Shown here in pieces: positions 1 through 64,000 of a DNA stretch of 64,000 nucleotides (position 1 is its first letter; every line of letters begins with the position of its first letter). A program made the position numbers and the translations under genes. The notes beneath the pieces were generated by a model. The model was not told where the DNA came from, made no database searches, and worked only from the letters and a program-made list of their open reading frames with translations. The stretch comes from Cordilura impudica (Eukaryota > Arthropoda > Insecta > Diptera > Scathophagidae), in contig OY821518.1 in assembly GCA_963682025.1 (NCBI GenBank), positions 9,057,590 through 9,121,589 of the forward strand. Direction: 5' to 3'.

Positions 1-1790
1 GTTCGGTCTCTGAGAAAACTCGATATAAATCGAGAGAAGTCATTACCGACCCCAAATGCAATAAGCTTTGATATCAATGCACCGTGCCGTACACGATAGA
101 ATGCCTTGGAAATATCCAGAGCAACCACTTTACTTTCGCCAAAATTGCGAACAGGTCTCCCGTGGAACGATTTCTACGGAAGCCATACTGTCGATCATTA
201 AGAAGTGAGTTGTCCTCTAGGTAGTTCACAAGGTGGAAATTGAGCATGCTCTCCATCACCTTTGAGAGCGCAGAGCAGATTGCAGTTGGGCGGTAATTTC
301 ATGGTTTTTAGCCGCACCCTTTTTAGAGATTGGCTGGACATTAGCAACCTTCCAGCAAGAGGGAAAGACTCCCGCACGATACAAAAGGCTGGAAAGGTTG
401 GCCAATGGACTGGCTAGCGACGAAGAGCACTGTTTCAGCACCAGTGCTGGTATACCATCCGGTCCCGGAGACTTATTAATGTTGAGATCCGAAAGAACCC
501 TTTTAACTGCACGTTCTCGGAAGAATATTTTAGGCATAGTACAAGATACTCTTTGGAGTTCGGGCAGTGGTTGATCGCTATCCGGCAAAAATTAATTTTT
601 TGCAAAAAGTTCAGCTAAAAGGTTAGCCTTATCAACCGGGTCAGTGAATATCTGGTCATTCATTATAAGAGTTGGGATAGCAGAACTAGCATTATTATTT
701 ACTCTTTTAAGAAATGACCAAAAGCTCTTGCTGCCCCGAGGAGCAGAAAGAACTTTAGCACGAAGACGCTGATCGTGAAGAAACTTTTCGCGCCTTAGTA
801 CTTTGGCACATTCATTTCTCGCCTGTTTGCGTAGCAGTTCAGTGACGGAATTTTTATTTTCACGCCAAAGTCTGAATGCTTCCTTTCTGGATCTGACTGC
901 ATCTCTGCAAGTCTGGTTAAACCAAGATTTTTGATTAGGTTTAGCCGATATGCGCTTTGATGGAATGAATAATCTCATACCAAGCACTATTATTTTTTCC
1001 ACCATTATCGCAGCAGCATCAACATTATTATCTAGGAAACAAAGTTTCCAGTTGAAATGCTTGAAGAAATCGTTGAGCGCGGCCCATCGAGCCTTTTCGT
1101 AAATGAAAACTGAGCGTTTCATAGCTGGTGTTGAAACACTGTAAAGTATAGAGTACGAAAAAGAAGAGGAAATGGTACAGTGATCCGAATTACCAAGAGG
1201 TGCAAGTATTTTCGCTTCATACTTGTCAGGGTGTGAAGTTAGAAAAAGGTCGAGAGTATTCTGTTTTTGCCCTTCAATGCACGGAATGTGCGTTGGTTCA
1301 TTCACTAGTTGCGCTAAGTGGTTATGCGCGGCGAAAAGCTCAACGTAACGGCCTTCGAGAGTTGTTTGACTCGAATGGTGAAGCCAAGAAGAGTTTTGAA
1401 TATTAAAATCGCCGGCAACTACGATTTCGCTATTCGGGCAACTCTCTAGGATTCTAGTTATGGATTCAGAAAGGGCATCGAAGCCATTATAGGTATGCTC
1501 CTTTCTATGTTTGGGCTTCTGTAAAGAAACCCGAAATGTAAAATGTGTGACCTGATTTTGAACTTAACCCAAAGTGAGTTAAATTCTGCATCATTACAGT
1601 TATAATGTTGCTGGAACTGGTACACAACATTGTCACGAATGTACATTGCAAGGCCCCTATGGAAAGAAAAAAGGGATAGAAGTTGATAACCAGGTACATG
1701 AAAATCCTGTGGATCAGCATCCTCACTCATCTGGGTCTCACATAAGGTGAAAACATCCGACCGATGGAAGCGAGTGTGGGCATATACAGA
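1..1790 (-). pseudogene. Degenerate Jockey-like non-LTR retrotransposon (endonuclease plus RT start)
   Basis: On the minus strand, successive fragments read as ORF2 of a LINE. An apurinic-like endonuclease part lies at about 1730-1458. Its C-terminal part, with a GNSDH motif, and the linker to the RT lie at 1305-592. The reverse-transcriptase start, with NKSPGPDGIP, lies at 588-256, and a further RT block with QYGFRRNRST at 259-74. The copy is dead: an in-frame TAA at 589-591 separates two blocks in the same frame, and frameshifts separate the others. The 3' part of ORF2 runs off the left edge of the window. Jockey clade is my best assignment from the motif spacing; I cannot name the family. 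Confidence 0.85.
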
Positions 1791-2294
1791 GAAAAAATTC
1801 GTCCACAGTCCACGTATGTTACAGAAGTCTATTCTGAATTTACCTGACTTTACAAAATTAATAAAAATCTAAGTCAATATTCCAAAAAGGCGTTTTTGAA
1901 TTTTTTTGTACTTTTTGATGAGAACGGAATTTCACCCGAACTACGTGGTACCTACTGTCAAATACGGAGGCAACAATACAATGATCTGGGAGTTTTATAG
2001 TGGCTGGGTGAAACATCAATTTTCGAAGGTCGGATGATCTATCCTAAAGATAGACTACCTTCATCGATTCTTGCCAAAAATGTAGGACAATGCAATTAAA
2101 TTCAATACATAATATATGTTCCACTCTAAAGATTAAAATCAGACAAAACAATATAACGTCTCCAGCGAGTTTAATTACAACATTACGTGGGCAAAATTTC
2201 CAGAAAATACATGTTTGAAATTAGTTTTATGAATGCCAAAAATATAAATATTAAATTTACTAAAATATAACCTTTTTATAAAAACATATTTTTA

Positions 2295-2870
2295 AACTCT
2301 TTCTTTTAACTCATACTCTCTGTCTGTCGTGGGGCAACCCCATTCCCCCTTATCCAATTCATCTGAAACTTGGCCCATAGTCTTGTTGTGACTACAGATT
2401 AATTTCACGCACAGTCACGGAGTAATCTAAATGTCATTTCCCTTCATCCGATCGATCTGAAACTTGGTCCATACACTTGCTGTGAAAAAAAGATTAACTT
2501 TGATTTAGTCACGCACAGTCACGCATGGTCACGCACAGTCACGGAGAGATTTAAAACGGATTTCCCCTCATCAATCAATCAATCGAAACTTGGTCGATGT
2601 ACTTGCTGTAACGAAAGCTTAAGTTAGACATAGTCACGCACAGTCACGCCCATAGACGCGCAGTCAGAAAAAAGATTAACTTTGACATAGTCACGCATAG
2701 TCACGGAGAGATGAAAACCTCACTTCCCCTCATCCGATCGATCTGAAACGTAGTCCATAGACTTATTGTGGCCAAAGATTAATTTTAAGGTAGTCACACA
2801 AAGTCATGCATAGTCACACATAGTCACGGAGTGATTTAAACCCCATTTCCCCTCATCCGATTGAATTGTC
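2295..2870 (+). repeat. Minisatellite-like block with GTCACGCACA motifs
   Basis: Imperfect repeats of a roughly 90-160 bp unit. Each unit has a phrase like TCATCCGATCGATCTGAAAC, then an AACTTGGTCCATAG-like stretch, then runs of GTCACGCACAGTCACGGAG. The block begins with a CTGTCTGTCGTGGGGCAACC motif near 2322. A shorter inverted copy lies at 22750-23215. No coding potential was seen. Confidence 0.7.
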
Positions 2871-3262
2871 ACACAAATCTTAGTCAAATTGGGTTTGTAT
2901 GTATATATTACATCCATTAATCAGTAGTCCAAAAATGATCCCTATTGGATAACTCTTAGTCATAGGCCCCATATAGAGCTGCTTCCCGATCTTCACTTAT
3001 ATCTATCAAAAAACAAAAATATTGCACTGATTCTTCTCAAATTTTGTTTGTATATATTTTTGCAAAATACAAGAGACTTTACCAAACATGGTCAGGATCG
3101 GTCCATTTTTGGGCCTAGTCCCCATATAGATATAGCATCCGATATGAACTTTTTCATATCTGCAGCCGAAAAAATTTATAAAAATCCCACTCAAATTTGG
3201 TTTATGCTTATTTTCTATATAAAGTTAGTTGGACCTGAGAGATAGGGTCTCTAAACGCATGG
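2862..3262 (-). mobile_element. R-family repeat, partial minus-strand copy
   Basis: This matches the 5' half of the R repeat in reverse (Ncoa-distal copies at 26930 and 58412 show the full form). It stops at the AAACGCATGG phrase, where the neighbouring full minus copy begins. It is truncated and has no palindromic 5' tip. Confidence 0.75.
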
Positions 3263-4060
3263 TATATATACCACTATGTGGCTTGGGTATAATGACTTTG
3301 TGTTGCTGTTTGTAACTACAAAAATATTTGACCTGGACCCATCATTAATTATAACGATTGAATCAGAATCACTAACTGATTCGATTTAACGATGTCCGTC
3401 AGTGTGTCCGTCCGTCTGTGTGTCCATGTAAACCTTGTAATCAAACTGCAGGTCGCAAATATGAATATATTTTGATGAAATTTGGTATGTAAGCTTTCAT
3501 TGGCCATAGGATGAACGCTATTGAAATTGGTGAGAATCGGTCCATGTTCAGACCTAGCCCCCATACAAATGACCCATATGAAATCGACATAAATTGCCAT
3601 AAGATCCAAAATGCCATATAGATCTTACTCAAATCGGGTTTGTATGCGTTTATTACATCCATTAATGATGAGTAGTCTAAAAATGATCCCTGGGACAACT
3701 CTTAGTCATAGGCCCCATATAGAGCTGCTTCCCGATCTTCACTTAAATCTATCAAAAAACAAAAATATTCCACTGATTCTTCTCAAATTTTGTTTGTATA
3801 TATTTTTGCAAAATACAAGAGACTTTACCAAACATAGTCAGGATCGTTCCATTTTTGGGCCTAGTCCCCATATAGATATAGCATCCGATATGAAATTTTT
3901 CATAACTGCAGCCAAAAAAATAATAAAAATCCCACTCAAATTTGGATTATGCTTATTTTCTATATCCAGTTAGTTTGGCCTAAGAGATAGGGTCTCTAAA
4001 CGCATGATATTGGGTATCATATAGTCGGTCTCGACCGACTATAATTTTCTCACTTGTTTT
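3263..4060 (-). mobile_element. R-family repeat, near full-length minus copy
   Basis: Begins with TATACCACTATGTGG (the R 3' end reversed) and ends with GTCGGTCTCGACCGAC plus TTTTCTCACTTG (the R 5' tip reversed). It contains the degraded GTCCGTCCGTCTGTG form of the ACGG run near 3405. Small ORFs on both strands recur in every R copy and are not thought to be genes. Confidence 0.8.
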
Positions 4061-5181
4061 TATTCGACGGATCACATGAACAACTTATGGGCTCGCGCAA
4101 AGTCCCAAGACTCCCACTATTGCAGTACTCCAAAGTACTTGAGATATATGATATTAAATAATTACTTTGTCTGGGAGTTGCCACGACCACTTATCCGATC
4201 CCGCCCTTTTTCGGCAAGGCTACTAACAACTCACAATGTAAACTTAAACGACATCCAATAAACACACAGAAATTAAATAAGTCAAATGATGCTCACAAGC
4301 AGAGCCCTTATGTTGTATACCGATACCGATAAAATGTATTTCTCATAAGAGAAATATAAATGAATTCACACATTTTATATGGGAAAAACACACCATCACA
4401 AAAGTGTGCATAAAACGCATATGCGTAGACATTTTTCGAAAGTAGACCTTTCCAACGCATGTATTGGTTTATAAATCGGTTGAGTGGTTCTCGGGTTATA
4501 AAATGACGAACATAGGACAACTTATTTTTATATAAATAAATAACAAAATATTTGTAAAAAATAGTTGTTAACTAATAAAGTAAAGCGTAGAAAATATTTA
4601 GACCGATTAAAGTTATCAACAAATGTCAATAAAATATTATACTAGTTGTATTTCTGTTTGCATCTAATTAACTTAAACTGTTAATAAAAATGTAAATATA
4701 TTCAAGATTATGCACATATTATTAAATGACAAATATTTTACGTGATTGTTAATATAGTACGAGCATTATACTATATATATATTATAGAAACATTTAGTAT
4801 TAACTATTAACGCCATTAATTTGTTTAATATTGTTTTAGATCTTAGCCAGAAAATATATCAATTAATGACTCAGGCTCGTAAAACGAAACTTTTATTTTA
4901 ATATTTATATAAAAGTGATGTACTTTAAAATAAATCTCTCTTATTTTCCTGATAATCTAAGAGCTCAAAAAATATGAAAATCTTCAACAATAATCTTTTT
5001 TAGAGTTATTAAAAAGAAAACAAATTTGAGCGCTCTAAAGTTTACTGGATTTGTTTACACGTACATTTTAGCTCAATAACAAGAGCACAACAACAATGCA
5101 TATAAGCTTTTGTACTTAAATTATCATCTAAAAAAAAATACACAATACAATTACTAATATGATATTTTTTTTTATTTACAG
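4061..5181. other. AT-rich DNA upstream of the Fuseless gene, no gene seen
   Basis: No coding signal, RNA gene or recognisable repeat was seen. The end, a T-rich tract plus TTTACAG at 5175-5181, looks like a splice acceptor, so the stretch may be intron or promoter of the next gene. Confidence 0.4.
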
Positions 5182-6013
5182 ATTGTCGAATAACGGACAA
5201 TTGCTAATGGCAATTCAATCATAATAAAGAATTGTGCTAAATGTGAGTGCTTTTTGAAAAAAGAAGAAAAAACTCAAAGAAAACACACAAAAAAAACCTG
5301 AAAGGAAAATCTGGAAGAGAAACACAGCCTCAATTTCAACAAACCATATATTAAGAAAATTTCAACAAAGTCAAACTTGTCTAATTACTACTCGGTAAAA
5401 ATCTACAAAACTAAAAACACAATAACTATTACAAGCATACAAAAGAGCGGAACTTATAGATCAGCACAATAATCACATCGTTAACTGTGAACATAATAAA
5501 GTACTCTCCATACCCACCTTCCCCTGTAATAATACAATTTCTTTTACTAAAGCAAGGGAAGTTAAAAATTCGCCAAAAACGAAATGTTGGATGCAGCAAG
5601 AGGAAAGACACCTTGACAATTGTAACAATCACAGCGAGAGCAACAAAGATAACGATAATGGTTATAGTTTAATTTTTGTTATTTGAAATAAACCTTTAAG
5701 TCAAACTTATTATCTATAAGTCAATTTGACGACATAGAGATAGACAGATAAGGCGGAATAAATCTCATAATCGCCATTAAAATGCTAACCCGATAGAACA
5801 GTCTAAGATGAGATTTATTTCATTAGTTACACTAGATTAAGGCAAAAACAGAGAGATTATTACAAATCAATTAACAATTTAAGAAGGGAGTACTGTTTAC
5901 TCCCGTAACAGTATACAATTAAAATCTACTGCAATTATCGGAATACAATAATTCAACACATACATTTAGAGCACAAGTTAAACCTGAAAAGCATAATATC
6001 AATCAATATCACT
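5182..6013 (+). other. Probable 5' UTR exon of the Fuseless gene
   Basis: Follows a plausible acceptor (TTTTTATTTACAG) and runs without an obvious further acceptor to the chosen ATG at 6014. It contains no long ORF in the gene's orientation. The assignment as 5' UTR is inference; the transcription start is not visible. Confidence 0.35.
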
Positions 6014-9000
6014 ATGATGCTAACAACTAGTGATACGACTCAATCAAATTTAGCTACAGAACAATGTCTTACAAGCTGCCAAAAAGTTCATCATCACCAA
6101 CTGAAATCACATCATTCAATTCCAACTGCACCTGCCACAACAACAACACCTACGAAGAAACCTCGAAATTCCCACGATATATTTCTCGAAGTACTAGATT
6201 GTGTATTGTCATGTCTTATTGTAGCGCCGTGTGTTATAGCGTATTGGCGCGGTACCTGGGAGTTAATGGGTGTTTTACTATTTCCACAGAATATTCCACT
6301 ATCCGCCCTCTTTTCATTTCTCATCGGTGGCATAGGTCATATGGTGTTCACATTGACACAGCATCTTTTCAGAGATAACATACATCCGGATAAAAATCGT
6401 CTTACCTATTATGTAGTTTCACGTTGTTATACATTTGTTTTTGGAATTGTGTGTGTGAACATGTGGAGGGGGTCATGGATATTGTGTGATTGGTTGACAA
6501 GTGTGGATTCATTAATAATAATTTGTGTGGTAACATCAGTGGCCTTACTATTTCTAATTGCTACACGTACCCTGAGAAATTTAGGTGCTGCACCTTATTC
6601 GGTGGTAATGGATCATAAAACGGATTATTTTGATGTGGAAACAATGTTTAAAATACCGGTAAGGGGAAAATGTAGTTTCTTTTGAAAATATGTTTCTACT
6701 AAAGAAATTAATGCATAAATACTAACATAAGGAATATTCAAAAACAAATAAAAATTCTAAAACTAAAGGTTGTAGTGGTCAAATACAAAAAGTCCAGCTA
6801 AATTTAAATCGAAATTGAGAATTTTTCTATTTCTTCAGAAATATTACTTTGCATTATCTAAACGAAAAAGTTGCTGGATATTTTTTTTTTAGAAGTTACA
6901 ATGTCAAAACTCTTAAGGGCGGGGGAGGTTTTAAAACTTTTTTTTGCATTTTTTTTTTTTTTTCTGAATGTACATGTGTACATGTACATAAATCGGAGCA
7001 AAACTAACGAAGTTGCAGCGTTTCAAGCGACCTGCTTTCATATGGTATATCGTATATGTTAAACACTTTAAATCGATTTTCTCGCAAAAAAAACATTTTT
7101 GAAGTCCGTGAACATCATAACTCCAAATCTTTTTGACCAATCCTTTTGAAATTTTATACACTATTTCTACACATAAATCAACACGTAATCAGGGAGAGTT
7201 TTTTTTTAATTTTATTTTTCATTTTTTTAACAACAAATTCACCGAAATATTATAGGAAATATCAGGTTTTTCACTTCAAAATGCTTCCAAAAAATAAAAT
7301 AAAATAAAAACTCTTTCTGATTACCTAGGGAAACACATCACATTTTAAATGCATTTCGATTTTTTTTTGCTTCAGATGATCTGGTAACGAGTTATGATGT
7401 TCACCGCATAACAACTTTTTTCGAGGCGCCTCCTGAGATTCGCTGTCACGGACTTATTTAAGATACTTCAAAGATACTTCAAATCTTATGCTCTAACGTG
7501 TATATGAAATAAATAATCCAACGTTAGTCATATCTTCCAAAAAAAAAAAACGCATTTTTTCGCCTTTAAAACCTTACCCCACCCTTAAGTTTAAATAGAA
7601 AGATATCCAAGTTATTTAGAAGTACTCAAAATCTGAAGTTTTCTATAACAAAATTATTCTTTATCTAAAAAAACGTTGAGATTCTTGAAAAAAAAAAAAC
7701 ATGTGAATCCGATCACAGGGGAGATGTGTAAACATTTTGTACTTTTGCACTTATTTAAAATCAAAGAGAAAGCGTTATCTATATCTTTTAATTTTTAATT
7801 TTTTATTTTTCATTTTTTAGTTTTCATTTCTCGTTTTTCATATTTCATTTTTTATTTTTAATTTTTAATTTTTTAATTTTTCATTTTTTGTTTTTCGTTT
7901 TTGGTTTTTCATTTTTCATATTTTATTTTTCATTTGTTATTTTTCTTTTTTCATTTTTAAATTTTCATTTTTCATTTTTTATTTTTCATTCTCTATTTTT
8001 CATTTTTCATTTTTGTTTTTTATTTTTCATTTTTTATTTTTCATTTTTTTTTTTCAGTTTTCATTTTTCATTTTTCGTTTTTGATTTTTCATTTTTTATT
8101 TTTCGTTTTTCATTTTTCATTTTTGTTTTTTATTTTTCATTTTTTATTTTTCTTTTTTTATTTTTCATTTTTATTTTTCAGTTTTCATGTTTTATTTTTC
8201 ATTTTTGATTTTTTATTTTTTATTTTTTATTTTTAATTTTTCATTTTTCATTTTTCATTTTTCATTTTCAAACAGTTTATTACATATCATAATTTTTTTA
8301 CCAATACAACCATAAGTCACACCGATTTTGTCTTACGGGTCATATGTTACGCTGTATTTGTGATTGTATTGTTAAATAGAAATTTACCCCTCTGCGCGTA
8401 TAGATGTTGTTTACACATCAACAATTGTGAATACTCAAAAGCTCAGGAATCAATTAAAATATCCTCCAAATCTTTTTAAGGCTTCTGAATCTTAAAATTG
8501 AAAGTTTGGCATCTTTTAAAAAGGATTAATTTTTCTTTTCATTATAATCCTTTTCAAAAAACTAAAATGTAAGAATGTTTACTCAAAAAGTTTCGCAAAA
8601 TTTTGTTTCGCTCAGTCACTGGAACCAGAAAGTCGACTGATTATACATATATGTAAATATACATATCGCACCTGTACCTCTAAAGTGAGTCAACTCAAAT
8701 ATACGTAAACGTTTTTTTTTTTTAATCATTACTATAAAATTGAAAAACAGTTGTTTCATTGTAAGGAATTGCGAATAATACATATGTATCAACAGTAGTT
8801 GTTTTTGCGATTTTCAGTGATCATCAAAAATAACAATTTTTTTGGGTTCAACTCAAAATAATGGAGTTTTCTTTTCTGAAAAAAAATGTTACACTTTATA
8901 ATGTTACATTTTATAATGTTTGCCTCACACATTGAAAATGTTGCATTTTTAATGGTCAGAATAGAACAACATAAAATTAAAACCATGCAACACTTTTTTA

Positions 9001-10880
9001 ATGAACAGCTGATTGTGTTGACATTTTTATTCTTGGACACCAAAAAGGAAAAATAAAAATTAAAAAAACATTGACATATTTCATATTAATAATTTATTTT
9101 AAATAAAACAATAAAAATTACAATTTATAAATTTATATCAGCTGTTTTATCGTGTTATTCTCCCCTCTGATTTTTTAGAGTGCGAAAAATGCACCTTTTT
9201 CACATATTTATAGTGCGACATTTTTAGAAAAGAACACGTTACCCCTTAGCAAGGTTGACATTCTTTTAGAAAAGAACACAAAAAGAGAAAAAAATTGCGA
9301 AGTGGGAAAAACGTGTGACATTTTTGCCAGAAAAGAAAACGCCATAAGTCTTTTTAGTGGATTCTAAAGAAGCTACTCTTATAACACAAAGAGGGTTACA
9401 CTGTATTTTTTTTTTTTTTTACGAAAGACTGGAAAAATCGATGTAAGATTTTTACAGTGGATACATATGACCACTGTGTATCGTTTTCTTGCAAAAAGTG
9501 AAAATTTACTAATTTTGAGTTGACTCACTTTAGAGGTACAGGTGCGATATGTCTGCAACATGATTTATTAAATTACATGTTTCAACATCTCTATAAACAA
9601 CAGAACGTATGCAAAAATTGTCAATAAATGTTGCAAAAAAATGTCTAATACGTACATTTCTCAGTTTTTATGTACACATGTCGCAAGAGAGGACTTAACA
9701 GTACTTGAGCGAACTGCAATCCTTTTAATTTAATCTTCTGTTGTCAAATAGTATACATATGTATGTACATTTAGTAATTGATATTTTTTTACAGGGTTTT
9801 CAGCAACCTGGTTTATATTTTATGGATACATTATTTTCGGTATTTGTTATTGGAACACTTGTGGTAATAGCTTGGCGAGGTCTTTGGGGCATAATGGATT
9901 TAACATTGTATCCAGGTCAAAAAGCAAAGTCAGCTTGGGGATCATTGGTAAGTGTTGCAAGAAATATGTAGCTTAAGCAACATTAAAATTTCTCTTAATT
10001 TTATCGTTGCAGACAATGGGCTACATAGTTGTTTTCTCTACACTTATTTTAAATCCTTTAGTTCATTGGGTGTGTAATCGCATAGATGGCATGACGAAAT
10101 TGGTTATTTGCGATATTTATTATTTTGCAGAATTTTTTGGTGCTGTTAATACCTGGCGGGGTATATGGAATCTATTGGATGTTTACTTGTATCCGGGTAG
10201 GTACCGTTGGTGAACGAAGAGGTCATAAATTTAATTTGCCAATATAAAAGTGTAGGACGGATTGCTTAGGACAATTTTTGTTTTATTACACAGAATTATT
10301 TTTGAAATTTCGAACAAAAAAAGTCAGTCAGATATTTTTTTTGTTTACGTTTTTAACTTAAAACCGTAAAGCTAATCGGACTTGAATATTTAAAATTAAA
10401 AAAAAAATCTCGTGCACACTCGGGTATTCAAAATATATTTTATATAGTCATTCATTTCAATTATTAAAAGATTGTGTTGTTACAGTTTAGAGAATCGAAT
10501 CTTCAACAAAAAAATAAATAAATAAATAAACTAAATATTTTCCATAACTGCTTTCAGACGATAAAGTTTTGAGTTACTGGATAACACATGTCATACCATT
10601 TTTATTGCTGGCAGCACTTAAATGTTCGAACTCCATATTAGTGCGCGGTGTTTACATCGATGCCGATGGAGTCGGTGGTGAAAGTGTTGAAATACCCATC
10701 AATTATGTAAGACTGCATTTTGAACGAGAACGTAGCAAAAGATCGGCAACTAAACAAGTATATGGTCAGAAACCTAATTTATTAATAAAGTCTGCCAATG
10801 ATAAAGAAGCTCAGTGTGTATTACTTGAAAAACCATCAAAAAATGAAATTAAAATACAAACTGTGACACAATTGGTTTAA
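6014..10880 (+). CDS. fusl: Fuseless-type multipass membrane protein, four coding exons
   Basis: The coding exons are 6014-6658, 9795-9947, 10013-10196 and 10558-10880, all with GT-AG junctions (donors GTAAGG, GTAAGT, GTAGGT). Joined, they give about 434 residues. The cytosolic N-terminus is followed by alternating hydrophobic stretches consistent with about eight membrane spans and a polar C-terminal tail rich in K, E and R. A W-R-G-x-W motif occurs four times (YWRGTW, MWRGSW, AWRGLW, TWRGIW), suggesting a repeated two-span module. This fits the Fuseless family. In Drosophila, Fuseless is a presynaptic membrane protein needed for calcium-channel localisation and transmitter release. Intron 1 is 3.1 kb and holds several transposable elements; introns 2 and 3 are 65 bp and 361 bp. 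ATG 6014 was chosen as the first in-frame start of the open exon; the start at 6017 is nearly equivalent. The gene symbol rests on recognising the family and on neighbour order. Confidence 0.85.
6917..7584. mobile_element. TTAA-flanked inverted-repeat element in Fuseless intron 1
   Basis: Left end GGGCGGGGGAGGTTTTAAA at 6917 and right end TTTAAAACCTTACCCCACCC ending at 7584 form imperfect terminal inverted repeats. TTAA sits on both sides (6913-6916 and 7585-7588), as expected for piggyBac-type target duplication. Internal arms also pair (GTGAACATCATAACTC near 7108 and GAGTTATGATGTTCAC near 7391). It has no transposase, so it is a non-autonomous element. Confidence 0.65.
7700..8420 (+). mobile_element. 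Interspersed element with internal heptamer array, copy 1
   Basis: The unique flanks TCCGATCACAGGGGAGATGT (7709) and GCGCGTATAGATG (near 8394) reappear at 61128 and 61880, with homologous sequence running inward from each. The centre (about 7790-8270) is a degenerate array of 7-bp units of the form CATTTTT/TATTTTT. The apparent F/I/S-rich reading frame across the array is a translation of the repeat, not a gene. Confidence 0.7.
8590..9720. mobile_element. Older repeat interrupted by a younger TIR element
   Basis: The left flank (TTTTGTTTCGCTCAGTCACT near 8602) and the right flank (AAATGTTGCAAAAAAATGTC near 9626, then ACTTGAGCGAACT near 9700) resemble a contiguous sequence at 19280-19495. A 3' scrap of the same repeat appears reversed at about 11632-11662. 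The middle is occupied by the 8661-9552 element. Confidence 0.5.
8661..9552. mobile_element. Inverted-repeat element with ~39-bp near-perfect TIRs
   Basis: Left arm 8661-8699 (starts ACATATCGCACCTGTACCTC) is the reverse complement of right arm 9513-9552 with at most one mismatch. The 892-bp interior is AT-rich, contains repeated TTTAGAAAAGAACAC phrases and has no transposase. The arms are much better preserved than the surrounding repeat, so the insertion is comparatively young. Confidence 0.75.
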
Positions 10881-11870
10881 CCACCACACCTGCACTGACA
10901 AACCAATAATAACAACCAAACAAACAGTAGGCAAACCATTTATGGTATAGAAATGTATTTCACAAATACTTAAAAAATATTTTTTTTAGAATAACGAAAT
11001 AATTATTAAATATATTGTTAAAATTACTATTATGGTTTCTGTTTTAAAAGAAAACACAAACATGTAAAATTGTACAAACAAATTTAAAGTAAAAAAAAAT
11101 GTTAATGTAACTAATTAAGAATATTAAGTCAAAGATAAATACTAAAAATAATACATTTCTTTACAGCAATAAGTATTATTTTCAAAAACTTTGGATGTGG
11201 AAACCAACCAAAGATTTAGTTAATATCTATATTCGATTGTAAATTGTTGGTTTATGCGAAAACAAAAACACTGTTTTCAATACTAATTAAGCAAATTTAG
11301 AATATAGAGCTCGTATCATACGATGTATGTTTTTTTAGTTGATATGGCACTCTCATTACTATGTATGAACCTAAGATAATATGATTTTAGCCAAATTTAA
11401 ACAATTTATTAAAAGATAATCGAAAAATAATAAATTTGTAAAAAAAAAAAACCATCTGTTATGTGGTGGGTTGTTTTTATCTTTGTTTATGCTACATACA
11501 ATTACGCTTTTCATTTAAACAAATCAAAGGGTTTCCACTTGTTTAAAGTACTGTACTTAACATCAGTCATGTTGCAGACCGTGTATTTTTTAAAATCAAA
11601 AACATTTACAAATACTGTTGAGCAACACAATCGCACGACTTTTTGATTCCAGTGATTGAGCGAAACAAAACCTCTTTCTCTATTTAATAAACACTTTTAT
11701 AGTTCTACTGTGTATGTACCAGTGGCGGCACAGCACTTTTTCACTTCCAAATATGCCGCAATACCCCCTTAAGTGATTAAGTACCTTTTCTTTATAAGTT
11801 ATTTTAATTTATTTGTGTAGGTTTTTTGTGAGAAATGTTTAAACATTGGCAACACTGTTGTAAATGTTGA
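10881..11870 (+). other. Probable 3' UTR and downstream spacer of the Fuseless gene
   Basis: AT-rich sequence with AATAAA-like candidates near 11427 and 11686, without coding signal. The short ORF at 11461-11646 ends in the repeat scrap also seen near 8602. Polyadenylation site use is not determined. Confidence 0.4.
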
Positions 11871-12059
11871 GTTTATTTTAGGCGGATCACAATTTACCAT
11901 TTTCATTTTCAGATTACTTAAATGACCTAATAAAATGTAAAGAAATTTTTAATAAATCGTCATGAAGGCCAATATATTATTATTACATCTGTTGCTGGCC
12001 CAGAAAAAACTAAAACAATTACACATCTTGTAACGATAACTACACTATTCGACTACTAT

Positions 12060-13080
12060 AGATGATAGCACTGACTGCACATTTTCAAAAAATTCGGGAA
12101 TAATCGTTAGATTTTTTGATGGAACATGCAGGGATCGTTTTCTATCTCTTGGATCTCTAAATGATTCAATTGCGCAAGGAATGGCAGTTTTTACATCTGA
12201 TAATTGTCCAGTGATGATGGGAGCGATCAATGGAGTACAAGCAAAATTAAAACTGGTAATGCCGAATTTATTTGTTAATGTTGCATTTGCCACATCCCAA
12301 AACGCAAGGAAGAATTGATCGAATTCCAACAGTATTTCGAAATTTTAAGATATGCTTTAACATGGCTAGAATGGTAGTTATAGATCGTATACTGGAACAG
12401 TGGGAGCCACTTAAATATTATTTTACTATCAGTGATTTTAAAAGCGCTCAAAAGATCTAAAAAGTACAATTTATTGCCTCTGAAATATTAAATCCTAAAA
12501 TATAAATGTATTTTTTATTTTTGGCATTTATTTTAAAGATTGAAAATAATATCAATCTGGAAGAAGCCAGAGTACATATTTTAATTTCCAGAGTGAAATA
12601 TTTATTTATACAAGTGGCCCGAAACTTTGTTAAAAACTAGATTTTAGAAGAAACTGAAGTGTTTTGTATCAATTTGACTAAAAAAAATATTGAATTAAAG
12701 ATATTTTTTGTGGAACTGATGTAGAAATATTTATTGAAACAAAAATTGTGGCTAAAAATTTGGTTTGCGAGTTTAAAAAGACTGTTAGGAAATTTTTCAT
12801 ATTATTTTGTGAATGCTTTATAAAAAAATTTGATTTTAATAACAAATTATTAATGATGTTTAATAATTTTACTCCAGAAAAGGTCATCTCAGGAACAGTA
12901 TTTATCAGCTTCTAATTAAAATATTTCCAAAAGAGCAACGTAGCTTTGAAAACATAAATTCTCAATTCAGAGCTCTGGCCGATATACCAGATCTAAAATT
13001 TACATGAATGAACTGTGTTTCCTGACTTTTACCGTTTAGATTTTGCAGTTGTATCAATGAATTTCGAGCGAATGGTTTCA
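12060..13080 (+). pseudogene. Decayed hAT-like transposase fragment
   Basis: On the plus strand, 12110-12310 translates to a stretch with FTSDNCPVMMGAINGVQAKL followed by MPNLFV. About 12310-12440, after frameshifts, gives VIDRILEQWEPLKYYF. Both resemble parts of hAT-superfamily transposase or ZBED-type proteins (the DN-x-MMG-x-x-x-GVQAKL region and the RILEQWE-x-LK-x-YF region). Stops and frameshifts abound and the segment beyond 12460 is too decayed to read. The assignment is by motif memory only. Confidence 0.45.
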
Positions 13081-13136
13081 ATGCAAAATTCCACTAAGAA
13101 CAAAGAAAGAAAACGCCTTTTAATTTAATTTAATAA

Positions 13137-13550
13137 AAATTTTTAATTTCTATTTTTAATTTTTAATTTTTAATTTTGAATTTTTAATTCTTAATTTTTA
13201 ATTTTTAATTTTTAATTCTTAATTTTTAATTTTTAATTTTTAATTTTTAATTTTTAATTTTTAATTTTTAATTTTTAATTTTTAATTTTTAATTTTTAAT
13301 TTTTAATTTTTAATTTTTAATTTTTAATTTTTAATTTTTAATTTTTAATTTTTAATTTTTAATTTTTAATTTTTAATTTTTAATTTTTAATTTTTAATTT
13401 TTAATTTTTAATTTTTAATTTTTAATTTTTAATTTTTAATTTTTAATTTTTAATTTTTAATTTTTAATTTTTAATTTTTAATTTTTAATTTTTAATTTTT
13501 AATTTTTAATTTATAATTTTTAATTTTTAATTTTTAATTTTTAATTTTTA
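13137..13550 (+). repeat. (AATTTTT)n heptanucleotide array, left block
   Basis: Nearly perfect head-to-tail 7-bp units with a few substitutions near the left edge (TAATTCT variants). It is interrupted at 13551 by unrelated sequence and resumes at 13781. Confidence 0.95.
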
Positions 13551-13780
13551 GTATTCTTAATCGGACCGGTTTCTGGCATTTCAGCCTTCATCAGCGATTT
13601 ATTGAACATTGTGATAATTGTTATGTCTTAATTGAATAGATTGTTTCTATATGAAAATTTTTTCTACTAAGGGCAGCCGTGAGGTTTTGAACCATGAACC
13701 TTCACATACACTCGTACTTGCACTTTTTGGTCAGCGCTTTAACACACTCACCTAAAGTCAGGCCTACGAGCAGTGTTTAA
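13551..13780 (-). repeat. tRNA/SINE-like insertion inside the heptamer array
   Basis: Read on the minus strand from about 13765 to 13671, the order is tRNA-like. An A-box-like stretch (GGTGAGTGTGTTAAAGCGCT) is followed about 45 nt later by a B-box-like ATGGTTCAAAACC and then a closing segment. A match to the opposite arm is imperfect, so it is not a functional tRNA. The plus-strand left part contains GGACCGGTTTCTGGCATTTC followed by CTTCATCAGCG, a phrase that recalls conserved invertebrate SINE or element tails. Assignment as a tRNA-derived SINE or tRNA pseudogene is tentative. Confidence 0.4.
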
Positions 13781-16095
13781 TTTTTAATTTTTAATTTTTT
13801 ATTTTTAATTTTTAATTTTTAATTTTTAATTTTTAATTTTTAATTTTTAATTTTTAATTTTTAATTTTTAATTTTTAATTTTTTATTTTTAATTTTTAAT
13901 TTTTAATTTTTAATTTTTAATTTTTAATTTTTAATTTTTAATTTTTAATTTTTAATTTTTAATTTTTAATTTTTAATTTTTAATTTTTAATTTTTAATTT
14001 TTAATTTGTAATTTTTAATTTTTAATTTTTAATTTTTAATTTTTAATTTTTAATTTTTAATTTTTAATTTTTATTTTTTAATTTTTAATTTTTAATTTTT
14101 AATTTTTAATTTTTAATTTTTAATTTTTAATTTTTAATTTTTAATTTTTAATTTTTAATTTTTAATTTTTAATTTTTAATTTTTAATTTTTAATTTTTAA
14201 TTTTTAATTTTTAATTTTTAATTTTTAATTTTTAATTTTTAATTTTTAATTTTTAATTTTTAATTTTTAATTTTTAATTTTTAATTTTTAATTTTTAATT
14301 TTTAATTTTTAATTTTTAATTTTTAATTTTTAATTTTTAATTTTTAATTTTTAATTTTTAATTTTTAAATTTTAATTTTTAATTTTTAATTTTTAATTTT
14401 TAATTTTTAATTTTTAATTTTTAATTTTTAATTTTTAATTTTTAATTTTTAATTTTTAATTTTTAATTTTTAATTTTTAATTTTTAATTTTTAATTTTTA
14501 ATTTTTAATTTTTAATTTTTAATTTTTAATTTTTAATTTTTAATTTTTAATTTTTAATTTTTAATTTTTAATTTTTAATTTTTAGTTTTTAATTTTTAAT
14601 TTTTAATTTTTATTTTTTAATTTTTAATTTTTAATTTTTAATTTTTAATTTTTAATTTTTAATTTTTAATTTTTAATTTTTAATTTTTAATTTTTAATTT
14701 TTAATTTTTAATTTTTAATTTTTAATTTTTAATTTTTAATTTTTAATTTTTAATTTTTAATTTTTAATTTTTAATTTTTAATTTTTAATTTTTAATTTTT
14801 AATTTTTAATTTTTAATTTTTAATTTTTAATTTTTATTTTTTAATTTTTAATTTTTAATTTTTAATTTTTAATTTTTAATTTTTAATTTTTAATTTTTAA
14901 TTTTTAATTTTTAATTTTTAATTTTTAATTTTTAATTTTTAATTTTTAATTTTTAATTTTTAATTTTTAATTTTTAATTTTTAATTTTTAATTTTTAATT
15001 TTTAATTTTTAATTTTTAATTTTTAATTTTTAATTTTTAATTTTTAATTTTTAATTTTTAATTTTTAATTTTTAATTTTTAATTTTTAATTTTTAATTTT
15101 TAATTTTTAATTTTTATTTTTTAATTTTTAATTTTTAATTTTTAATTTTTAATTTTTAATTTTTAATTTTTATTTTTAATTTTTAATTTTTAATGTTTAA
15201 TTTTTAATTTTTAATTTTTAATTTTTAATTTTTAATTTTTAATTTTTAATTTTTAATTTTTAATTTTTAATTTTTAATTTTTAATTTTTAATTTTTAATT
15301 TTTAATTTTTAATTTTTAATTTTTAATTTTTAATTTTTAATTTTTAATTTTTAATTTTTAATTTTTAATTTTTAATTTTTAATTTTTAATTTTTAATTTT
15401 TAATTTTTAATTTTTAATTTTTAATTTTTAATTTTTAATTTTTAATTATTAATTTTTAATTTTTAATTTTTAATTTTTAATTTTTAATTTTTAATTTTTA
15501 ATTTTTAATTTTTAATTTTTAATTTTTAATTTTTAATTTTTAATTTTTAATTTTTAATTTTTAATTTTTAATTTTTAATTTTTAATTTTTAATTTTTAAT
15601 TTTTAATTTTTAATTTTTAATTTTTAATTTTTAATTTTTAATTTTTAATTTTTAATTTTTAATTTTTAATTTTTAATTTTTAATTTTTAATTTTTAATTT
15701 TTAATTTTTAATTTTTAATTTTTAATTTTTAATTTTTAATTTTTAATTTTTAATTTTTAATTTTTAATTTTTAATTTTTAATTTTTAATTTTTAATTTTT
15801 AATTTTTAATTTTTAATTTTTAATTTTTAATTTTTAATTTTTAATTTTTAATTTTTAATTTTTAATTTTTAATTTTTAATTTTTAATTTTTAATTTTTAA
15901 TTTTTAATTTTTAATTTTTAATTTTTAATTTTTAATTTTTAATTTTTAATTTTTAATTTTTAATTTTTAATTTTTAATTTTTAATTTTTAATTTTTAATT
16001 TTTAATTTTTAATTTTTAATTTTAAATTTTTAATTTTAAATTTTTAATTTTTAATTTTTAATTTTTAATTTTTAATTTTTAATTTTTAATTTTTA
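13781..16095 (+). repeat. (AATTTTT)n heptanucleotide array, main block (~2.3 kb)
   Basis: More than 300 consecutive 7-bp units with very few changes (for example TATTTTTT variants and isolated TTAAATT near 14370 and 16020). It ends abruptly at 16096, about 130 bp before an element end whose other copy at 47268 also borders a heptamer array. Confidence 0.97.
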
Positions 16096-16209
16096 ATGTG
16101 ACACGTGCGGTATTAATATACACACAACTGCAATGACTTCAACAATAGGAAGAATTACAACAAATACAACATATCTTAAGAAAACCAACAAACACACTGA
16201 ACATTTTTG

Positions 16210-16514
16210 TTTTCAAGAGTTATTTCAAAATTTAATTCATATCTCGTGACCCTTGGGGCCGATTTTGATGATTTTAAGTAGCATCTCCTTTGGGATGTTA
16301 ATAAACGATTTTTGCATAGCTTAGTTATTGTGGGCGTGATCGTCATTTCCACAGACAGATGGACAGACGGTCATCGCTAAATCAACTTCCCTTGTTACAA
16401 GGATTAATCAACTATATGGTTCTGGGGTCTCTGGAATTTATTTCAATGCGTTAGAAGCGGAGTGACAGACCTATATACATATACCCTCTGCACAGTGGTG
16501 TGGAGGGTATAAAA
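16210..16514 (-). mobile_element. Element Y terminal segment (TATACCCTCCACACC end)
   Basis: The reverse complement of this segment closely matches 47268-47525. It has a TATACCCTCCACACC tip, then AACGCATTGAAATAAATTCC, ACAAGGGAAGTTGAT, GTCTGTCCATCTGTC and TTTATTAACATCCCAAAGGA in the same order. In both copies the inner side faces a heptamer array. Confidence 0.75.
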
Positions 16515-17193
16515 ACGGTGTTTAGTGTTTAATTCAAGTCTTGCATGAATTTTGGGACACGCTTTACAGCACATTTACAAACACATTGTATTGCATCTTA
16601 TTACATGATGGGATGCTTTAATAACACTGTAGAACAAACCGAAAATTGTATTTTTCTATAAAAATGCTTAATTGTTTTTATAACAACACATAAATAAAAA
16701 ATTATAAAATTAAAATAAAAATTAACTGCTTAATCAATTGTTGTACAGTTAGTAAACTGAGTGAAGTGAGAATAATTTGTAAATTATTTAAATAAGCCTA
16801 CCCTGCTTTGAATAATTAATTATATAAGAATGCATTCAATTAAGCAGTATTAAAATTTGTCAGATTAAAACTGGTTTTCTTAAAAAAAAAACTTATTCAG
16901 GTAAAATTATTTGTCGTAGTATGTTTATGATGTATACCTCTAATTTTGATTTTAGAAATAAACTTTTAAAAATGTACTTCAAATTTTGTATGATATTGAA
17001 ATATTTTATTAAAAATACGTAGCATTTTTATGCGCCCTGGTATTTATGAAATAAAATTTTCTTTAAACGAAAATCATGTTACTGACAAAATATATAAAAT
17101 AATTCGTAATTTACTTTATTAACCCTTATTTTGTTTTTAAACATTAAAGAGGGCGACTGTTGACTTTTCATACAGTCGTAAATAAATAAATAA
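16515..17193. other. Unassigned AT-rich spacer
   Basis: I see no gene, RNA or recognisable repeat. Confidence 0.4.
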
Positions 17194-17990
17194 CAAGTAA
17201 AAAAAATTATAGTCGGTCTAGACCGACTATACGATACCCTATACCATGCGTTTAGAAACCCTATCTCTTAGGCCCAACTAACTGGACATAGAAAATAAGC
17301 AAAAACCAAATTTGAGTGGGATTTTTATTAATTTTTTTGGCTGCAGATATGAAAAAGTTCATATCGGATGCTATATCTATATGGGGACTAGGTCCAAAAA
17401 TGGACCGATCCTGATCATGTTTGGTAAAGTCTCTTGTATTTTGCAAAAATATATAACTACAAACAAAATTTGAGAAGAATCAGTGCAATATTTTTGTTTT
17501 TTGATAGATTTAAGTGAAGATCGGGAAGCAGCTCTATATGGGGTCAAATGGATCATTTTTGGACTACTCATTAGTGGATATAATGAACGCATACAAACCC
17601 AATTTGAGTAAGATCTATATGACAATTTGGATCTTATGGCAATTTATGTCGATTTCATATGGGTAATTTGTATGGGGGCTAGGTCTGAACATGGACCGAT
17701 TCTCACCAATTTCGATAGCGTTTATCCCATGGCCGGTGAAAGCTTATATACCAAATTTCGTCAAAATATATTCATATTTGCGACCTGCAGTTTGATTACA
17801 AGCTTTGCATGGACACACAGACGGACGGACGGACGGACGGACGGACGGACGGACATTGTTAAATCAACTCAGAAAGTGGTTCTGATTCGATCGGTATAAT
17901 TAAAGATGGGTCTAGGTCAATAATTTTTGGTTGTTACAAACAGCAGCACAAAGTCATTATACCCAAACCACATAGTGGTATAGGGTATAA
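17194..17990 (+). mobile_element. R-family repeat, full-length copy
   Basis: Starts CAAGTAAAAAAAATTATAG, then a perfect palindrome around GTCGGTCTAGACCGAC (17210-17231), then GATACCCTATACCATG. It ends CCACATAGTGGTATAGGGTATAA. The subterminal pieces ACCCTATACC and GGTATAGGGT are inverted repeats. An (ACGG)n run of about seven units lies near 17820-17855. It lies just upstream of the acylphosphatase gene. Confidence 0.9.
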
Positions 17991-18774
17991 ATAGCAGAGT
18001 TTACTATGTATTGCATACAGTCCAAGGACTAAAAATAACTTACTAAACACGACTTATTAAGATATTAAAATTGAAAATTTGTTAAAATAACAGCCGAGTT
18101 ATTAAAGTTGTGTTACCGATACTGCCAAACCCGAATTACGCAGAAAGCTAACCAAACATTCTTATCGTTAATTAGTTATTGACGAAATTTGTCGACAATT
18201 ACGTTGAATGTAGATAAGTATAAAAATAAAAACCCTTTTTACTATCTAATTGTGAAAGTGGGCAGCTATATAAGGGTTAAATTTCGTATTAATGCATTAA
18301 ATAAATAAAAAAACAACTACAATAATGACAAAAACAACAAGTAAAAAAAAAATTTATAGAAAATTCTCAAACTATACAAAACGTCTGTCTGGTGGTATGA
18401 TGCAAAACAAACGAGGACAATTTCAATTGTGTTTTCTTCTATTTATTTGAATGAAAATAATTTTCAAGAGTTGGCGATACTTACACAAAAATAAATTCTA
18501 AATAAAATATTCATTTTAGTTGAAATTGAAAGATCAAAGTATTTGGAAATCGATTTATTTCTTTAGCTGTAGTAATTTGATTAAAAATTACGAATTTAAA
18601 GAAATTATTAAAGTAAATCCTATATTCCAGTGTAAATTATATTCAAAAAATCGTTTCATTTTTAATCAGAATAATTTCTTAATAATCTGAAACGATTCAA
18701 CACTGAAAACATATACTATCAAAGTTATTTATATAATCAGAGGTCAAACATTTTGAGCTGATTCAAAATAAATA
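17991..18774 (+). other. Upstream region of the acylphosphatase gene
   Basis: AT-rich sequence, presumably carrying promoter and 5' UTR. No convincing core promoter motif or repeat was identified. Confidence 0.35.
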
Positions 18775-21700
18775 ATGCCTACTGTGGGTATTCCAGATAT
18801 ACGTCAATTAATAACAGTGGATTTTGAAGTTTTCGGTCATGTACAGGGTAAGTTGTAATTGTAATGAACATAAATGTTAACTTTATTTGCGAATATCAAT
18901 AAAATATATATTCGAAAGGTTACAGTTATAAAATTAGAATGATCTAATTGGAAATTTCATATTTTTTCCTCATACAGAATTTTCTATAACATTTGTATAT
19001 ATTGTTATTTCATCAAAAATAAAATTGTATTGTATTCAATTAAATTAAATTTAGATATGCACATTCTTGTTTTTTGTTTTTTGTACATAAAGTATGTAAC
19101 AAACTTATTTCGTAAAAAGCAGCAAAACACCTACCTTGACTTTAGTTTTTATTGAACGCAACACTAAAATTTAAAAAAAAAATAAAAGTTCAAAAGGACA
19201 GAATAATATACAATTGTACAACAGTTAGGTCAGATATTAATGTTTTCTATAAAAAAAAATATATATATAAATATAGGAAGAGATTTTATTTCGCTCATTC
19301 ACTGTTATCGGAAAGAAGTTAGATTTTGTTGCTCTACAGTGTTTGTATATGGCTTTTCTTAGGAACACGGTAGGCATCATAACATATGTTTGCAATAAAG
19401 CCAATGAATGTTGCAGAAAAATGTCTATGTACATACATAATAATCGTATGTTGCAAGATATTACTTTAGAGAACTTGAGCGAAGTAGAGAGGCTTTCCTT
19501 GTACAAAGTTACAATCAATTCAATAATATTACAGATTTTTATGTGAGTATTAATTATTAGTTGATTAAAAGAATTCTTAATTATCAAATAGCGGATATCA
19601 ATACAAATCTTATTATTGTACCATATCCAATTATATCTGGTATTATTAAATATAATCTGATTGAAAAACTGGGAACAGCTGATACAATTAGATGAGATAA
19701 TAAATGTACGATAACATACTTACATATACGTAAGTACATAGGTTATTACAAATTTTGATTTATTTCAACAAAGTGGATTATCAAAAACGAATTGATACAA
19801 AAAACACTATAGAGAAAGAGAAAAGCTGCCATCCATACTTGCATTAAGTATTACCAGGACAACAAATCCAGCGAAAAAAGATTCTAAACGACTCGAAAGA
19901 ATGCAGAAGTAAAAAAATTCTAAAAAATCTATGTATCCAGTGTCGGTCAACAAAAATAGCACCAATGACCAAGTCTTTGTTCATGCTAGTTAAAAAAAAA
20001 AATATTTTGTTCTTATTATTTGAAAGTAAGTATGCAATACTGTTATACTATGAAAAGGGTGATTTTTTAAGAGCTATAGGAAAGTTTTCCAAAAAAAAAC
20101 ACATAAAATTCAGAAAAATGCATGAAATCTTTATTTGAATCGATAGTACGGTCCATATAGTTTAATGTTTGAAGATTATTTCATGCAAATGTTGACCGTG
20201 ACTGCGCCTCAAATGGTCCATCCGCTTAGTCCAATTTTGGCATACTCTTTCCAACATTTCGGCCGGTATCTCACGAATAAATGCTTCAATGTTGTCTTCC
20301 AATGCGTCAATTGAAGCGGGATTGTCTGTATAGACATGAGCTTTAACATAGCCCCACAAAAAATAGTCTAAAGGCGTTAAATCGCACGATCTAGGCGGCC
20401 AATTGACCGGTCCCGAACGTGAAATAAAATGTTCACCGAACTCGCCTCTCAATAAGTCCATTGTTGCGCGTACTGTGTGGCATGTGGCACCGTCTTGTTG
20501 AATCCACATGTCATGCAAGTCAAGCTCTTGCATTTTGGGCAAAAAAAGTTGGATATCATCTCTCGGTAGCGCTCACCATTCACAGTTACGTTATGATTAG
20601 CATCATCTTTGAAGAAATACGGTCCAATGATGCCACCAGCCCATAAACCGCACCAAACCGTGACTTTTTCTGGATGCATTGGTAGCTTTTCCAATGCTTC
20701 TGGCTGATATTCACTCCAAAATCGACAATTCTGCTTATTTACGTACCCATTGAGTCAAAAATGAGCTTCGTCGCTGAACACAATTTTTCGGTAAAAAAGT
20801 GGATCTTCGGCCAACTTTCCAAGAGCCCATTCACTAAAAATTCTACGTACCTAAATCCTTCCGCAAAATTTTCCACGTTGTTGAGTAACAGAGGCCCAAT
20901 TGCTGCAAACGGCGACGAATCGATAATTGATGATCATCATTAACACTGGACGATACAGCCGCGATATTTTCTTCAGTTCGCACTCTACGTAAGCGTGTTG
21001 GCGTTTTAATGTCCAACAATGTAAATTTGGTGCGAAATTTAGTCACAATAGCCCGAATAGCCGCTTCAGTGGGTCGATTAAACTGACCATAAAATGGAAG
21101 ACGCGCGCGATGAACTTTCTTAATAGAGCACGCATTTTGATAATAAAATTCAATAACTTGCAAGCGTTGTTCGTTTGTAAGACGATTCATGGTTAAATTA
21201 TAGACCAAACTGAAGATGTTTGACAATGAAACAAAACACGAAACGTGCGGCAGCTGTTTAAACCAGTGCTGCCAAAAAGATAATAGCTAAAAAATCACCC
21301 TTTATATTCTCTCTGAACGTACTTACTTTTTCCAAAAAAGGTAACGGTTCTATTTCTATTCTAGCTCTGCGTCAGTGCAGACATTAAAATAGCACCTAAT
21401 GACAAAAATTCTTTTAAATAAATTAATAGTGATTTAATAGTTGAAGTAAAAGGATCAAAAATTGAAGGTAAGATGTTTTTTATTAAAAATAAATTAATTC
21501 ATTATATATATATATTTTATTATTTATTTTCATAGAAATGGGACGTGGAAAACATTGTACACCTAAAAAACGTGCTTTGATAAGAAAAATTGTTCCTGAG
21601 CATAAACCATATTCATAAATAAGAACATTGGTTGGGTGCTCTAATAAAATGATTGTAAATGCAATAAAATGTACTCAAAAATCTGAAATACGTGATCGCA

Positions 21701-24700
21701 AGCGAGTTTTGTTACCATTGATGGTTAAGAGTTTGATCAGATAATGCAAGAAGACCACATTTATGCCAGCTTCAGAGCTAAAAAAAGGAGCTAAGTTTGT
21801 GCGCAAATGTTGAAACTATTCGTCGGAGATTGCGAGACAAGTTGAACACTGTAGTTCCCGAGAAGTGCCCCTGCTCTCACGTAAGCATGATGCAAAGCGT
21901 TTGGAGCTTGCTAGAATTCATTTGGAATGATCAGCTGAAAAGTGGAGAAATATTCTTTGGACAGTTGGATACAATGTTTTTTCATTTGGAGGCAAAGGAT
22001 AGCGTTCTTACGTCAAAAGACACCCTAACGCTGAACTCAATCCAAAATTCACAGCAAAAACATTTAAAAATGATGTAGAACCATCATTAGTATAGGAGTG
22101 CTTTTCCCACTATGGAGTAGGACCCATCTATTGAGTCAGAACAATCATGGATAAGACAGTCTGCGTTAATATCCTCCATAAAGTAATGCTCCCATATGTT
22201 TCTGAGAAAATGCCGCTGATTTGGGTATTTCAGCAAGACAATGACACGAAGCTCACCAGCAAAGTTGCAAAAAAGTGGTTTCAGTACAATAAAACAAACG
22301 TGATGGAATGGCCAGTTCAGTCCCCAGATGTAAATCCAATCGAGTATTTATGGGCAGATAAAGAGGGGATTATCCCAAATACAGCCAACTAGTAATGAAG
22401 TCCTTTGGATGGCATTTCAGCAAATCTCCAGCTCAATTTCGAAGGAGAAGTGCCAAAATCTGGTGAAATCGATGCAAAAACGTTGTGCAGAGGTTATTGC
22501 CAACAACGGGCACGCAACAATATATTAATTTCAATAGCTCTGTTCGTTTACTTTCCCAGTAAAAACCTAAATTTCAGGGAGTAAAAAAAATTTGTTCTTA
22601 AAAACATAAATATCCAAAATAGTAAACGAACAGCAATTTGTAAGAATTTGCAAGTTCATAGAAACGGCTGTTTGTAAACACATTTGAAAATGAAGAAGTG
22701 AAACTCTAAATTAATATAATCTAACCCATAAAAAACAAAATTTTTATTAAAACTTTTTCTTTCCTTGAATCTCTCCGTGACTGTGACTTTGTGTGACTAT
22801 TTTAAAATTGATCTTTGGTCACAACAAGTCTATGGACCAAGTTTCAGATTGATTGGATGACTGTACGTGACTATCTTCAAATTAATCTTTGGCCACAACA
22901 AGTCTATGGACAAAGTTTCAGATCGATCGGATGAGGGGACGTGAGGTTTTAATCTCTCCGTGACTATGCGTGAATATGTCAAAGTTAATCTTTTTTCATA
23001 GCAAGTCGTGACTGTGCGTGACTATGTCGAAGTTAATCTTTCATTATAGCAAGTATATCGCCCAAGTTTCAGATTGATTGGATGAAGGGAAATCCGTTTT
23101 AAATCTCTCTGTGACTAAGACTATGGGCCAAGTTTCAGATAAATTGGATAAGGAGGAATGGGGTTGCCCCACGACAGACAGAGAGTAAAAGTTAAAAGAA
23201 AGAGTTTAAAAAGAAATATACTCGTACCTTAATTAGAAGAATTTATTTTATTTAACATGTAAAAACATATATCATTACCTATTGCTTTTGAAAATAAACA
23301 TTTATTATGAAACCAATTGGCAGATACACATATTTTTTGGCAAGAACTGGTTTTAAAAGATTAAAATTAATAAAACCTGGTTATGTGTATTTTTACTTAC
23401 TTCTTCTATCGTTAATTTCTTCACAATTATTATTTAATAGAATTGTAATAGAATTGTAATAGGTCAGTCTGCGTACACATATTTTGCATCATTTTGTGCA
23501 AAATGTTGCAAAATCTTGCAAAATGTTGTCTGCGTACTCCAAATCTCTTGCAGCGAGAGAGCCAAAAAGATAATTTTTTGACAGTTGAAAGTTAGAGAAC
23601 TTGCAAAATGTTGCTGGAGAAATTTCTGCTTGCAAGATTTTGCAACTAGTTTGAACAGCTGTTTTTATTTACTGTTTGAATGAAATAATTTTTGTGAAAT
23701 GAAAATAAAAATTGAAATTTAACAATGGCAGAGGTAAGTAGTTAGAATTGTGTTGATTTTTAACGTTTATAATAAATTATAATAAACAAAACATTTTACT
23801 TCATGCTAGAAACGTGCAAATATACAGTGTTGGAGATGGCAGAACCGATAGAACCAGCAGAACTTTGTGGGACAAATTGTTTGTTTACACACCGATCAGC
23901 TGTTTTCTTGCAAGATTTCACTGGATGCTGCATACTTTTTGAGATATTTTCAACCGAGAGAGTAAAATTGTTCTTACTCTCCCAAAAAAGTTACTGAGTA
24001 TTTGCTACTGGAAAAGTACGCAGACAGGCCTAATATTTTTGCTTTATTTACCACAAAACTCAATCATATGTTTTTTCTTGCTTGCTAATTCTTTCTGGCA
24101 AAAATATATCCCGTAAACATGCAAGTTTTCAAAATTGAACTGTCAGTTTACGCTCTCATTTGTTCTCTTTTACTGGGTTTTTGAAGTAAACGAACAGGAT
24201 CCAGTAAATTTTGTGATAATTTGTCCAAATTTTTACAAATTATCACGTAAAGATATCATAAAAATGCTCGTTAATTTATTTTTATTTATTTTTAGTTTAA
24301 GTATTTGTTTTTAATACAATAAGAACTGTAGTGCTATTTTTTTGACTGAATGTTAAGTTGTTTTAAAAAAGTTGGTTGGTTGTACTAATATAAAAAACCA
24401 AATCAAAAGTTTGTTATTTAATATTGTTTTTATTTAATATTGTTTCACAGTCTAGTAAGTATCTTATGACCAGTATTCATTGAAATCAGTTTGACCTATT
24501 TATAAACATCCTGGTGCTATTTTTTTGACCGCAGTTTATAAAAAAGAAAGTATATATCTGTGGTTTTCTAGAATAACCGCGTATGTCATAAAATCAGGGG
24601 AGCCAAAAAACGTTATATTTGAAATTATGGGCTCGATATAAAGTTTTTGGAGCATTTTATTTAACAGTCCTGTAGATATGGGCAATAAATACTTTATATA

Positions 24701-27700
24701 AAATTTTGAGTCAAAAATCTTCAGAGGAATAGATGCTAGAGAAGGACGAAAAAACAATATGTAAATAACGCTTAAAGTGTGTGCAGATAAAACAACTTAT
24801 GTCGACAAAAGTAGTTTTCTTTGTAAGTTGTTATTGCTTGAAAAATGGATTTTTTTTGTTCGTCAACAAAAAGTTAACGGGACTTAGTATAAGAATATAA
24901 CAACGTATCAAGAATAATAGTGACAAAAAATAACAGAAATAAACACACAAGTTTTTATAAGTGGTTATAAACTGAAAATGTACACAAACCAAATTTGAGA
25001 AAAATCTGAGCAACATTTTTGTTTTTTTGATAGATTTAAGTGAAGATCGGGAAGCAGCTCTATATGGGCCCTATGACTAAGAATTATCCAATAGGGATTA
25101 TTTTTGGACTACTGATTAATGGATAGAATAAACACATACAAACCCAATTTTACTAAGATCTATAAGATAATTTGGATCTTATGGCAATTTATGTCGATTT
25201 CATAGGGGTCATTTGCATGGGGACTAGGTCTGAACATGGACCGATTTTCACCAATTTCAATAGCGTTCATGGCCGATAAAAGCTTATATACCAAATTTCA
25301 TCAAAATATATTCATATATGCGACCTGTAGTTTGATTACAAGGTTTACATGGACACACAGACTAACGGACGGACGGACGGACATCGCTAAAACGACTCAG
25401 AAAGTGATTCTGAACCGATCGGTATAATAAAAGATGGGTCTAGGTAAAATATTTTTGGTAGGTACAAACAGCAGCACAAAGTCATTATACCCAAACCACA
25501 TAGTGGTATAGGGTATAAATATCATGACTATGTAAATGACCATATATCCATTACTATAACAGAGACTGCATCGCAAATTTGTCGGAGGTCATTTATTATT
25601 AATGTGAGTACAAAAATTGCCAAAAAAAAATCTTCAAATTCCAAAATCGGCAAAGTCAATCAATCGTTAAGTGTTGCCGGATTTAATTCGAAAAAATCAA
25701 TATTTTTCTCACGGCCAGCTATATGCAGCTTGATCCAGAGTAGGAATGCCAAAAAATTTTATATTTTTGCACCGAATGAAAAAAAAAAAAAATATTGTAT
25801 ATTGAAATAAAAAATAAATAAACTATACAAAATAAAATATTTTAATTTTACAATCCAACTACTTAAGAAAAATTGATTATGAAAACATGCATGTCAATAA
25901 GTCCCGGTAAGTCGAAGCACGATAGGGTATACTAGTATATATCTGTGGTCACAAGCGATAACCGCCTAAGTCGACTTAAGAACGATTTGAGTTATGTATG
26001 CTGTCATATTATACTAAAAACGCTTTATATTTACGTGAAATCCCCATTTCTCTAACACTTTTTATTAAAAAGTTATTAATGAAAACATACTGACCTAAGT
26101 CGTAACAAAGCCCCATTAGATTTATACAAACAGTTATTTTTCTCGAAAGAAGGATTTTCGCCGATTTGAGTTATGTATACTATCATATTCTACTAAAAAA
26201 TCTTTATATTTACGTGAAATCCCCATTTCTCTAACACTGCTTTTTAAAAAGATATTAATACAAATATTCCGACCTAAGTCGTAATGAAGCGCTATTACAT
26301 TTATATAAAAAGCTATTTTTCTCAAAAGCATGATTTTTGAGTTAGGCGGTTATTGCTTGTGACCACAGATATAATTAATACATAATAAAATACATCTCCG
26401 GGCTGAATCGAGAAACTGTTAAGGAAAAATAAAGACAAAGTAATCAAAATTCTCTGAAAAAATTTATTATCTGTCAAGCAATTTGTAGTTGCTCTAAAAG
26501 AATTTAATTGATAGGTTCGTTGGGGTCAAATATAACCAAAATCTTCATAAAGGATTATTTTTAATATAAGAAGCTGTGACTATTTATCGAGGTCTCCTAA
26601 CATGAATAGTACCTCCTAGATTTCGATTGAGAACGACACACGGTTAACCAGTTGTGACTGACTGCCTGCTGAACCTGTGGTTAGGCGACACTACTGACAA
26701 ATGAAATCTCTTGTCAACCTCCCTTGTCACCATCTCTAGAAAGCCAGACGCCATCAATCTCAACAATAAAATACAAATCAACAACCAATTTAAGGTGCTA
26801 CAAGAAAACATTTTTAATATTTAATTAACGACCTAGTGTGGGCGTAGGTAGGTAGACCTTGTTGAGGGCATCAAATAACTATTTTTAAAAGTTGTGAAAC
26901 AAAATTTTTAGTTATTCTGAAAAAAAAAACAAGTAAGAAAATTATAGTCGGTCTAGACCGACTATACGATACCCTATACCATGCGTTTAGAAACCCTATC
27001 ACTTAGGCCCAACTAACTGGACATTGAAAATAAGCAAAAACCAAATTTGAGTGGGATTTTTATTAATTTTTTTGGCTGCAGATATGAAAAAGTTCATATC
27101 GGATGCTATATCTATAAAGGGACTGGGTCCAAAAATGGACCGATCCTGATCATGTTTGGTAAAGTCTCTTGTATTTTGCAAAAATATGTACAAACAAAAT
27201 TTGAGAAGAATCAGTGCAATATTTTTGTTTTTTAATAGATTTAAGTGAAGATCGGGAAGCAGCTCTATATGGGGTCAGAGGGATCATTTTTGGACTACTC
27301 ATTAGTGGATGTAATGAACGCATACAAATCCAATTTGAGTAAGATCTATATGACAATTTGAATCTTATGGCAATTTATGTCGATTTCATATGGGTAATTT
27401 GTATGGGGGCTAGGTCTGAACATGGACCGATTCTCACCAATTTCAATAGCGTTCATCCCATGGCCGATACAAGCTTATATACCAAATTTCGTCAAAATAT
27501 ATTCATACTTGCGACCTGCAGTTTGATTACAAGCTTTACATGGACACACAGACGGACGGACGGACGGACGGACGGACGGACATTGTTAAATCAACTCAGA
27601 AAGTGATTCTGATTCGATCGGTATAATAAAAGATGGGTCTAGGTCAAATATTTTTGGTTGTTACAAACAGCAGCACAAAGTCATTATACCCAAACCACAT

Positions 27701-30700
27701 AGTGGTATAGGGTATAAACATTTTGAATACATTAGAATTTTAAATTTTTAAACGCTTTTAGAAAGAACAATGAAGCTTCCAAAACTTCCAAAGCTTCCAA
27801 ATTAGTGGTGATTTGACGAGTTTTTTCCTGTAATTTTTTTCTTAAAAAAAAATATACAAAAATGTGGCATATTTTTATTCTGAGTAAATTTAAATTTATT
27901 AAAATCAGTTGAAATTTGTTAACGTTATTAAAGTTTTTTTAAAATCTGAAATTTACTTCCCTTAGTTCATTTTCATTACAAATTATAACAAGTTTTTTTT
28001 CTCACTTACTCTTACTCCAGGTAAATTAGTGGTGATTTGACGAGTTTTTTCCTGTAATTTTTTTCTTAAAAAAAAATATACAAAAATGTGGCATATTTTT
28101 ATTCTGAGTAAATTTAAATTTATTAAAATCAGTTGAAATTTGTTAACGTTATTAAAGTTTTTTTAAAATCTGAAATTTACTTCCCTTAGTTCATTTTCAT
28201 TACAAATTATAACAAGTTTTTTTTCTCACTTACTCTTACTCCAGGTGCTATTGAAAGCTTTTCAATTAAAAAATTTGAAAATCGAATGGCTTTTACAATT
28301 CTCATTACATTTGGAAATTTATAAATTTACATGCTTTTATAGAGACTAGCAGATTCCAGCCCTCGAAATTCGAGTGCAAAATCTAGGAAATTTTATTTTT
28401 TCATTAAATAAAGACCCTAAAGTTATGCTAATCAATTATAGCCAATTCACAAATCAACAAAAAACAAGTAAGAAAATTATAGTCGGTCTAGACCGACTAT
28501 ACGATACCCTATACCATGCGTTTAGAAACCCTATCTCTTAGGCCCAACTAACTGGACATAGAAAATAAGCAAAAACCAAATTTGAGTGGGATTTTTATTA
28601 ATTTTTTTGGCTGCAGATATAAAAAAGTTCATATCGGATGCTATATCTATAAAGGGGCTAGGTCCAAAAATGGACCGATCCTGATCATGTTTGGTAAAGT
28701 CTCTTGTATTTTGCAAAAATATGTACAAACAGAATTTGAGAAGAATCAGTGCAATATTTTTGTTTTTTAATAGATTTAACTGAAGATCGGGAAGAAGCTC
28801 TATATGGGGTCAAAGGGATCATTTTTGGACTACTCATTAGTGGATGTAATGAACGCATACAAACCCAATTTGAGTAAGATCTATATGACAATTTGGATCT
28901 TATGGCAATTTATGTCGATTTCATATGGGTAATTTGTATGGGGGCTAGGTCTGAACATGGACCGATTCTCACCAATTTCAATAGCGTTCATCCCATGGCC
29001 GATAAAAGCTTATATACCAAATTTCATCAAAATATATTCATATTTGCGACCTGCAGTTTGATTACAAGCTTTACATGGACACACAGACGGACGGACGGAC
29101 GGACATTGTTAAATCAACTCAGAAAGTGATTCTGATTCGATCGGTATAATTAAAGATGGGTCTAGGTCAAATATTTTTGGTTGTTACAAACAGCAGCACA
29201 AAGTCATTATACCCAAACCACATAGTGGTATAGGGTATAAATATCATGACTATGTAAATGACCATATATCCAGTACTATAACAGAGACTGCATCGCAAAT
29301 TTGTCGGAGGTCATTTATTATTAATGTGAGTACAAAAATTGCCAAAAAAAATCTTCAAATTCCAAAATCGGCAAAGTCAATTAATCGTTAAGTGTTGCCG
29401 GATTTAATTCGAAAAAATCAATATTTTTCTCACGGCCAGCTATATGCAGCTTGATCCAGAGTAGGAATGCCAAAAAATTTTATATTTTTGCACCGAATGA
29501 AAAAAAAAAAAAAATATTGTATATTGAAATAAAAAATAAATAAACTATACAAAATAAAATATTTTAATTTTACAATCCAACTACTTAAGAAAAATTGATT
29601 ATGAAAACATGCATGTCAATAAGTCCCGGTAAGTCGAAGCACGATAGGGTATACTAGTATATATCTGTGGTCACAAGCGATAACCGCCTAAGTCGACTTA
29701 AGAACGATTTGAGTTATGTATGCTGTCATATTATACTAAAAACGCTTTATATTTACGTGAAATCCCCATTTCTCTAACACTTTTTATTAAAAAGTTATTA
29801 ATGAAAACATACTGACCTAAGTCGTAACAAAGCCCCATTAGATTTATACAAACAGTTATTTTTCTCGAAAGAAGGATTTTCGCCGATTTGAGTTATGTAT
29901 ACTATCATATTCTACTAAAAAATCTTTATATTTACGTGAAATCCCCATTTCTCTAACACTGCTTTTTAAAAAGATATTAATACAAATATTCCGACCTAAG
30001 TCGTAATGAAGCGCTATTACATTTATATAAAAAGCTATTTTTCTCAAAAGCATGATTTTTGAGTTAGGCGGTTATTGCTTGTGACCACAGATATAATTAA
30101 TACATAATAAAATACATCTCCGGGCTGAATCGAGAAACTGTTAAGGAAAAATAAAGACAAAGTAATCAAAATTCTCTGAAAAAATTTATTATCTGTCAAG
30201 CAATTTGTAGTTGCTCTAAAAGAATTTAATTGATAGGTTCGTTGGGGTCAAATATAACCAAAATCTTCATAAAGGATTATTTTTAATATAAGAAGCTGTG
30301 ACTATTTATCGAGGTCTCCTAACATGAATAGTACCTCCTAGATTTCGATTGAGAACGACACACGGTTAACCAGTTGTGACTGACTGCCTGCTGAACCTGT
30401 GGTTAGGCGACACTACTGACAAATGAAATCTCTTGTCAACCTCCCTTGTCACCATCACTAGAAAGCCAGACGCCATCAATCTCAACAATAAAATACAAAT
30501 CAACAACCAATTTAAGGTGCTACAAGAAAACATTTTTAATATTTAACAAGTAAGAAAATTATAGTCGGTCTAGACCGACTATACGATACCCTATACCATG
30601 CGTTTAGAGACCCTATCTCTTAGGCCCAACTAACTGGACATAGAAAATAAGCAAAAACCAAATTTGAGTGGGATTTTTATTAATTTTTTTGACTAGAGAT

Positions 30701-33458
30701 ATGAAAAAGTTCATATCGGATGCTATATCTATATAGGGACTTGGTCCAAAAATGGACCGATCCTGATCATGTTTGTTAAAGTCTCTTGTATTTTGCAAAA
30801 ATATATACAAACAAAATTTGAGAAGAATTAGTGCAATATTTTTGTTTTTTAATAGATTTAAGTGAAGATCGGGAAGCAGCTCTATATGGGGTCAAAGGGA
30901 TCATTTTTGGACTACTCATTAATGGATATAATGAACGCATACAAACCCAATTTGAGTAAGATCTATATGACAATTTGGATCTTATGGCAATTTATGTCGA
31001 TTTCATATGGGTAATTTGTATGGGGGCTAGGTCTGAACATGGACCGATTCTCACCAATTTCAATAGCGTTCATCCCATGGCCGATAAAAGCTTATGTACC
31101 AAATTTCATCAAAATACATTCATATTTGCGACCTGCAGTTTGATTACAAGCTTTACATGGACACACAGACGGACGGACGGACGGACATTGTTAAATCAAC
31201 TCAGAAAGTGATTCTGATTCGATCGGTATAATTAAAGATGGGTCTAGGTCAAATATTTTTGGTTGTTACAAACAGCAGCACAAAGTCATTATACCCAAAC
31301 CACATAGTGGTATAGGGTATAATTAACGACCTAGTGTGGGCGTAGGTAGGTAGACCTTGTTGAGGGCATCAAATAACTATTTTTAAAAGTTGTGAAACAA
31401 AATTTTTAGTTATTCTGAAAAAAAAAAAAAAACATTTTGAATACATTAGAATTTTAAATTTTTAAACGCTTTTAGAAAGAACAATGAAGCTTCCAAAACT
31501 TCCAAAGCTTCCAAATTAGTGGTGATTTGACGAGTTTTTTCCTGTAATTTTTTTCTTAAAAAAAAATATACAAAAATGTGGCATATTTTTATTCTGAGTA
31601 AATTTAAATTTATTAAAATCAGTTGAAATTTGTTAACGTTATTAAAGTTTTTTTAAAATCTGAAATTTACTTCCCTTAGTTAATTTTCATTACAAATTAT
31701 AACAAGTTTTTTTTTCTCACTTACTCTTGCTCCAGGTGCTATTGAAAGCTTTTCAATTAAAAAATTTGAAAATCGAATGGCTTTTACAATTCTCATTACA
31801 TTTGGAAATTTATAAATTTACATGCTTTTATAGAGACTAGCAGATTCCAGCCCTCGAAATTCGAGTGCAAATTCTAGGAAATTTTATTTTTTCATTAAAT
31901 AAAGACCCTAAAGTTATGCTAATCAATTATAGCCAATTCACAAATAAACAACAAACAAAGTCATTTTTTTTACAAACACATTAACAAATTTAATAAACAC
32001 ACACATAGCATTGTATAATTTTATGTATGTGTTAGTAGCAAATTTAAATGCAATTTACTCAAAATAAAGGGAAAAATTTAAAAATCTGTAAATCTGGAAA
32101 ACGGTTAAAAAGTAATACCTTTCAAATAATATCAGAGTTCAGAAAAAAACACACACTGAATAAAAAACTCGTACATATATGTAAACAAACATAACTTAGA
32201 CCAACACACACATATTTTTATTTTCATACCAATTATGTTTGTTTTTAAATTTTCTTCGGTGCCCAACACAACCATAACTGTGTTCGTTTTAATATTTCGT
32301 TGTTTACACGAACATTTTTGTATCACATACTTTTTGTTTCAATCACACATAAAGCACACATTTTTGAGTGTTGCTTTATTTGAAGTTCATGTTCTGGTAC
32401 GTGTACTGAAAAAAAACACAGAACATGTACAATAAACAGGTTCGAGTTCAGTTATATTTTAAGTCGTGTTGTGGCTCGTGTAGTAAGAAAAAACAGAACA
32501 TGTACAATAAACAGGTTCGAGTTCAGTTATATTTTAAACACGACTTAACATGTACAATAAACAGGTTCGAGTTCAGTTATATTTTAAGTCATGTTTAAAA
32601 TATAACTGAACTCGAACCTGTTTATTGTACATGTTCTGTTTTTTCTGTAGCACCGTGTTGTTAATAAATCTATTAAATATGTTTATAACATTTAGGAAAT
32701 TATCTACCTCGTGAAAGTACATATTGCTTAAATTAATTTTATTGTTGTATTTTTTTATTTTTGAACAAGTTTCAACCATTGTTTGCTTTAACTTGTCGGC
32801 TTTTTACTTCCTACTTGCTCTATAATTTATTGTATTTTAATTTTCGTATTCTATGATGCCTATGAAATAAATAGAGCAGTTCTTTTGTTGACTAAATATT
32901 CTGCAAGATCAACTCAATATAAATTGTTCCTTACTCGTTGTTGCATTTCGAATAAAATTTTATTTAAAATGGTTCATTATTAGCATTTTTCCATAACAAT
33001 TTCTGTAAACAAATTTTGGGGCCATCAAGTTGCTCGGTGTTTTTTAGTCTTTCGAATTATATATTTATTTTTTATAATAAAACAAATTTATTCGTTTTTG
33101 TAATTAAGTGGTCAATTTCATAGATTTAAACTTTTTTTTAATTTTCTATTTTCAGGTTGTTATTTCACAAAACACACTAGAGATCTTTGTACCAAAAACG
33201 GTATCAAAGGTTGGGTAAAGAATTCAAAACAAGGAACCATTGTTGGAAAAATGCAAGGTCCAAAGGAAGAAGTTGATAAAATGTAAGAGGACATTTAAAA
33301 AAAAAATAAGGGATTAAGACTATTACAATAATAATTTTTTCAGGATTGATTGGTTGTCAACAAAAGGTTCTCCCGGTTGTCAAATTGAGAAATGTGACTT
33401 GCAAAATGTGGGTACATTAAATCGTCTAGATTATAAGAGTTTTGAAATACGATTTTAA
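18775..33458 (+). CDS. Acylphosphatase-family protein, three coding exons and a 14.3-kb intron
   Basis: The coding exons are 18775-18847, 33156-33282 and 33344-33458, with donors GTAAGT and GTAAGA and acceptors TTTTCAG and TTTTTTCAG. Phases agree and the product is 104 residues, close to the usual ~100. The acylphosphatase fold signature is clear: VFGHVQG near residue 20, then GWVKNSKQGTIVGKMQG, then WLSTKGSP, and a LDY-x-x-F C-terminus. These small cytosolic enzymes hydrolyse acyl phosphates. The conserved asparagine (in GWVKN) is present. The catalytic arginine normally following VQG-x-x-F is a threonine here (CYFTKHT), so activity is doubtful unless the neighbouring lysine substitutes. The gene converges on cyclope. 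From memory, Drosophila CG14022 is the likely orthologue. The intron contains most of the transposable elements described from 19 to 32.7 kb. Confidence 0.88.
19270..19500 (+). repeat. Interspersed repeat related to the 8590-9720 flanks
   Basis: Contains TATTTCGCTCATTCACTGTT, AATGTTGCAGAAAAATGTCT and AACTTGAGCGAAG in the same order as the two halves flanking the 8661 element. It is a continuous, uninterrupted relative. Confidence 0.5.
20053..21303 (-). mobile_element. DD41D mariner-like element (rosa type)
   Basis: The ends AAAGGGTGATTTTTTAAGAG (20055) and AGCTAAAAAATCACCCTTT (21285-21303) are inverted repeats; the right one abuts TA. The 1.25-kb interior encodes a transposase on the minus strand. 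The element sits in the left arm of the Tc1-like transposon, so it is younger. Confidence 0.85.
20162..21226 (-). pseudogene. Mariner transposase, DD41D, frameshifted
   Basis: The fragments in order are 21226-20843 (N-terminal helix-turn-helix part, beginning near NRLTNEQRLQVIEFYYQ), about 20800-20449 (middle, HPEKVTVWCGLWAGG) and 20542-20162 (C-terminal third to the natural end). The second catalytic Asp lies in IQQDGATCHT and the third in SCDLTPLDYFLWGY. I count 41 residues between them, giving DD41D rather than the DD34D of classical mariners. The frame changes between blocks and a stop near 20757 make it non-functional. Confidence 0.85.
21538..22527 (+). pseudogene. Tc1/S-like transposase remnant
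   Basis: Starts MGRGKHCTPKKRALIRKIV at 21538, typical of S-like Tc1 transposases, and soon meets a stop. Later blocks read VETIRRRLRDKLN (21810), then MPLIWVFQQDNDTKLTSKVA and WPVQSPDVNPIEYLW (22210-22360), covering the second and third catalytic regions. Several stops and frameshifts are present. Confidence 0.8.
22750..23215 (-). repeat. Inverted copy of the GTCACGCACA block
   Basis: The reverse complement shares the CTGTCTGTCGTGGGGCAACC start and the GATCTGAAACTTGG phrases with 2295-2870, but carries fewer units. Confidence 0.7.
23462..24030. mobile_element. MITE with GGYCWGTCTGCGTAC ends and TAATA flanks
   Basis: Left GGTCAGTCTGCGTAC and right GTACGCAGACAGGCC are inverted with two mismatches. 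TAATA is present on both sides (23457-23461 and 24031-24035), a possible 5-bp target duplication. Inside, TTGCAAAATGTTGCAAAATC-type phrases repeat. The ORF at 23803 is unlikely to be a gene. Confidence 0.6.
24536..24978. other. Unassigned intronic spacer
   Basis: AT-rich, no recognised feature. Confidence 0.35.
24979..25518 (+). mobile_element. R-family repeat, 5'-truncated
   Basis: Begins within R near the ACAAACCAAATTTGAGAAAA phrase and continues to the intact 3' end TAGTGGTATAGGGTATAA. It lacks the palindromic 5' tip. It marks the left edge of the first large duplicate block. Confidence 0.85.
25519..26823. repeat. Large duplicated block, copy 1
   Basis: Matches 29241-30545 at an offset of 3722 bp with only a handful of differences visible by eye (for example CCATTACTAT versus CCAGTACTAT). 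It is flanked on the left by an R 3' end in both copies. Confidence 0.9.
25939..26372. mobile_element. MITE with ATCTGTGGTCACAAGC ends, copy 1
   Basis: Left ATATCTGTGGTCACAAGC plus GATAACCGCCTAA and right TTAGGCGGTTATTGCTTGTG plus ACCACAGATAT are inverted ends, flanked by TA-rich sequence. Inside, a ~177-bp unit beginning GATTTGAGTTATGTATRCT is tandemly duplicated. No transposase is present. Confidence 0.8.
26824..26929. repeat. Duplicated block, segment C copy 1
   Basis: The TTAACGACCTAGTGTGGGCG segment, continuous with the preceding block here. In the second copy it is separated from that block by an R insertion (30547-31320). Confidence 0.85.
26930..27718 (+). mobile_element. R-family repeat, full-length, with matching empty site
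   Basis: Full R copy from CAAGTAAGAAAATTATAG to GGTATAGGGTATAA with a six-unit ACGG run. It is inserted in an A-run. The duplicate locus at about 31425-31434 lacks it, giving a natural empty site. Confidence 0.92.
27719..28464. repeat. Duplicated block, segment E copy 1, with 224-bp tandem duplication
   Basis: The segment starting ACATTTTGAATACATTAGAA. Within it, 27799-28022 is repeated at 28023-28246 with no difference seen. The second copy of segment E (31434 onward) has this piece once. Confidence 0.9.
28465..29240 (+). mobile_element. R-family repeat, full-length, at the duplication junction
   Basis: A complete R copy that separates segment E of the first unit from the repeated block of the second. 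Its 3' flank equals the 3' flank of the R copy at 24979-25518. Confidence 0.92.
29241..30545. repeat. Large duplicated block, copy 2
   Basis: Near-identical to 25519-26823, including the MITE. Confidence 0.9.
29661..30094. mobile_element. MITE with ATCTGTGGTCACAAGC ends, copy 2
   Basis: Same element as at 25939-26372, duplicated along with its surroundings rather than independently inserted. Confidence 0.8.
30547..31320 (+). mobile_element. R-family repeat, full-length, with matching empty site
   Basis: Splits AATATTTAA from TTAACGACC, which are continuous in the first block at about 26815-26832. Comparing filled and empty sites shows no target duplication beyond an ambiguous 0-2 bp of A. 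Confidence 0.92.
31321..31960. repeat. Duplicated block, segments C and E, copy 2
   Basis: Segment C (31321-31432) runs directly into segment E (31434 on) without the R copy found between them in copy 1. The homology to copy 1 ends near 31960. Confidence 0.88.
32418..32647. repeat. Foldback repeat: three direct units and one inverted unit
   Basis: A unit starting ACATGTACAATAAACAGGTT and ending CAGTTATATTTTAA occurs at about 32424, 32499 and 32549 on the plus strand. It is then inverted at 32595-32635. The last pair would form a stem of about 40 bp with a six-base loop (GTCATG). Spacers contain AAGTCGTGTT and its inverse AACACGACTT. Confidence 0.85.
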
Positions 33459-34140
33459 GTTTTTAAATCTAATTTTAAAATTTTAGTAGGCACTATAGAT
33501 TATAAGAACCATTGATCTGTTATTTTGATTTGTAAATTATTTTAAAAAGTAAAACAAAAAATATATATTAAAAAACTCGAATTAACGCTTATTCTAAATT
33601 AATTAGATATTTCATCAAACTAAATTTTTCAGCAAAAAAAAACTTTTTCATAGGTTAAAAAAAATATATATTTTTCAACCATTCATTCTAATATCGTACA
33701 ATTGAGAGCGTAACAAAGGATACCGGTTTTATTCTATAGTCACTCAAAATCTGATTTTTTTTTCGGATAGTAAGAAGTTGGGGTTTTTCAATACAAATTA
33801 TACCAGTATTTACACTTCTTGGAGATGATATACCAAAATCCAAAAAATTAAAAATCTTAAATTTTCACATTTGGTGTATCTGCATCTTATTTTAAAAACA
33901 TGTATTAAAAAAAACCTGATGAAATATGCTTGACCAACATACAGGTTCTTGAAGTTCGTATCTGGAATATTATCTTAAATGAATGTGTCTTATCATTTCT
34001 CAATGTATTAAATATTCAAAAAAAGGTAACTCGTATTATTTTTTTTATAGAATTTCTCTATTATTTTTTTTTCTTGTAATTAATATTGTTTAAAGCTTAA
34101 ACTAGCAATATATAATGGCTAAATATTTCCCATCGTTCGC
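33459..34140. other. Convergent 3' region between acylphosphatase and cyclope
   Basis: AT-rich sequence expected to hold both 3' UTRs and terminators. No coding signal was seen. Confidence 0.4.
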
Positions 34141-34434
34141 TTAACACGATTGGAAACGACCATTGGCCTTCATGCGTTCAAAAGATTTTTGAGCATCATA
34201 ATTCCTAGAAGATACAATCATAACTTTTATCAGAAATAAAATAATAAACTGAGTTACATACTTGTAGAATTCAGCATAGGCCTTCTTTTTGGGTTCGTTA
34301 ACAAATACTTTGAAGGCGATTGTAACAACAGCGGTTAGGCCGATGGCAATAGCCAATTGACGTTTTGTTTGCAAGTTATGCAAACCACGCATAACAGGGG
34401 CAGATCCAGAAGCAGGAGCGGGAGTGTTGGTCAT
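34141..34434 (-). CDS. cype: Cytochrome c oxidase subunit 6C (cyclope), two coding exons
   Basis: The exons are 34434-34262 and 34204-34141, separated by a 57-bp intron (donor GTATGT, acceptor CTTCTAG). Reading through the intron gives an open but false 97-residue frame; splicing gives 78 residues, the expected length for fly Cyclope. The N-terminus is short and Ala/Pro/Ser-rich. One membrane helix follows (QLAIAIGLTAVVTIAFKVFV, about residues 26-45). The matrix/IMS-side tail carries AYAEFYKNYDAQKSFERM and ends GRFQSC. COX6C is a nuclear-encoded single-span subunit of respiratory complex IV in the mitochondrial inner membrane. A likely acceptor (TTTTTTACAG) 20-30 bases upstream of the ATG suggests a non-coding first exon, perhaps near 34655-34700. 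The gene points toward the acylphosphatase and away from Ncoa6. Confidence 0.92.
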   Translation of the reverse strand: MTNTPAPASGSAPVMRGLHNLQTKRQLAIAIGLTAVVTIAFKVFVNEPKKKAYAEFYKYVTQFIILFLIKVMIVSSRNYDAQKSFERMKANGRFQSC

Positions 34435-34802
34435 CTTAACTTTTTTAAAGAAAACTGTAAAAAAGAAAATTTATAAATTAAGGTTACGTAATTTTTTGAC
34501 AACTTTAAAAAGGAAAATAGAATAAATATTGTTAAAAAAATTTTAATTTTCAAACAAATTACAGATATAGAATAGTTCTCATACAGAGTAGTTTATTTTT
34601 TAATAGTATTTACTTAAAAATTTCAGTATTTTCTTACAGAATTACAAAAATTGATACCTTGAATACGCAAAGTTCTCGCTCAGTTATATCTTTCGAAATG
34701 TCATCAATAATTCGTAATCGAAGAGCTATGTTTATTAATTACAGTGGTACCAAATTAAATAAATAAATATTAACTTGGCACCACTTTTTCCGCTATAATA
34801 CC

Positions 34803-35240
34803 CAGTTCACACAAGGCAACTTTTGTTGCGTAATTCTTGAGTTGGTTGGAGAGAGGAGAAAGAAGAGTGTATTTGGTTCGGAGTTGCTTGTAATCGGCAA
34901 GTCGTTTTGTTGTGCAATTCGTAATTATAAACACGAAGTTAGCTGCAGCTTATTATTTGACATTTATTTTTATTCTTTGCTTCGTTGTGAAAAATTATTA
35001 TTATTATTTTATTATTTCATTTTTTCTTTGACTTCCATTTTCTCACACAAATAGATTATTCACTTTGAACCAATAATAAATTCTTTTTACACAAGCTAAT
35101 AAACTGTAAAAAATTTAAGAATTTGAAAGCAAAAGACAACGAAAAGTTGCGGCAATAAATATCTCTGTGTGAACATTAAGACAACTTTAAAAGAGAATTG
35201 AAAAAAAGTTGCGCAACAAAAATTGCCTTGTGTGAACCTA
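34803..35240. mobile_element. MITE with AGTTCACACAAGGCAA ends
   Basis: Left CAGTTCACACAAGGCAACTT plus TTGTTGCG and right CGCAACAAAAATTGCCTTGT plus GTGAACCT are inverted with few mismatches. The ends recall hAT-type tips (CAGTT/TAGGTT). No transposase and no clear target duplication. Confidence 0.65.
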
Positions 35241-35308
35241 AACCTACAAACAAATAAAAGACGTCGAAAAATAACGTCGTCAAAAGTCGCCGTGTAAACA
35301 CAGCCTTA

Positions 35309-35801
35309 AGGTGCTATTACACGATGTGTTTTTTACATATGTACTGTCACTTTTTTTTATCCATATGATATTCCTCATGTCTGTCAAAATTGTCTTTTAC
35401 ATACGATTCATAATTTTTGCTATCACACGTGCATATGCATTTCCGTGTGACATAACCTCTAAATGTAAACAACAGCTGATTTAATTTGTGAATTTACAAA
35501 AATTTATTGTTGAAAAAAAAGTTATATATATTTTAATTGTTAACTAATATTAAACAATTTATTTTTCTTTCAATATTAATCTTTATAATTTGCTCTGTTT
35601 TTCTTTCGCCACAAGCAGTGTTGTATTTTCATATGTTTGTCATGCAAAAATAGAACCTGTTCTAATTGAAATATGTACATGGGACTTTCCTCATGTATTG
35701 TACATAAACAATGTTTCATATGTATCACACGATGTGTACAACTTTTGTTGTGGGAAAATTTGACAGTACATATGTAAAAAACACATCGTGTAATAGCACC
35801 T
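35309..35801. mobile_element. MITE with 41-bp perfect TIRs and TTA target duplication
   Basis: Arms 35309-35349 and 35761-35801 (outer tip AGGTGCTATTACACGATGTG) are perfect reverse complements. TTA flanks both sides (35306-35308, 35802-35804), as in PIF/Harbinger elements. The interior contains no ORF of note. Confidence 0.8.
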
Positions 35802-35826
35802 TTAGTATGTTAATTACGTAAAGGCC

Positions 35827-35940
35827 ACTGGCAACGATCAAATAACATCGGCTATACTTACGCGTTGTCGGCATTGAGTGATGAAAATGAAAAATTTTGA
35901 TATTTTTATTTCACGGCTGATTATTTGATCGTTGCCGGTA
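35827..35940. repeat. Short inverted-repeat element
   Basis: ACTGGCAACGATCAAATAA at the left and TTATTTGATCGTTGCCGGTA at the right are inverted around a ~75-bp centre. Confidence 0.6.
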
Positions 35941-36021
35941 TTGACTGACAGTCAAACTTCATTTGCTTTGGATTTTTCGCGTTGAACACGAGTGAATTAC
36001 TAAATTACTAAACAGCACACG

Positions 36022-36076
36022 TGTCTCGACTAGCTATAATTCATGGCAATGCTCAAATCAATAGCTAGTGGAGACC
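36022..36076. repeat. Small hairpin-forming inverted repeat
   Basis: GTCTCGACTAGCTAT and ATAGCTAGTGGAGAC are inverted with one mismatch around 24 bases. Confidence 0.5.
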
Positions 36077-36099
36077 GCTAATGTTCATGACATGACTAA

Positions 36100-37990
36100 A
36101 AAATCCAACTTTTTGCCATGATAGAAATTTTGCCATAAACCCTGCCATAATTTGAAGTTTCATTCGATTTTGTCTTTTAAGTAAAATCGAAATTATTAAT
36201 TTCATTAATTATATCACAAATATGAGTGTTCTGGAACTACAAAAGTGGAAAGTATAAAAAATCGAATTTGTAACTATTTTAAAGCATTGAGTACAATAAC
36301 GCATTTTTGTTGCTTTTACGCCATCATGTTTCTGTGCCTTGAATTTAGAATTAGAAAATACCACAAATATAGCGAGAGTGTTAAAATGGTACATCTTTCA
36401 GTAAATCCATTTCTAATATCACATTATTAAAATCATAAAAAAAAATTAAATAAATAAAAACAATATAATTTTTAAATTATATTTAGAAAGTGTAAATTTT
36501 TCTATATATCATAATTTGTTTTTCAATACCAAAATATATTTCAAAACCATTATTATTTATTGTTTTAACTAAACACATCTCTTAAATTATATAAAATGGC
36601 TACACTCACTGGAAAACAATATTACTATTTCTTTCAATTCTAGTATTGTGTATATGGTGTTGTCTCCTTTCTGTCAATGGAAAAGTATATTTGAAACAAA
36701 AATAATTAAGAAAAAATGAGAAATCGTGCAAGTCGCGAAGTGGAAGTCAAATGCAAATGGCGGTTGTTATTGTTCGTGGTCGAAAATTTTTACAACACGA
36801 ATTTTTTTTACAAATTTCATCTAGAATAAACAATCTAATTGTAATAAATTTATGCAAATATTAAAATATAGTTTCTTAATTAGCCGCGATTATAGAAATT
36901 TTTATTAAAAGTGTTAAAAATAACAGTAAACATTACTTTTAAAAAGTGGTCTATGAAGAAAAAGAAGGAAATTTGTCGTCAATCATATTTTTTTCTGGCC
37001 CCTTGCTACTAATACAACAACAAAAAGTGAAGAAAAAAAGTTGATACTTCGTATAGTTCGTTTCTACGCCTGTGAATAAATTTTTTTCTTTGGTCGAGCT
37101 ACTTGATCTCCAAGAAAAAGCTATCTGTGTTGTATATTAGTTACCATTAAAAAAAATTATTTTCAAAACTGAAATATGATTAAAAAACGGGCCTTGCACT
37201 CATGTGAATTGCGAGAAATATGTGAAACATTAAAAAAAGAAAAATATGAGAGTGAATTAAGATAAAATGTTTCGTTAATTGACCGATTGAATAAAAAAAA
37301 AAAAAGTAAAGAAATCAAGCAACTAAAGAATGGTGCGAAATTCCACTTATTAAATAGTCACTACAGTGTTTTGACAATTTGTTGAAGTAATAAATAAAAG
37401 TCGTGAGAGAAAATAAAAATAAAAGAAAAACTACTACAACTACTTAAGAAACTCCCCAAACAAAAAGTACGTAACGTAATAAAAAAAAAAGAATATCTTC
37501 GAAAATGCAGCTCTGCAGTGACAAGTGTGGCATATCTAGCGGTAATGTGATGGATACCTTTGGATCGTTTAAAACATAATTTTAATGAAATGTTTAAAAA
37601 TAAGTAAAAGAAGTAGAAGAAAACTGAAAAAATATAACAAAAATCACAAATTGAGAGTTGCCATAAATAAAAGATATAAAGAATAGAAGAGGAAAAATAC
37701 ATGTCTGGAGCAAACAATAAAATATATTAAAAAAAAATTAAAACAAATCATTCTTTAATAACTTGAATCATCATTTAATTTACATCAACCATCATCAAGT
37801 GCATCACTAACTTCTATAGAAAGATGAAAAACAAATGCAAGTTTGTTTAATGTATGAATATCATTGCGCTTTTTGTGCTAATATAAGAATTAGTATATGT
37901 TTGCTAAATTCTTATATTAATTAAAATAAACTACGAGTCAATAGAAAATAACCAGCTCCCCGTCAAGTGTGATTGTCGTCGTGTGATGAT
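36100..37990 (+). other. Probable promoter and 5' UTR region of Ncoa6
   Basis: Lies between the MITE cluster and the Ncoa6 ATG. It includes CAAATGGCGG near 36756 and long A-rich tracts, typical of a fly leader. The transcription start cannot be placed. ORFs here on the minus strand look spurious. Confidence 0.35.
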
Positions 37991-40900
37991 ATGCAACTTA
38001 AACAGGTGAGTTATGAAGTTAAATACTTAATATAAAGTAGGCAAAATTACGGCTAACGTGAATGTTTCATATTTGTGAATTCATAACGGATTTTAAATAT
38101 TTTCAAACTTCTTTTATTATATAGTGACAGTGCTGTCATGTCATAATAACATAAGCAAATCTCAATAACAACTTTCAGCTTTTAAGTTAATTTTAAAGAA
38201 TGAAACAAATTGGGGTTTTCATGATGTATCTTGCAAATGTGCAAGTAAATAATATTTTAAGGTTTGCAAAACTTTGAGAGTTTCAAAAGTTCGAACATTT
38301 AAATACTTATGCCTTAATATTGTAATGTAATTTTTAATTATTTTCTTAGATAGAAAAAATAAATTGAAGAAATAAATTTTTTAAGAATTAGTGCAAATAC
38401 ATTTCTCGAATATTGGCATCTCTAATATATCTACTTAAAATTTCACTCGTTACTCGTTAATTTAATTGCTATTTTCTTTATATTATTTTCTTTTACCGAT
38501 AACGAGTGCCCCAAAATGGCGGCCAATTACTAAATATTATTTTGATAATAAACAAAATATAAAAAAATGTAAACTAATTAAATAAACTAGAACTTTCTGC
38601 TATTGAGAATTATTTTGTTAAATTTATATATTTATGGTATTGTAGTTAGTTGTAGTTTTCCATTAGCATTTCCAGTATAGCATAGTAATTATACATACAT
38701 ACATATATTGTACTCTATCTATCATTCACAAATTATGCATTTTGTGATGTACTGGAATGTTAAATGTATTTAAAAATTGTAAATCGAGAAGTGTCAACTA
38801 AAAAAATATTTTAGTTTTTTTTTGGTAAAAAAAAGTAAAATTGGAAAGTAAAATTAGAAACAAAAAACAATAAATGTATTTAATGAGAAAAAAATTGCTT
38901 AAGTAATAAGATAATTACATTTTTTTTACTCGTTATTTAATTAAAGTGCTGCCACAATTTTGGTAATGCCATATGTTTTATAAAGAGAATTGTGGGAATT
39001 AGATATTAGCCCGAAAAATTTACGTAAAATTACCCCAACAAATAGAAATTGCAAATTGAAGTAAGATAGGTTAACTATTAACAAACATTTACATAAAAGA
39101 TGATGATTACCATCCAATAAAAAAAATGCCATCTAAAATTTGTATAAATATGCCACCAAAAGTATTTCTGTTTACGTCAATAAATCTACATTCTTAAAAT
39201 TAAAAAGTAAAATGTAAATACATCGAATTAAAATTTTTGTTAACTCTTCACATTCATTTCGGACCACCTACAAAATATGCTAAATTACCTAAGGATTTCT
39301 TATGTAATTAATCTTTAAAAATTTAATATTTACAGCAAGTACTTTTTAACTGAAAAATTAGTTACCAAAACTATAATATTATTATTTGAGGATATTTTCT
39401 TATTTGTAACTCAAAACATATATTTAAAAATAAATAAAAATTGAATTTGTTAATTTACTTACGGCGTTACTATTAAATAAATAATTTTATAGCAGATTGA
39501 ACCGTGTATGCGGATAACAGTGCAAATCCCTAAGGATGCGGCGCAAAGGCTTCGCCAGTTGGCAACCGAGGGCAATCCAACTTTGCGCGCCCTTGGTATT
39601 CGCTCCGTACAATTAGAAGGGGATTCTGTGATTTCACTTAATGTTGGTGGTCAACAAATTGATGTTAAAATATCAGGTAATGTGACTTTTAATAGGGAAG
39701 ATAAATCTGTTTTAACGGTAAAATAATTTTATTTTTGAAAGATATATCATCAATTGTGGGCAATGAGGCGTCCGGAACGCCTATCAGTGATGTTGTTGGC
39801 AGCGTTGTTCCTAGTGGCGGAAGCAATGCGGGACCAATTAGTGATTTATCCCAATTACTCAATGTGGCGGGTAACATTGCTGGAACCAGTTCTAGTAGTA
39901 GTGCATTTGTTCAATTGCCCCAAAATCAGTTACAACAACAATCATCTGCACTGGTACAGCAGCAACAACAACAGCAACGAGGGAATGTGCCACCAAATAT
40001 TAATTTTGGTACAAATGTTTGCGGTATTGGTGGTGTTATGGAACCGACAACATTGTCGCTCCAACAACAACAATTGTTACAACAACGTCGTAACGTGATG
40101 CTTGGTGGTCCGAGCACTAGTAATGCAGCTATTAAGCAGCAGCAACAACAAACAACATTTAATACCGTTCTTGGGTCACAACAACAACAACAGCATCAAA
40201 CTGTATTCAAGTCACCGAATACAGTTTGCCCCATGGATGGAAAAGTACCTGTACCACCATTGCCTGTTGGAACAGGAAATTCCAGAGAATTTCCATTCGA
40301 AAGTATGCGACAAGCTCGTGTTTTGCAAGGTCGTGATAACGCTTTAAATACAGTTGTTGCAGCTGTATCTACACCAGGTGGAATACCTTTAGCAGCTGGG
40401 AAGCCAACAGTGTCTGCAGCTCCAGGAGGCAATGGCGGCATACAGCAGCAGCTTATGGGTGTTCTAGGGCCTCCGCCTAATGTTGCGTTAAAAGTGATAA
40501 AAAATCCACAAAGTGGAGAACTGATTACAACAACCGTATCAGCCGCCCCTGGTAAATCTCAATTTTTACAACCACCTCCTCCACCATATCCCGGTGTTTG
40601 CACAGTTAATTCTCCCGCCTCCAAAAATTCTCCGTCATCAGCTAAACCTATTCCAAGCTATTTGCAATCACGGGTCGTGCAGCCATCAATGCCAACGGCT
40701 TCCCCAGCGGGATCATCCGGTGGTGGTAGCTGTAATAGCAACAATATTGCAATGTCATCGCCTCTGTTAGTGAATTTATTGCAAAATGATAGCAATTCAA
40801 TATCATCGCAAATTGGAAATCAAATGAAATCATCGTCTATAACATCTCCACAACTACAGCAGCACCAGCATCAACAGCAGACGTTAATGCACCAACAGCA

Positions 40901-42668
40901 GCAACATTCACCTATGATGGCGGCGATGAGCCCTCAGCAACATATAATGAATTCACCATTGAGAACAACAACGCCGGGTGGAAGTGAATTCATGATGCAG
41001 CAGCAACCGCATCATTCACAGGTGCAGCAACAAATTGTTTCGGCACCTGGCACCCCAGACAATGTTTTAAGTGTGCCTTCTTCACCAACTGCGACCACTG
41101 CCATGCGTTCTATGCAAGGCCCGCAACAAATTATGTTGAGTCCCAGCAATAGTAACCTTTATGCTCAGCAGCAACAACAACGTTTTCAACAGCAGCAACA
41201 ACAGCAACAACAACAACAAATTTCACCTCAGCAGGCGGCTCTAATACGCCAACAGCAACTGCAACGCCAACAGCAGTTACAGGCAACTAATAATAATATG
41301 CAAAATCAGCAACGTTTCTTGCCGCAACAGCAGCAACAAATGCTGCATCAAACAATGGTAGTCAACACAATGTTATCAACTCAGCAGCAACAACAACAAC
41401 AACAACAACAGCAGCAGCAACAACAAATACGGCAAGTTAGAGTTGGGAATGCGGCAGGGATGGGCTTAAATCATCAAACTCCGCCATTGCCAATACAACA
41501 GCAGCAGTTGCAACAACACCAACGTCTTATTGGCATGTCAACAGGCCAACAGCAAATGCAACAACAACAACAGCAACAGCAATATATGTCTGGTAATTCT
41601 GGAAATATGTCACCAGCAGCCGCCCACTCACCCGCCTCCAGCCACCATTCAATGCATAGCCCTCACATGTCAACGCAACATTCACATCAACAACAACAAT
41701 TGCTATCACCTTCAACCACACCGGCGCAGTCTCCCCTCGCTGCATCACATCTTACACATCAATTGTTACCACCACCTTCACCCTCAACTGGTGGTCTGCC
41801 GCATAGTGCAAATGCGGCTTCTTCTTCTCACATAGTACCTTCTTCACCTTTAACTTTAAGTGTGGATCTACCACCACCAGATTACAATCAAGCGGCTGCC
41901 TCGTCGAGATGGCCTTCGGCGCTTAATAAACCGATGGATTCAGCAACAAAGTCAAGTTTTCAAGAGTTTACACGGTATCAGATGCAATACAATTTGCAAC
42001 AACAACAAACACAACAACAACAGCAACAAATTATTTCAGAAATTGCGAACTCTTTGCCTGGTGCTTCACCCAGCAGCCAAACAAATGCAACTGCTGGTGG
42101 TCACATGAATCCTTCTCCCATAATAGGACAGTCTAGCTTAAACTCGGTTCATGGGGTTGGCGTTGGTGGTGGTGGTGGTGGTGGTGGTAGTGGTGGTAGT
42201 GGTAGTGGTGGTGTTGGTGTTGGTGACACATCGCTAGATACCCAAACGGTCGTCGATGATTTAGCGGATCCTTTGATAACATTATCGGATCTAGATGCTT
42301 TAACAACAAATGATTTGGATGCTCTGCTGCCTACATTAAGCTGTGATATTGATTCGTCCTTAAGTCTGGATGATAAAAATGAATTGGAATCTTTGTTACA
42401 AGATGCAAAAGATCTTGATCTGGACCTAATCGAAGGTATGGACATCGATGAGACTGCGGCGGCAGCAACATCATTACTAGCTGGTGATGAACAAATGCCA
42501 CCTAATGTGACATTAACAATGGAACAGATGCAACAACAACAACAAGTTCAGCAGCAGTCACCCCCTCAACAACAAATTTTGCAGCAACAATTAATCCAGC
42601 AGCAACAACAAAGGCAACTGCAAATGCCTCAAAGTAATTTAATGCAGCAACAACAGCAGCAGCAGCAA

Positions 42669-42700
<32 letters not shown>

Positions 42701-45700
42701 ACAGCAACTGTCTCAAAAAATATTACAGCAACGTTTGCAACAACAACAACAACAACATCACCAACAACAAAATCAACAACAACGGTTTCTTATGAATTCA
42801 ACACAACAACCGCAACAACAATTTTCAATGCAACAACAACAACAACAACAACAACAGCAGCAGCAACAACAACAACATTTATCTAACGCTTCTACTTTAT
42901 CTACTACTCCCGCTTCTAGCTCTGGCAACTCTCAAACGGCACCCCCTTCGCAACAAAAACAATTTCTCATTAATCCACTAACAGGAGAATTAGAACTCAG
43001 TCCTTGCGATGAGAGTGAAACCGAGACAGAACAAGATATACTACCCAACTCCGCTATGAATAACAACTCCATCGTCTCGAATACCACCGCCTCATCCCAG
43101 GGTAGTACTACTTATACTCCTAATAATAGCACAAATAGCATTTATGACCTGTTACCCAACTCCTCTTCGCATTTCTCCGAAGATTCCAATTCAAACTCCT
43201 GTAGCACTGCCATGTCTAAGCTTTCGGCAGCGGACCATAACAATGGTGGCTCGTTAACACCTCAGCTAATGGGCGCTGGCTCAGATACAGAAAGATCTCG
43301 CGATTCTCAGATTTCAAACAAGTCACAGAAGAATAGAAAATCAAAGGCACATAGTACCGCAGGAATCGCCACGGGTACAGTGTGCAATAAACCTGGTGAT
43401 ATGGGCTCACCAAGATCTGCCTCATCCTCACCTTCAGTGCAAGCTATGTTACAAGGCGGTAATTCGAGTATTAAAAAGTCAAAAACAAATTTGTTAAGGG
43501 AAAAGTTACAGCAGGGTGTTAGAGAAAAGAAAAATAAGGAGGCTGCCAATACGGGAGGGTTAGCAAAACCAAAACGGGAAAGGGCCAAGGCGGGCAGTAA
43601 AACAAAAGCCGCTTTAACAGCAGCTACGACCTCAGCAAATACCCAAACACAGAATAAAGTAAACAGTGCAATAACCAGCCATTTAATAAATGTTTCCTCA
43701 TCGAACTCTGCAGCAACAAGTGCAAATGCTTTTTTAAATATGGAAAATATTGCCTCATCCCCATTATCTTCTTCTGTGGCTCCAAATGCAGCATCATCAA
43801 ATGTAGCTGTTACTGAAAAAATCAAATTACGCTTGAAATTGGAAAAATTGGAACCAATATCGACAGCCTATAAAGTGGATGTGACATTTGGCTCAGATAA
43901 TACACATCAACAACAACAACAGCAATCTCAGTTAAATGCTCAACTTTTAGCCAGCAATGTTATGCAACAGCAGCAACAAACTCATTCACAACAGACAACT
44001 CCCACGCAATATCAACAACATATAAATTTTAGTACACAACCACAACAGCAACAACAACAGCAACAACACACAATACAAATGCAGCAACAACAGCAATCAC
44101 TGCAGCAGCCTCAGAACACAAACCCGCCACAATATCAACAGGAGAATATTTTTCCTCAACCTTCATCCGGGGTATCAACAATAACAACAACAACAGCAGC
44201 AGGAAATTCTTCACCAGCAACTGATGAGCCTAGAGTTCCTCCTTTACACATAAGCTTACGAGGAGGAAAAAATTCCATCGTTATAAAAAATTCAAGAAAA
44301 GAACGTAAGAAACAACAAAATGTTCATAACAATGCGAATACAAACGATACAAATCTCCCTCGAACTGAAAGTGAATCAATGGACAACAAACCGAAATCAC
44401 ACCTAAAAAGATCACACATTATAAAAGATAATTCGAATGCAGGTGATGCTACAGCACCAGCAACTGAAGAACAAACCCACACAGAAGCCAAACAATCAAA
44501 ACTTTTGTTAAGTGCTACAAAAATAGCGACACCACAACTGAATGGTGTACCACAATCTAATTCCACAACAACTGCTGACAATAAGCCACCAGCTGGAGTA
44601 GCAGGCAGTACTACCACCTCATTATTATCGGGCAAAAATGGTCTTACCATAAGTGCTACAGTTCACAATGCCACGGAGGCCAATAAGTCGCAAAGTTTGA
44701 TGGATACACAAAGTTTAGGATCCAACAACTTGGGAACTGTTACACACTTACCACCCCAGCAGCTGCTGCAACCATCTACACAACAGCAATTAGCCAAAAT
44801 TACATCACTCCCGAACAGCATAACTCTTAGTACCATAACAAACCCTAATACGGGGACTGGCGGCACAGGACTAGTTGGAAATTCGAGTAATTTACAATTG
44901 AAACACAATTTGAAGACAACTGCTACAATAACGCCAATTCAAGGAAAGCCGCTAACAAAAAACCATAAACCACCGTCGTATATAACGGCGGTACAACAAT
45001 TACAATTACAAAAACAGCAGCAACAACAGTTAGCAGCCTTGGCCGAGAAGCAAACCCAACAACAGATGATTGAAGCAGCCGTAACAATGCTACCGAGTGC
45101 TACGACACTTAAAAGAGTAGAGATAACCAAGGTGGAGCGTAAAGATGCTATGGGTAAGGTGGAACATGTACTGGTGAAATCTAACGAACCCGTACTTACG
45201 TCCACGAATACGACCACAGCAATCATACAACAAGGAACAACAATAAAAGCTACTCAAGTTCTTACGGCCGTTACCACAACTACAGCGAACACAATTACAT
45301 CTTCGGCAGTTACACCAAATGCTAAAACTAATTTAAATACAGATAATTCGATCGCCAAAACTGATAATCATAGTATTACGAAAACCTCAGTCACATCTAC
45401 ATCCACAGCCACGGCACCAGCCACAACTTCAAGTGCTACTACTACAACCTTAAACTATAGTCAATCGTCGCTGGTGACTACCTTACGTAATTCTCCCGCT
45501 AGTACGGGTGGAGGTACACCAGCTCATACGAATAGTGGTGGTGGCGAAGATAGTGGTATAGAATCCATGGATGCTTTATCAGAAAAATCACCACACCAAT
45601 TAACCTCATGTAGTCCACAGTCGCTGCAGCCACAAATAGCTTCGGACAAACCGCCAAAACAACTTTTAGCTAAAACTTCCTCTAGAGCAGTTGAATTACC

Positions 45701-48700
45701 AAAGACAAATGACGAAACATCTACACAATTATCAATAGCTGCTGATGAAATTGAAAAAGCTTTAGCCAAAATGGAAGGTTTTCCTGATGATGATAATCTT
45801 CTAGTAGCCGACACATTAAAACAAGATGTTGAAAAACCTAAAGAACAACAAACACTAAATGGAGGAGATCACACTCTATTATTTGATAGCGATCACATTA
45901 AACAGAATGATGTTTATAATCGTACACATCACAATCATCACAACCACCATCATCATCATCATCATCATCATCACCACAATGCGGAAGATGATGATGACGA
46001 CGATGAAGATGATCTAATAAAAAACTTAACGGCTAGTATAATAGAAGAACACGAGGCGGGAGAAAAAGCAGCGAAAGAGAAATTGGAAAAGGAACGTAGA
46101 GAAAAGGAAAAGGAAAAATTAAAGATTGACGAGCAAGAAAAGCAGTCCAAACATCAGCAACAACAAGAAGATTTTGAGGAAAAAATTACCAACACAACAA
46201 CGATTAGAAAAAAGGAAGATTCTATTAAAATCGAAATCAGTTTCAATAACAACAATGATAAAGAAAAGAAAGATGAAGAAGAAGTGACAGATTTAGACAT
46301 TTTAGAGAAAAAAGATTTGAAATTGGGGGGAACCCTAAGTACTGAACCTGATGAATTGAAATCAGAACAATCATTAAGTCTTACATCCATATCCATAGAA
46401 ATACCACAACACAGTGACATTGATTCTCCACGTATTAGAACGAGAGCTAGTAGTCGTCTGGGTAGTCCAATGGATGTAGTAAAATCGAGCCCTTCGTTAG
46501 ATTCCTCATTAAACAAACATGTTATTGCCACAAGATCTTCAAGTAATTCTCATGAACGTATCAGTCTTAGTCCAAGCTCATCAACAGCGACTAACCAGCC
46601 ACAACAAAATCATCATAATAATAAGCGTAAACGTCAAGAATCCGAAAGTAGCAATGCTGGTAGTGAGTCAGATGCGAAACGAGCCTGTAGTGGTAGTATA
46701 AGTGGCAGCAGTGCTGTTACAATCAATAGTGAGTCTTTAGTTAGTAGTGGTGTTATTGGTGGAAATAAGAAATCGGATGATGTGGTTACTAAGAATATAA
46801 CAACGGTTACTAAAAAAATTGAAGAATCCTCCGATTCAGATGAACCTTTAATTGAGGTGGCTGGAAAAGTACGTAATTCTAAAGCAGCAGCTGCTGGCAG
46901 CATTGAAACACCAACAATAACAAATAATACTTCAATATCGGCTACGAATACAACGAGCTCTGTAGAAAATACAGCAGAAAAAGTTACTCGAAATCGTTCA
47001 CATCATCAACAAAATAGTAAGTACAATATTAATTACTAATGTCTACATTAAAACAAAAACAAAACTAGTCATCCATATGAAAAAAAATTTAATTATTTAC
47101 TGAAAATTTGATATTTTGTCATAAGTTTTATTTTAGGGTTAACTTGTAACATTTTAGATTAAAAGTGTGTCACTTACTGTTCAGAAATAGCTGAATAGGT
47201 ATTAACATCAGGAAAAGTAATATTTTTCATAAAGATTGGATGCAAAAAGTTATTTTTTGATATATATTTTTATACCCTCCACACCTCAGTGCCAGAGGGT
47301 ATATATAGGTTTTTCATTCCGTTTGTAACGCATCGAAATAAATTCCGAGACCCTAAAACCATATATTTTCTTGATCATTACAACAAGGGAAGTTGATATA
47401 ACGATGACTGTTCGTCTGTTCGTCTATAGAAATCACGATCACGCCGTCAATATCTAAGCTAGATCGTTCGTTTTTGTATAAAATCGTTTATTAACATCCC
47501 AAAGGAGTTGCTATTTAAAATCGTCAAAATCCCACATATTTTTTTTATCGTTAAAATTAAAGATTAAATATTAAAAATTAATAAAAATTAAAAATAAAAA
47601 AATAAAAATAATTTAAAAAAATCAACTTATTTTTGGCAAAAAATTTCCAGATATTAATATTTAAAAAGATCAAATTTTAAAATATTTTTATATCTGAATT
47701 AGCTAGTAATTTTTAATTTTGAATTTTTGATTTTTCAATTTTTAATTTTTAATTTTTACTTTTTAATTTATAATTTTTAATTTTTACCTTTTACCTTTTA
47801 ATTTTAATTTTTAATCTTAATTTGCAATTTTCATTTTCCATTTTTCTATTTTCATTTTTCAGATTTCATTTTCCATTTTTATTTTTCAATTTATATTTTC
47901 CATTTTTCAATTTTAATTTTTCATTTTTCATTTTTAATTTTTACTATTTAATTTTTCATTTTTCACTTTTCATGTTTCCTTTTTAAGTTTTAATTTTTCA
48001 TTTTCCATTTTTAATTTTTCATATTTTATTTTTAAATTTTTCATTTTTCATTTTCCATTTTAAATTTTTATTTTCCATTTTCATTTTTCAATTTTAAGTT
48101 TTCATTTTCCATTTTTCAATTTTTTTTTTCCATTTTTCAGTTTTCATATTTCATTTTTAATTTTTCATTTTTACTTTTTATTTTTCACTTTTAGTTTTTC
48201 ATTTTCCATTTTTCATATTTCATTTTCCATTTTTCACTATTCATTTTTCATTTTCCGTTTTTCATTTTTCTCTTTTCATTTTCTCCATTTTTCATTTTTA
48301 ATTTTTCACTTTTCATTTTTCTTGTTTCGTTTTTAATTTTTCATTTTTCAATTTTAATTTTTCATTTTCCATTTTTCACTTTTCATTTTCATGATTCGTT
48401 TTTAATTTTTCGTTTTTCAATTTTCATTTTTCATTTTTCAGTTCATATTCCATTTTCAATTTTTCGTTTTTCAATTTTCATTTTTTATTTTTCATTTTCC
48501 ATTTTTCAGTTTTCATATTCCATTTTTAATTTTTCATTTTCAATTTCTCATATTCCATCTTCCATTTTCATTTTTCACTTTTTCATGATTCGTGTTAAAT
48601 TTTTCGTTTTTCAATTTTCAATTTTCATTTTCCATTTTTAATTTTTCAGTTTCATATTCCATATTCCATTTTCAATTTTTAAATTTTCATTTTCCATTTC

Positions 48701-51700
48701 GTTTTTAATTTTTCATTTTTCAATTTTTGATTTTCATATTTCATTTAAATTTTTGATTTTTCATTTTTAAATTTTCATTTTTCACTTTTCATTTTTCATG
48801 ATTCGTTTTTAATTTCTCATTTTTCAATTTTCATTTTCCATTTTCCATTTTTCAATTTTAATTTTTAATTTTTCAGTTTTCAGTTTTCATTTTCCATTTT
48901 TCAATTTTCATTTTTCAGTTTTCATATTCTATTTTCAATTTTCGCTTTTAATTTTTAATTTTTCATTTTTACTTTTTCATTTTTCACTTTTCATCTTTCA
49001 TTTGCATGTTTCGTTTTTAATTTTTGATTTTCCATTTTCACTTTTCATATTTCATTTTCCATTTTTCATTATTCATTTTCATTTTTTATTTTCCGTTTTT
49101 CAATTTTCATTTTTCAGTTTTCGTATTCCATTTTCATTTTTCTTTTCATTTTTCATGATTAGTTTTTAATTTTTTAATTTTCATTTTTCACACTGGGTTT
49201 TATGTTTTTTTTTTTTAGAGGTATCTACATATTTTTGCTCGTATCTAAGCACAATGATGTCCGATTTACCCCATGTTAGATACCAACCTGGTGGGAATAA
49301 TGGCAAATGATATCGTAACATTACCCAGTTAAATGTTTTTTTTTTTTTTTGAATGAGAGTGATTTCAACAGACAGACGGACAGACGTACATCGCTATATA
49401 GACTCGAGCTGTGATAAGCATCAAGAATATATAGGGTCGGAAATTAGTTTCTCAATGCGTTACAAAGGGAACGACAAACTTATATATACCCTCTGCCAGT
49501 GAGGTGTGGAGGTTAGTTTAAATTAAAAATTAAAAATCAAAAATCAAAAATCAAAAATTAAAAATTAAATATTAAGAATTAAAAATTAAAAATTAAAAAT
49601 TAAAAATTAAAAATTAAAAATTAAAAATTAAAAATTAAAAATTAAAAATTAAAAATTAAAAAATAAAAATTAAAAATTAAAAATTAAAACTTAAAAATTA
49701 AAAATTAAAAATTAAAAATTAAAAATTAAAAATTAAAAATTAAAAATTAAAAATTAAAAATTAAAAATTAAAAATTAAAAATTAAAAATTAAAAATTAAA
49801 AATTAAAAATGAAAAATAAAAAATTAAATATAAAAAATTAAAAATAAAAATGAAAAATAAAAAATGAAAATTGAAAAATAAAAATGAAAAATAAAAAATG
49901 AAAAAAGAAAAATAAAAATTGGAAAATGAAAAATGAAAAACTAAAATTAAAAATTAAAAATTAAAAATTAAAAATTAAAAATTAAAAATTAAAAATAAAA
50001 AATTTAAAATTTAAAATTAAAAATTAAAAATCAAAAATCAAAAATCAAAAATTAAAAATTAAAAATTAAAAATTAAAAATTAAAAATTAAAAATTAAAAA
50101 TTAAAAATTAAAAATTAAAAATTAAAAATTAAAAATTAAAAATTAAAAATTAAAAATTAAAAATTAAAAATTAAAAATTAAAAATTAAAAATTAAAAATT
50201 AAAAATTAAAAATTAAAAATTAAAAATTAAAAATTAAAAATTAAAAATTAAAAATTAAAAATTAAAAATTAAAAATTAAAAATTAAAAATTAAAAATTAA
50301 AAATTAAAAAATAAAAATTAAAAATTAAAAAATCAAAAATTAAAAATTAAAAATTAAAAACTAAAAATTAAAAACTAAAAATTAAATATTAAAAATTAAA
50401 AATTAAAAATAAAAAATTAAAAATTAAAAATCAAAAATTAAAAATTAAAAACTAAAACTTAAAAATTAAAAATTAAAAACTAAAAATCAAAAATTAAAAT
50501 TAAAAATTAAAATTAAAAATTAAAAATTTAAAATTTAAAATTAAAAATAAAAAATTAAAAATTAAAAATTAAAAATTAAAAATTATAAATTATAAATTAT
50601 AAATTATAAATTATAAATTATAAATTATAAATTATAAATTATAAATTATAAATTATAAATTATAAATTATTAATTATAAATTATAAATTATAAATTATAA
50701 ATTATAAATTATAAATTATAAATTATAAATTATAAATTATAAATTATAAATTATAAATTATAAATTATAAATTATAAATTATAAATTATAAATTATAAAT
50801 TATAAATTATAAATTATAAATTATAAATTATAAATTATAAATTATAAATTATAAATTATAAATTATAAATTATAAATTATAAATTATAAATTATAAATTA
50901 TAAATTATAAATTATAAATTATAAATTATAAATTATAAATTATAAATTATAAATTATAAATTATAAATTATAAATTATAAATTATAAATTATAAATTATA
51001 AATTATAAATTATAAATTATAAATTATAAATTATAAATTATAAATTATAAATTATAAATTATAAATTATAAATTATAAATTATAAATTATAAATTATAAA
51101 TTATAAATTATAAATTATAAATTATAAATTATAAATTATAAATTATAAATTAAAAATAAAAAATTAAAAATTAAAGTTTAGTTTCATTCTTTAGGTAAGA
51201 AACCTGTTTTTATTGTTTTATTTTATTTTTTCAATATTAGTAATTTGTAGCCAAGATTCATTCGAATTTTTTTTTTTTTTTTTTTTAATTATCGTATGAC
51301 TTCTTAAGGTCTCAAAACAGGCTTATAGGGATCAAACTTTGCTTATTATTATGATGCCGGCTGGGTTAAATAATGAATTTTATTGGTGTTCTATGAACTA
51401 CTTGGGTATTTTCTACTCTAGTAAAAGAAAAATAATTAAATTTTTCAAATAGTAATTAATTCTTTTTAATGATCTTTTTTTTTGTAACCAACAAGAAAAC
51501 CAATTAACTTTAAATTTAATTGGTATTCGGATTTAATGTTTCAGTATCGGCAGTTTCAAAGCGGTAGCCGTACCCAATATTGGCTGGAGGGTATCAAAAA
51601 TTCGGCACAGGCGAATTTAACACTCTTACTTGTTTTACTTAAAATTAAATAACAAAAGAACAAAACAAAAATACAAAAAAAAAAAAGATTTTAAGGCAAT

Positions 51701-52356
51701 AATTTAAATTTTTTTTAGAAGCATCTATAGTGTTTCCCTCGTCTGCTGGTAATGAATCAAGTTCAACTTCAAATTCAATAACATCGTCTAATGTTGCAAA
51801 AGGTGTTAAAATTAATAATGGAAGTAATGGGCAAACAATACTCAGCACTGCAACAGGATCAAATAGTTTAACTATAATAACATCCGGTACAACGAGTTCA
51901 ACAACATCAACACATGCCACACGAGGAGCAACCCAAGGAGGAACTACATATGCTTCAAACAATCCAACTACAAATCATTCTATAAATATAAGCGGTAGTA
52001 GCGCAAGCGATAATGAAAAAATTGGTACCCGTCGTAGCGTTAGAGCATCTGCGGCTGCTAATAAAATAATTTATACTCGGGGCAGTAGTGGTAATAATGC
52101 AGAAACGAAAAGCAACAGTTTAGAAATCAGTGGGAAAATGTCTGGAGCTGGTAAAGCAAGCACCGTTAATGCAAACTCTGAGAGTGTTGCGGAGGCTCGA
52201 AGAAAAACACGTAGTGCAGGTAAATATTTGAGCGCAGTATTCTTACGCGATGATACATTGACAATTATTTTGTAAATTTTTAATATTCTTTTAGTGGTCG
52301 GAGAAACTTTGTTAACTGAAGGACGTCGTAGAAGAGGCTCTAGAGACTATAAGTGA
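37991..52356 (+). CDS. Ncoa6: Nuclear receptor coactivator 6 homologue, five coding exons
   Basis: The coding exons are 37991-38005, 39496-39676, 39742-47016, 51719-52219 and 52295-52356, all GT-AG with matching phases, giving 2677 residues to the first stop. The N-terminus (MQLKQ then IEPCMRITVQIP, AAQRLR, LRALGIRSVQLEGD) matches the conserved N-terminal domain of animal NCOA6, and SPLLVNLLQND matches its LxxLL box. Further LxxLL motifs lie at about 101-105, 408-412, 924-928 and 947-951. Four PPxY motifs, PPPY 345-348, PPDY 777-780, PPQY 1527-1530 and PPSY 1809-1812, would bind WW domains. Long polyglutamine runs, a poly-His run near 2127, an acidic/charged segment and a KRKR nuclear signal near 2359 follow. 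Ncoa6 is a nuclear subunit of the Trr (MLL3/4-like) histone methyltransferase complex and in Drosophila links Yorkie to it through PPxY motifs. The start is in a five-codon exon whose alternative upstream ATG (37986) is out of frame. Confidence 0.9.
38006..39495 (+). other. Ncoa6 intron 1
   Basis: A 1.49-kb AT-rich intron with donor GTGAGT and acceptor TTATAGCAG. No repeat or gene was seen in it. Confidence 0.7.
39742..47016 (+). other. Ncoa6 exon 3, a 7.3-kb coding exon
   Basis: A single open exon encoding about 2425 residues, dominated by CAA/CAG glutamine runs (for example near 41380-41425, 42640-42715 and 42830-42880), Gly runs near 42165-42200 and His codons near 45926-45978. Many long ORFs in other frames and on the minus strand are by-products of the repeats. 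The exon ends in AAT A followed by GTAAGT; reading on gives a false stop at 47039. Confidence 0.9.
47268..49515. mobile_element. Element Y: foldback-like repeat with heptamer core in the Ncoa6 intron
   Basis: The left end TATACCCTCCACACCTCAGT and the right end (reverse complement CCTCCACACCTCACTGGCAG) are inverted. The inversion continues inward for about 150 bp, through AACGCAT(C/T)GA, TTCTTGAT and GTCTGTCCGTCTGTC-type phrases. The centre, about 47530-49190, is a degenerate array of T5-containing units (CATTTTT, CATTTTCC and similar). Confidence 0.7.
49516..50575. repeat. (TTAAAAA)n heptanucleotide array
   Basis: About 1.06 kb of 7-bp units, the complement of the AATTTTT unit at 13-16 kb. 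It has more decayed patches near 49800-49940 and 50330-50540. Confidence 0.95.
50576..51153. repeat. (AATTATA)n heptanucleotide array
   Basis: A sharp switch to a second 7-bp unit, AATTATA, repeated about 80 times almost without change (one TTAATTA variant near 50670). Confidence 0.95.
51154..51718 (+). other. Remainder of Ncoa6 intron 3
   Basis: Contains a scrap resembling an R-type end (GGAGGGTATC ... TTACTTGTTTT near 51586-51637). It ends in the T-rich acceptor at 51718. Confidence 0.5.
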
Positions 52357-53418
52357 CCATTGTCTTGCGCCTCGGCTACAAGTTCTGAGGATAAATTCGA
52401 ATTTTATATTTTCCAAGATGACGATGATGATGGTGAAGGAAATTCCCTAGATCTCCAACAAAATGCAGATCTCAGATTAGCCGAGACGCAGGATAATCTT
52501 AGCTTAAATAGTCTTGATGATGATGACGGCGTTGATGACGACGAGGATGAAGACGATATTAAAAATAGGCTAAAAACGTTAAATAAGCAGAATAAGATTG
52601 ACGACAAAGATGATTATGAACAATATAGAAATATCTCATCGTTCGGCGTTGAGCCCGATGATTTGTTAGCTCTTGCCAATGATGTTACCGCAGATGAAAC
52701 TGCAAACTTATTGCTACCCGAACATCGGACAAATTTCGTTGATTTCGATGAATTCAATATATGTCTCAATAATATCTTAAATGATGACGTTGATTCCGAA
52801 TTAGAGCTTTCACCATCAATGGTTATGGCCGAAACTATAACAACAGAAGTCGATGATATGTTTAAGGTAAATATGATGCAAAAACATAAAAACATAAATT
52901 ACACGACGCCACCATCACCTATGGATATCAATGTTAGTAGTTGTATTAGTAGCAGTAGTAATAGTAGTTGTAGTCGAAGTCGAAGTATTCCACATAGTCC
53001 ACATACTGAACAGATACCAACACAATTAAATTCCGATGATGACGATTTATTGAATATGGTACATTTTGATGATCCTATGGAATTTAGTTTTTCATCTGAA
53101 CTAGACAATTGCAGCAACACAAATAAACCTGAGCTACTACATAGTAGTATACCATACAATATGCCGCAGGGCCATAATTATTTAATTGATCCTATGCAGA
53201 ATCATAATGATTTAGATGATGTTAATATCATGATGTCGGATCCCATCGATATACAACAATCCACATGCAATTCAACTGCTACGGTCTCGGCGTCAGTAAC
53301 GACTACCACCACTAATAATAATCATGATGACGAAGATGATGTAGATACACCACAACAAACAGCCTTAAATAATGTCATTAAACGCAATAGTCATAGTATT
53401 GTAAATATATTTCAATAG
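52357..53418 (+). CDS. Ncoa6: In-frame extension of Ncoa6 beyond a TGA stop (readthrough candidate)
   Basis: Immediately after TGA 52354-52356 the same frame stays open for 353 codons to TAG 53416-53418. The product is strongly acidic (DDDDDGEGNSLD, DDDDGVDDDEDEDD), then has FDEFNICLNNILNDD, Ser-rich and PPSP segments, and a second set of DDDDLLNM and EFSFSSELDN motifs, like an activation domain. The first ATG is about 155 codons downstream (52819), so internal initiation cannot explain the first part. The stop is followed by C (TGA-C, a leaky context). A possible stem (CCTCGG/CTGAGG, 52370-52390) begins 14 bases after it. Acceptor-like AG sites just downstream were out of phase with the upstream donor at 52219. 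With readthrough the protein would be about 3031 residues. An alternative is a reference error or an undetected splice form. Confidence 0.75.
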   Translation, partial: PLSCASATSSEDKFEFYIFQDDDDDGEGNSLDLQQNADLRLAETQDNLSLNSLDDDDGVDDDEDEDDIKNRLKTLNKQNKIDDKDDYEQYRNISSFGVEPDDLLALANDVTADETANLLLPEHRTNFVDFDEFNICLNNILNDDVDSELELSPSMVMAETITTEVDDMFKVNMMQKHKNINYTTPPSPMDINVSSCISSSSNSSCSRSRSIPHSPHTEQIPTQLNSDDDDLLNMVHFDDPMEFSFSSELDNCSNTNKPELLHSSIPYNMPQGHNYLIDPMQNHNDLDDVNIMMSDPIDIQQSTCNSTATVSASVTTTTTNNNHDDEDDVDTPQQTALNNVIKRNSHSIVNIFQ

Positions 53419-56400
53419 TATAAAAAATTCATAACTCTAAATACTACTCTACTCTATGTTTATTCAAGTATTTGCAAAAAGAACACAACAACAACAAATC
53501 ACACACTCCTCTATTAAAACAAAAAAATGCAGCGTTGATTTTTACTACTCCTCCTCCTAGTACTTTTCAATACAAACAAGACACAGTTGTCACATAAACA
53601 ACCTCTTGTCCTTAGTCATGTCATAACTTCAAATTTTCGTTTCAATTAAATGACTAAATTTGCTTCAAAATATCACAATTAAAAAAAAATAAAGAGTGTA
53701 TGCAAGAACATAAATTCTAAAACCTTTAGGTTTAATTTTCCTTTTAATTAAAAAAAAAAAAAATATGTAATAATAATCTTGTTTTTATTTTCTAGTCAAT
53801 TTATTTTGTTTAATACACCATTCGGTAGTAAGGATAAGGAACACAAGAGGATTTTTAAATATGTATCCTTGTATATAAATAAGCTGCATTTCCTTAACTT
53901 TTAAAAAGAAAAACATTTAATTTTGATCCTTTTAGTGAAAAACTTCTTAATATTTTATTTTTGTATATAATTTCTTTGAAACAATAAACACACCAAAATG
54001 TTGCCCCAAAATCAACAATTAGAAGACATACAATAAAAATGCAATAAATCGTTTAGCTAGTAATTTTATTTTACTTTTTTTTTTCGTATTCCAACAGAAA
54101 ATTGTCAACACTTTTCAATAGTAGATAAACAAAAGAAAACCAGCAAAATATGAAAAAAATTAACTAATAGTTATGTATATTTAAGTTTAATGTTTTTTTT
54201 TTTTTTATAACATTACTATTTGATTTCTTTGCAGTATGCAAATATTGTAATGTTTCTTTTTTAATTGCTTTTGTAACGATTGTTAAATTCATTTATATCT
54301 ATATATATAATATATATATATTTTTTTTTACAAAATTATACATGGTAGTTTTAAGTTAAATCCCTTTAACAATGATAACATTGTTAAAGAAATTATATAG
54401 GTTGTTTTTATAGAAAGTTTTCTTTTTTTTCTGTAATTTTTTTTTTCCTTTAAAAGTAATGACGATACCAATTTCCAAATTCATATACCCATACAACTTT
54501 TTTTGTAAGCATTCTTTTAGTTTAGAAAATGTTTTAATTTTTTTTTTTTGCATTATACACTTTAAAAATTGCATTCTTTTCTAAAATGTTGGCAAAACTG
54601 ATATTAATCATAGTCATAGTTACGAATTTAAATGACTGTTTTTCCAAAATTTTTCAAAAATATTGGAAATGAAATTTGATTTTTTTCACAGCAGTGTTGA
54701 CCCAGTTAGTTGCGAGTTCTTTTATGTTTGCTCTTTTATCTGTTTTGATTCTGATAAAATGTCATAGCAAAACGAATATGTCATAATAATAATAAATAAT
54801 TTGCAAAAGGCTTAGGTATCACATATTTTATTTTTTTTAACTTTTAAAATTGTTTAAAAACGATTTTTGTCATCCTTATAGATATTGATTAATATTTTGT
54901 AAAAATCTTACTTAAAAACTCATCAACCTTATGCAAAACTTATATTTTGTTTTCCGAACGCTACGAAAATCTTATTTAGCTCTGTTGGTAAATCCAATGT
55001 AATTCAGATGTTACGTAGTAGTATTTGAGTAACAAATTTCGCAAAGAAACTGGCTTTGAAATCGTAAATAAAGTTGTTGCTGCAGTTAACTGGAATCCAT
55101 TTTTTAAAAATATGAACCAGATATTTAGTTTGAACGTTGATATAATATTTGATTTGATTGCGAAAAATTCACGATTTTTACGACCCTGTCACTTAATTAA
55201 AACGATATATTTGTATTCTTAGTTCGTACACTGCAATGCTTGCAGATTTCAACAAATAGTAGATTTCTCTAAATTATTTCTTCGTTAACCAAGTTTCTTT
55301 CAATAAGTTGTACTTTAGCCCTTTAACAAAAATGTTGTATATATATACCCTTCAATAGCAAAACTAAAACACATAAAAAAAAGAAATATATATTTAAATA
55401 GCCAATAAAGTATATATTTTAAAAATATATAACTATACATATGTATATCATATGGATTAGTACCGGAAGCCCCAGACTTTCGTAAATATATGATAGTAAA
55501 ATGAAATGCAATAAATTGTGAATAAGATTTTCAATAAAAAAATAATCATGTATATAGAAAACAAATACTATTTTTGCTAAGTATTTATAAAGCCAATAAA
55601 AAATAAGTAAATTGGAGAAAAAGAAAACAAATATTTTTGCAAAAAAAAAAAAAAAAATAATAATTATATAAAAAGCCCTCCATTTCCTTGTAATTCTATT
55701 ATTGACTTTCTTTTGTTTGTATCAAATAATTCAAAATACATACTGTACGGCTTATATATATAAAAACTAAAAAGCAAAACAAAAATTACATTTATATATA
55801 CATAGATAATACAAAACAAAAAAAATAAATAAAAAAATAGAAACAATAAAACTTATAACATAAATTTAATGTAACATTTATAAGCAATTAGGTTGTAAGC
55901 TTTAAAGAATAAACTCCCTCTTAAATACATAGTAATTAATTTTAAAGTACTTTATATACAAAAAGAGAAGAAAAAAAAACAAAAAAATAAAAAAAAATAA
56001 TTAATTAGTAATTTAATGGAAAAACAAAGTGTCTTAAAAGAAATTGTAGTATTAGTTTATATCGTATATCTATAATAATTTATATTATATAAAAATATGA
56101 AAACTATTAAAAAAAAACTACCACAAACAATTCACATAATAAGAAAAAATTATTAATTAATTATGGTTATTATTATTTAATTTAATGTCTAATAAACAAA
56201 ACAAAACAAAAAAAAAAACGAAAAAGTATGCATGAAAAACAATTTAATTATATTATTATTAATTCTATAATTATTACAATATTGCAATTGTATCCCTTTA
56301 TAACTATTATTATTATTAAATATATCTTTTTAGTTTGTTTTTTTTTTTTATATTAATTTTATTTGAAAATGCAACAAAAACACAAAATCCCTGAAGATAA

Positions 56401-56892
56401 ATGCATAAAGCAGTAAAAGAAAAAAATGTTTCATAAACAATAAAAAAAAATATTAAAAATATAATCAAAGCAAAGTTTTACTGACAAAAAAAAGTTGTAT
56501 TAGATGACAACAGGCGAAGTGTGGCAGTTATTATAATAATTTCAACAAAATTGTAAGTACGTGCTATTTTAACACTGGCTAATAACGAGAAGCCATACAA
56601 GATCAATTGAAAAATATCAATCATATACCTACCTACAGTAACTCAAATAATTGATCTTCATAAACATTTTCCAAAATTTAGCTACTCATACGTTCTTCTG
56701 TTTGCAAATTTGGTTGGAACGAAACATAAAAACACAAATTTTCTAACAAGTTCGTTACAGACACTCAAGTACTGATCTCGCAGTAAGTTTTATTTAATTA
56801 TGTTATTTAAATCATTGCCATCATATGTATAGGCAAGTTGTTCTTTGGACCACCCTTATAATATCATAGAAAATCGGAAGACACTTTAAAAA
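53419..56892 (+). other. Probable Ncoa6 3' UTR and downstream AT-rich spacer
   Basis: Very AT-rich with AATAAA candidates at 53688 and near 54031. No coding signal was seen. A TAAAAACGATTTTTGTCATC phrase near 54857 recurs near 57730. Confidence 0.45.
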
Positions 56893-57682
56893 CAAGTAAG
56901 AAAATTATAGTCGGTCGAAACCGACCATATGATACCCTATACCATGCGTTTAGAGACCCTATCTCTTAGGCCCAACTAAGTGGATATAGAAAATAAGCAT
57001 AAACCAAATTTGAGTGGGATTTTTATTATTTTTTTCGGCTGCAGATATGAAAAAGTTCATATCTGATGCTATACCTATATGGGGACTAGGCCCAAAAATG
57101 GACCGATCCTGACCATGTTTGGTAAAGTCTCTTGTATTTTGCAAAAATATGTACAAACAAAATTTGAGAAGAATCAGTGCAATATTTTTGTTTTTTGATA
57201 GATTTAAGTGAAGATCGGGAAGCAGCTCTATGTGGGGCCTATGACTAACAGTTGTCCCAGGTATCATTTTTAGACTACTCATTAATGGATGTAATAAACG
57301 CATACAAACCCAATTTGAGTAAGATCTATATGACAATTCGGATCTTATGGCAATTTATGTCGATTTCATAGGGGTCATTTGTATGGGGGCTAGGTCTGAA
57401 CATGGACCGATTCTCAAAAATTTCAATAGCGTTCATCCCATGGCCGATAAAAGATCAAATACCAAATTTCATCAAAATATATTCATATTTGCGACCTGCA
57501 GTTTGATTACAAGCTTTACATGCACACACAGACGGACGGACGGACATCGTTTAATCGAATCAGATAGTGATTCTGATTCGATCGGTATAATTAAAGATGG
57601 GTGTAGGTCAAATATTATTGGTTGTTACAAACAGCAGCACAAAGTCATTATACCCAAACCACATAGTGGTATAGGGTATAAA
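56893..57682 (+). mobile_element. R-family repeat, full-length, diverged tip
   Basis: The tip palindrome is degraded (GTCGGTCGAAACCGAC), while the 3' end TAGTGGTATAGGGTATAA is intact. The ACGG run is short (about three units). This is an older copy than those at 26-31 kb. Confidence 0.88.
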
Positions 57683-57777
57683 TACGAACTTTTCTTATTT
57701 GAACACAAACACTCAGTATTCAAATTGTTTGAAAACGATTTTTGTCATCCTTATAAGTTTTGATTCAAATATAACTT

Positions 57778-58386
57778 TTTATACCCTATACCACTATGTG
57801 ATTAGGGTATAATGACTTTGTTCTGGTGTTTGTAACTACCAAAAATATTTGATCTAGACCCATCTTTTATTATACCGATCGACTCGAATCACTTTCTGAT
57901 TAGATTTAAAGATGTCCGTCCTTCAGTTTGTGTGTCCATGTAAACCTTGTAATCAAACTACAGGTCGCAAATATGAATATATTTTGATGAAATTTGGTAT
58001 ATAAGCTTTTATCGGTGAAATTGGTGAAATTCGGTTCATGTTCAGACCTAGTCCCCATATAAATGACCCCTATGAGATCGACTTAAATTGCCATAATATC
58101 CAAATTATCACATAGATCTCGATCAAATTGGGTTTATGTATGTTTATTACATTCATTTATCAGTAGTCCAAAAGTAAACCCTATGGGACAATTCTTATAG
58201 CCCCCATAAGAAGCTGATTCCCGATCTTCACTTAAATCTTTTAAACAAAAATATTGCAGATTTTTCTCAAATTTTGTTTGTATATATTTTGCAAAAAATT
58301 AGTGACCTTAACAAATATGGTTAGGATCGATCCATTTTTCGACCTTGTCCCCACAGTCTAGACCGACCATAATTTTCTTACTTGTT
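57778..58386 (-). mobile_element. R-family repeat, minus copy with internal deletion
   Basis: Begins TATACCCTATACCACTATGT and ends at AGTCTAGACCGACC plus TTTTCTTACTTG. The part between TAGTCCCCAC-type sequence and the tip is missing relative to the full form. Confidence 0.85.
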
Positions 58387-58411
58387 TTTAAATATTAATA
58401 ATTAAAAAAAA

Positions 58412-59199
58412 CAAGTAAGAAAATTATAGTCGGTCTAGACCGACTATACGATACCCTATACCATGCGTTTAGAAACCCTATCTCTTAGGCCCAACTAACT
58501 GGACATAGAAAATAAGCAAAAACCAAATTTGAGTGGGATTTTTATTCATTTTTTTGGTTGCAGATATGAAAAAGTTCATATCGGATGCTATATCTATATA
58601 GGGACTAGGTCCATAAATGGACCGATCCTGATCATGTTTGGTAAAGTCTCTTGTATTTTGCAAAAATATGTGCAAACAAAATTTGAGAAGAATCAGTGCA
58701 ATATTTTTGTTTTTTAATAGATTTAAGTGAAGATCGGGAAGCAGCTCTATATGGGGTCAAAGGGATCATTTTTGGACTACTCATTAGTGGATGTAATGAA
58801 CGCATACAAACCCAATTTGAGTAAGATCTATATGACAATTTGGATCTTATGGCAATTTATGTCGCTTTCATATGGGTAATTTGTATGGGGGCTAGGTCTA
58901 AACATGGACCGATTCTCACCAATTTCAATAGCGTTCATCCCATGGCCGATGAAAGCTTATATACCAAATTTCATCAAAATATATTCATATTTGCGACCTG
59001 CAGTTTGATTACAAGCTTTACATGGACACACAGACGGACGGACGGACGGACGGACGGACGGACATTGTTAAATCAACTCAGAAAGTGATTCTGATTCGAT
59101 CGGTATAATTAAAGATGGGTCTAGGTCAAATATTTTTGGTTGTTACAAACAGCAGCACAAAGTCATTATACCCAAACCACATAGTGGTATAGGGTATAA
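58412..59199 (+). mobile_element. R-family repeat, full-length, young copy
   Basis: Perfect GTCGGTCTAGACCGAC tip and intact 3' end, with about seven ACGG units, very close to the copies in the acylphosphatase intron. It lies tail-to-tip next to the minus copy, separated by a 25-bp A/T spacer. Confidence 0.92.
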
Positions 59200-59731
59200 A
59201 AATCTTATTAACTCTAAACTAAATGACAATAGCTAAACAACGTATTAACTCAGAATTTTTGACTTTGGCTTCTGAACAAACTATTGTTTCTCTTTCTATT
59301 CTACATAAATGTCCCTCAATGGTTCAATCACCTTAAACTTTTATTTTACGAATTATAAACCAATAAACTAATGCACTTTTTATAAATTTTTAAGGTTTTA
59401 AATCAGGTCGACTTTGCTTTTTTCCACTGCCGATGTTCAATTTTTTTTTATTACAGAAAATGAGAGAGTTGTAATGTAGATTTCCGACCCACAAAGTATA
59501 AGAAGACACTGGTGTCATTAGAAGTCTCCTCTGACCGCACAACCCTCCAAAAATTGTACAACCCACAAATGACTCGTAGACAAAAATATAAGTTGTATAA
59601 AATATCCATTGTTCAGAAAACATACCGGCTAAGAACATCAGAATATATTGATCCCTTGATTATATCGCAAACTCGCTGCTCAAGTTACTACTAAGCCCAC
59701 AAGACAAAATAGGCATTACTTATAATGTATA
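59200..59731. other. Unassigned spacer
   Basis: No gene or repeat recognised. The overlapping short ORFs on the two strands at 59390-59694 have no family resemblance I can name. Confidence 0.35.
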
Positions 59732-59735
59732 TATA

Positions 59736-60593
59736 GGGGAAGAGGTTGGGTTGTGGCCATAGTTAGGTTTTCGGCTTATAACTTTTCACCCAGTGCAACT
59801 TATTCGGACAACTGGGTATCTATGGAAAGCTAGAGACCGTGGCTAACTGCTGGTGAAGGAACTAAATCAATTTCGTCAAACGGAAATTTTTTTTTCTAAA
59901 TTTTGTGAAGTGGCCATTTTTGGGGCAAAATTTTTTTTGGTTGGGTTGTGGCCACCCTTGGAAAATATGAAGAAAAACCACTACGAATATAGAAAAACTT
60001 AAAACTAAATAAAAAATAATAATGATAAATAAATGGCATTATTCGTCTTCCGAATCACAATTTTCGCGTTTGAAGCAGCTGGCTCGTGTGCCAGCACACT
60101 TCAAATGAACGGGCCGATCGCATCCGAAACAATTGATGGAGTTATTATTGCTTATTATATGTGTTATATTGCTTACTGGGTAGTTATTTTGATATCTACG
60201 ACGGTATTTCACCATTAAAAAAAAAAAGGTGGCCACAACCCAACCAATTTTAGTGGCCACAACCCAATTTTGCAGCCATCTTGAGATGTGGTGAAAATTT
60301 TTTTTGGTGTCAACATATTGGTTGCAATCGATATTTACTCACAAAGTATAATAAATTTACTGAATAAAAATGAAAAGGGGTAAATTTTTATTATTGGTCT
60401 TTTTCAAGCACAGAAAAATAAATTTGTTCCTAGCACAAAGCAGACGCGTCTGCCCGTTTCGGTACTCGGTACAAAAAGAACGTGCTGCCATGACACACAA
60501 ATGACTTTTGCAAGAAAAATACATATGCTTTTGGTGAAAAGATACGCTGGGGTAGCCACAACCGAACCACGGCCACAACCCAACCTCTTCCCC
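59736..60593 (-). mobile_element. TIR element with GGGGAAGAGGTTGGGTTGTG ends
   Basis: Left GGGGAAGAGGTTGGGTTGTG plus GCC and right GGCCACAACCCAACCTCTTC plus CCC are inverted. TATA on both sides suggests a TA target duplication. The GGTTGGGTTGTGGCC phrase recurs internally four more times in both orientations. The minus-strand frame 60260-60039 ends NCFGCDRPVHLKCAGTR and a Cys, resembling half of the zinc-finger tail seen in some pogo-type transposases, so the element may be a deletion derivative of one. Confidence 0.7.
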
Positions 60594-61120
60594 TATATTT
60601 TTTCATTAAACGTCATACAATTTTGATATGAAAAATTAGAGCTCAAAAAGAGAGTGGCAACAGTATAGATCTGCTAAACTTATTTAAAGATTGCACAAAG
60701 ACACTATAAACAATACTGAATACGCAGAGAATTGTATCTCTTAATAGTTTCTTGATAACACGCCATGACAGACCTATAACGAGTCAGCTTCCTTTGCGAA
60801 AATCTATTGGTGAATGGGCAAGAAATGATTCTGAAAACTTAGTACTGTTCGTATAACATTTTAGAAGTATATCTAGTACTATAGTGGTGTTGTCCCCAGA
60901 TATATCACAGCACATAGTAAATATCCCAATAAATTTTGATATGCGAGAGTTCAAAAAGGCAATTATTTTAAGACTAATACCAAGAACCATATATAATATA
61001 TATATTACATATGGTCCTTGCTAATACATTTTATTTTTAATGCCATCTTACGCCTTAAATATTATTCCTCTAGAACAGAAAGTTTTGCTCGTAACAATAT
61101 GGGTATCAAAAAAAAAGTCC
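60594..61120. other. Unassigned spacer
   Basis: No recognised feature. Confidence 0.35.
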
Positions 61121-61895
61121 ATGTTAGTCCGATCACAGGGTAGATGTGTAAACATCTAGTAATTAAAGATTTTTTATGGCACTTTTTTAAAATCAAACAG
61201 AAAGCGTCATCTATGTATCACTTATAGCAATCAACTGCAGGGGCTCTGCTAATATAAAAATATTTTTTGTTATTTATTATTTCATTTTTTATTTTTCGTT
61301 TTTCATTTTTCGTTTTTCATTTTTTATTTTTCGTTTTTAATTTTTTATTTTTCGTTTTTTATTTTTCATTTTTAATTCTTTATTTTTCATTTTTTGTCTT
61401 TAATTTTTTATTGTTCCTTTATTGTTCTTTTTTATCTTTCATTCTTTATTTGTAATTTTTTATTTTTCATTTTTCGTTTTTTTTTTCATTTTTCATTTTT
61501 CGTTTTTTATTTTTCATTTTTCTTTTTTAATTTTTTATTTTTCATTTTTAATTCTTTATTTTTCATTTTTTATTTTTCGTTTTTCATTTTTTATTTTTCA
61601 TTTTTTATTTTTCGTTTTTATTTTTCATTTTTTATTTTTCGTTTTTTATTTTTTATTTTTCGTTTTTAATTCTTTATTTTTAATTTTTTATTTTTCATTT
61701 TTCGTTGTTCATTTTCATTTTTCATTTTCATTTTTAATTCTTTATTTTCATTTTCAAACAGGTTATTACATATCATAATTTTTTACCAATACAATCATAA
61801 GTCACACCGATTTTGTCTTACGTGTTACATGTTGCGCTGTTTTTGTGATTGTATTGTGAAACAAATTTTTACCCCCTGAGCGTATAGATGTTTAC
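61121..61895 (+). mobile_element. Interspersed element with internal heptamer array, copy 2
   Basis: Homologous to 7700-8420 at both ends (TCCGATCACAGGGTAGATGT; then TTATTACATATCATAATTTT and GAGCGTATAGATG). The array (about 61265-61750) has the same T5-based 7-bp lattice but a different unit mixture (CGTTTTT, TATTTTT, AATTCTT). Confidence 0.75.
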
Positions 61896-61939
61896 ACTTA
61901 AAAACTATCAATATCAAAACTGATCGAAAAATTGCACTC

Positions 61940-62450
61940 TAGCTGCAAATCAGAATTACTCTATACCAGGTCATCAGTTTGGCTTCAGAAATAATCACAG
62001 CACCATAAAGGTTAGTAATTGTTTTTAGAAAAATCTTTGAGGAAAAAATTGTGGTCTGCTTTTTTATTGTTGTTTCACAAGCATTCGAAAAATTTTGGCA
62101 GAAGGATCTATACTATAAAAATAAACCTAGGAAGCTATATAAAAAGGTCGCGAAAGAAAAACATATAAATTCACCACAAGACATAGAAGCCGGAGTATCT
62201 TGGGGCCATTATTGGATTCACTCTGGACTTCTGATTTACCAACAAATACTAACACTCACAAATCGACATTTGCTGATGATACGGTAATCATAAGTGTTCA
62301 TGAGAACCCATCAATAGATTCTAGAATACTACAAATCCACATATCTCAATTAGAATAATGACTGAAGAGATGAAAATCTAAGGAACAAAAAAGTTAAGAG
62401 AAAACTGCCAAAACTACAAAAATAATAAAAACAAACAAACATTGAATATC
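61940..62450 (+). pseudogene. Degenerate LINE reverse-transcriptase fragment
   Basis: The plus strand, across frame changes, shows HQFGFRNNHSTIK (61968), then a VSQAFEKFW block (62067), then the Y-x-x-D-L and FADDTVIIS block near 62270-62292. This is the central RT core of a Jockey-like LINE, heavily mutated. It is on the opposite strand from the copy at 1-1790. Confidence 0.75.
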
Positions 62451-62985
62451 TCATAATTAATTTTGATTCGAAATTTACTCAAATTAAGTTGAAAATTGTA
62501 CAGCTTACATGGCTTATGCATGGTTAAATTTACACTATGTCATATAAACTGACAACAAACAATTGCTTCAACAGGCATCTCGTAATTTTCTATTAATTAC
62601 GTTTGCATTACATCTTATAAAGTAGCAAAAAATCCGGGTGTCAAACAAAAACAAATTACCAACATGTTGGCAACTTAATTTTTGATGTCAAATGTTGCAA
62701 ATGACAAGACATTACAACCAGTTTTCATACAATTGACAATAATTGACAAATACTGGCATTAAAAATGCCATAGTGAAAACGAGGCATGATAGGCAGAAAT
62801 ATATATGATGCTAACGTATTCAATATGGGCCACTGCCTCTGCATCAAATGTTGCAAAATTACAGAGAAGACACAATAGACATGCAAATAATAACGGTAGC
62901 ATCCTGGTTTGAAAGATATTCCAACATTCATAAGAACTTAAAAGTTCCTCTGATCAAAGATGAAGTTATGGCACACAGTGAAACA
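62451..62985. other. Unassigned spacer
   Basis: No recognised feature. Confidence 0.35.
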
Positions 62986-62989
62986 TATT

Positions 62990-63458
62990 CGGAAAACAAT
63001 TTGAGAAAAATTGTGGAATATTTTTGTTTTTGTGATAGATTTAAGGGAATCAGCTTCATAATGGGGGTATGGCTAAGAATTGTTCCATATTTTTGGACTA
63101 ATGATAAATGTATGTAATAAATATACACAAATCCAATTTGACAGAGATCTATATGACAATTATGATATAATGGCAATTTGAGTCGATCTTGTAGGGGTCA
63201 TTTGTATGGGGACTAGGTCTGAACATGAACCGATTTTCACCACTTTCAATAGCGTTCATCCTATGGATAATATATTCTTATTTATATAGTTTGATTACAA
63301 GGTTTATATGCATGGACGGACGGACATCGCTAAATGGTCTCAGAGTGATTCTGAGTCGATCGGTATAATAAAAGATGGGCCTAGATCAAATATTTTTGGT
63401 AGTTACAAACATCAGCACAGTCATTAAATCCTGACCACAGAGCGGTATAGGGTATGAA
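62990..63458 (+). mobile_element. R-family repeat, truncated and decayed
   Basis: Begins near the AACAATTTGAGAAAAATTGT phrase and ends GAGCGGTATAGGGTAT. The ACGG run is reduced to three units, with numerous substitutions and small deletions. It is the oldest copy in the window. Confidence 0.8.
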
Positions 63459-63556
63459 ATTCGTAACTTACCATAACATGCCCGAAACCCACCTACACCT
63501 TAGAAGGTTGGACGCAGCTTATTTGTTGTGCTGACAATACTGAGGAATCAAATCAT

Positions 63557-63722
63557 TATATGTGACCTTCTCTGAGAGAAGGGACCTAGTGTGTGAATAT
63601 TAAGTTTTGAGAAAAAAACGCATTTAAAGTTTCTACACCCTTTTAGGTACCAGAATCCACCGTTCTTGACCCAACCCGTTTTTTGACACACTAGGTCTCT
63701 TTTCTCGGAGAAGGTCACATAT
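63557..63722. mobile_element. Short foldback MITE with ~37-bp TIRs
   Basis: Left 63557-63593 (ATATGTGACCTTCTCTGAGA...) and right 63686-63722 are inverted with few mismatches around a ~92-bp centre. TA is at both edges. No ORF. Confidence 0.75.
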
Positions 63723-64000
63723 GGTACTGGCTAAACATTATGTTAAGTATTTTTTTATTTCTTTTTTTTTTTTTTTTGGTAACTTCACATACAATTAAGT
63801 GAATATTTTAAATGAAAAACTTTTTCCACCCTTAAAAAAATATACAGAAAACATTTAATTAGTTTATTTGCATTTCCGGTTTGTTTATTTGACATGGCAC
63901 TTTGACCGATCACCTAATGAAGAAGTTTGTTGCGCATTTCATTGTTTGAAATCACAAATTCATTCATTAATGCACCAGTAAGTATGAGATTTTTTGTAAT
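63723..64000. other. Right edge, nothing recognised
   Basis: AT-rich DNA with a T-run near 63758; no gene seen. Confidence 0.3.

What the first reader, a model, noticed from the sequence alone, without database searches (positions are those of the whole stretch)
52354..53418. Candidate stop-codon readthrough adds ~354 residues to Ncoa6
Seen: the Ncoa6 TGA is followed in frame by 353 open codons in AT-rich DNA where stops should be frequent. The product is acidic and activation-domain-like. The first ATG is ~155 codons in. The stop context is TGA-C, and a small stem (52370-52390) follows. Known: TGA-C is the leakiest context and readthrough is unusually common in Drosophila. Inference: a minor Ncoa6 isoform with a C-terminal acidic extension on a Trr/Yorkie coactivator.
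Basis: partly seen in the sequence, partly recalled or inferred. Interest (0 to 1): 0.87.

Follow-up and report, generated by a model that had tools for sequence, protein, structure and literature searches.

The report
Leaky stop lengthens fly gene-activator protein
In a fly's Ncoa6 gene the stop codon is followed, in the same reading frame, by 353 more codons whose protein sequence is conserved in 13 related sequences, so ribosomes are predicted to read through the stop at times and make a longer Ncoa6 with an acidic tail that would likely help switch on genes.

Summary
A TGA-C stop at 52354 ends Ncoa6 (...RRRRGSRDYK) and 353 open codons follow in frame. The extension is a conserved protein: 13 homologs were found, one of them a Lucilia cuprina record that holds the extension alone, and a Stomoxys Ncoa6 model also carries it. 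Annotated Ncoa6 of Calliphora vicina, two Glossina and Drosophila busckii end at this same stop position. Conservation starts right after the stop (SCASA in 11 of 11 homologs covering it; Stomoxys has FCASA). The first AG after the stop is at 52381, so canonical splicing cannot put those residues in frame, and the first ATG lies past the most conserved core. No SECIS was found. Readthrough is the best explanation, but no translation data and no DNA of relatives were available: conservation of TGA itself is inferred. A splice isoform (52219 to 52418) that skips the TGA remains possible. This is a new member of a known kind, notable for its length and its gene, a subunit of the Trr H3K4 methyltransferase complex.

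The parts
39493..39676 (+). Ncoa6 exon coding most of the NCOA6_TRADD-N match
   Evidence: Pfam PF13820 E 1.9e-16; tblastn with Calliphora vicina Ncoa6, 95% identity over 61 residues
39742..47016 (+). Large Ncoa6 exon
   Evidence: tblastn with C. vicina Ncoa6, 65% identity over 2599 columns; splice sites placed
51719..52219 (+). Penultimate Ncoa6 coding exon
   Evidence: donor GTAAAT, phase 1
52220..52294 (+). Intron
   Evidence: GT...AG; joining gives ...TRSAVVGETLLTEGRRRRGSRDYK, matching the C-termini of other fly Ncoa6 proteins
52295..52353 (+). End of the main Ncoa6 ORF
52354..52356 (+). TGA stop codon, next base C; candidate readthrough site
   Evidence: stop position shared by 4 other annotated fly species
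52357..53415 (+). Readthrough extension, 353 codons, acidic, low-confidence (probably disordered) in structure prediction
52363..52416 (+). Residues 3-20, SCASATSSEDKFEFYIFQ: conserved block directly after the stop and upstream of the best splice acceptor that would skip the TGA
   Evidence: mean majority fraction 0.83
52660..52824 (+). Conserved core, residues 102-156 (..ETANLLLPEHRTNFVDFDEFNICLNNILNDDVDSELELSPS..), activation-domain-like by composition
   Evidence: mean majority fraction 0.86; 24 of the 28 columns invariant in all 14 rows lie here; FxDFxEFNxCLNNxLN in the window, 13 of 13 homologs and P0014
53362..53415 (+). Conserved C-terminus ALNNVIKRNSHSIVNIFQ
   Evidence: 12 of 13 homologs end at the same residue; P0012 is short
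53416..53418 (+). Second stop, TAG
52418..53415 (+). Possible alternative exon start: acceptor TTTTCCAAG|ATG, in phase with donor 52219, would skip the TGA
   Evidence: no transcript data seen here
53688..53693 (+). AATAAA, candidate poly(A) signal downstream of the second stop (others at 53983, 54032, 54043)

Best explanation
The Ncoa6 TGA-C stop is likely read through by a minority of ribosomes, which would add a 353-residue conserved acidic, probably disordered tail to this coactivator. Shown: the TGA, the open frame, its protein-level conservation starting right after the stop, the shared position of the first stop in other flies, and the shared end. Inferred: that TGA itself is conserved, that a near-cognate tRNA decodes it at low frequency helped by the TGA-C context, and that the tail acts as an extra activation or interaction surface within the Trr H3K4 methyltransferase complex. 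If so, termination efficiency would set the ratio of a short and a long Ncoa6.
For: Homologs: 11 proteins at E 1.6e-107 to 2.5e-29 with the window's extension alone; the profile built from these added P0012 (7e-64) and P0013 (1.6e-26), 13 in all. Of the 13, 10 begin at the codon aligned with the TTG two codons after the stop, one (P0009) begins further in, one (P0005, Lucilia cuprina) is annotated from an internal Met, and one (P0004) reads ...RRRRGSRDYKWPLSCASATGSEDKFE, so the in-frame link to Ncoa6's end is seen in a second species. SCASA is in 11 of 11 homologs that cover it. Twelve of 13 end at the same residue. Ncoa6 of Calliphora vicina, Glossina austeni, G. brevipalpis and Drosophila busckii (5 of the 6 records found) end exactly at ...SRDYK. 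The first AG after the stop is at 52381, and the acceptors at exon starts 52383 and 52390 are out of phase. First ATG at codon 155. No SECIS match. TGA, and C after it, are favoured in fly and mosquito readthrough candidates (PMC5100048, section 7 part 1).
Against: No ribosome-profiling, mass-spectrometry or transcript data. No DNA of relatives, so neither the identity of the stop nor dN/dS was tested. The extension has neither a significant RNA structure near the stop nor the CAGCAGCA motif between 51700 and 53500, though only 9% and 23% of Anopheles candidates have them. A plausible in-phase acceptor at 52418 exists. The sixth Ncoa6 record, Stomoxys P0014, reaches the extension by a predicted splice that skips the TGA and the preceding exon, and reads VVVFCASA where the window reads *PLSCASA; it may be a gene-finder artefact, but that was not tested. 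No Drosophila record with the extension turned up; the searches were capped, so this absence is weak.
Confidence: 0.8

Rival explanations
1. Alternative splicing skips the TGA: donor 52219 joins exon start 52418 in phase, so the tail is translated from an ordinary spliced isoform and no readthrough is needed.
For: The acceptor TATTTTCCAAG has the same pyrimidine fraction (0.71) as the accepted one at 52295 and ends in AAG like the accepted one at 39742; it is in phase. The Stomoxys model P0014 joins the extension by a predicted splice, though at another point.
Against: It would leave out residues 1-20 after the stop, yet residues 3-20 rank 40th of 334 windows of that length in conservation (majority fraction 0.83) and SCASA is in 11 of 11 homologs covering it; it would also lose the conserved RRRRGSRDYK end. 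In the divergent P0013 SCASA is kept while the IFQD that overlaps the acceptor is not.
Confidence: 0.09
2. The downstream ORF is a separate protein started at a non-AUG codon: termination at TGA and reinitiation at the TTG three bases later (52360), or internal initiation.
For: In 10 of the 11 homologs left when P0004 (begun upstream) and P0005 (annotated from Met) are set aside, the ORF call begins at this codon, which suggests a start-type codon (ATG, GTG or TTG) there, while TTG is 19% of Leu codons in this gene. The Lucilia record holds the extension alone.
Against: Poor context (CCA before, T after); P0004 has Leu inside a longer frame; the two ORFs are in frame in the window and in P0004. 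Constraint on the same codon is also expected for a readthrough context.
Confidence: 0.05
3. The stop is changed to a sense codon in RNA or in part of the population: A-to-I editing of UGA to UGG, an assembly error, or a recent nonsense mutation.
For: P0004 shows W at the stop position, which could be TGG, or TGA read by a code in which it means W.
Against: The stop position is shared by four other annotated species, so it is neither recent nor a single error; no unusually stable fold around it. Dunn et al. saw no sign of A-to-I editing at the fly readthrough stops they could test (PMC3840789, passages).
Confidence: 0.04
4. Selenocysteine insertion at the TGA.
For: The stop is a TGA.
Against: No SECIS match among Rfam hits in 51700-56000 at E up to 5; the one homolog readable at this place, P0004, has W.
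Confidence: 0.01

Closest known systems
Drosophila vvl/dfr stop-codon readthrough (PMC8417969; abstract and passages seen)
   Same: Regulator of transcription; long in-frame second ORF (286 residues there, 353 here); tail disordered and activation-domain-like; conserved among flies.
   Different: Stop there is UAG read as Gln, with a predicted hairpin; a DNA-binding factor rather than a coactivator subunit; tail with glutamine-rich and other low-complexity stretches rather than D and E; experimentally shown there, not here.
Conserved readthrough candidates of Drosophila and Anopheles (Jungreis et al. 2016, PMC5100048; abstract, first parts of sections 5 and 7, and passages seen)
   Same: TGA with C after it, conserved second ORF and second stop, long first ORF.
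   Different: No significant RNA structure or CAGCAGCA here; TGA conservation could not be tested at DNA level; whether Ncoa6 is in their lists could not be checked (supplements not open to me).
Annotated short Ncoa6 of flies (Calliphora vicina, Glossina, Drosophila busckii)
   Same: Same gene and same end ...RRRR(G/S/V)SRDYK.
   Different: These records stop at the first stop and lack the extension.

Membership tests
Conserved functional stop-codon readthrough | Second ORF shows protein-coding conservation from its first codons | tested here: met
   13 protein homologs; residues 3-20 conserved. Protein level only; PhyloCSF not possible.
Conserved functional stop-codon readthrough | First stop present beyond close relatives | tested here: met
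   Ncoa6 ends at the same residue in 4 other annotated species, 5 of the 6 records found; the sixth, Stomoxys P0014, is a model that skips this exon end.
Conserved functional stop-codon readthrough | Same stop codon (TGA) in all species | not testable with these tools
   No DNA of relatives; genome contigs and viral contigs gave none; the genome search did not complete.
Conserved functional stop-codon readthrough | Second stop conserved | tested here: met
   12 of 13 homologs end at the same residue; P0012 is short.
Conserved functional stop-codon readthrough | Not explained by alternative splicing | tested here: inconclusive
   No canonical acceptor can include SCASA in frame, but an in-phase acceptor at 52418 exists and no RNA data were seen.
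Conserved functional stop-codon readthrough | Not explained by a downstream ATG | tested here: met
   First ATG at residue 155, at the end of the conserved core; the Met that starts the Lucilia record is not conserved (L in the window and P0012, E in P0003).
Conserved functional stop-codon readthrough | C after the stop (enriched, not required) | tested here: met
   TGA-C in the window; Pro (CCN) follows in P0004; other relatives not readable there.
Conserved functional stop-codon readthrough | RNA structure within 100 nt (9% of Anopheles candidates) or CAGCAGCA (23%) | tested here: not met
   enriched but not defining (percentages).
Conserved functional stop-codon readthrough | Extended protein or footprints observed | not testable with these tools
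   No ribosome profiling or mass spectrometry available.
Ncoa6 | NCOA6_TRADD-N domain and long match to fly Ncoa6 | tested here: met
Selenoprotein | SECIS in the 3' UTR | tested here: not met
   Rfam only.

The most novel reading that the evidence does not exclude
In calyptrate flies the Ncoa6 subunit of the Trr (COMPASS-type) complex exists in two forms set by translation termination: reading through one TGA adds a conserved 353-residue acidic activation module with an invariant FxDFxEFNxCLNNxLN core, so that leaky termination tunes enhancer and Hippo/Yorkie target activation, a layer that annotation leaves out or, in Lucilia, records as a separate kinase-named protein.
Probability: 0.35. Interest if true: 0.7.

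Novelty: new member of a known kind. Interest (0 to 1): 0.55.

Why it matters
Stop-codon readthrough is common in flies. If this case is translated, the tail gives a COMPASS-type coactivator a second form controlled at translation, and it explains a conserved block of 353 codons that the records seen here either leave out or list as a protein of its own. The case can be tested directly with a reporter, footprints or a tail antibody.

Tried and rejected
RNA structure as the driver: four folds around the stop, none better than shuffles. Selenocysteine: no SECIS. The one Rfam near-hit (mir-31, 54583-54653, 24.7 bits against a gathering score of 51) does not carry the miR-31 sequence as I recall it; treated as chance. 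Structure prediction of the extension (12-row alignment) gave mean pLDDT 44.8 and pTM 0.14: disordered or uninformative, so no fold search was made. No solved-structure match and no Pfam match for the extension. DNA of relatives: genome contigs and viral contigs held none. Papers: 5 held papers have both Ncoa6 and readthrough, none on this by title and start of abstract; CG14023 (fly name recalled) is in 6, none on readthrough by title; one irrelevant paper for readthrough + stop codon + housefly; of 53 papers with Ncoa6, Drosophila and isoform, 10 were listed, none on this by title. Jungreis 2011 is not held. The gene lists of Jungreis 2016, FlyBase 2015 and Dunn 2013 lie in supplements or outside repositories that I could not open, so a prior listing is not excluded.

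Full report
What is there. The window is AT-rich DNA (GC 29.6%) from a fly, judged by its Ncoa6. That gene runs on the + strand: an exon at 39493-39676 with the NCOA6_TRADD-N match, a large exon 39742-47016, an exon 51719-52219, and a last exon from 52295. Joining the last three gives one open frame that ends at TGA 52354-52356, next base C, after ...RRKTRSAVVGETLLTEGRRRRGSRDYK. The same frame is then open for 353 codons to TAG 53416-53418.

More than chance. The other five frames of that segment carry 8 to 74 stops. In 3000 Markov simulations of this window's noncoding DNA the longest open run was 96 codons; real simple-repeat DNA in the window reaches 148. Codon log-odds are positive in frame 0 in each of five sub-segments of the extension, weakest (0.15) in the first 20 codons, and negative beyond the second stop.

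The extension is a conserved protein. A search of 5.8 billion proteins with the 353 residues gave 11 homologs at E 1.6e-107 to 2.5e-29; a profile search added two, 13 in all. One, P0005, is an annotated Lucilia cuprina protein under a kinase name; the window's extension itself has no Pfam match. Twelve are unnamed. A search with the joined Ncoa6 protein, scored on its C-terminal 439 residues, found six annotated records. Five of the six (Calliphora vicina, Glossina austeni, G. brevipalpis, two of Drosophila busckii) end precisely at ...SRDYK; the sixth, Stomoxys calcitrans P0014, skips that end and carries the extension through an odd junction ...NNNYDK-VVVFCASAL.... So the first stop is old. 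A tree of 15 extension rows puts the window with P0012 and P0001; Lucilia lies in a neighbouring group (support 80/73 for joining the two), and Stomoxys in a third. The extension thus spans blowflies and muscid flies (families recalled). The last 190 residues before the stop are 55% identical between the window and Calliphora, the extension 48% between the window and Lucilia: a broadly similar pace.

Where conservation lies. Blocks that stand out: residues 3-20 directly after the stop (mean majority fraction 0.83), a core at 102-156 (0.86), 229-246 (0.76) and the C-terminus 326-353 (0.85); 157-172 has 0.69 and the other stretches 0.44-0.57 (14 rows; P0014 not among them). FxDFxEFNxCLNNxLN is in the window, in 13 of 13 homologs and in P0014. 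Twelve of 13 homologs, and P0014, end at the same residue; P0012 is short.

Why readthrough. A protein containing SCASA in frame needs either decoding of the TGA or a start between it and SCASA: the first AG after the stop is at 52381, and the next two acceptors are out of phase with donor 52219. SCASA is in 11 of 11 homologs that cover it (P0005 and P0009 begin later); P0014 has FCASA. The first ATG is at codon 155, at the end of the core; the Met that starts the Lucilia record is not conserved. Ten of 13 homologs begin at the codon aligned with the TTG two after the stop, as expected if a stop blocks them upstream; P0004 alone continues from LLTEGRRRRGSRDYK through W into PLSCASAT (its first residue is written M). 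That W is either TGG or a TGA read by a code in which it means W; either way the two ORFs are in frame there too. Because those ten calls suggest ATG, GTG or TTG at a codon that is TTG here, and TTG is 19% of Leu codons in this gene, this codon may be constrained beyond its amino acid, as a readthrough context or a non-AUG start would be; the rows are related, so no probability is given.

What is not supported or not known. There is no CAGCAGCA in 51700-53500. No SECIS. The structure model of the extension has very low confidence (mean pLDDT 44.8), as a disordered acidic tail would; net charge is about -55. An isoform spliced 52219-52418 would also make the acidic part without readthrough; its acceptor is credible but it discards the conserved first block. 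No translation, transcript or relative's DNA was available (genome search did not complete).

Mechanism. Most likely, most ribosomes stop at TGA and a minority insert an amino acid by near-cognate decoding, favoured by TGA-C, and continue to TAG. The long form would carry an acidic tail with an invariant hydrophobic-acidic core, which by analogy with the vvl/dfr case (PMC8417969, abstract and passages) would act as an activation or interaction region. Ncoa6's place in the Trr complex and its binding to Yorkie come from the abstract of PMC4118621. The effect on either is inference.

Known or new. Over 300 D. melanogaster genes have predicted conserved readthrough (PMC5100048, section 5 part 1; PMC4528330, passages). 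This is a new member of that kind as far as the searches named here show, but the gene lists themselves could not be opened.

Noticed in passing
protein P0014 (Stomoxys calcitrans Ncoa6 model): The model jumps from the equivalent of window 46262 to 52366 with residues VVV at the join, dropping the penultimate exon and the first stop; perhaps a gene-finder route around the stop, but a real splice form is not excluded.
   Followed up: partly
protein P0004: Unnamed relative reads W at the stop position: TGG, or TGA under a code with TGA = W. If TGG, a fly lineage has made the extension constitutive.
   Followed up: partly
window 7786-8268, 13138-16097, 47709-49190, 49520-51175, 61261-61754: Long arrays of 7-base AT-rich repeats, two of them inside the Ncoa6 intron 47017-51718; some create spurious FFIFHFSF-type ORFs.
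   Followed up: partly
window 27799-28246: A 224-base tandem duplication with 100% matches: very recent or an assembly artefact.
   Followed up: no
window 25983-26337 and 29705-30059: The same 179-base tandem pair occurs twice, 3.7 kb apart, pointing to a larger duplication.
   Followed up: no
window 20162-21286, - strand: Two ORFs that look like pieces of a mariner-type transposase (name recalled, not from a call; ORFs).
   Followed up: no
window 256-1868, - strand: ORFs that look like pieces of a LINE-type endonuclease/reverse transcriptase (recalled, not from a call; ORFs).
   Followed up: no
window 54583-54653: Sub-threshold Rfam mir-31 match (24.7 bits against 51); judged chance.
   Followed up: yes
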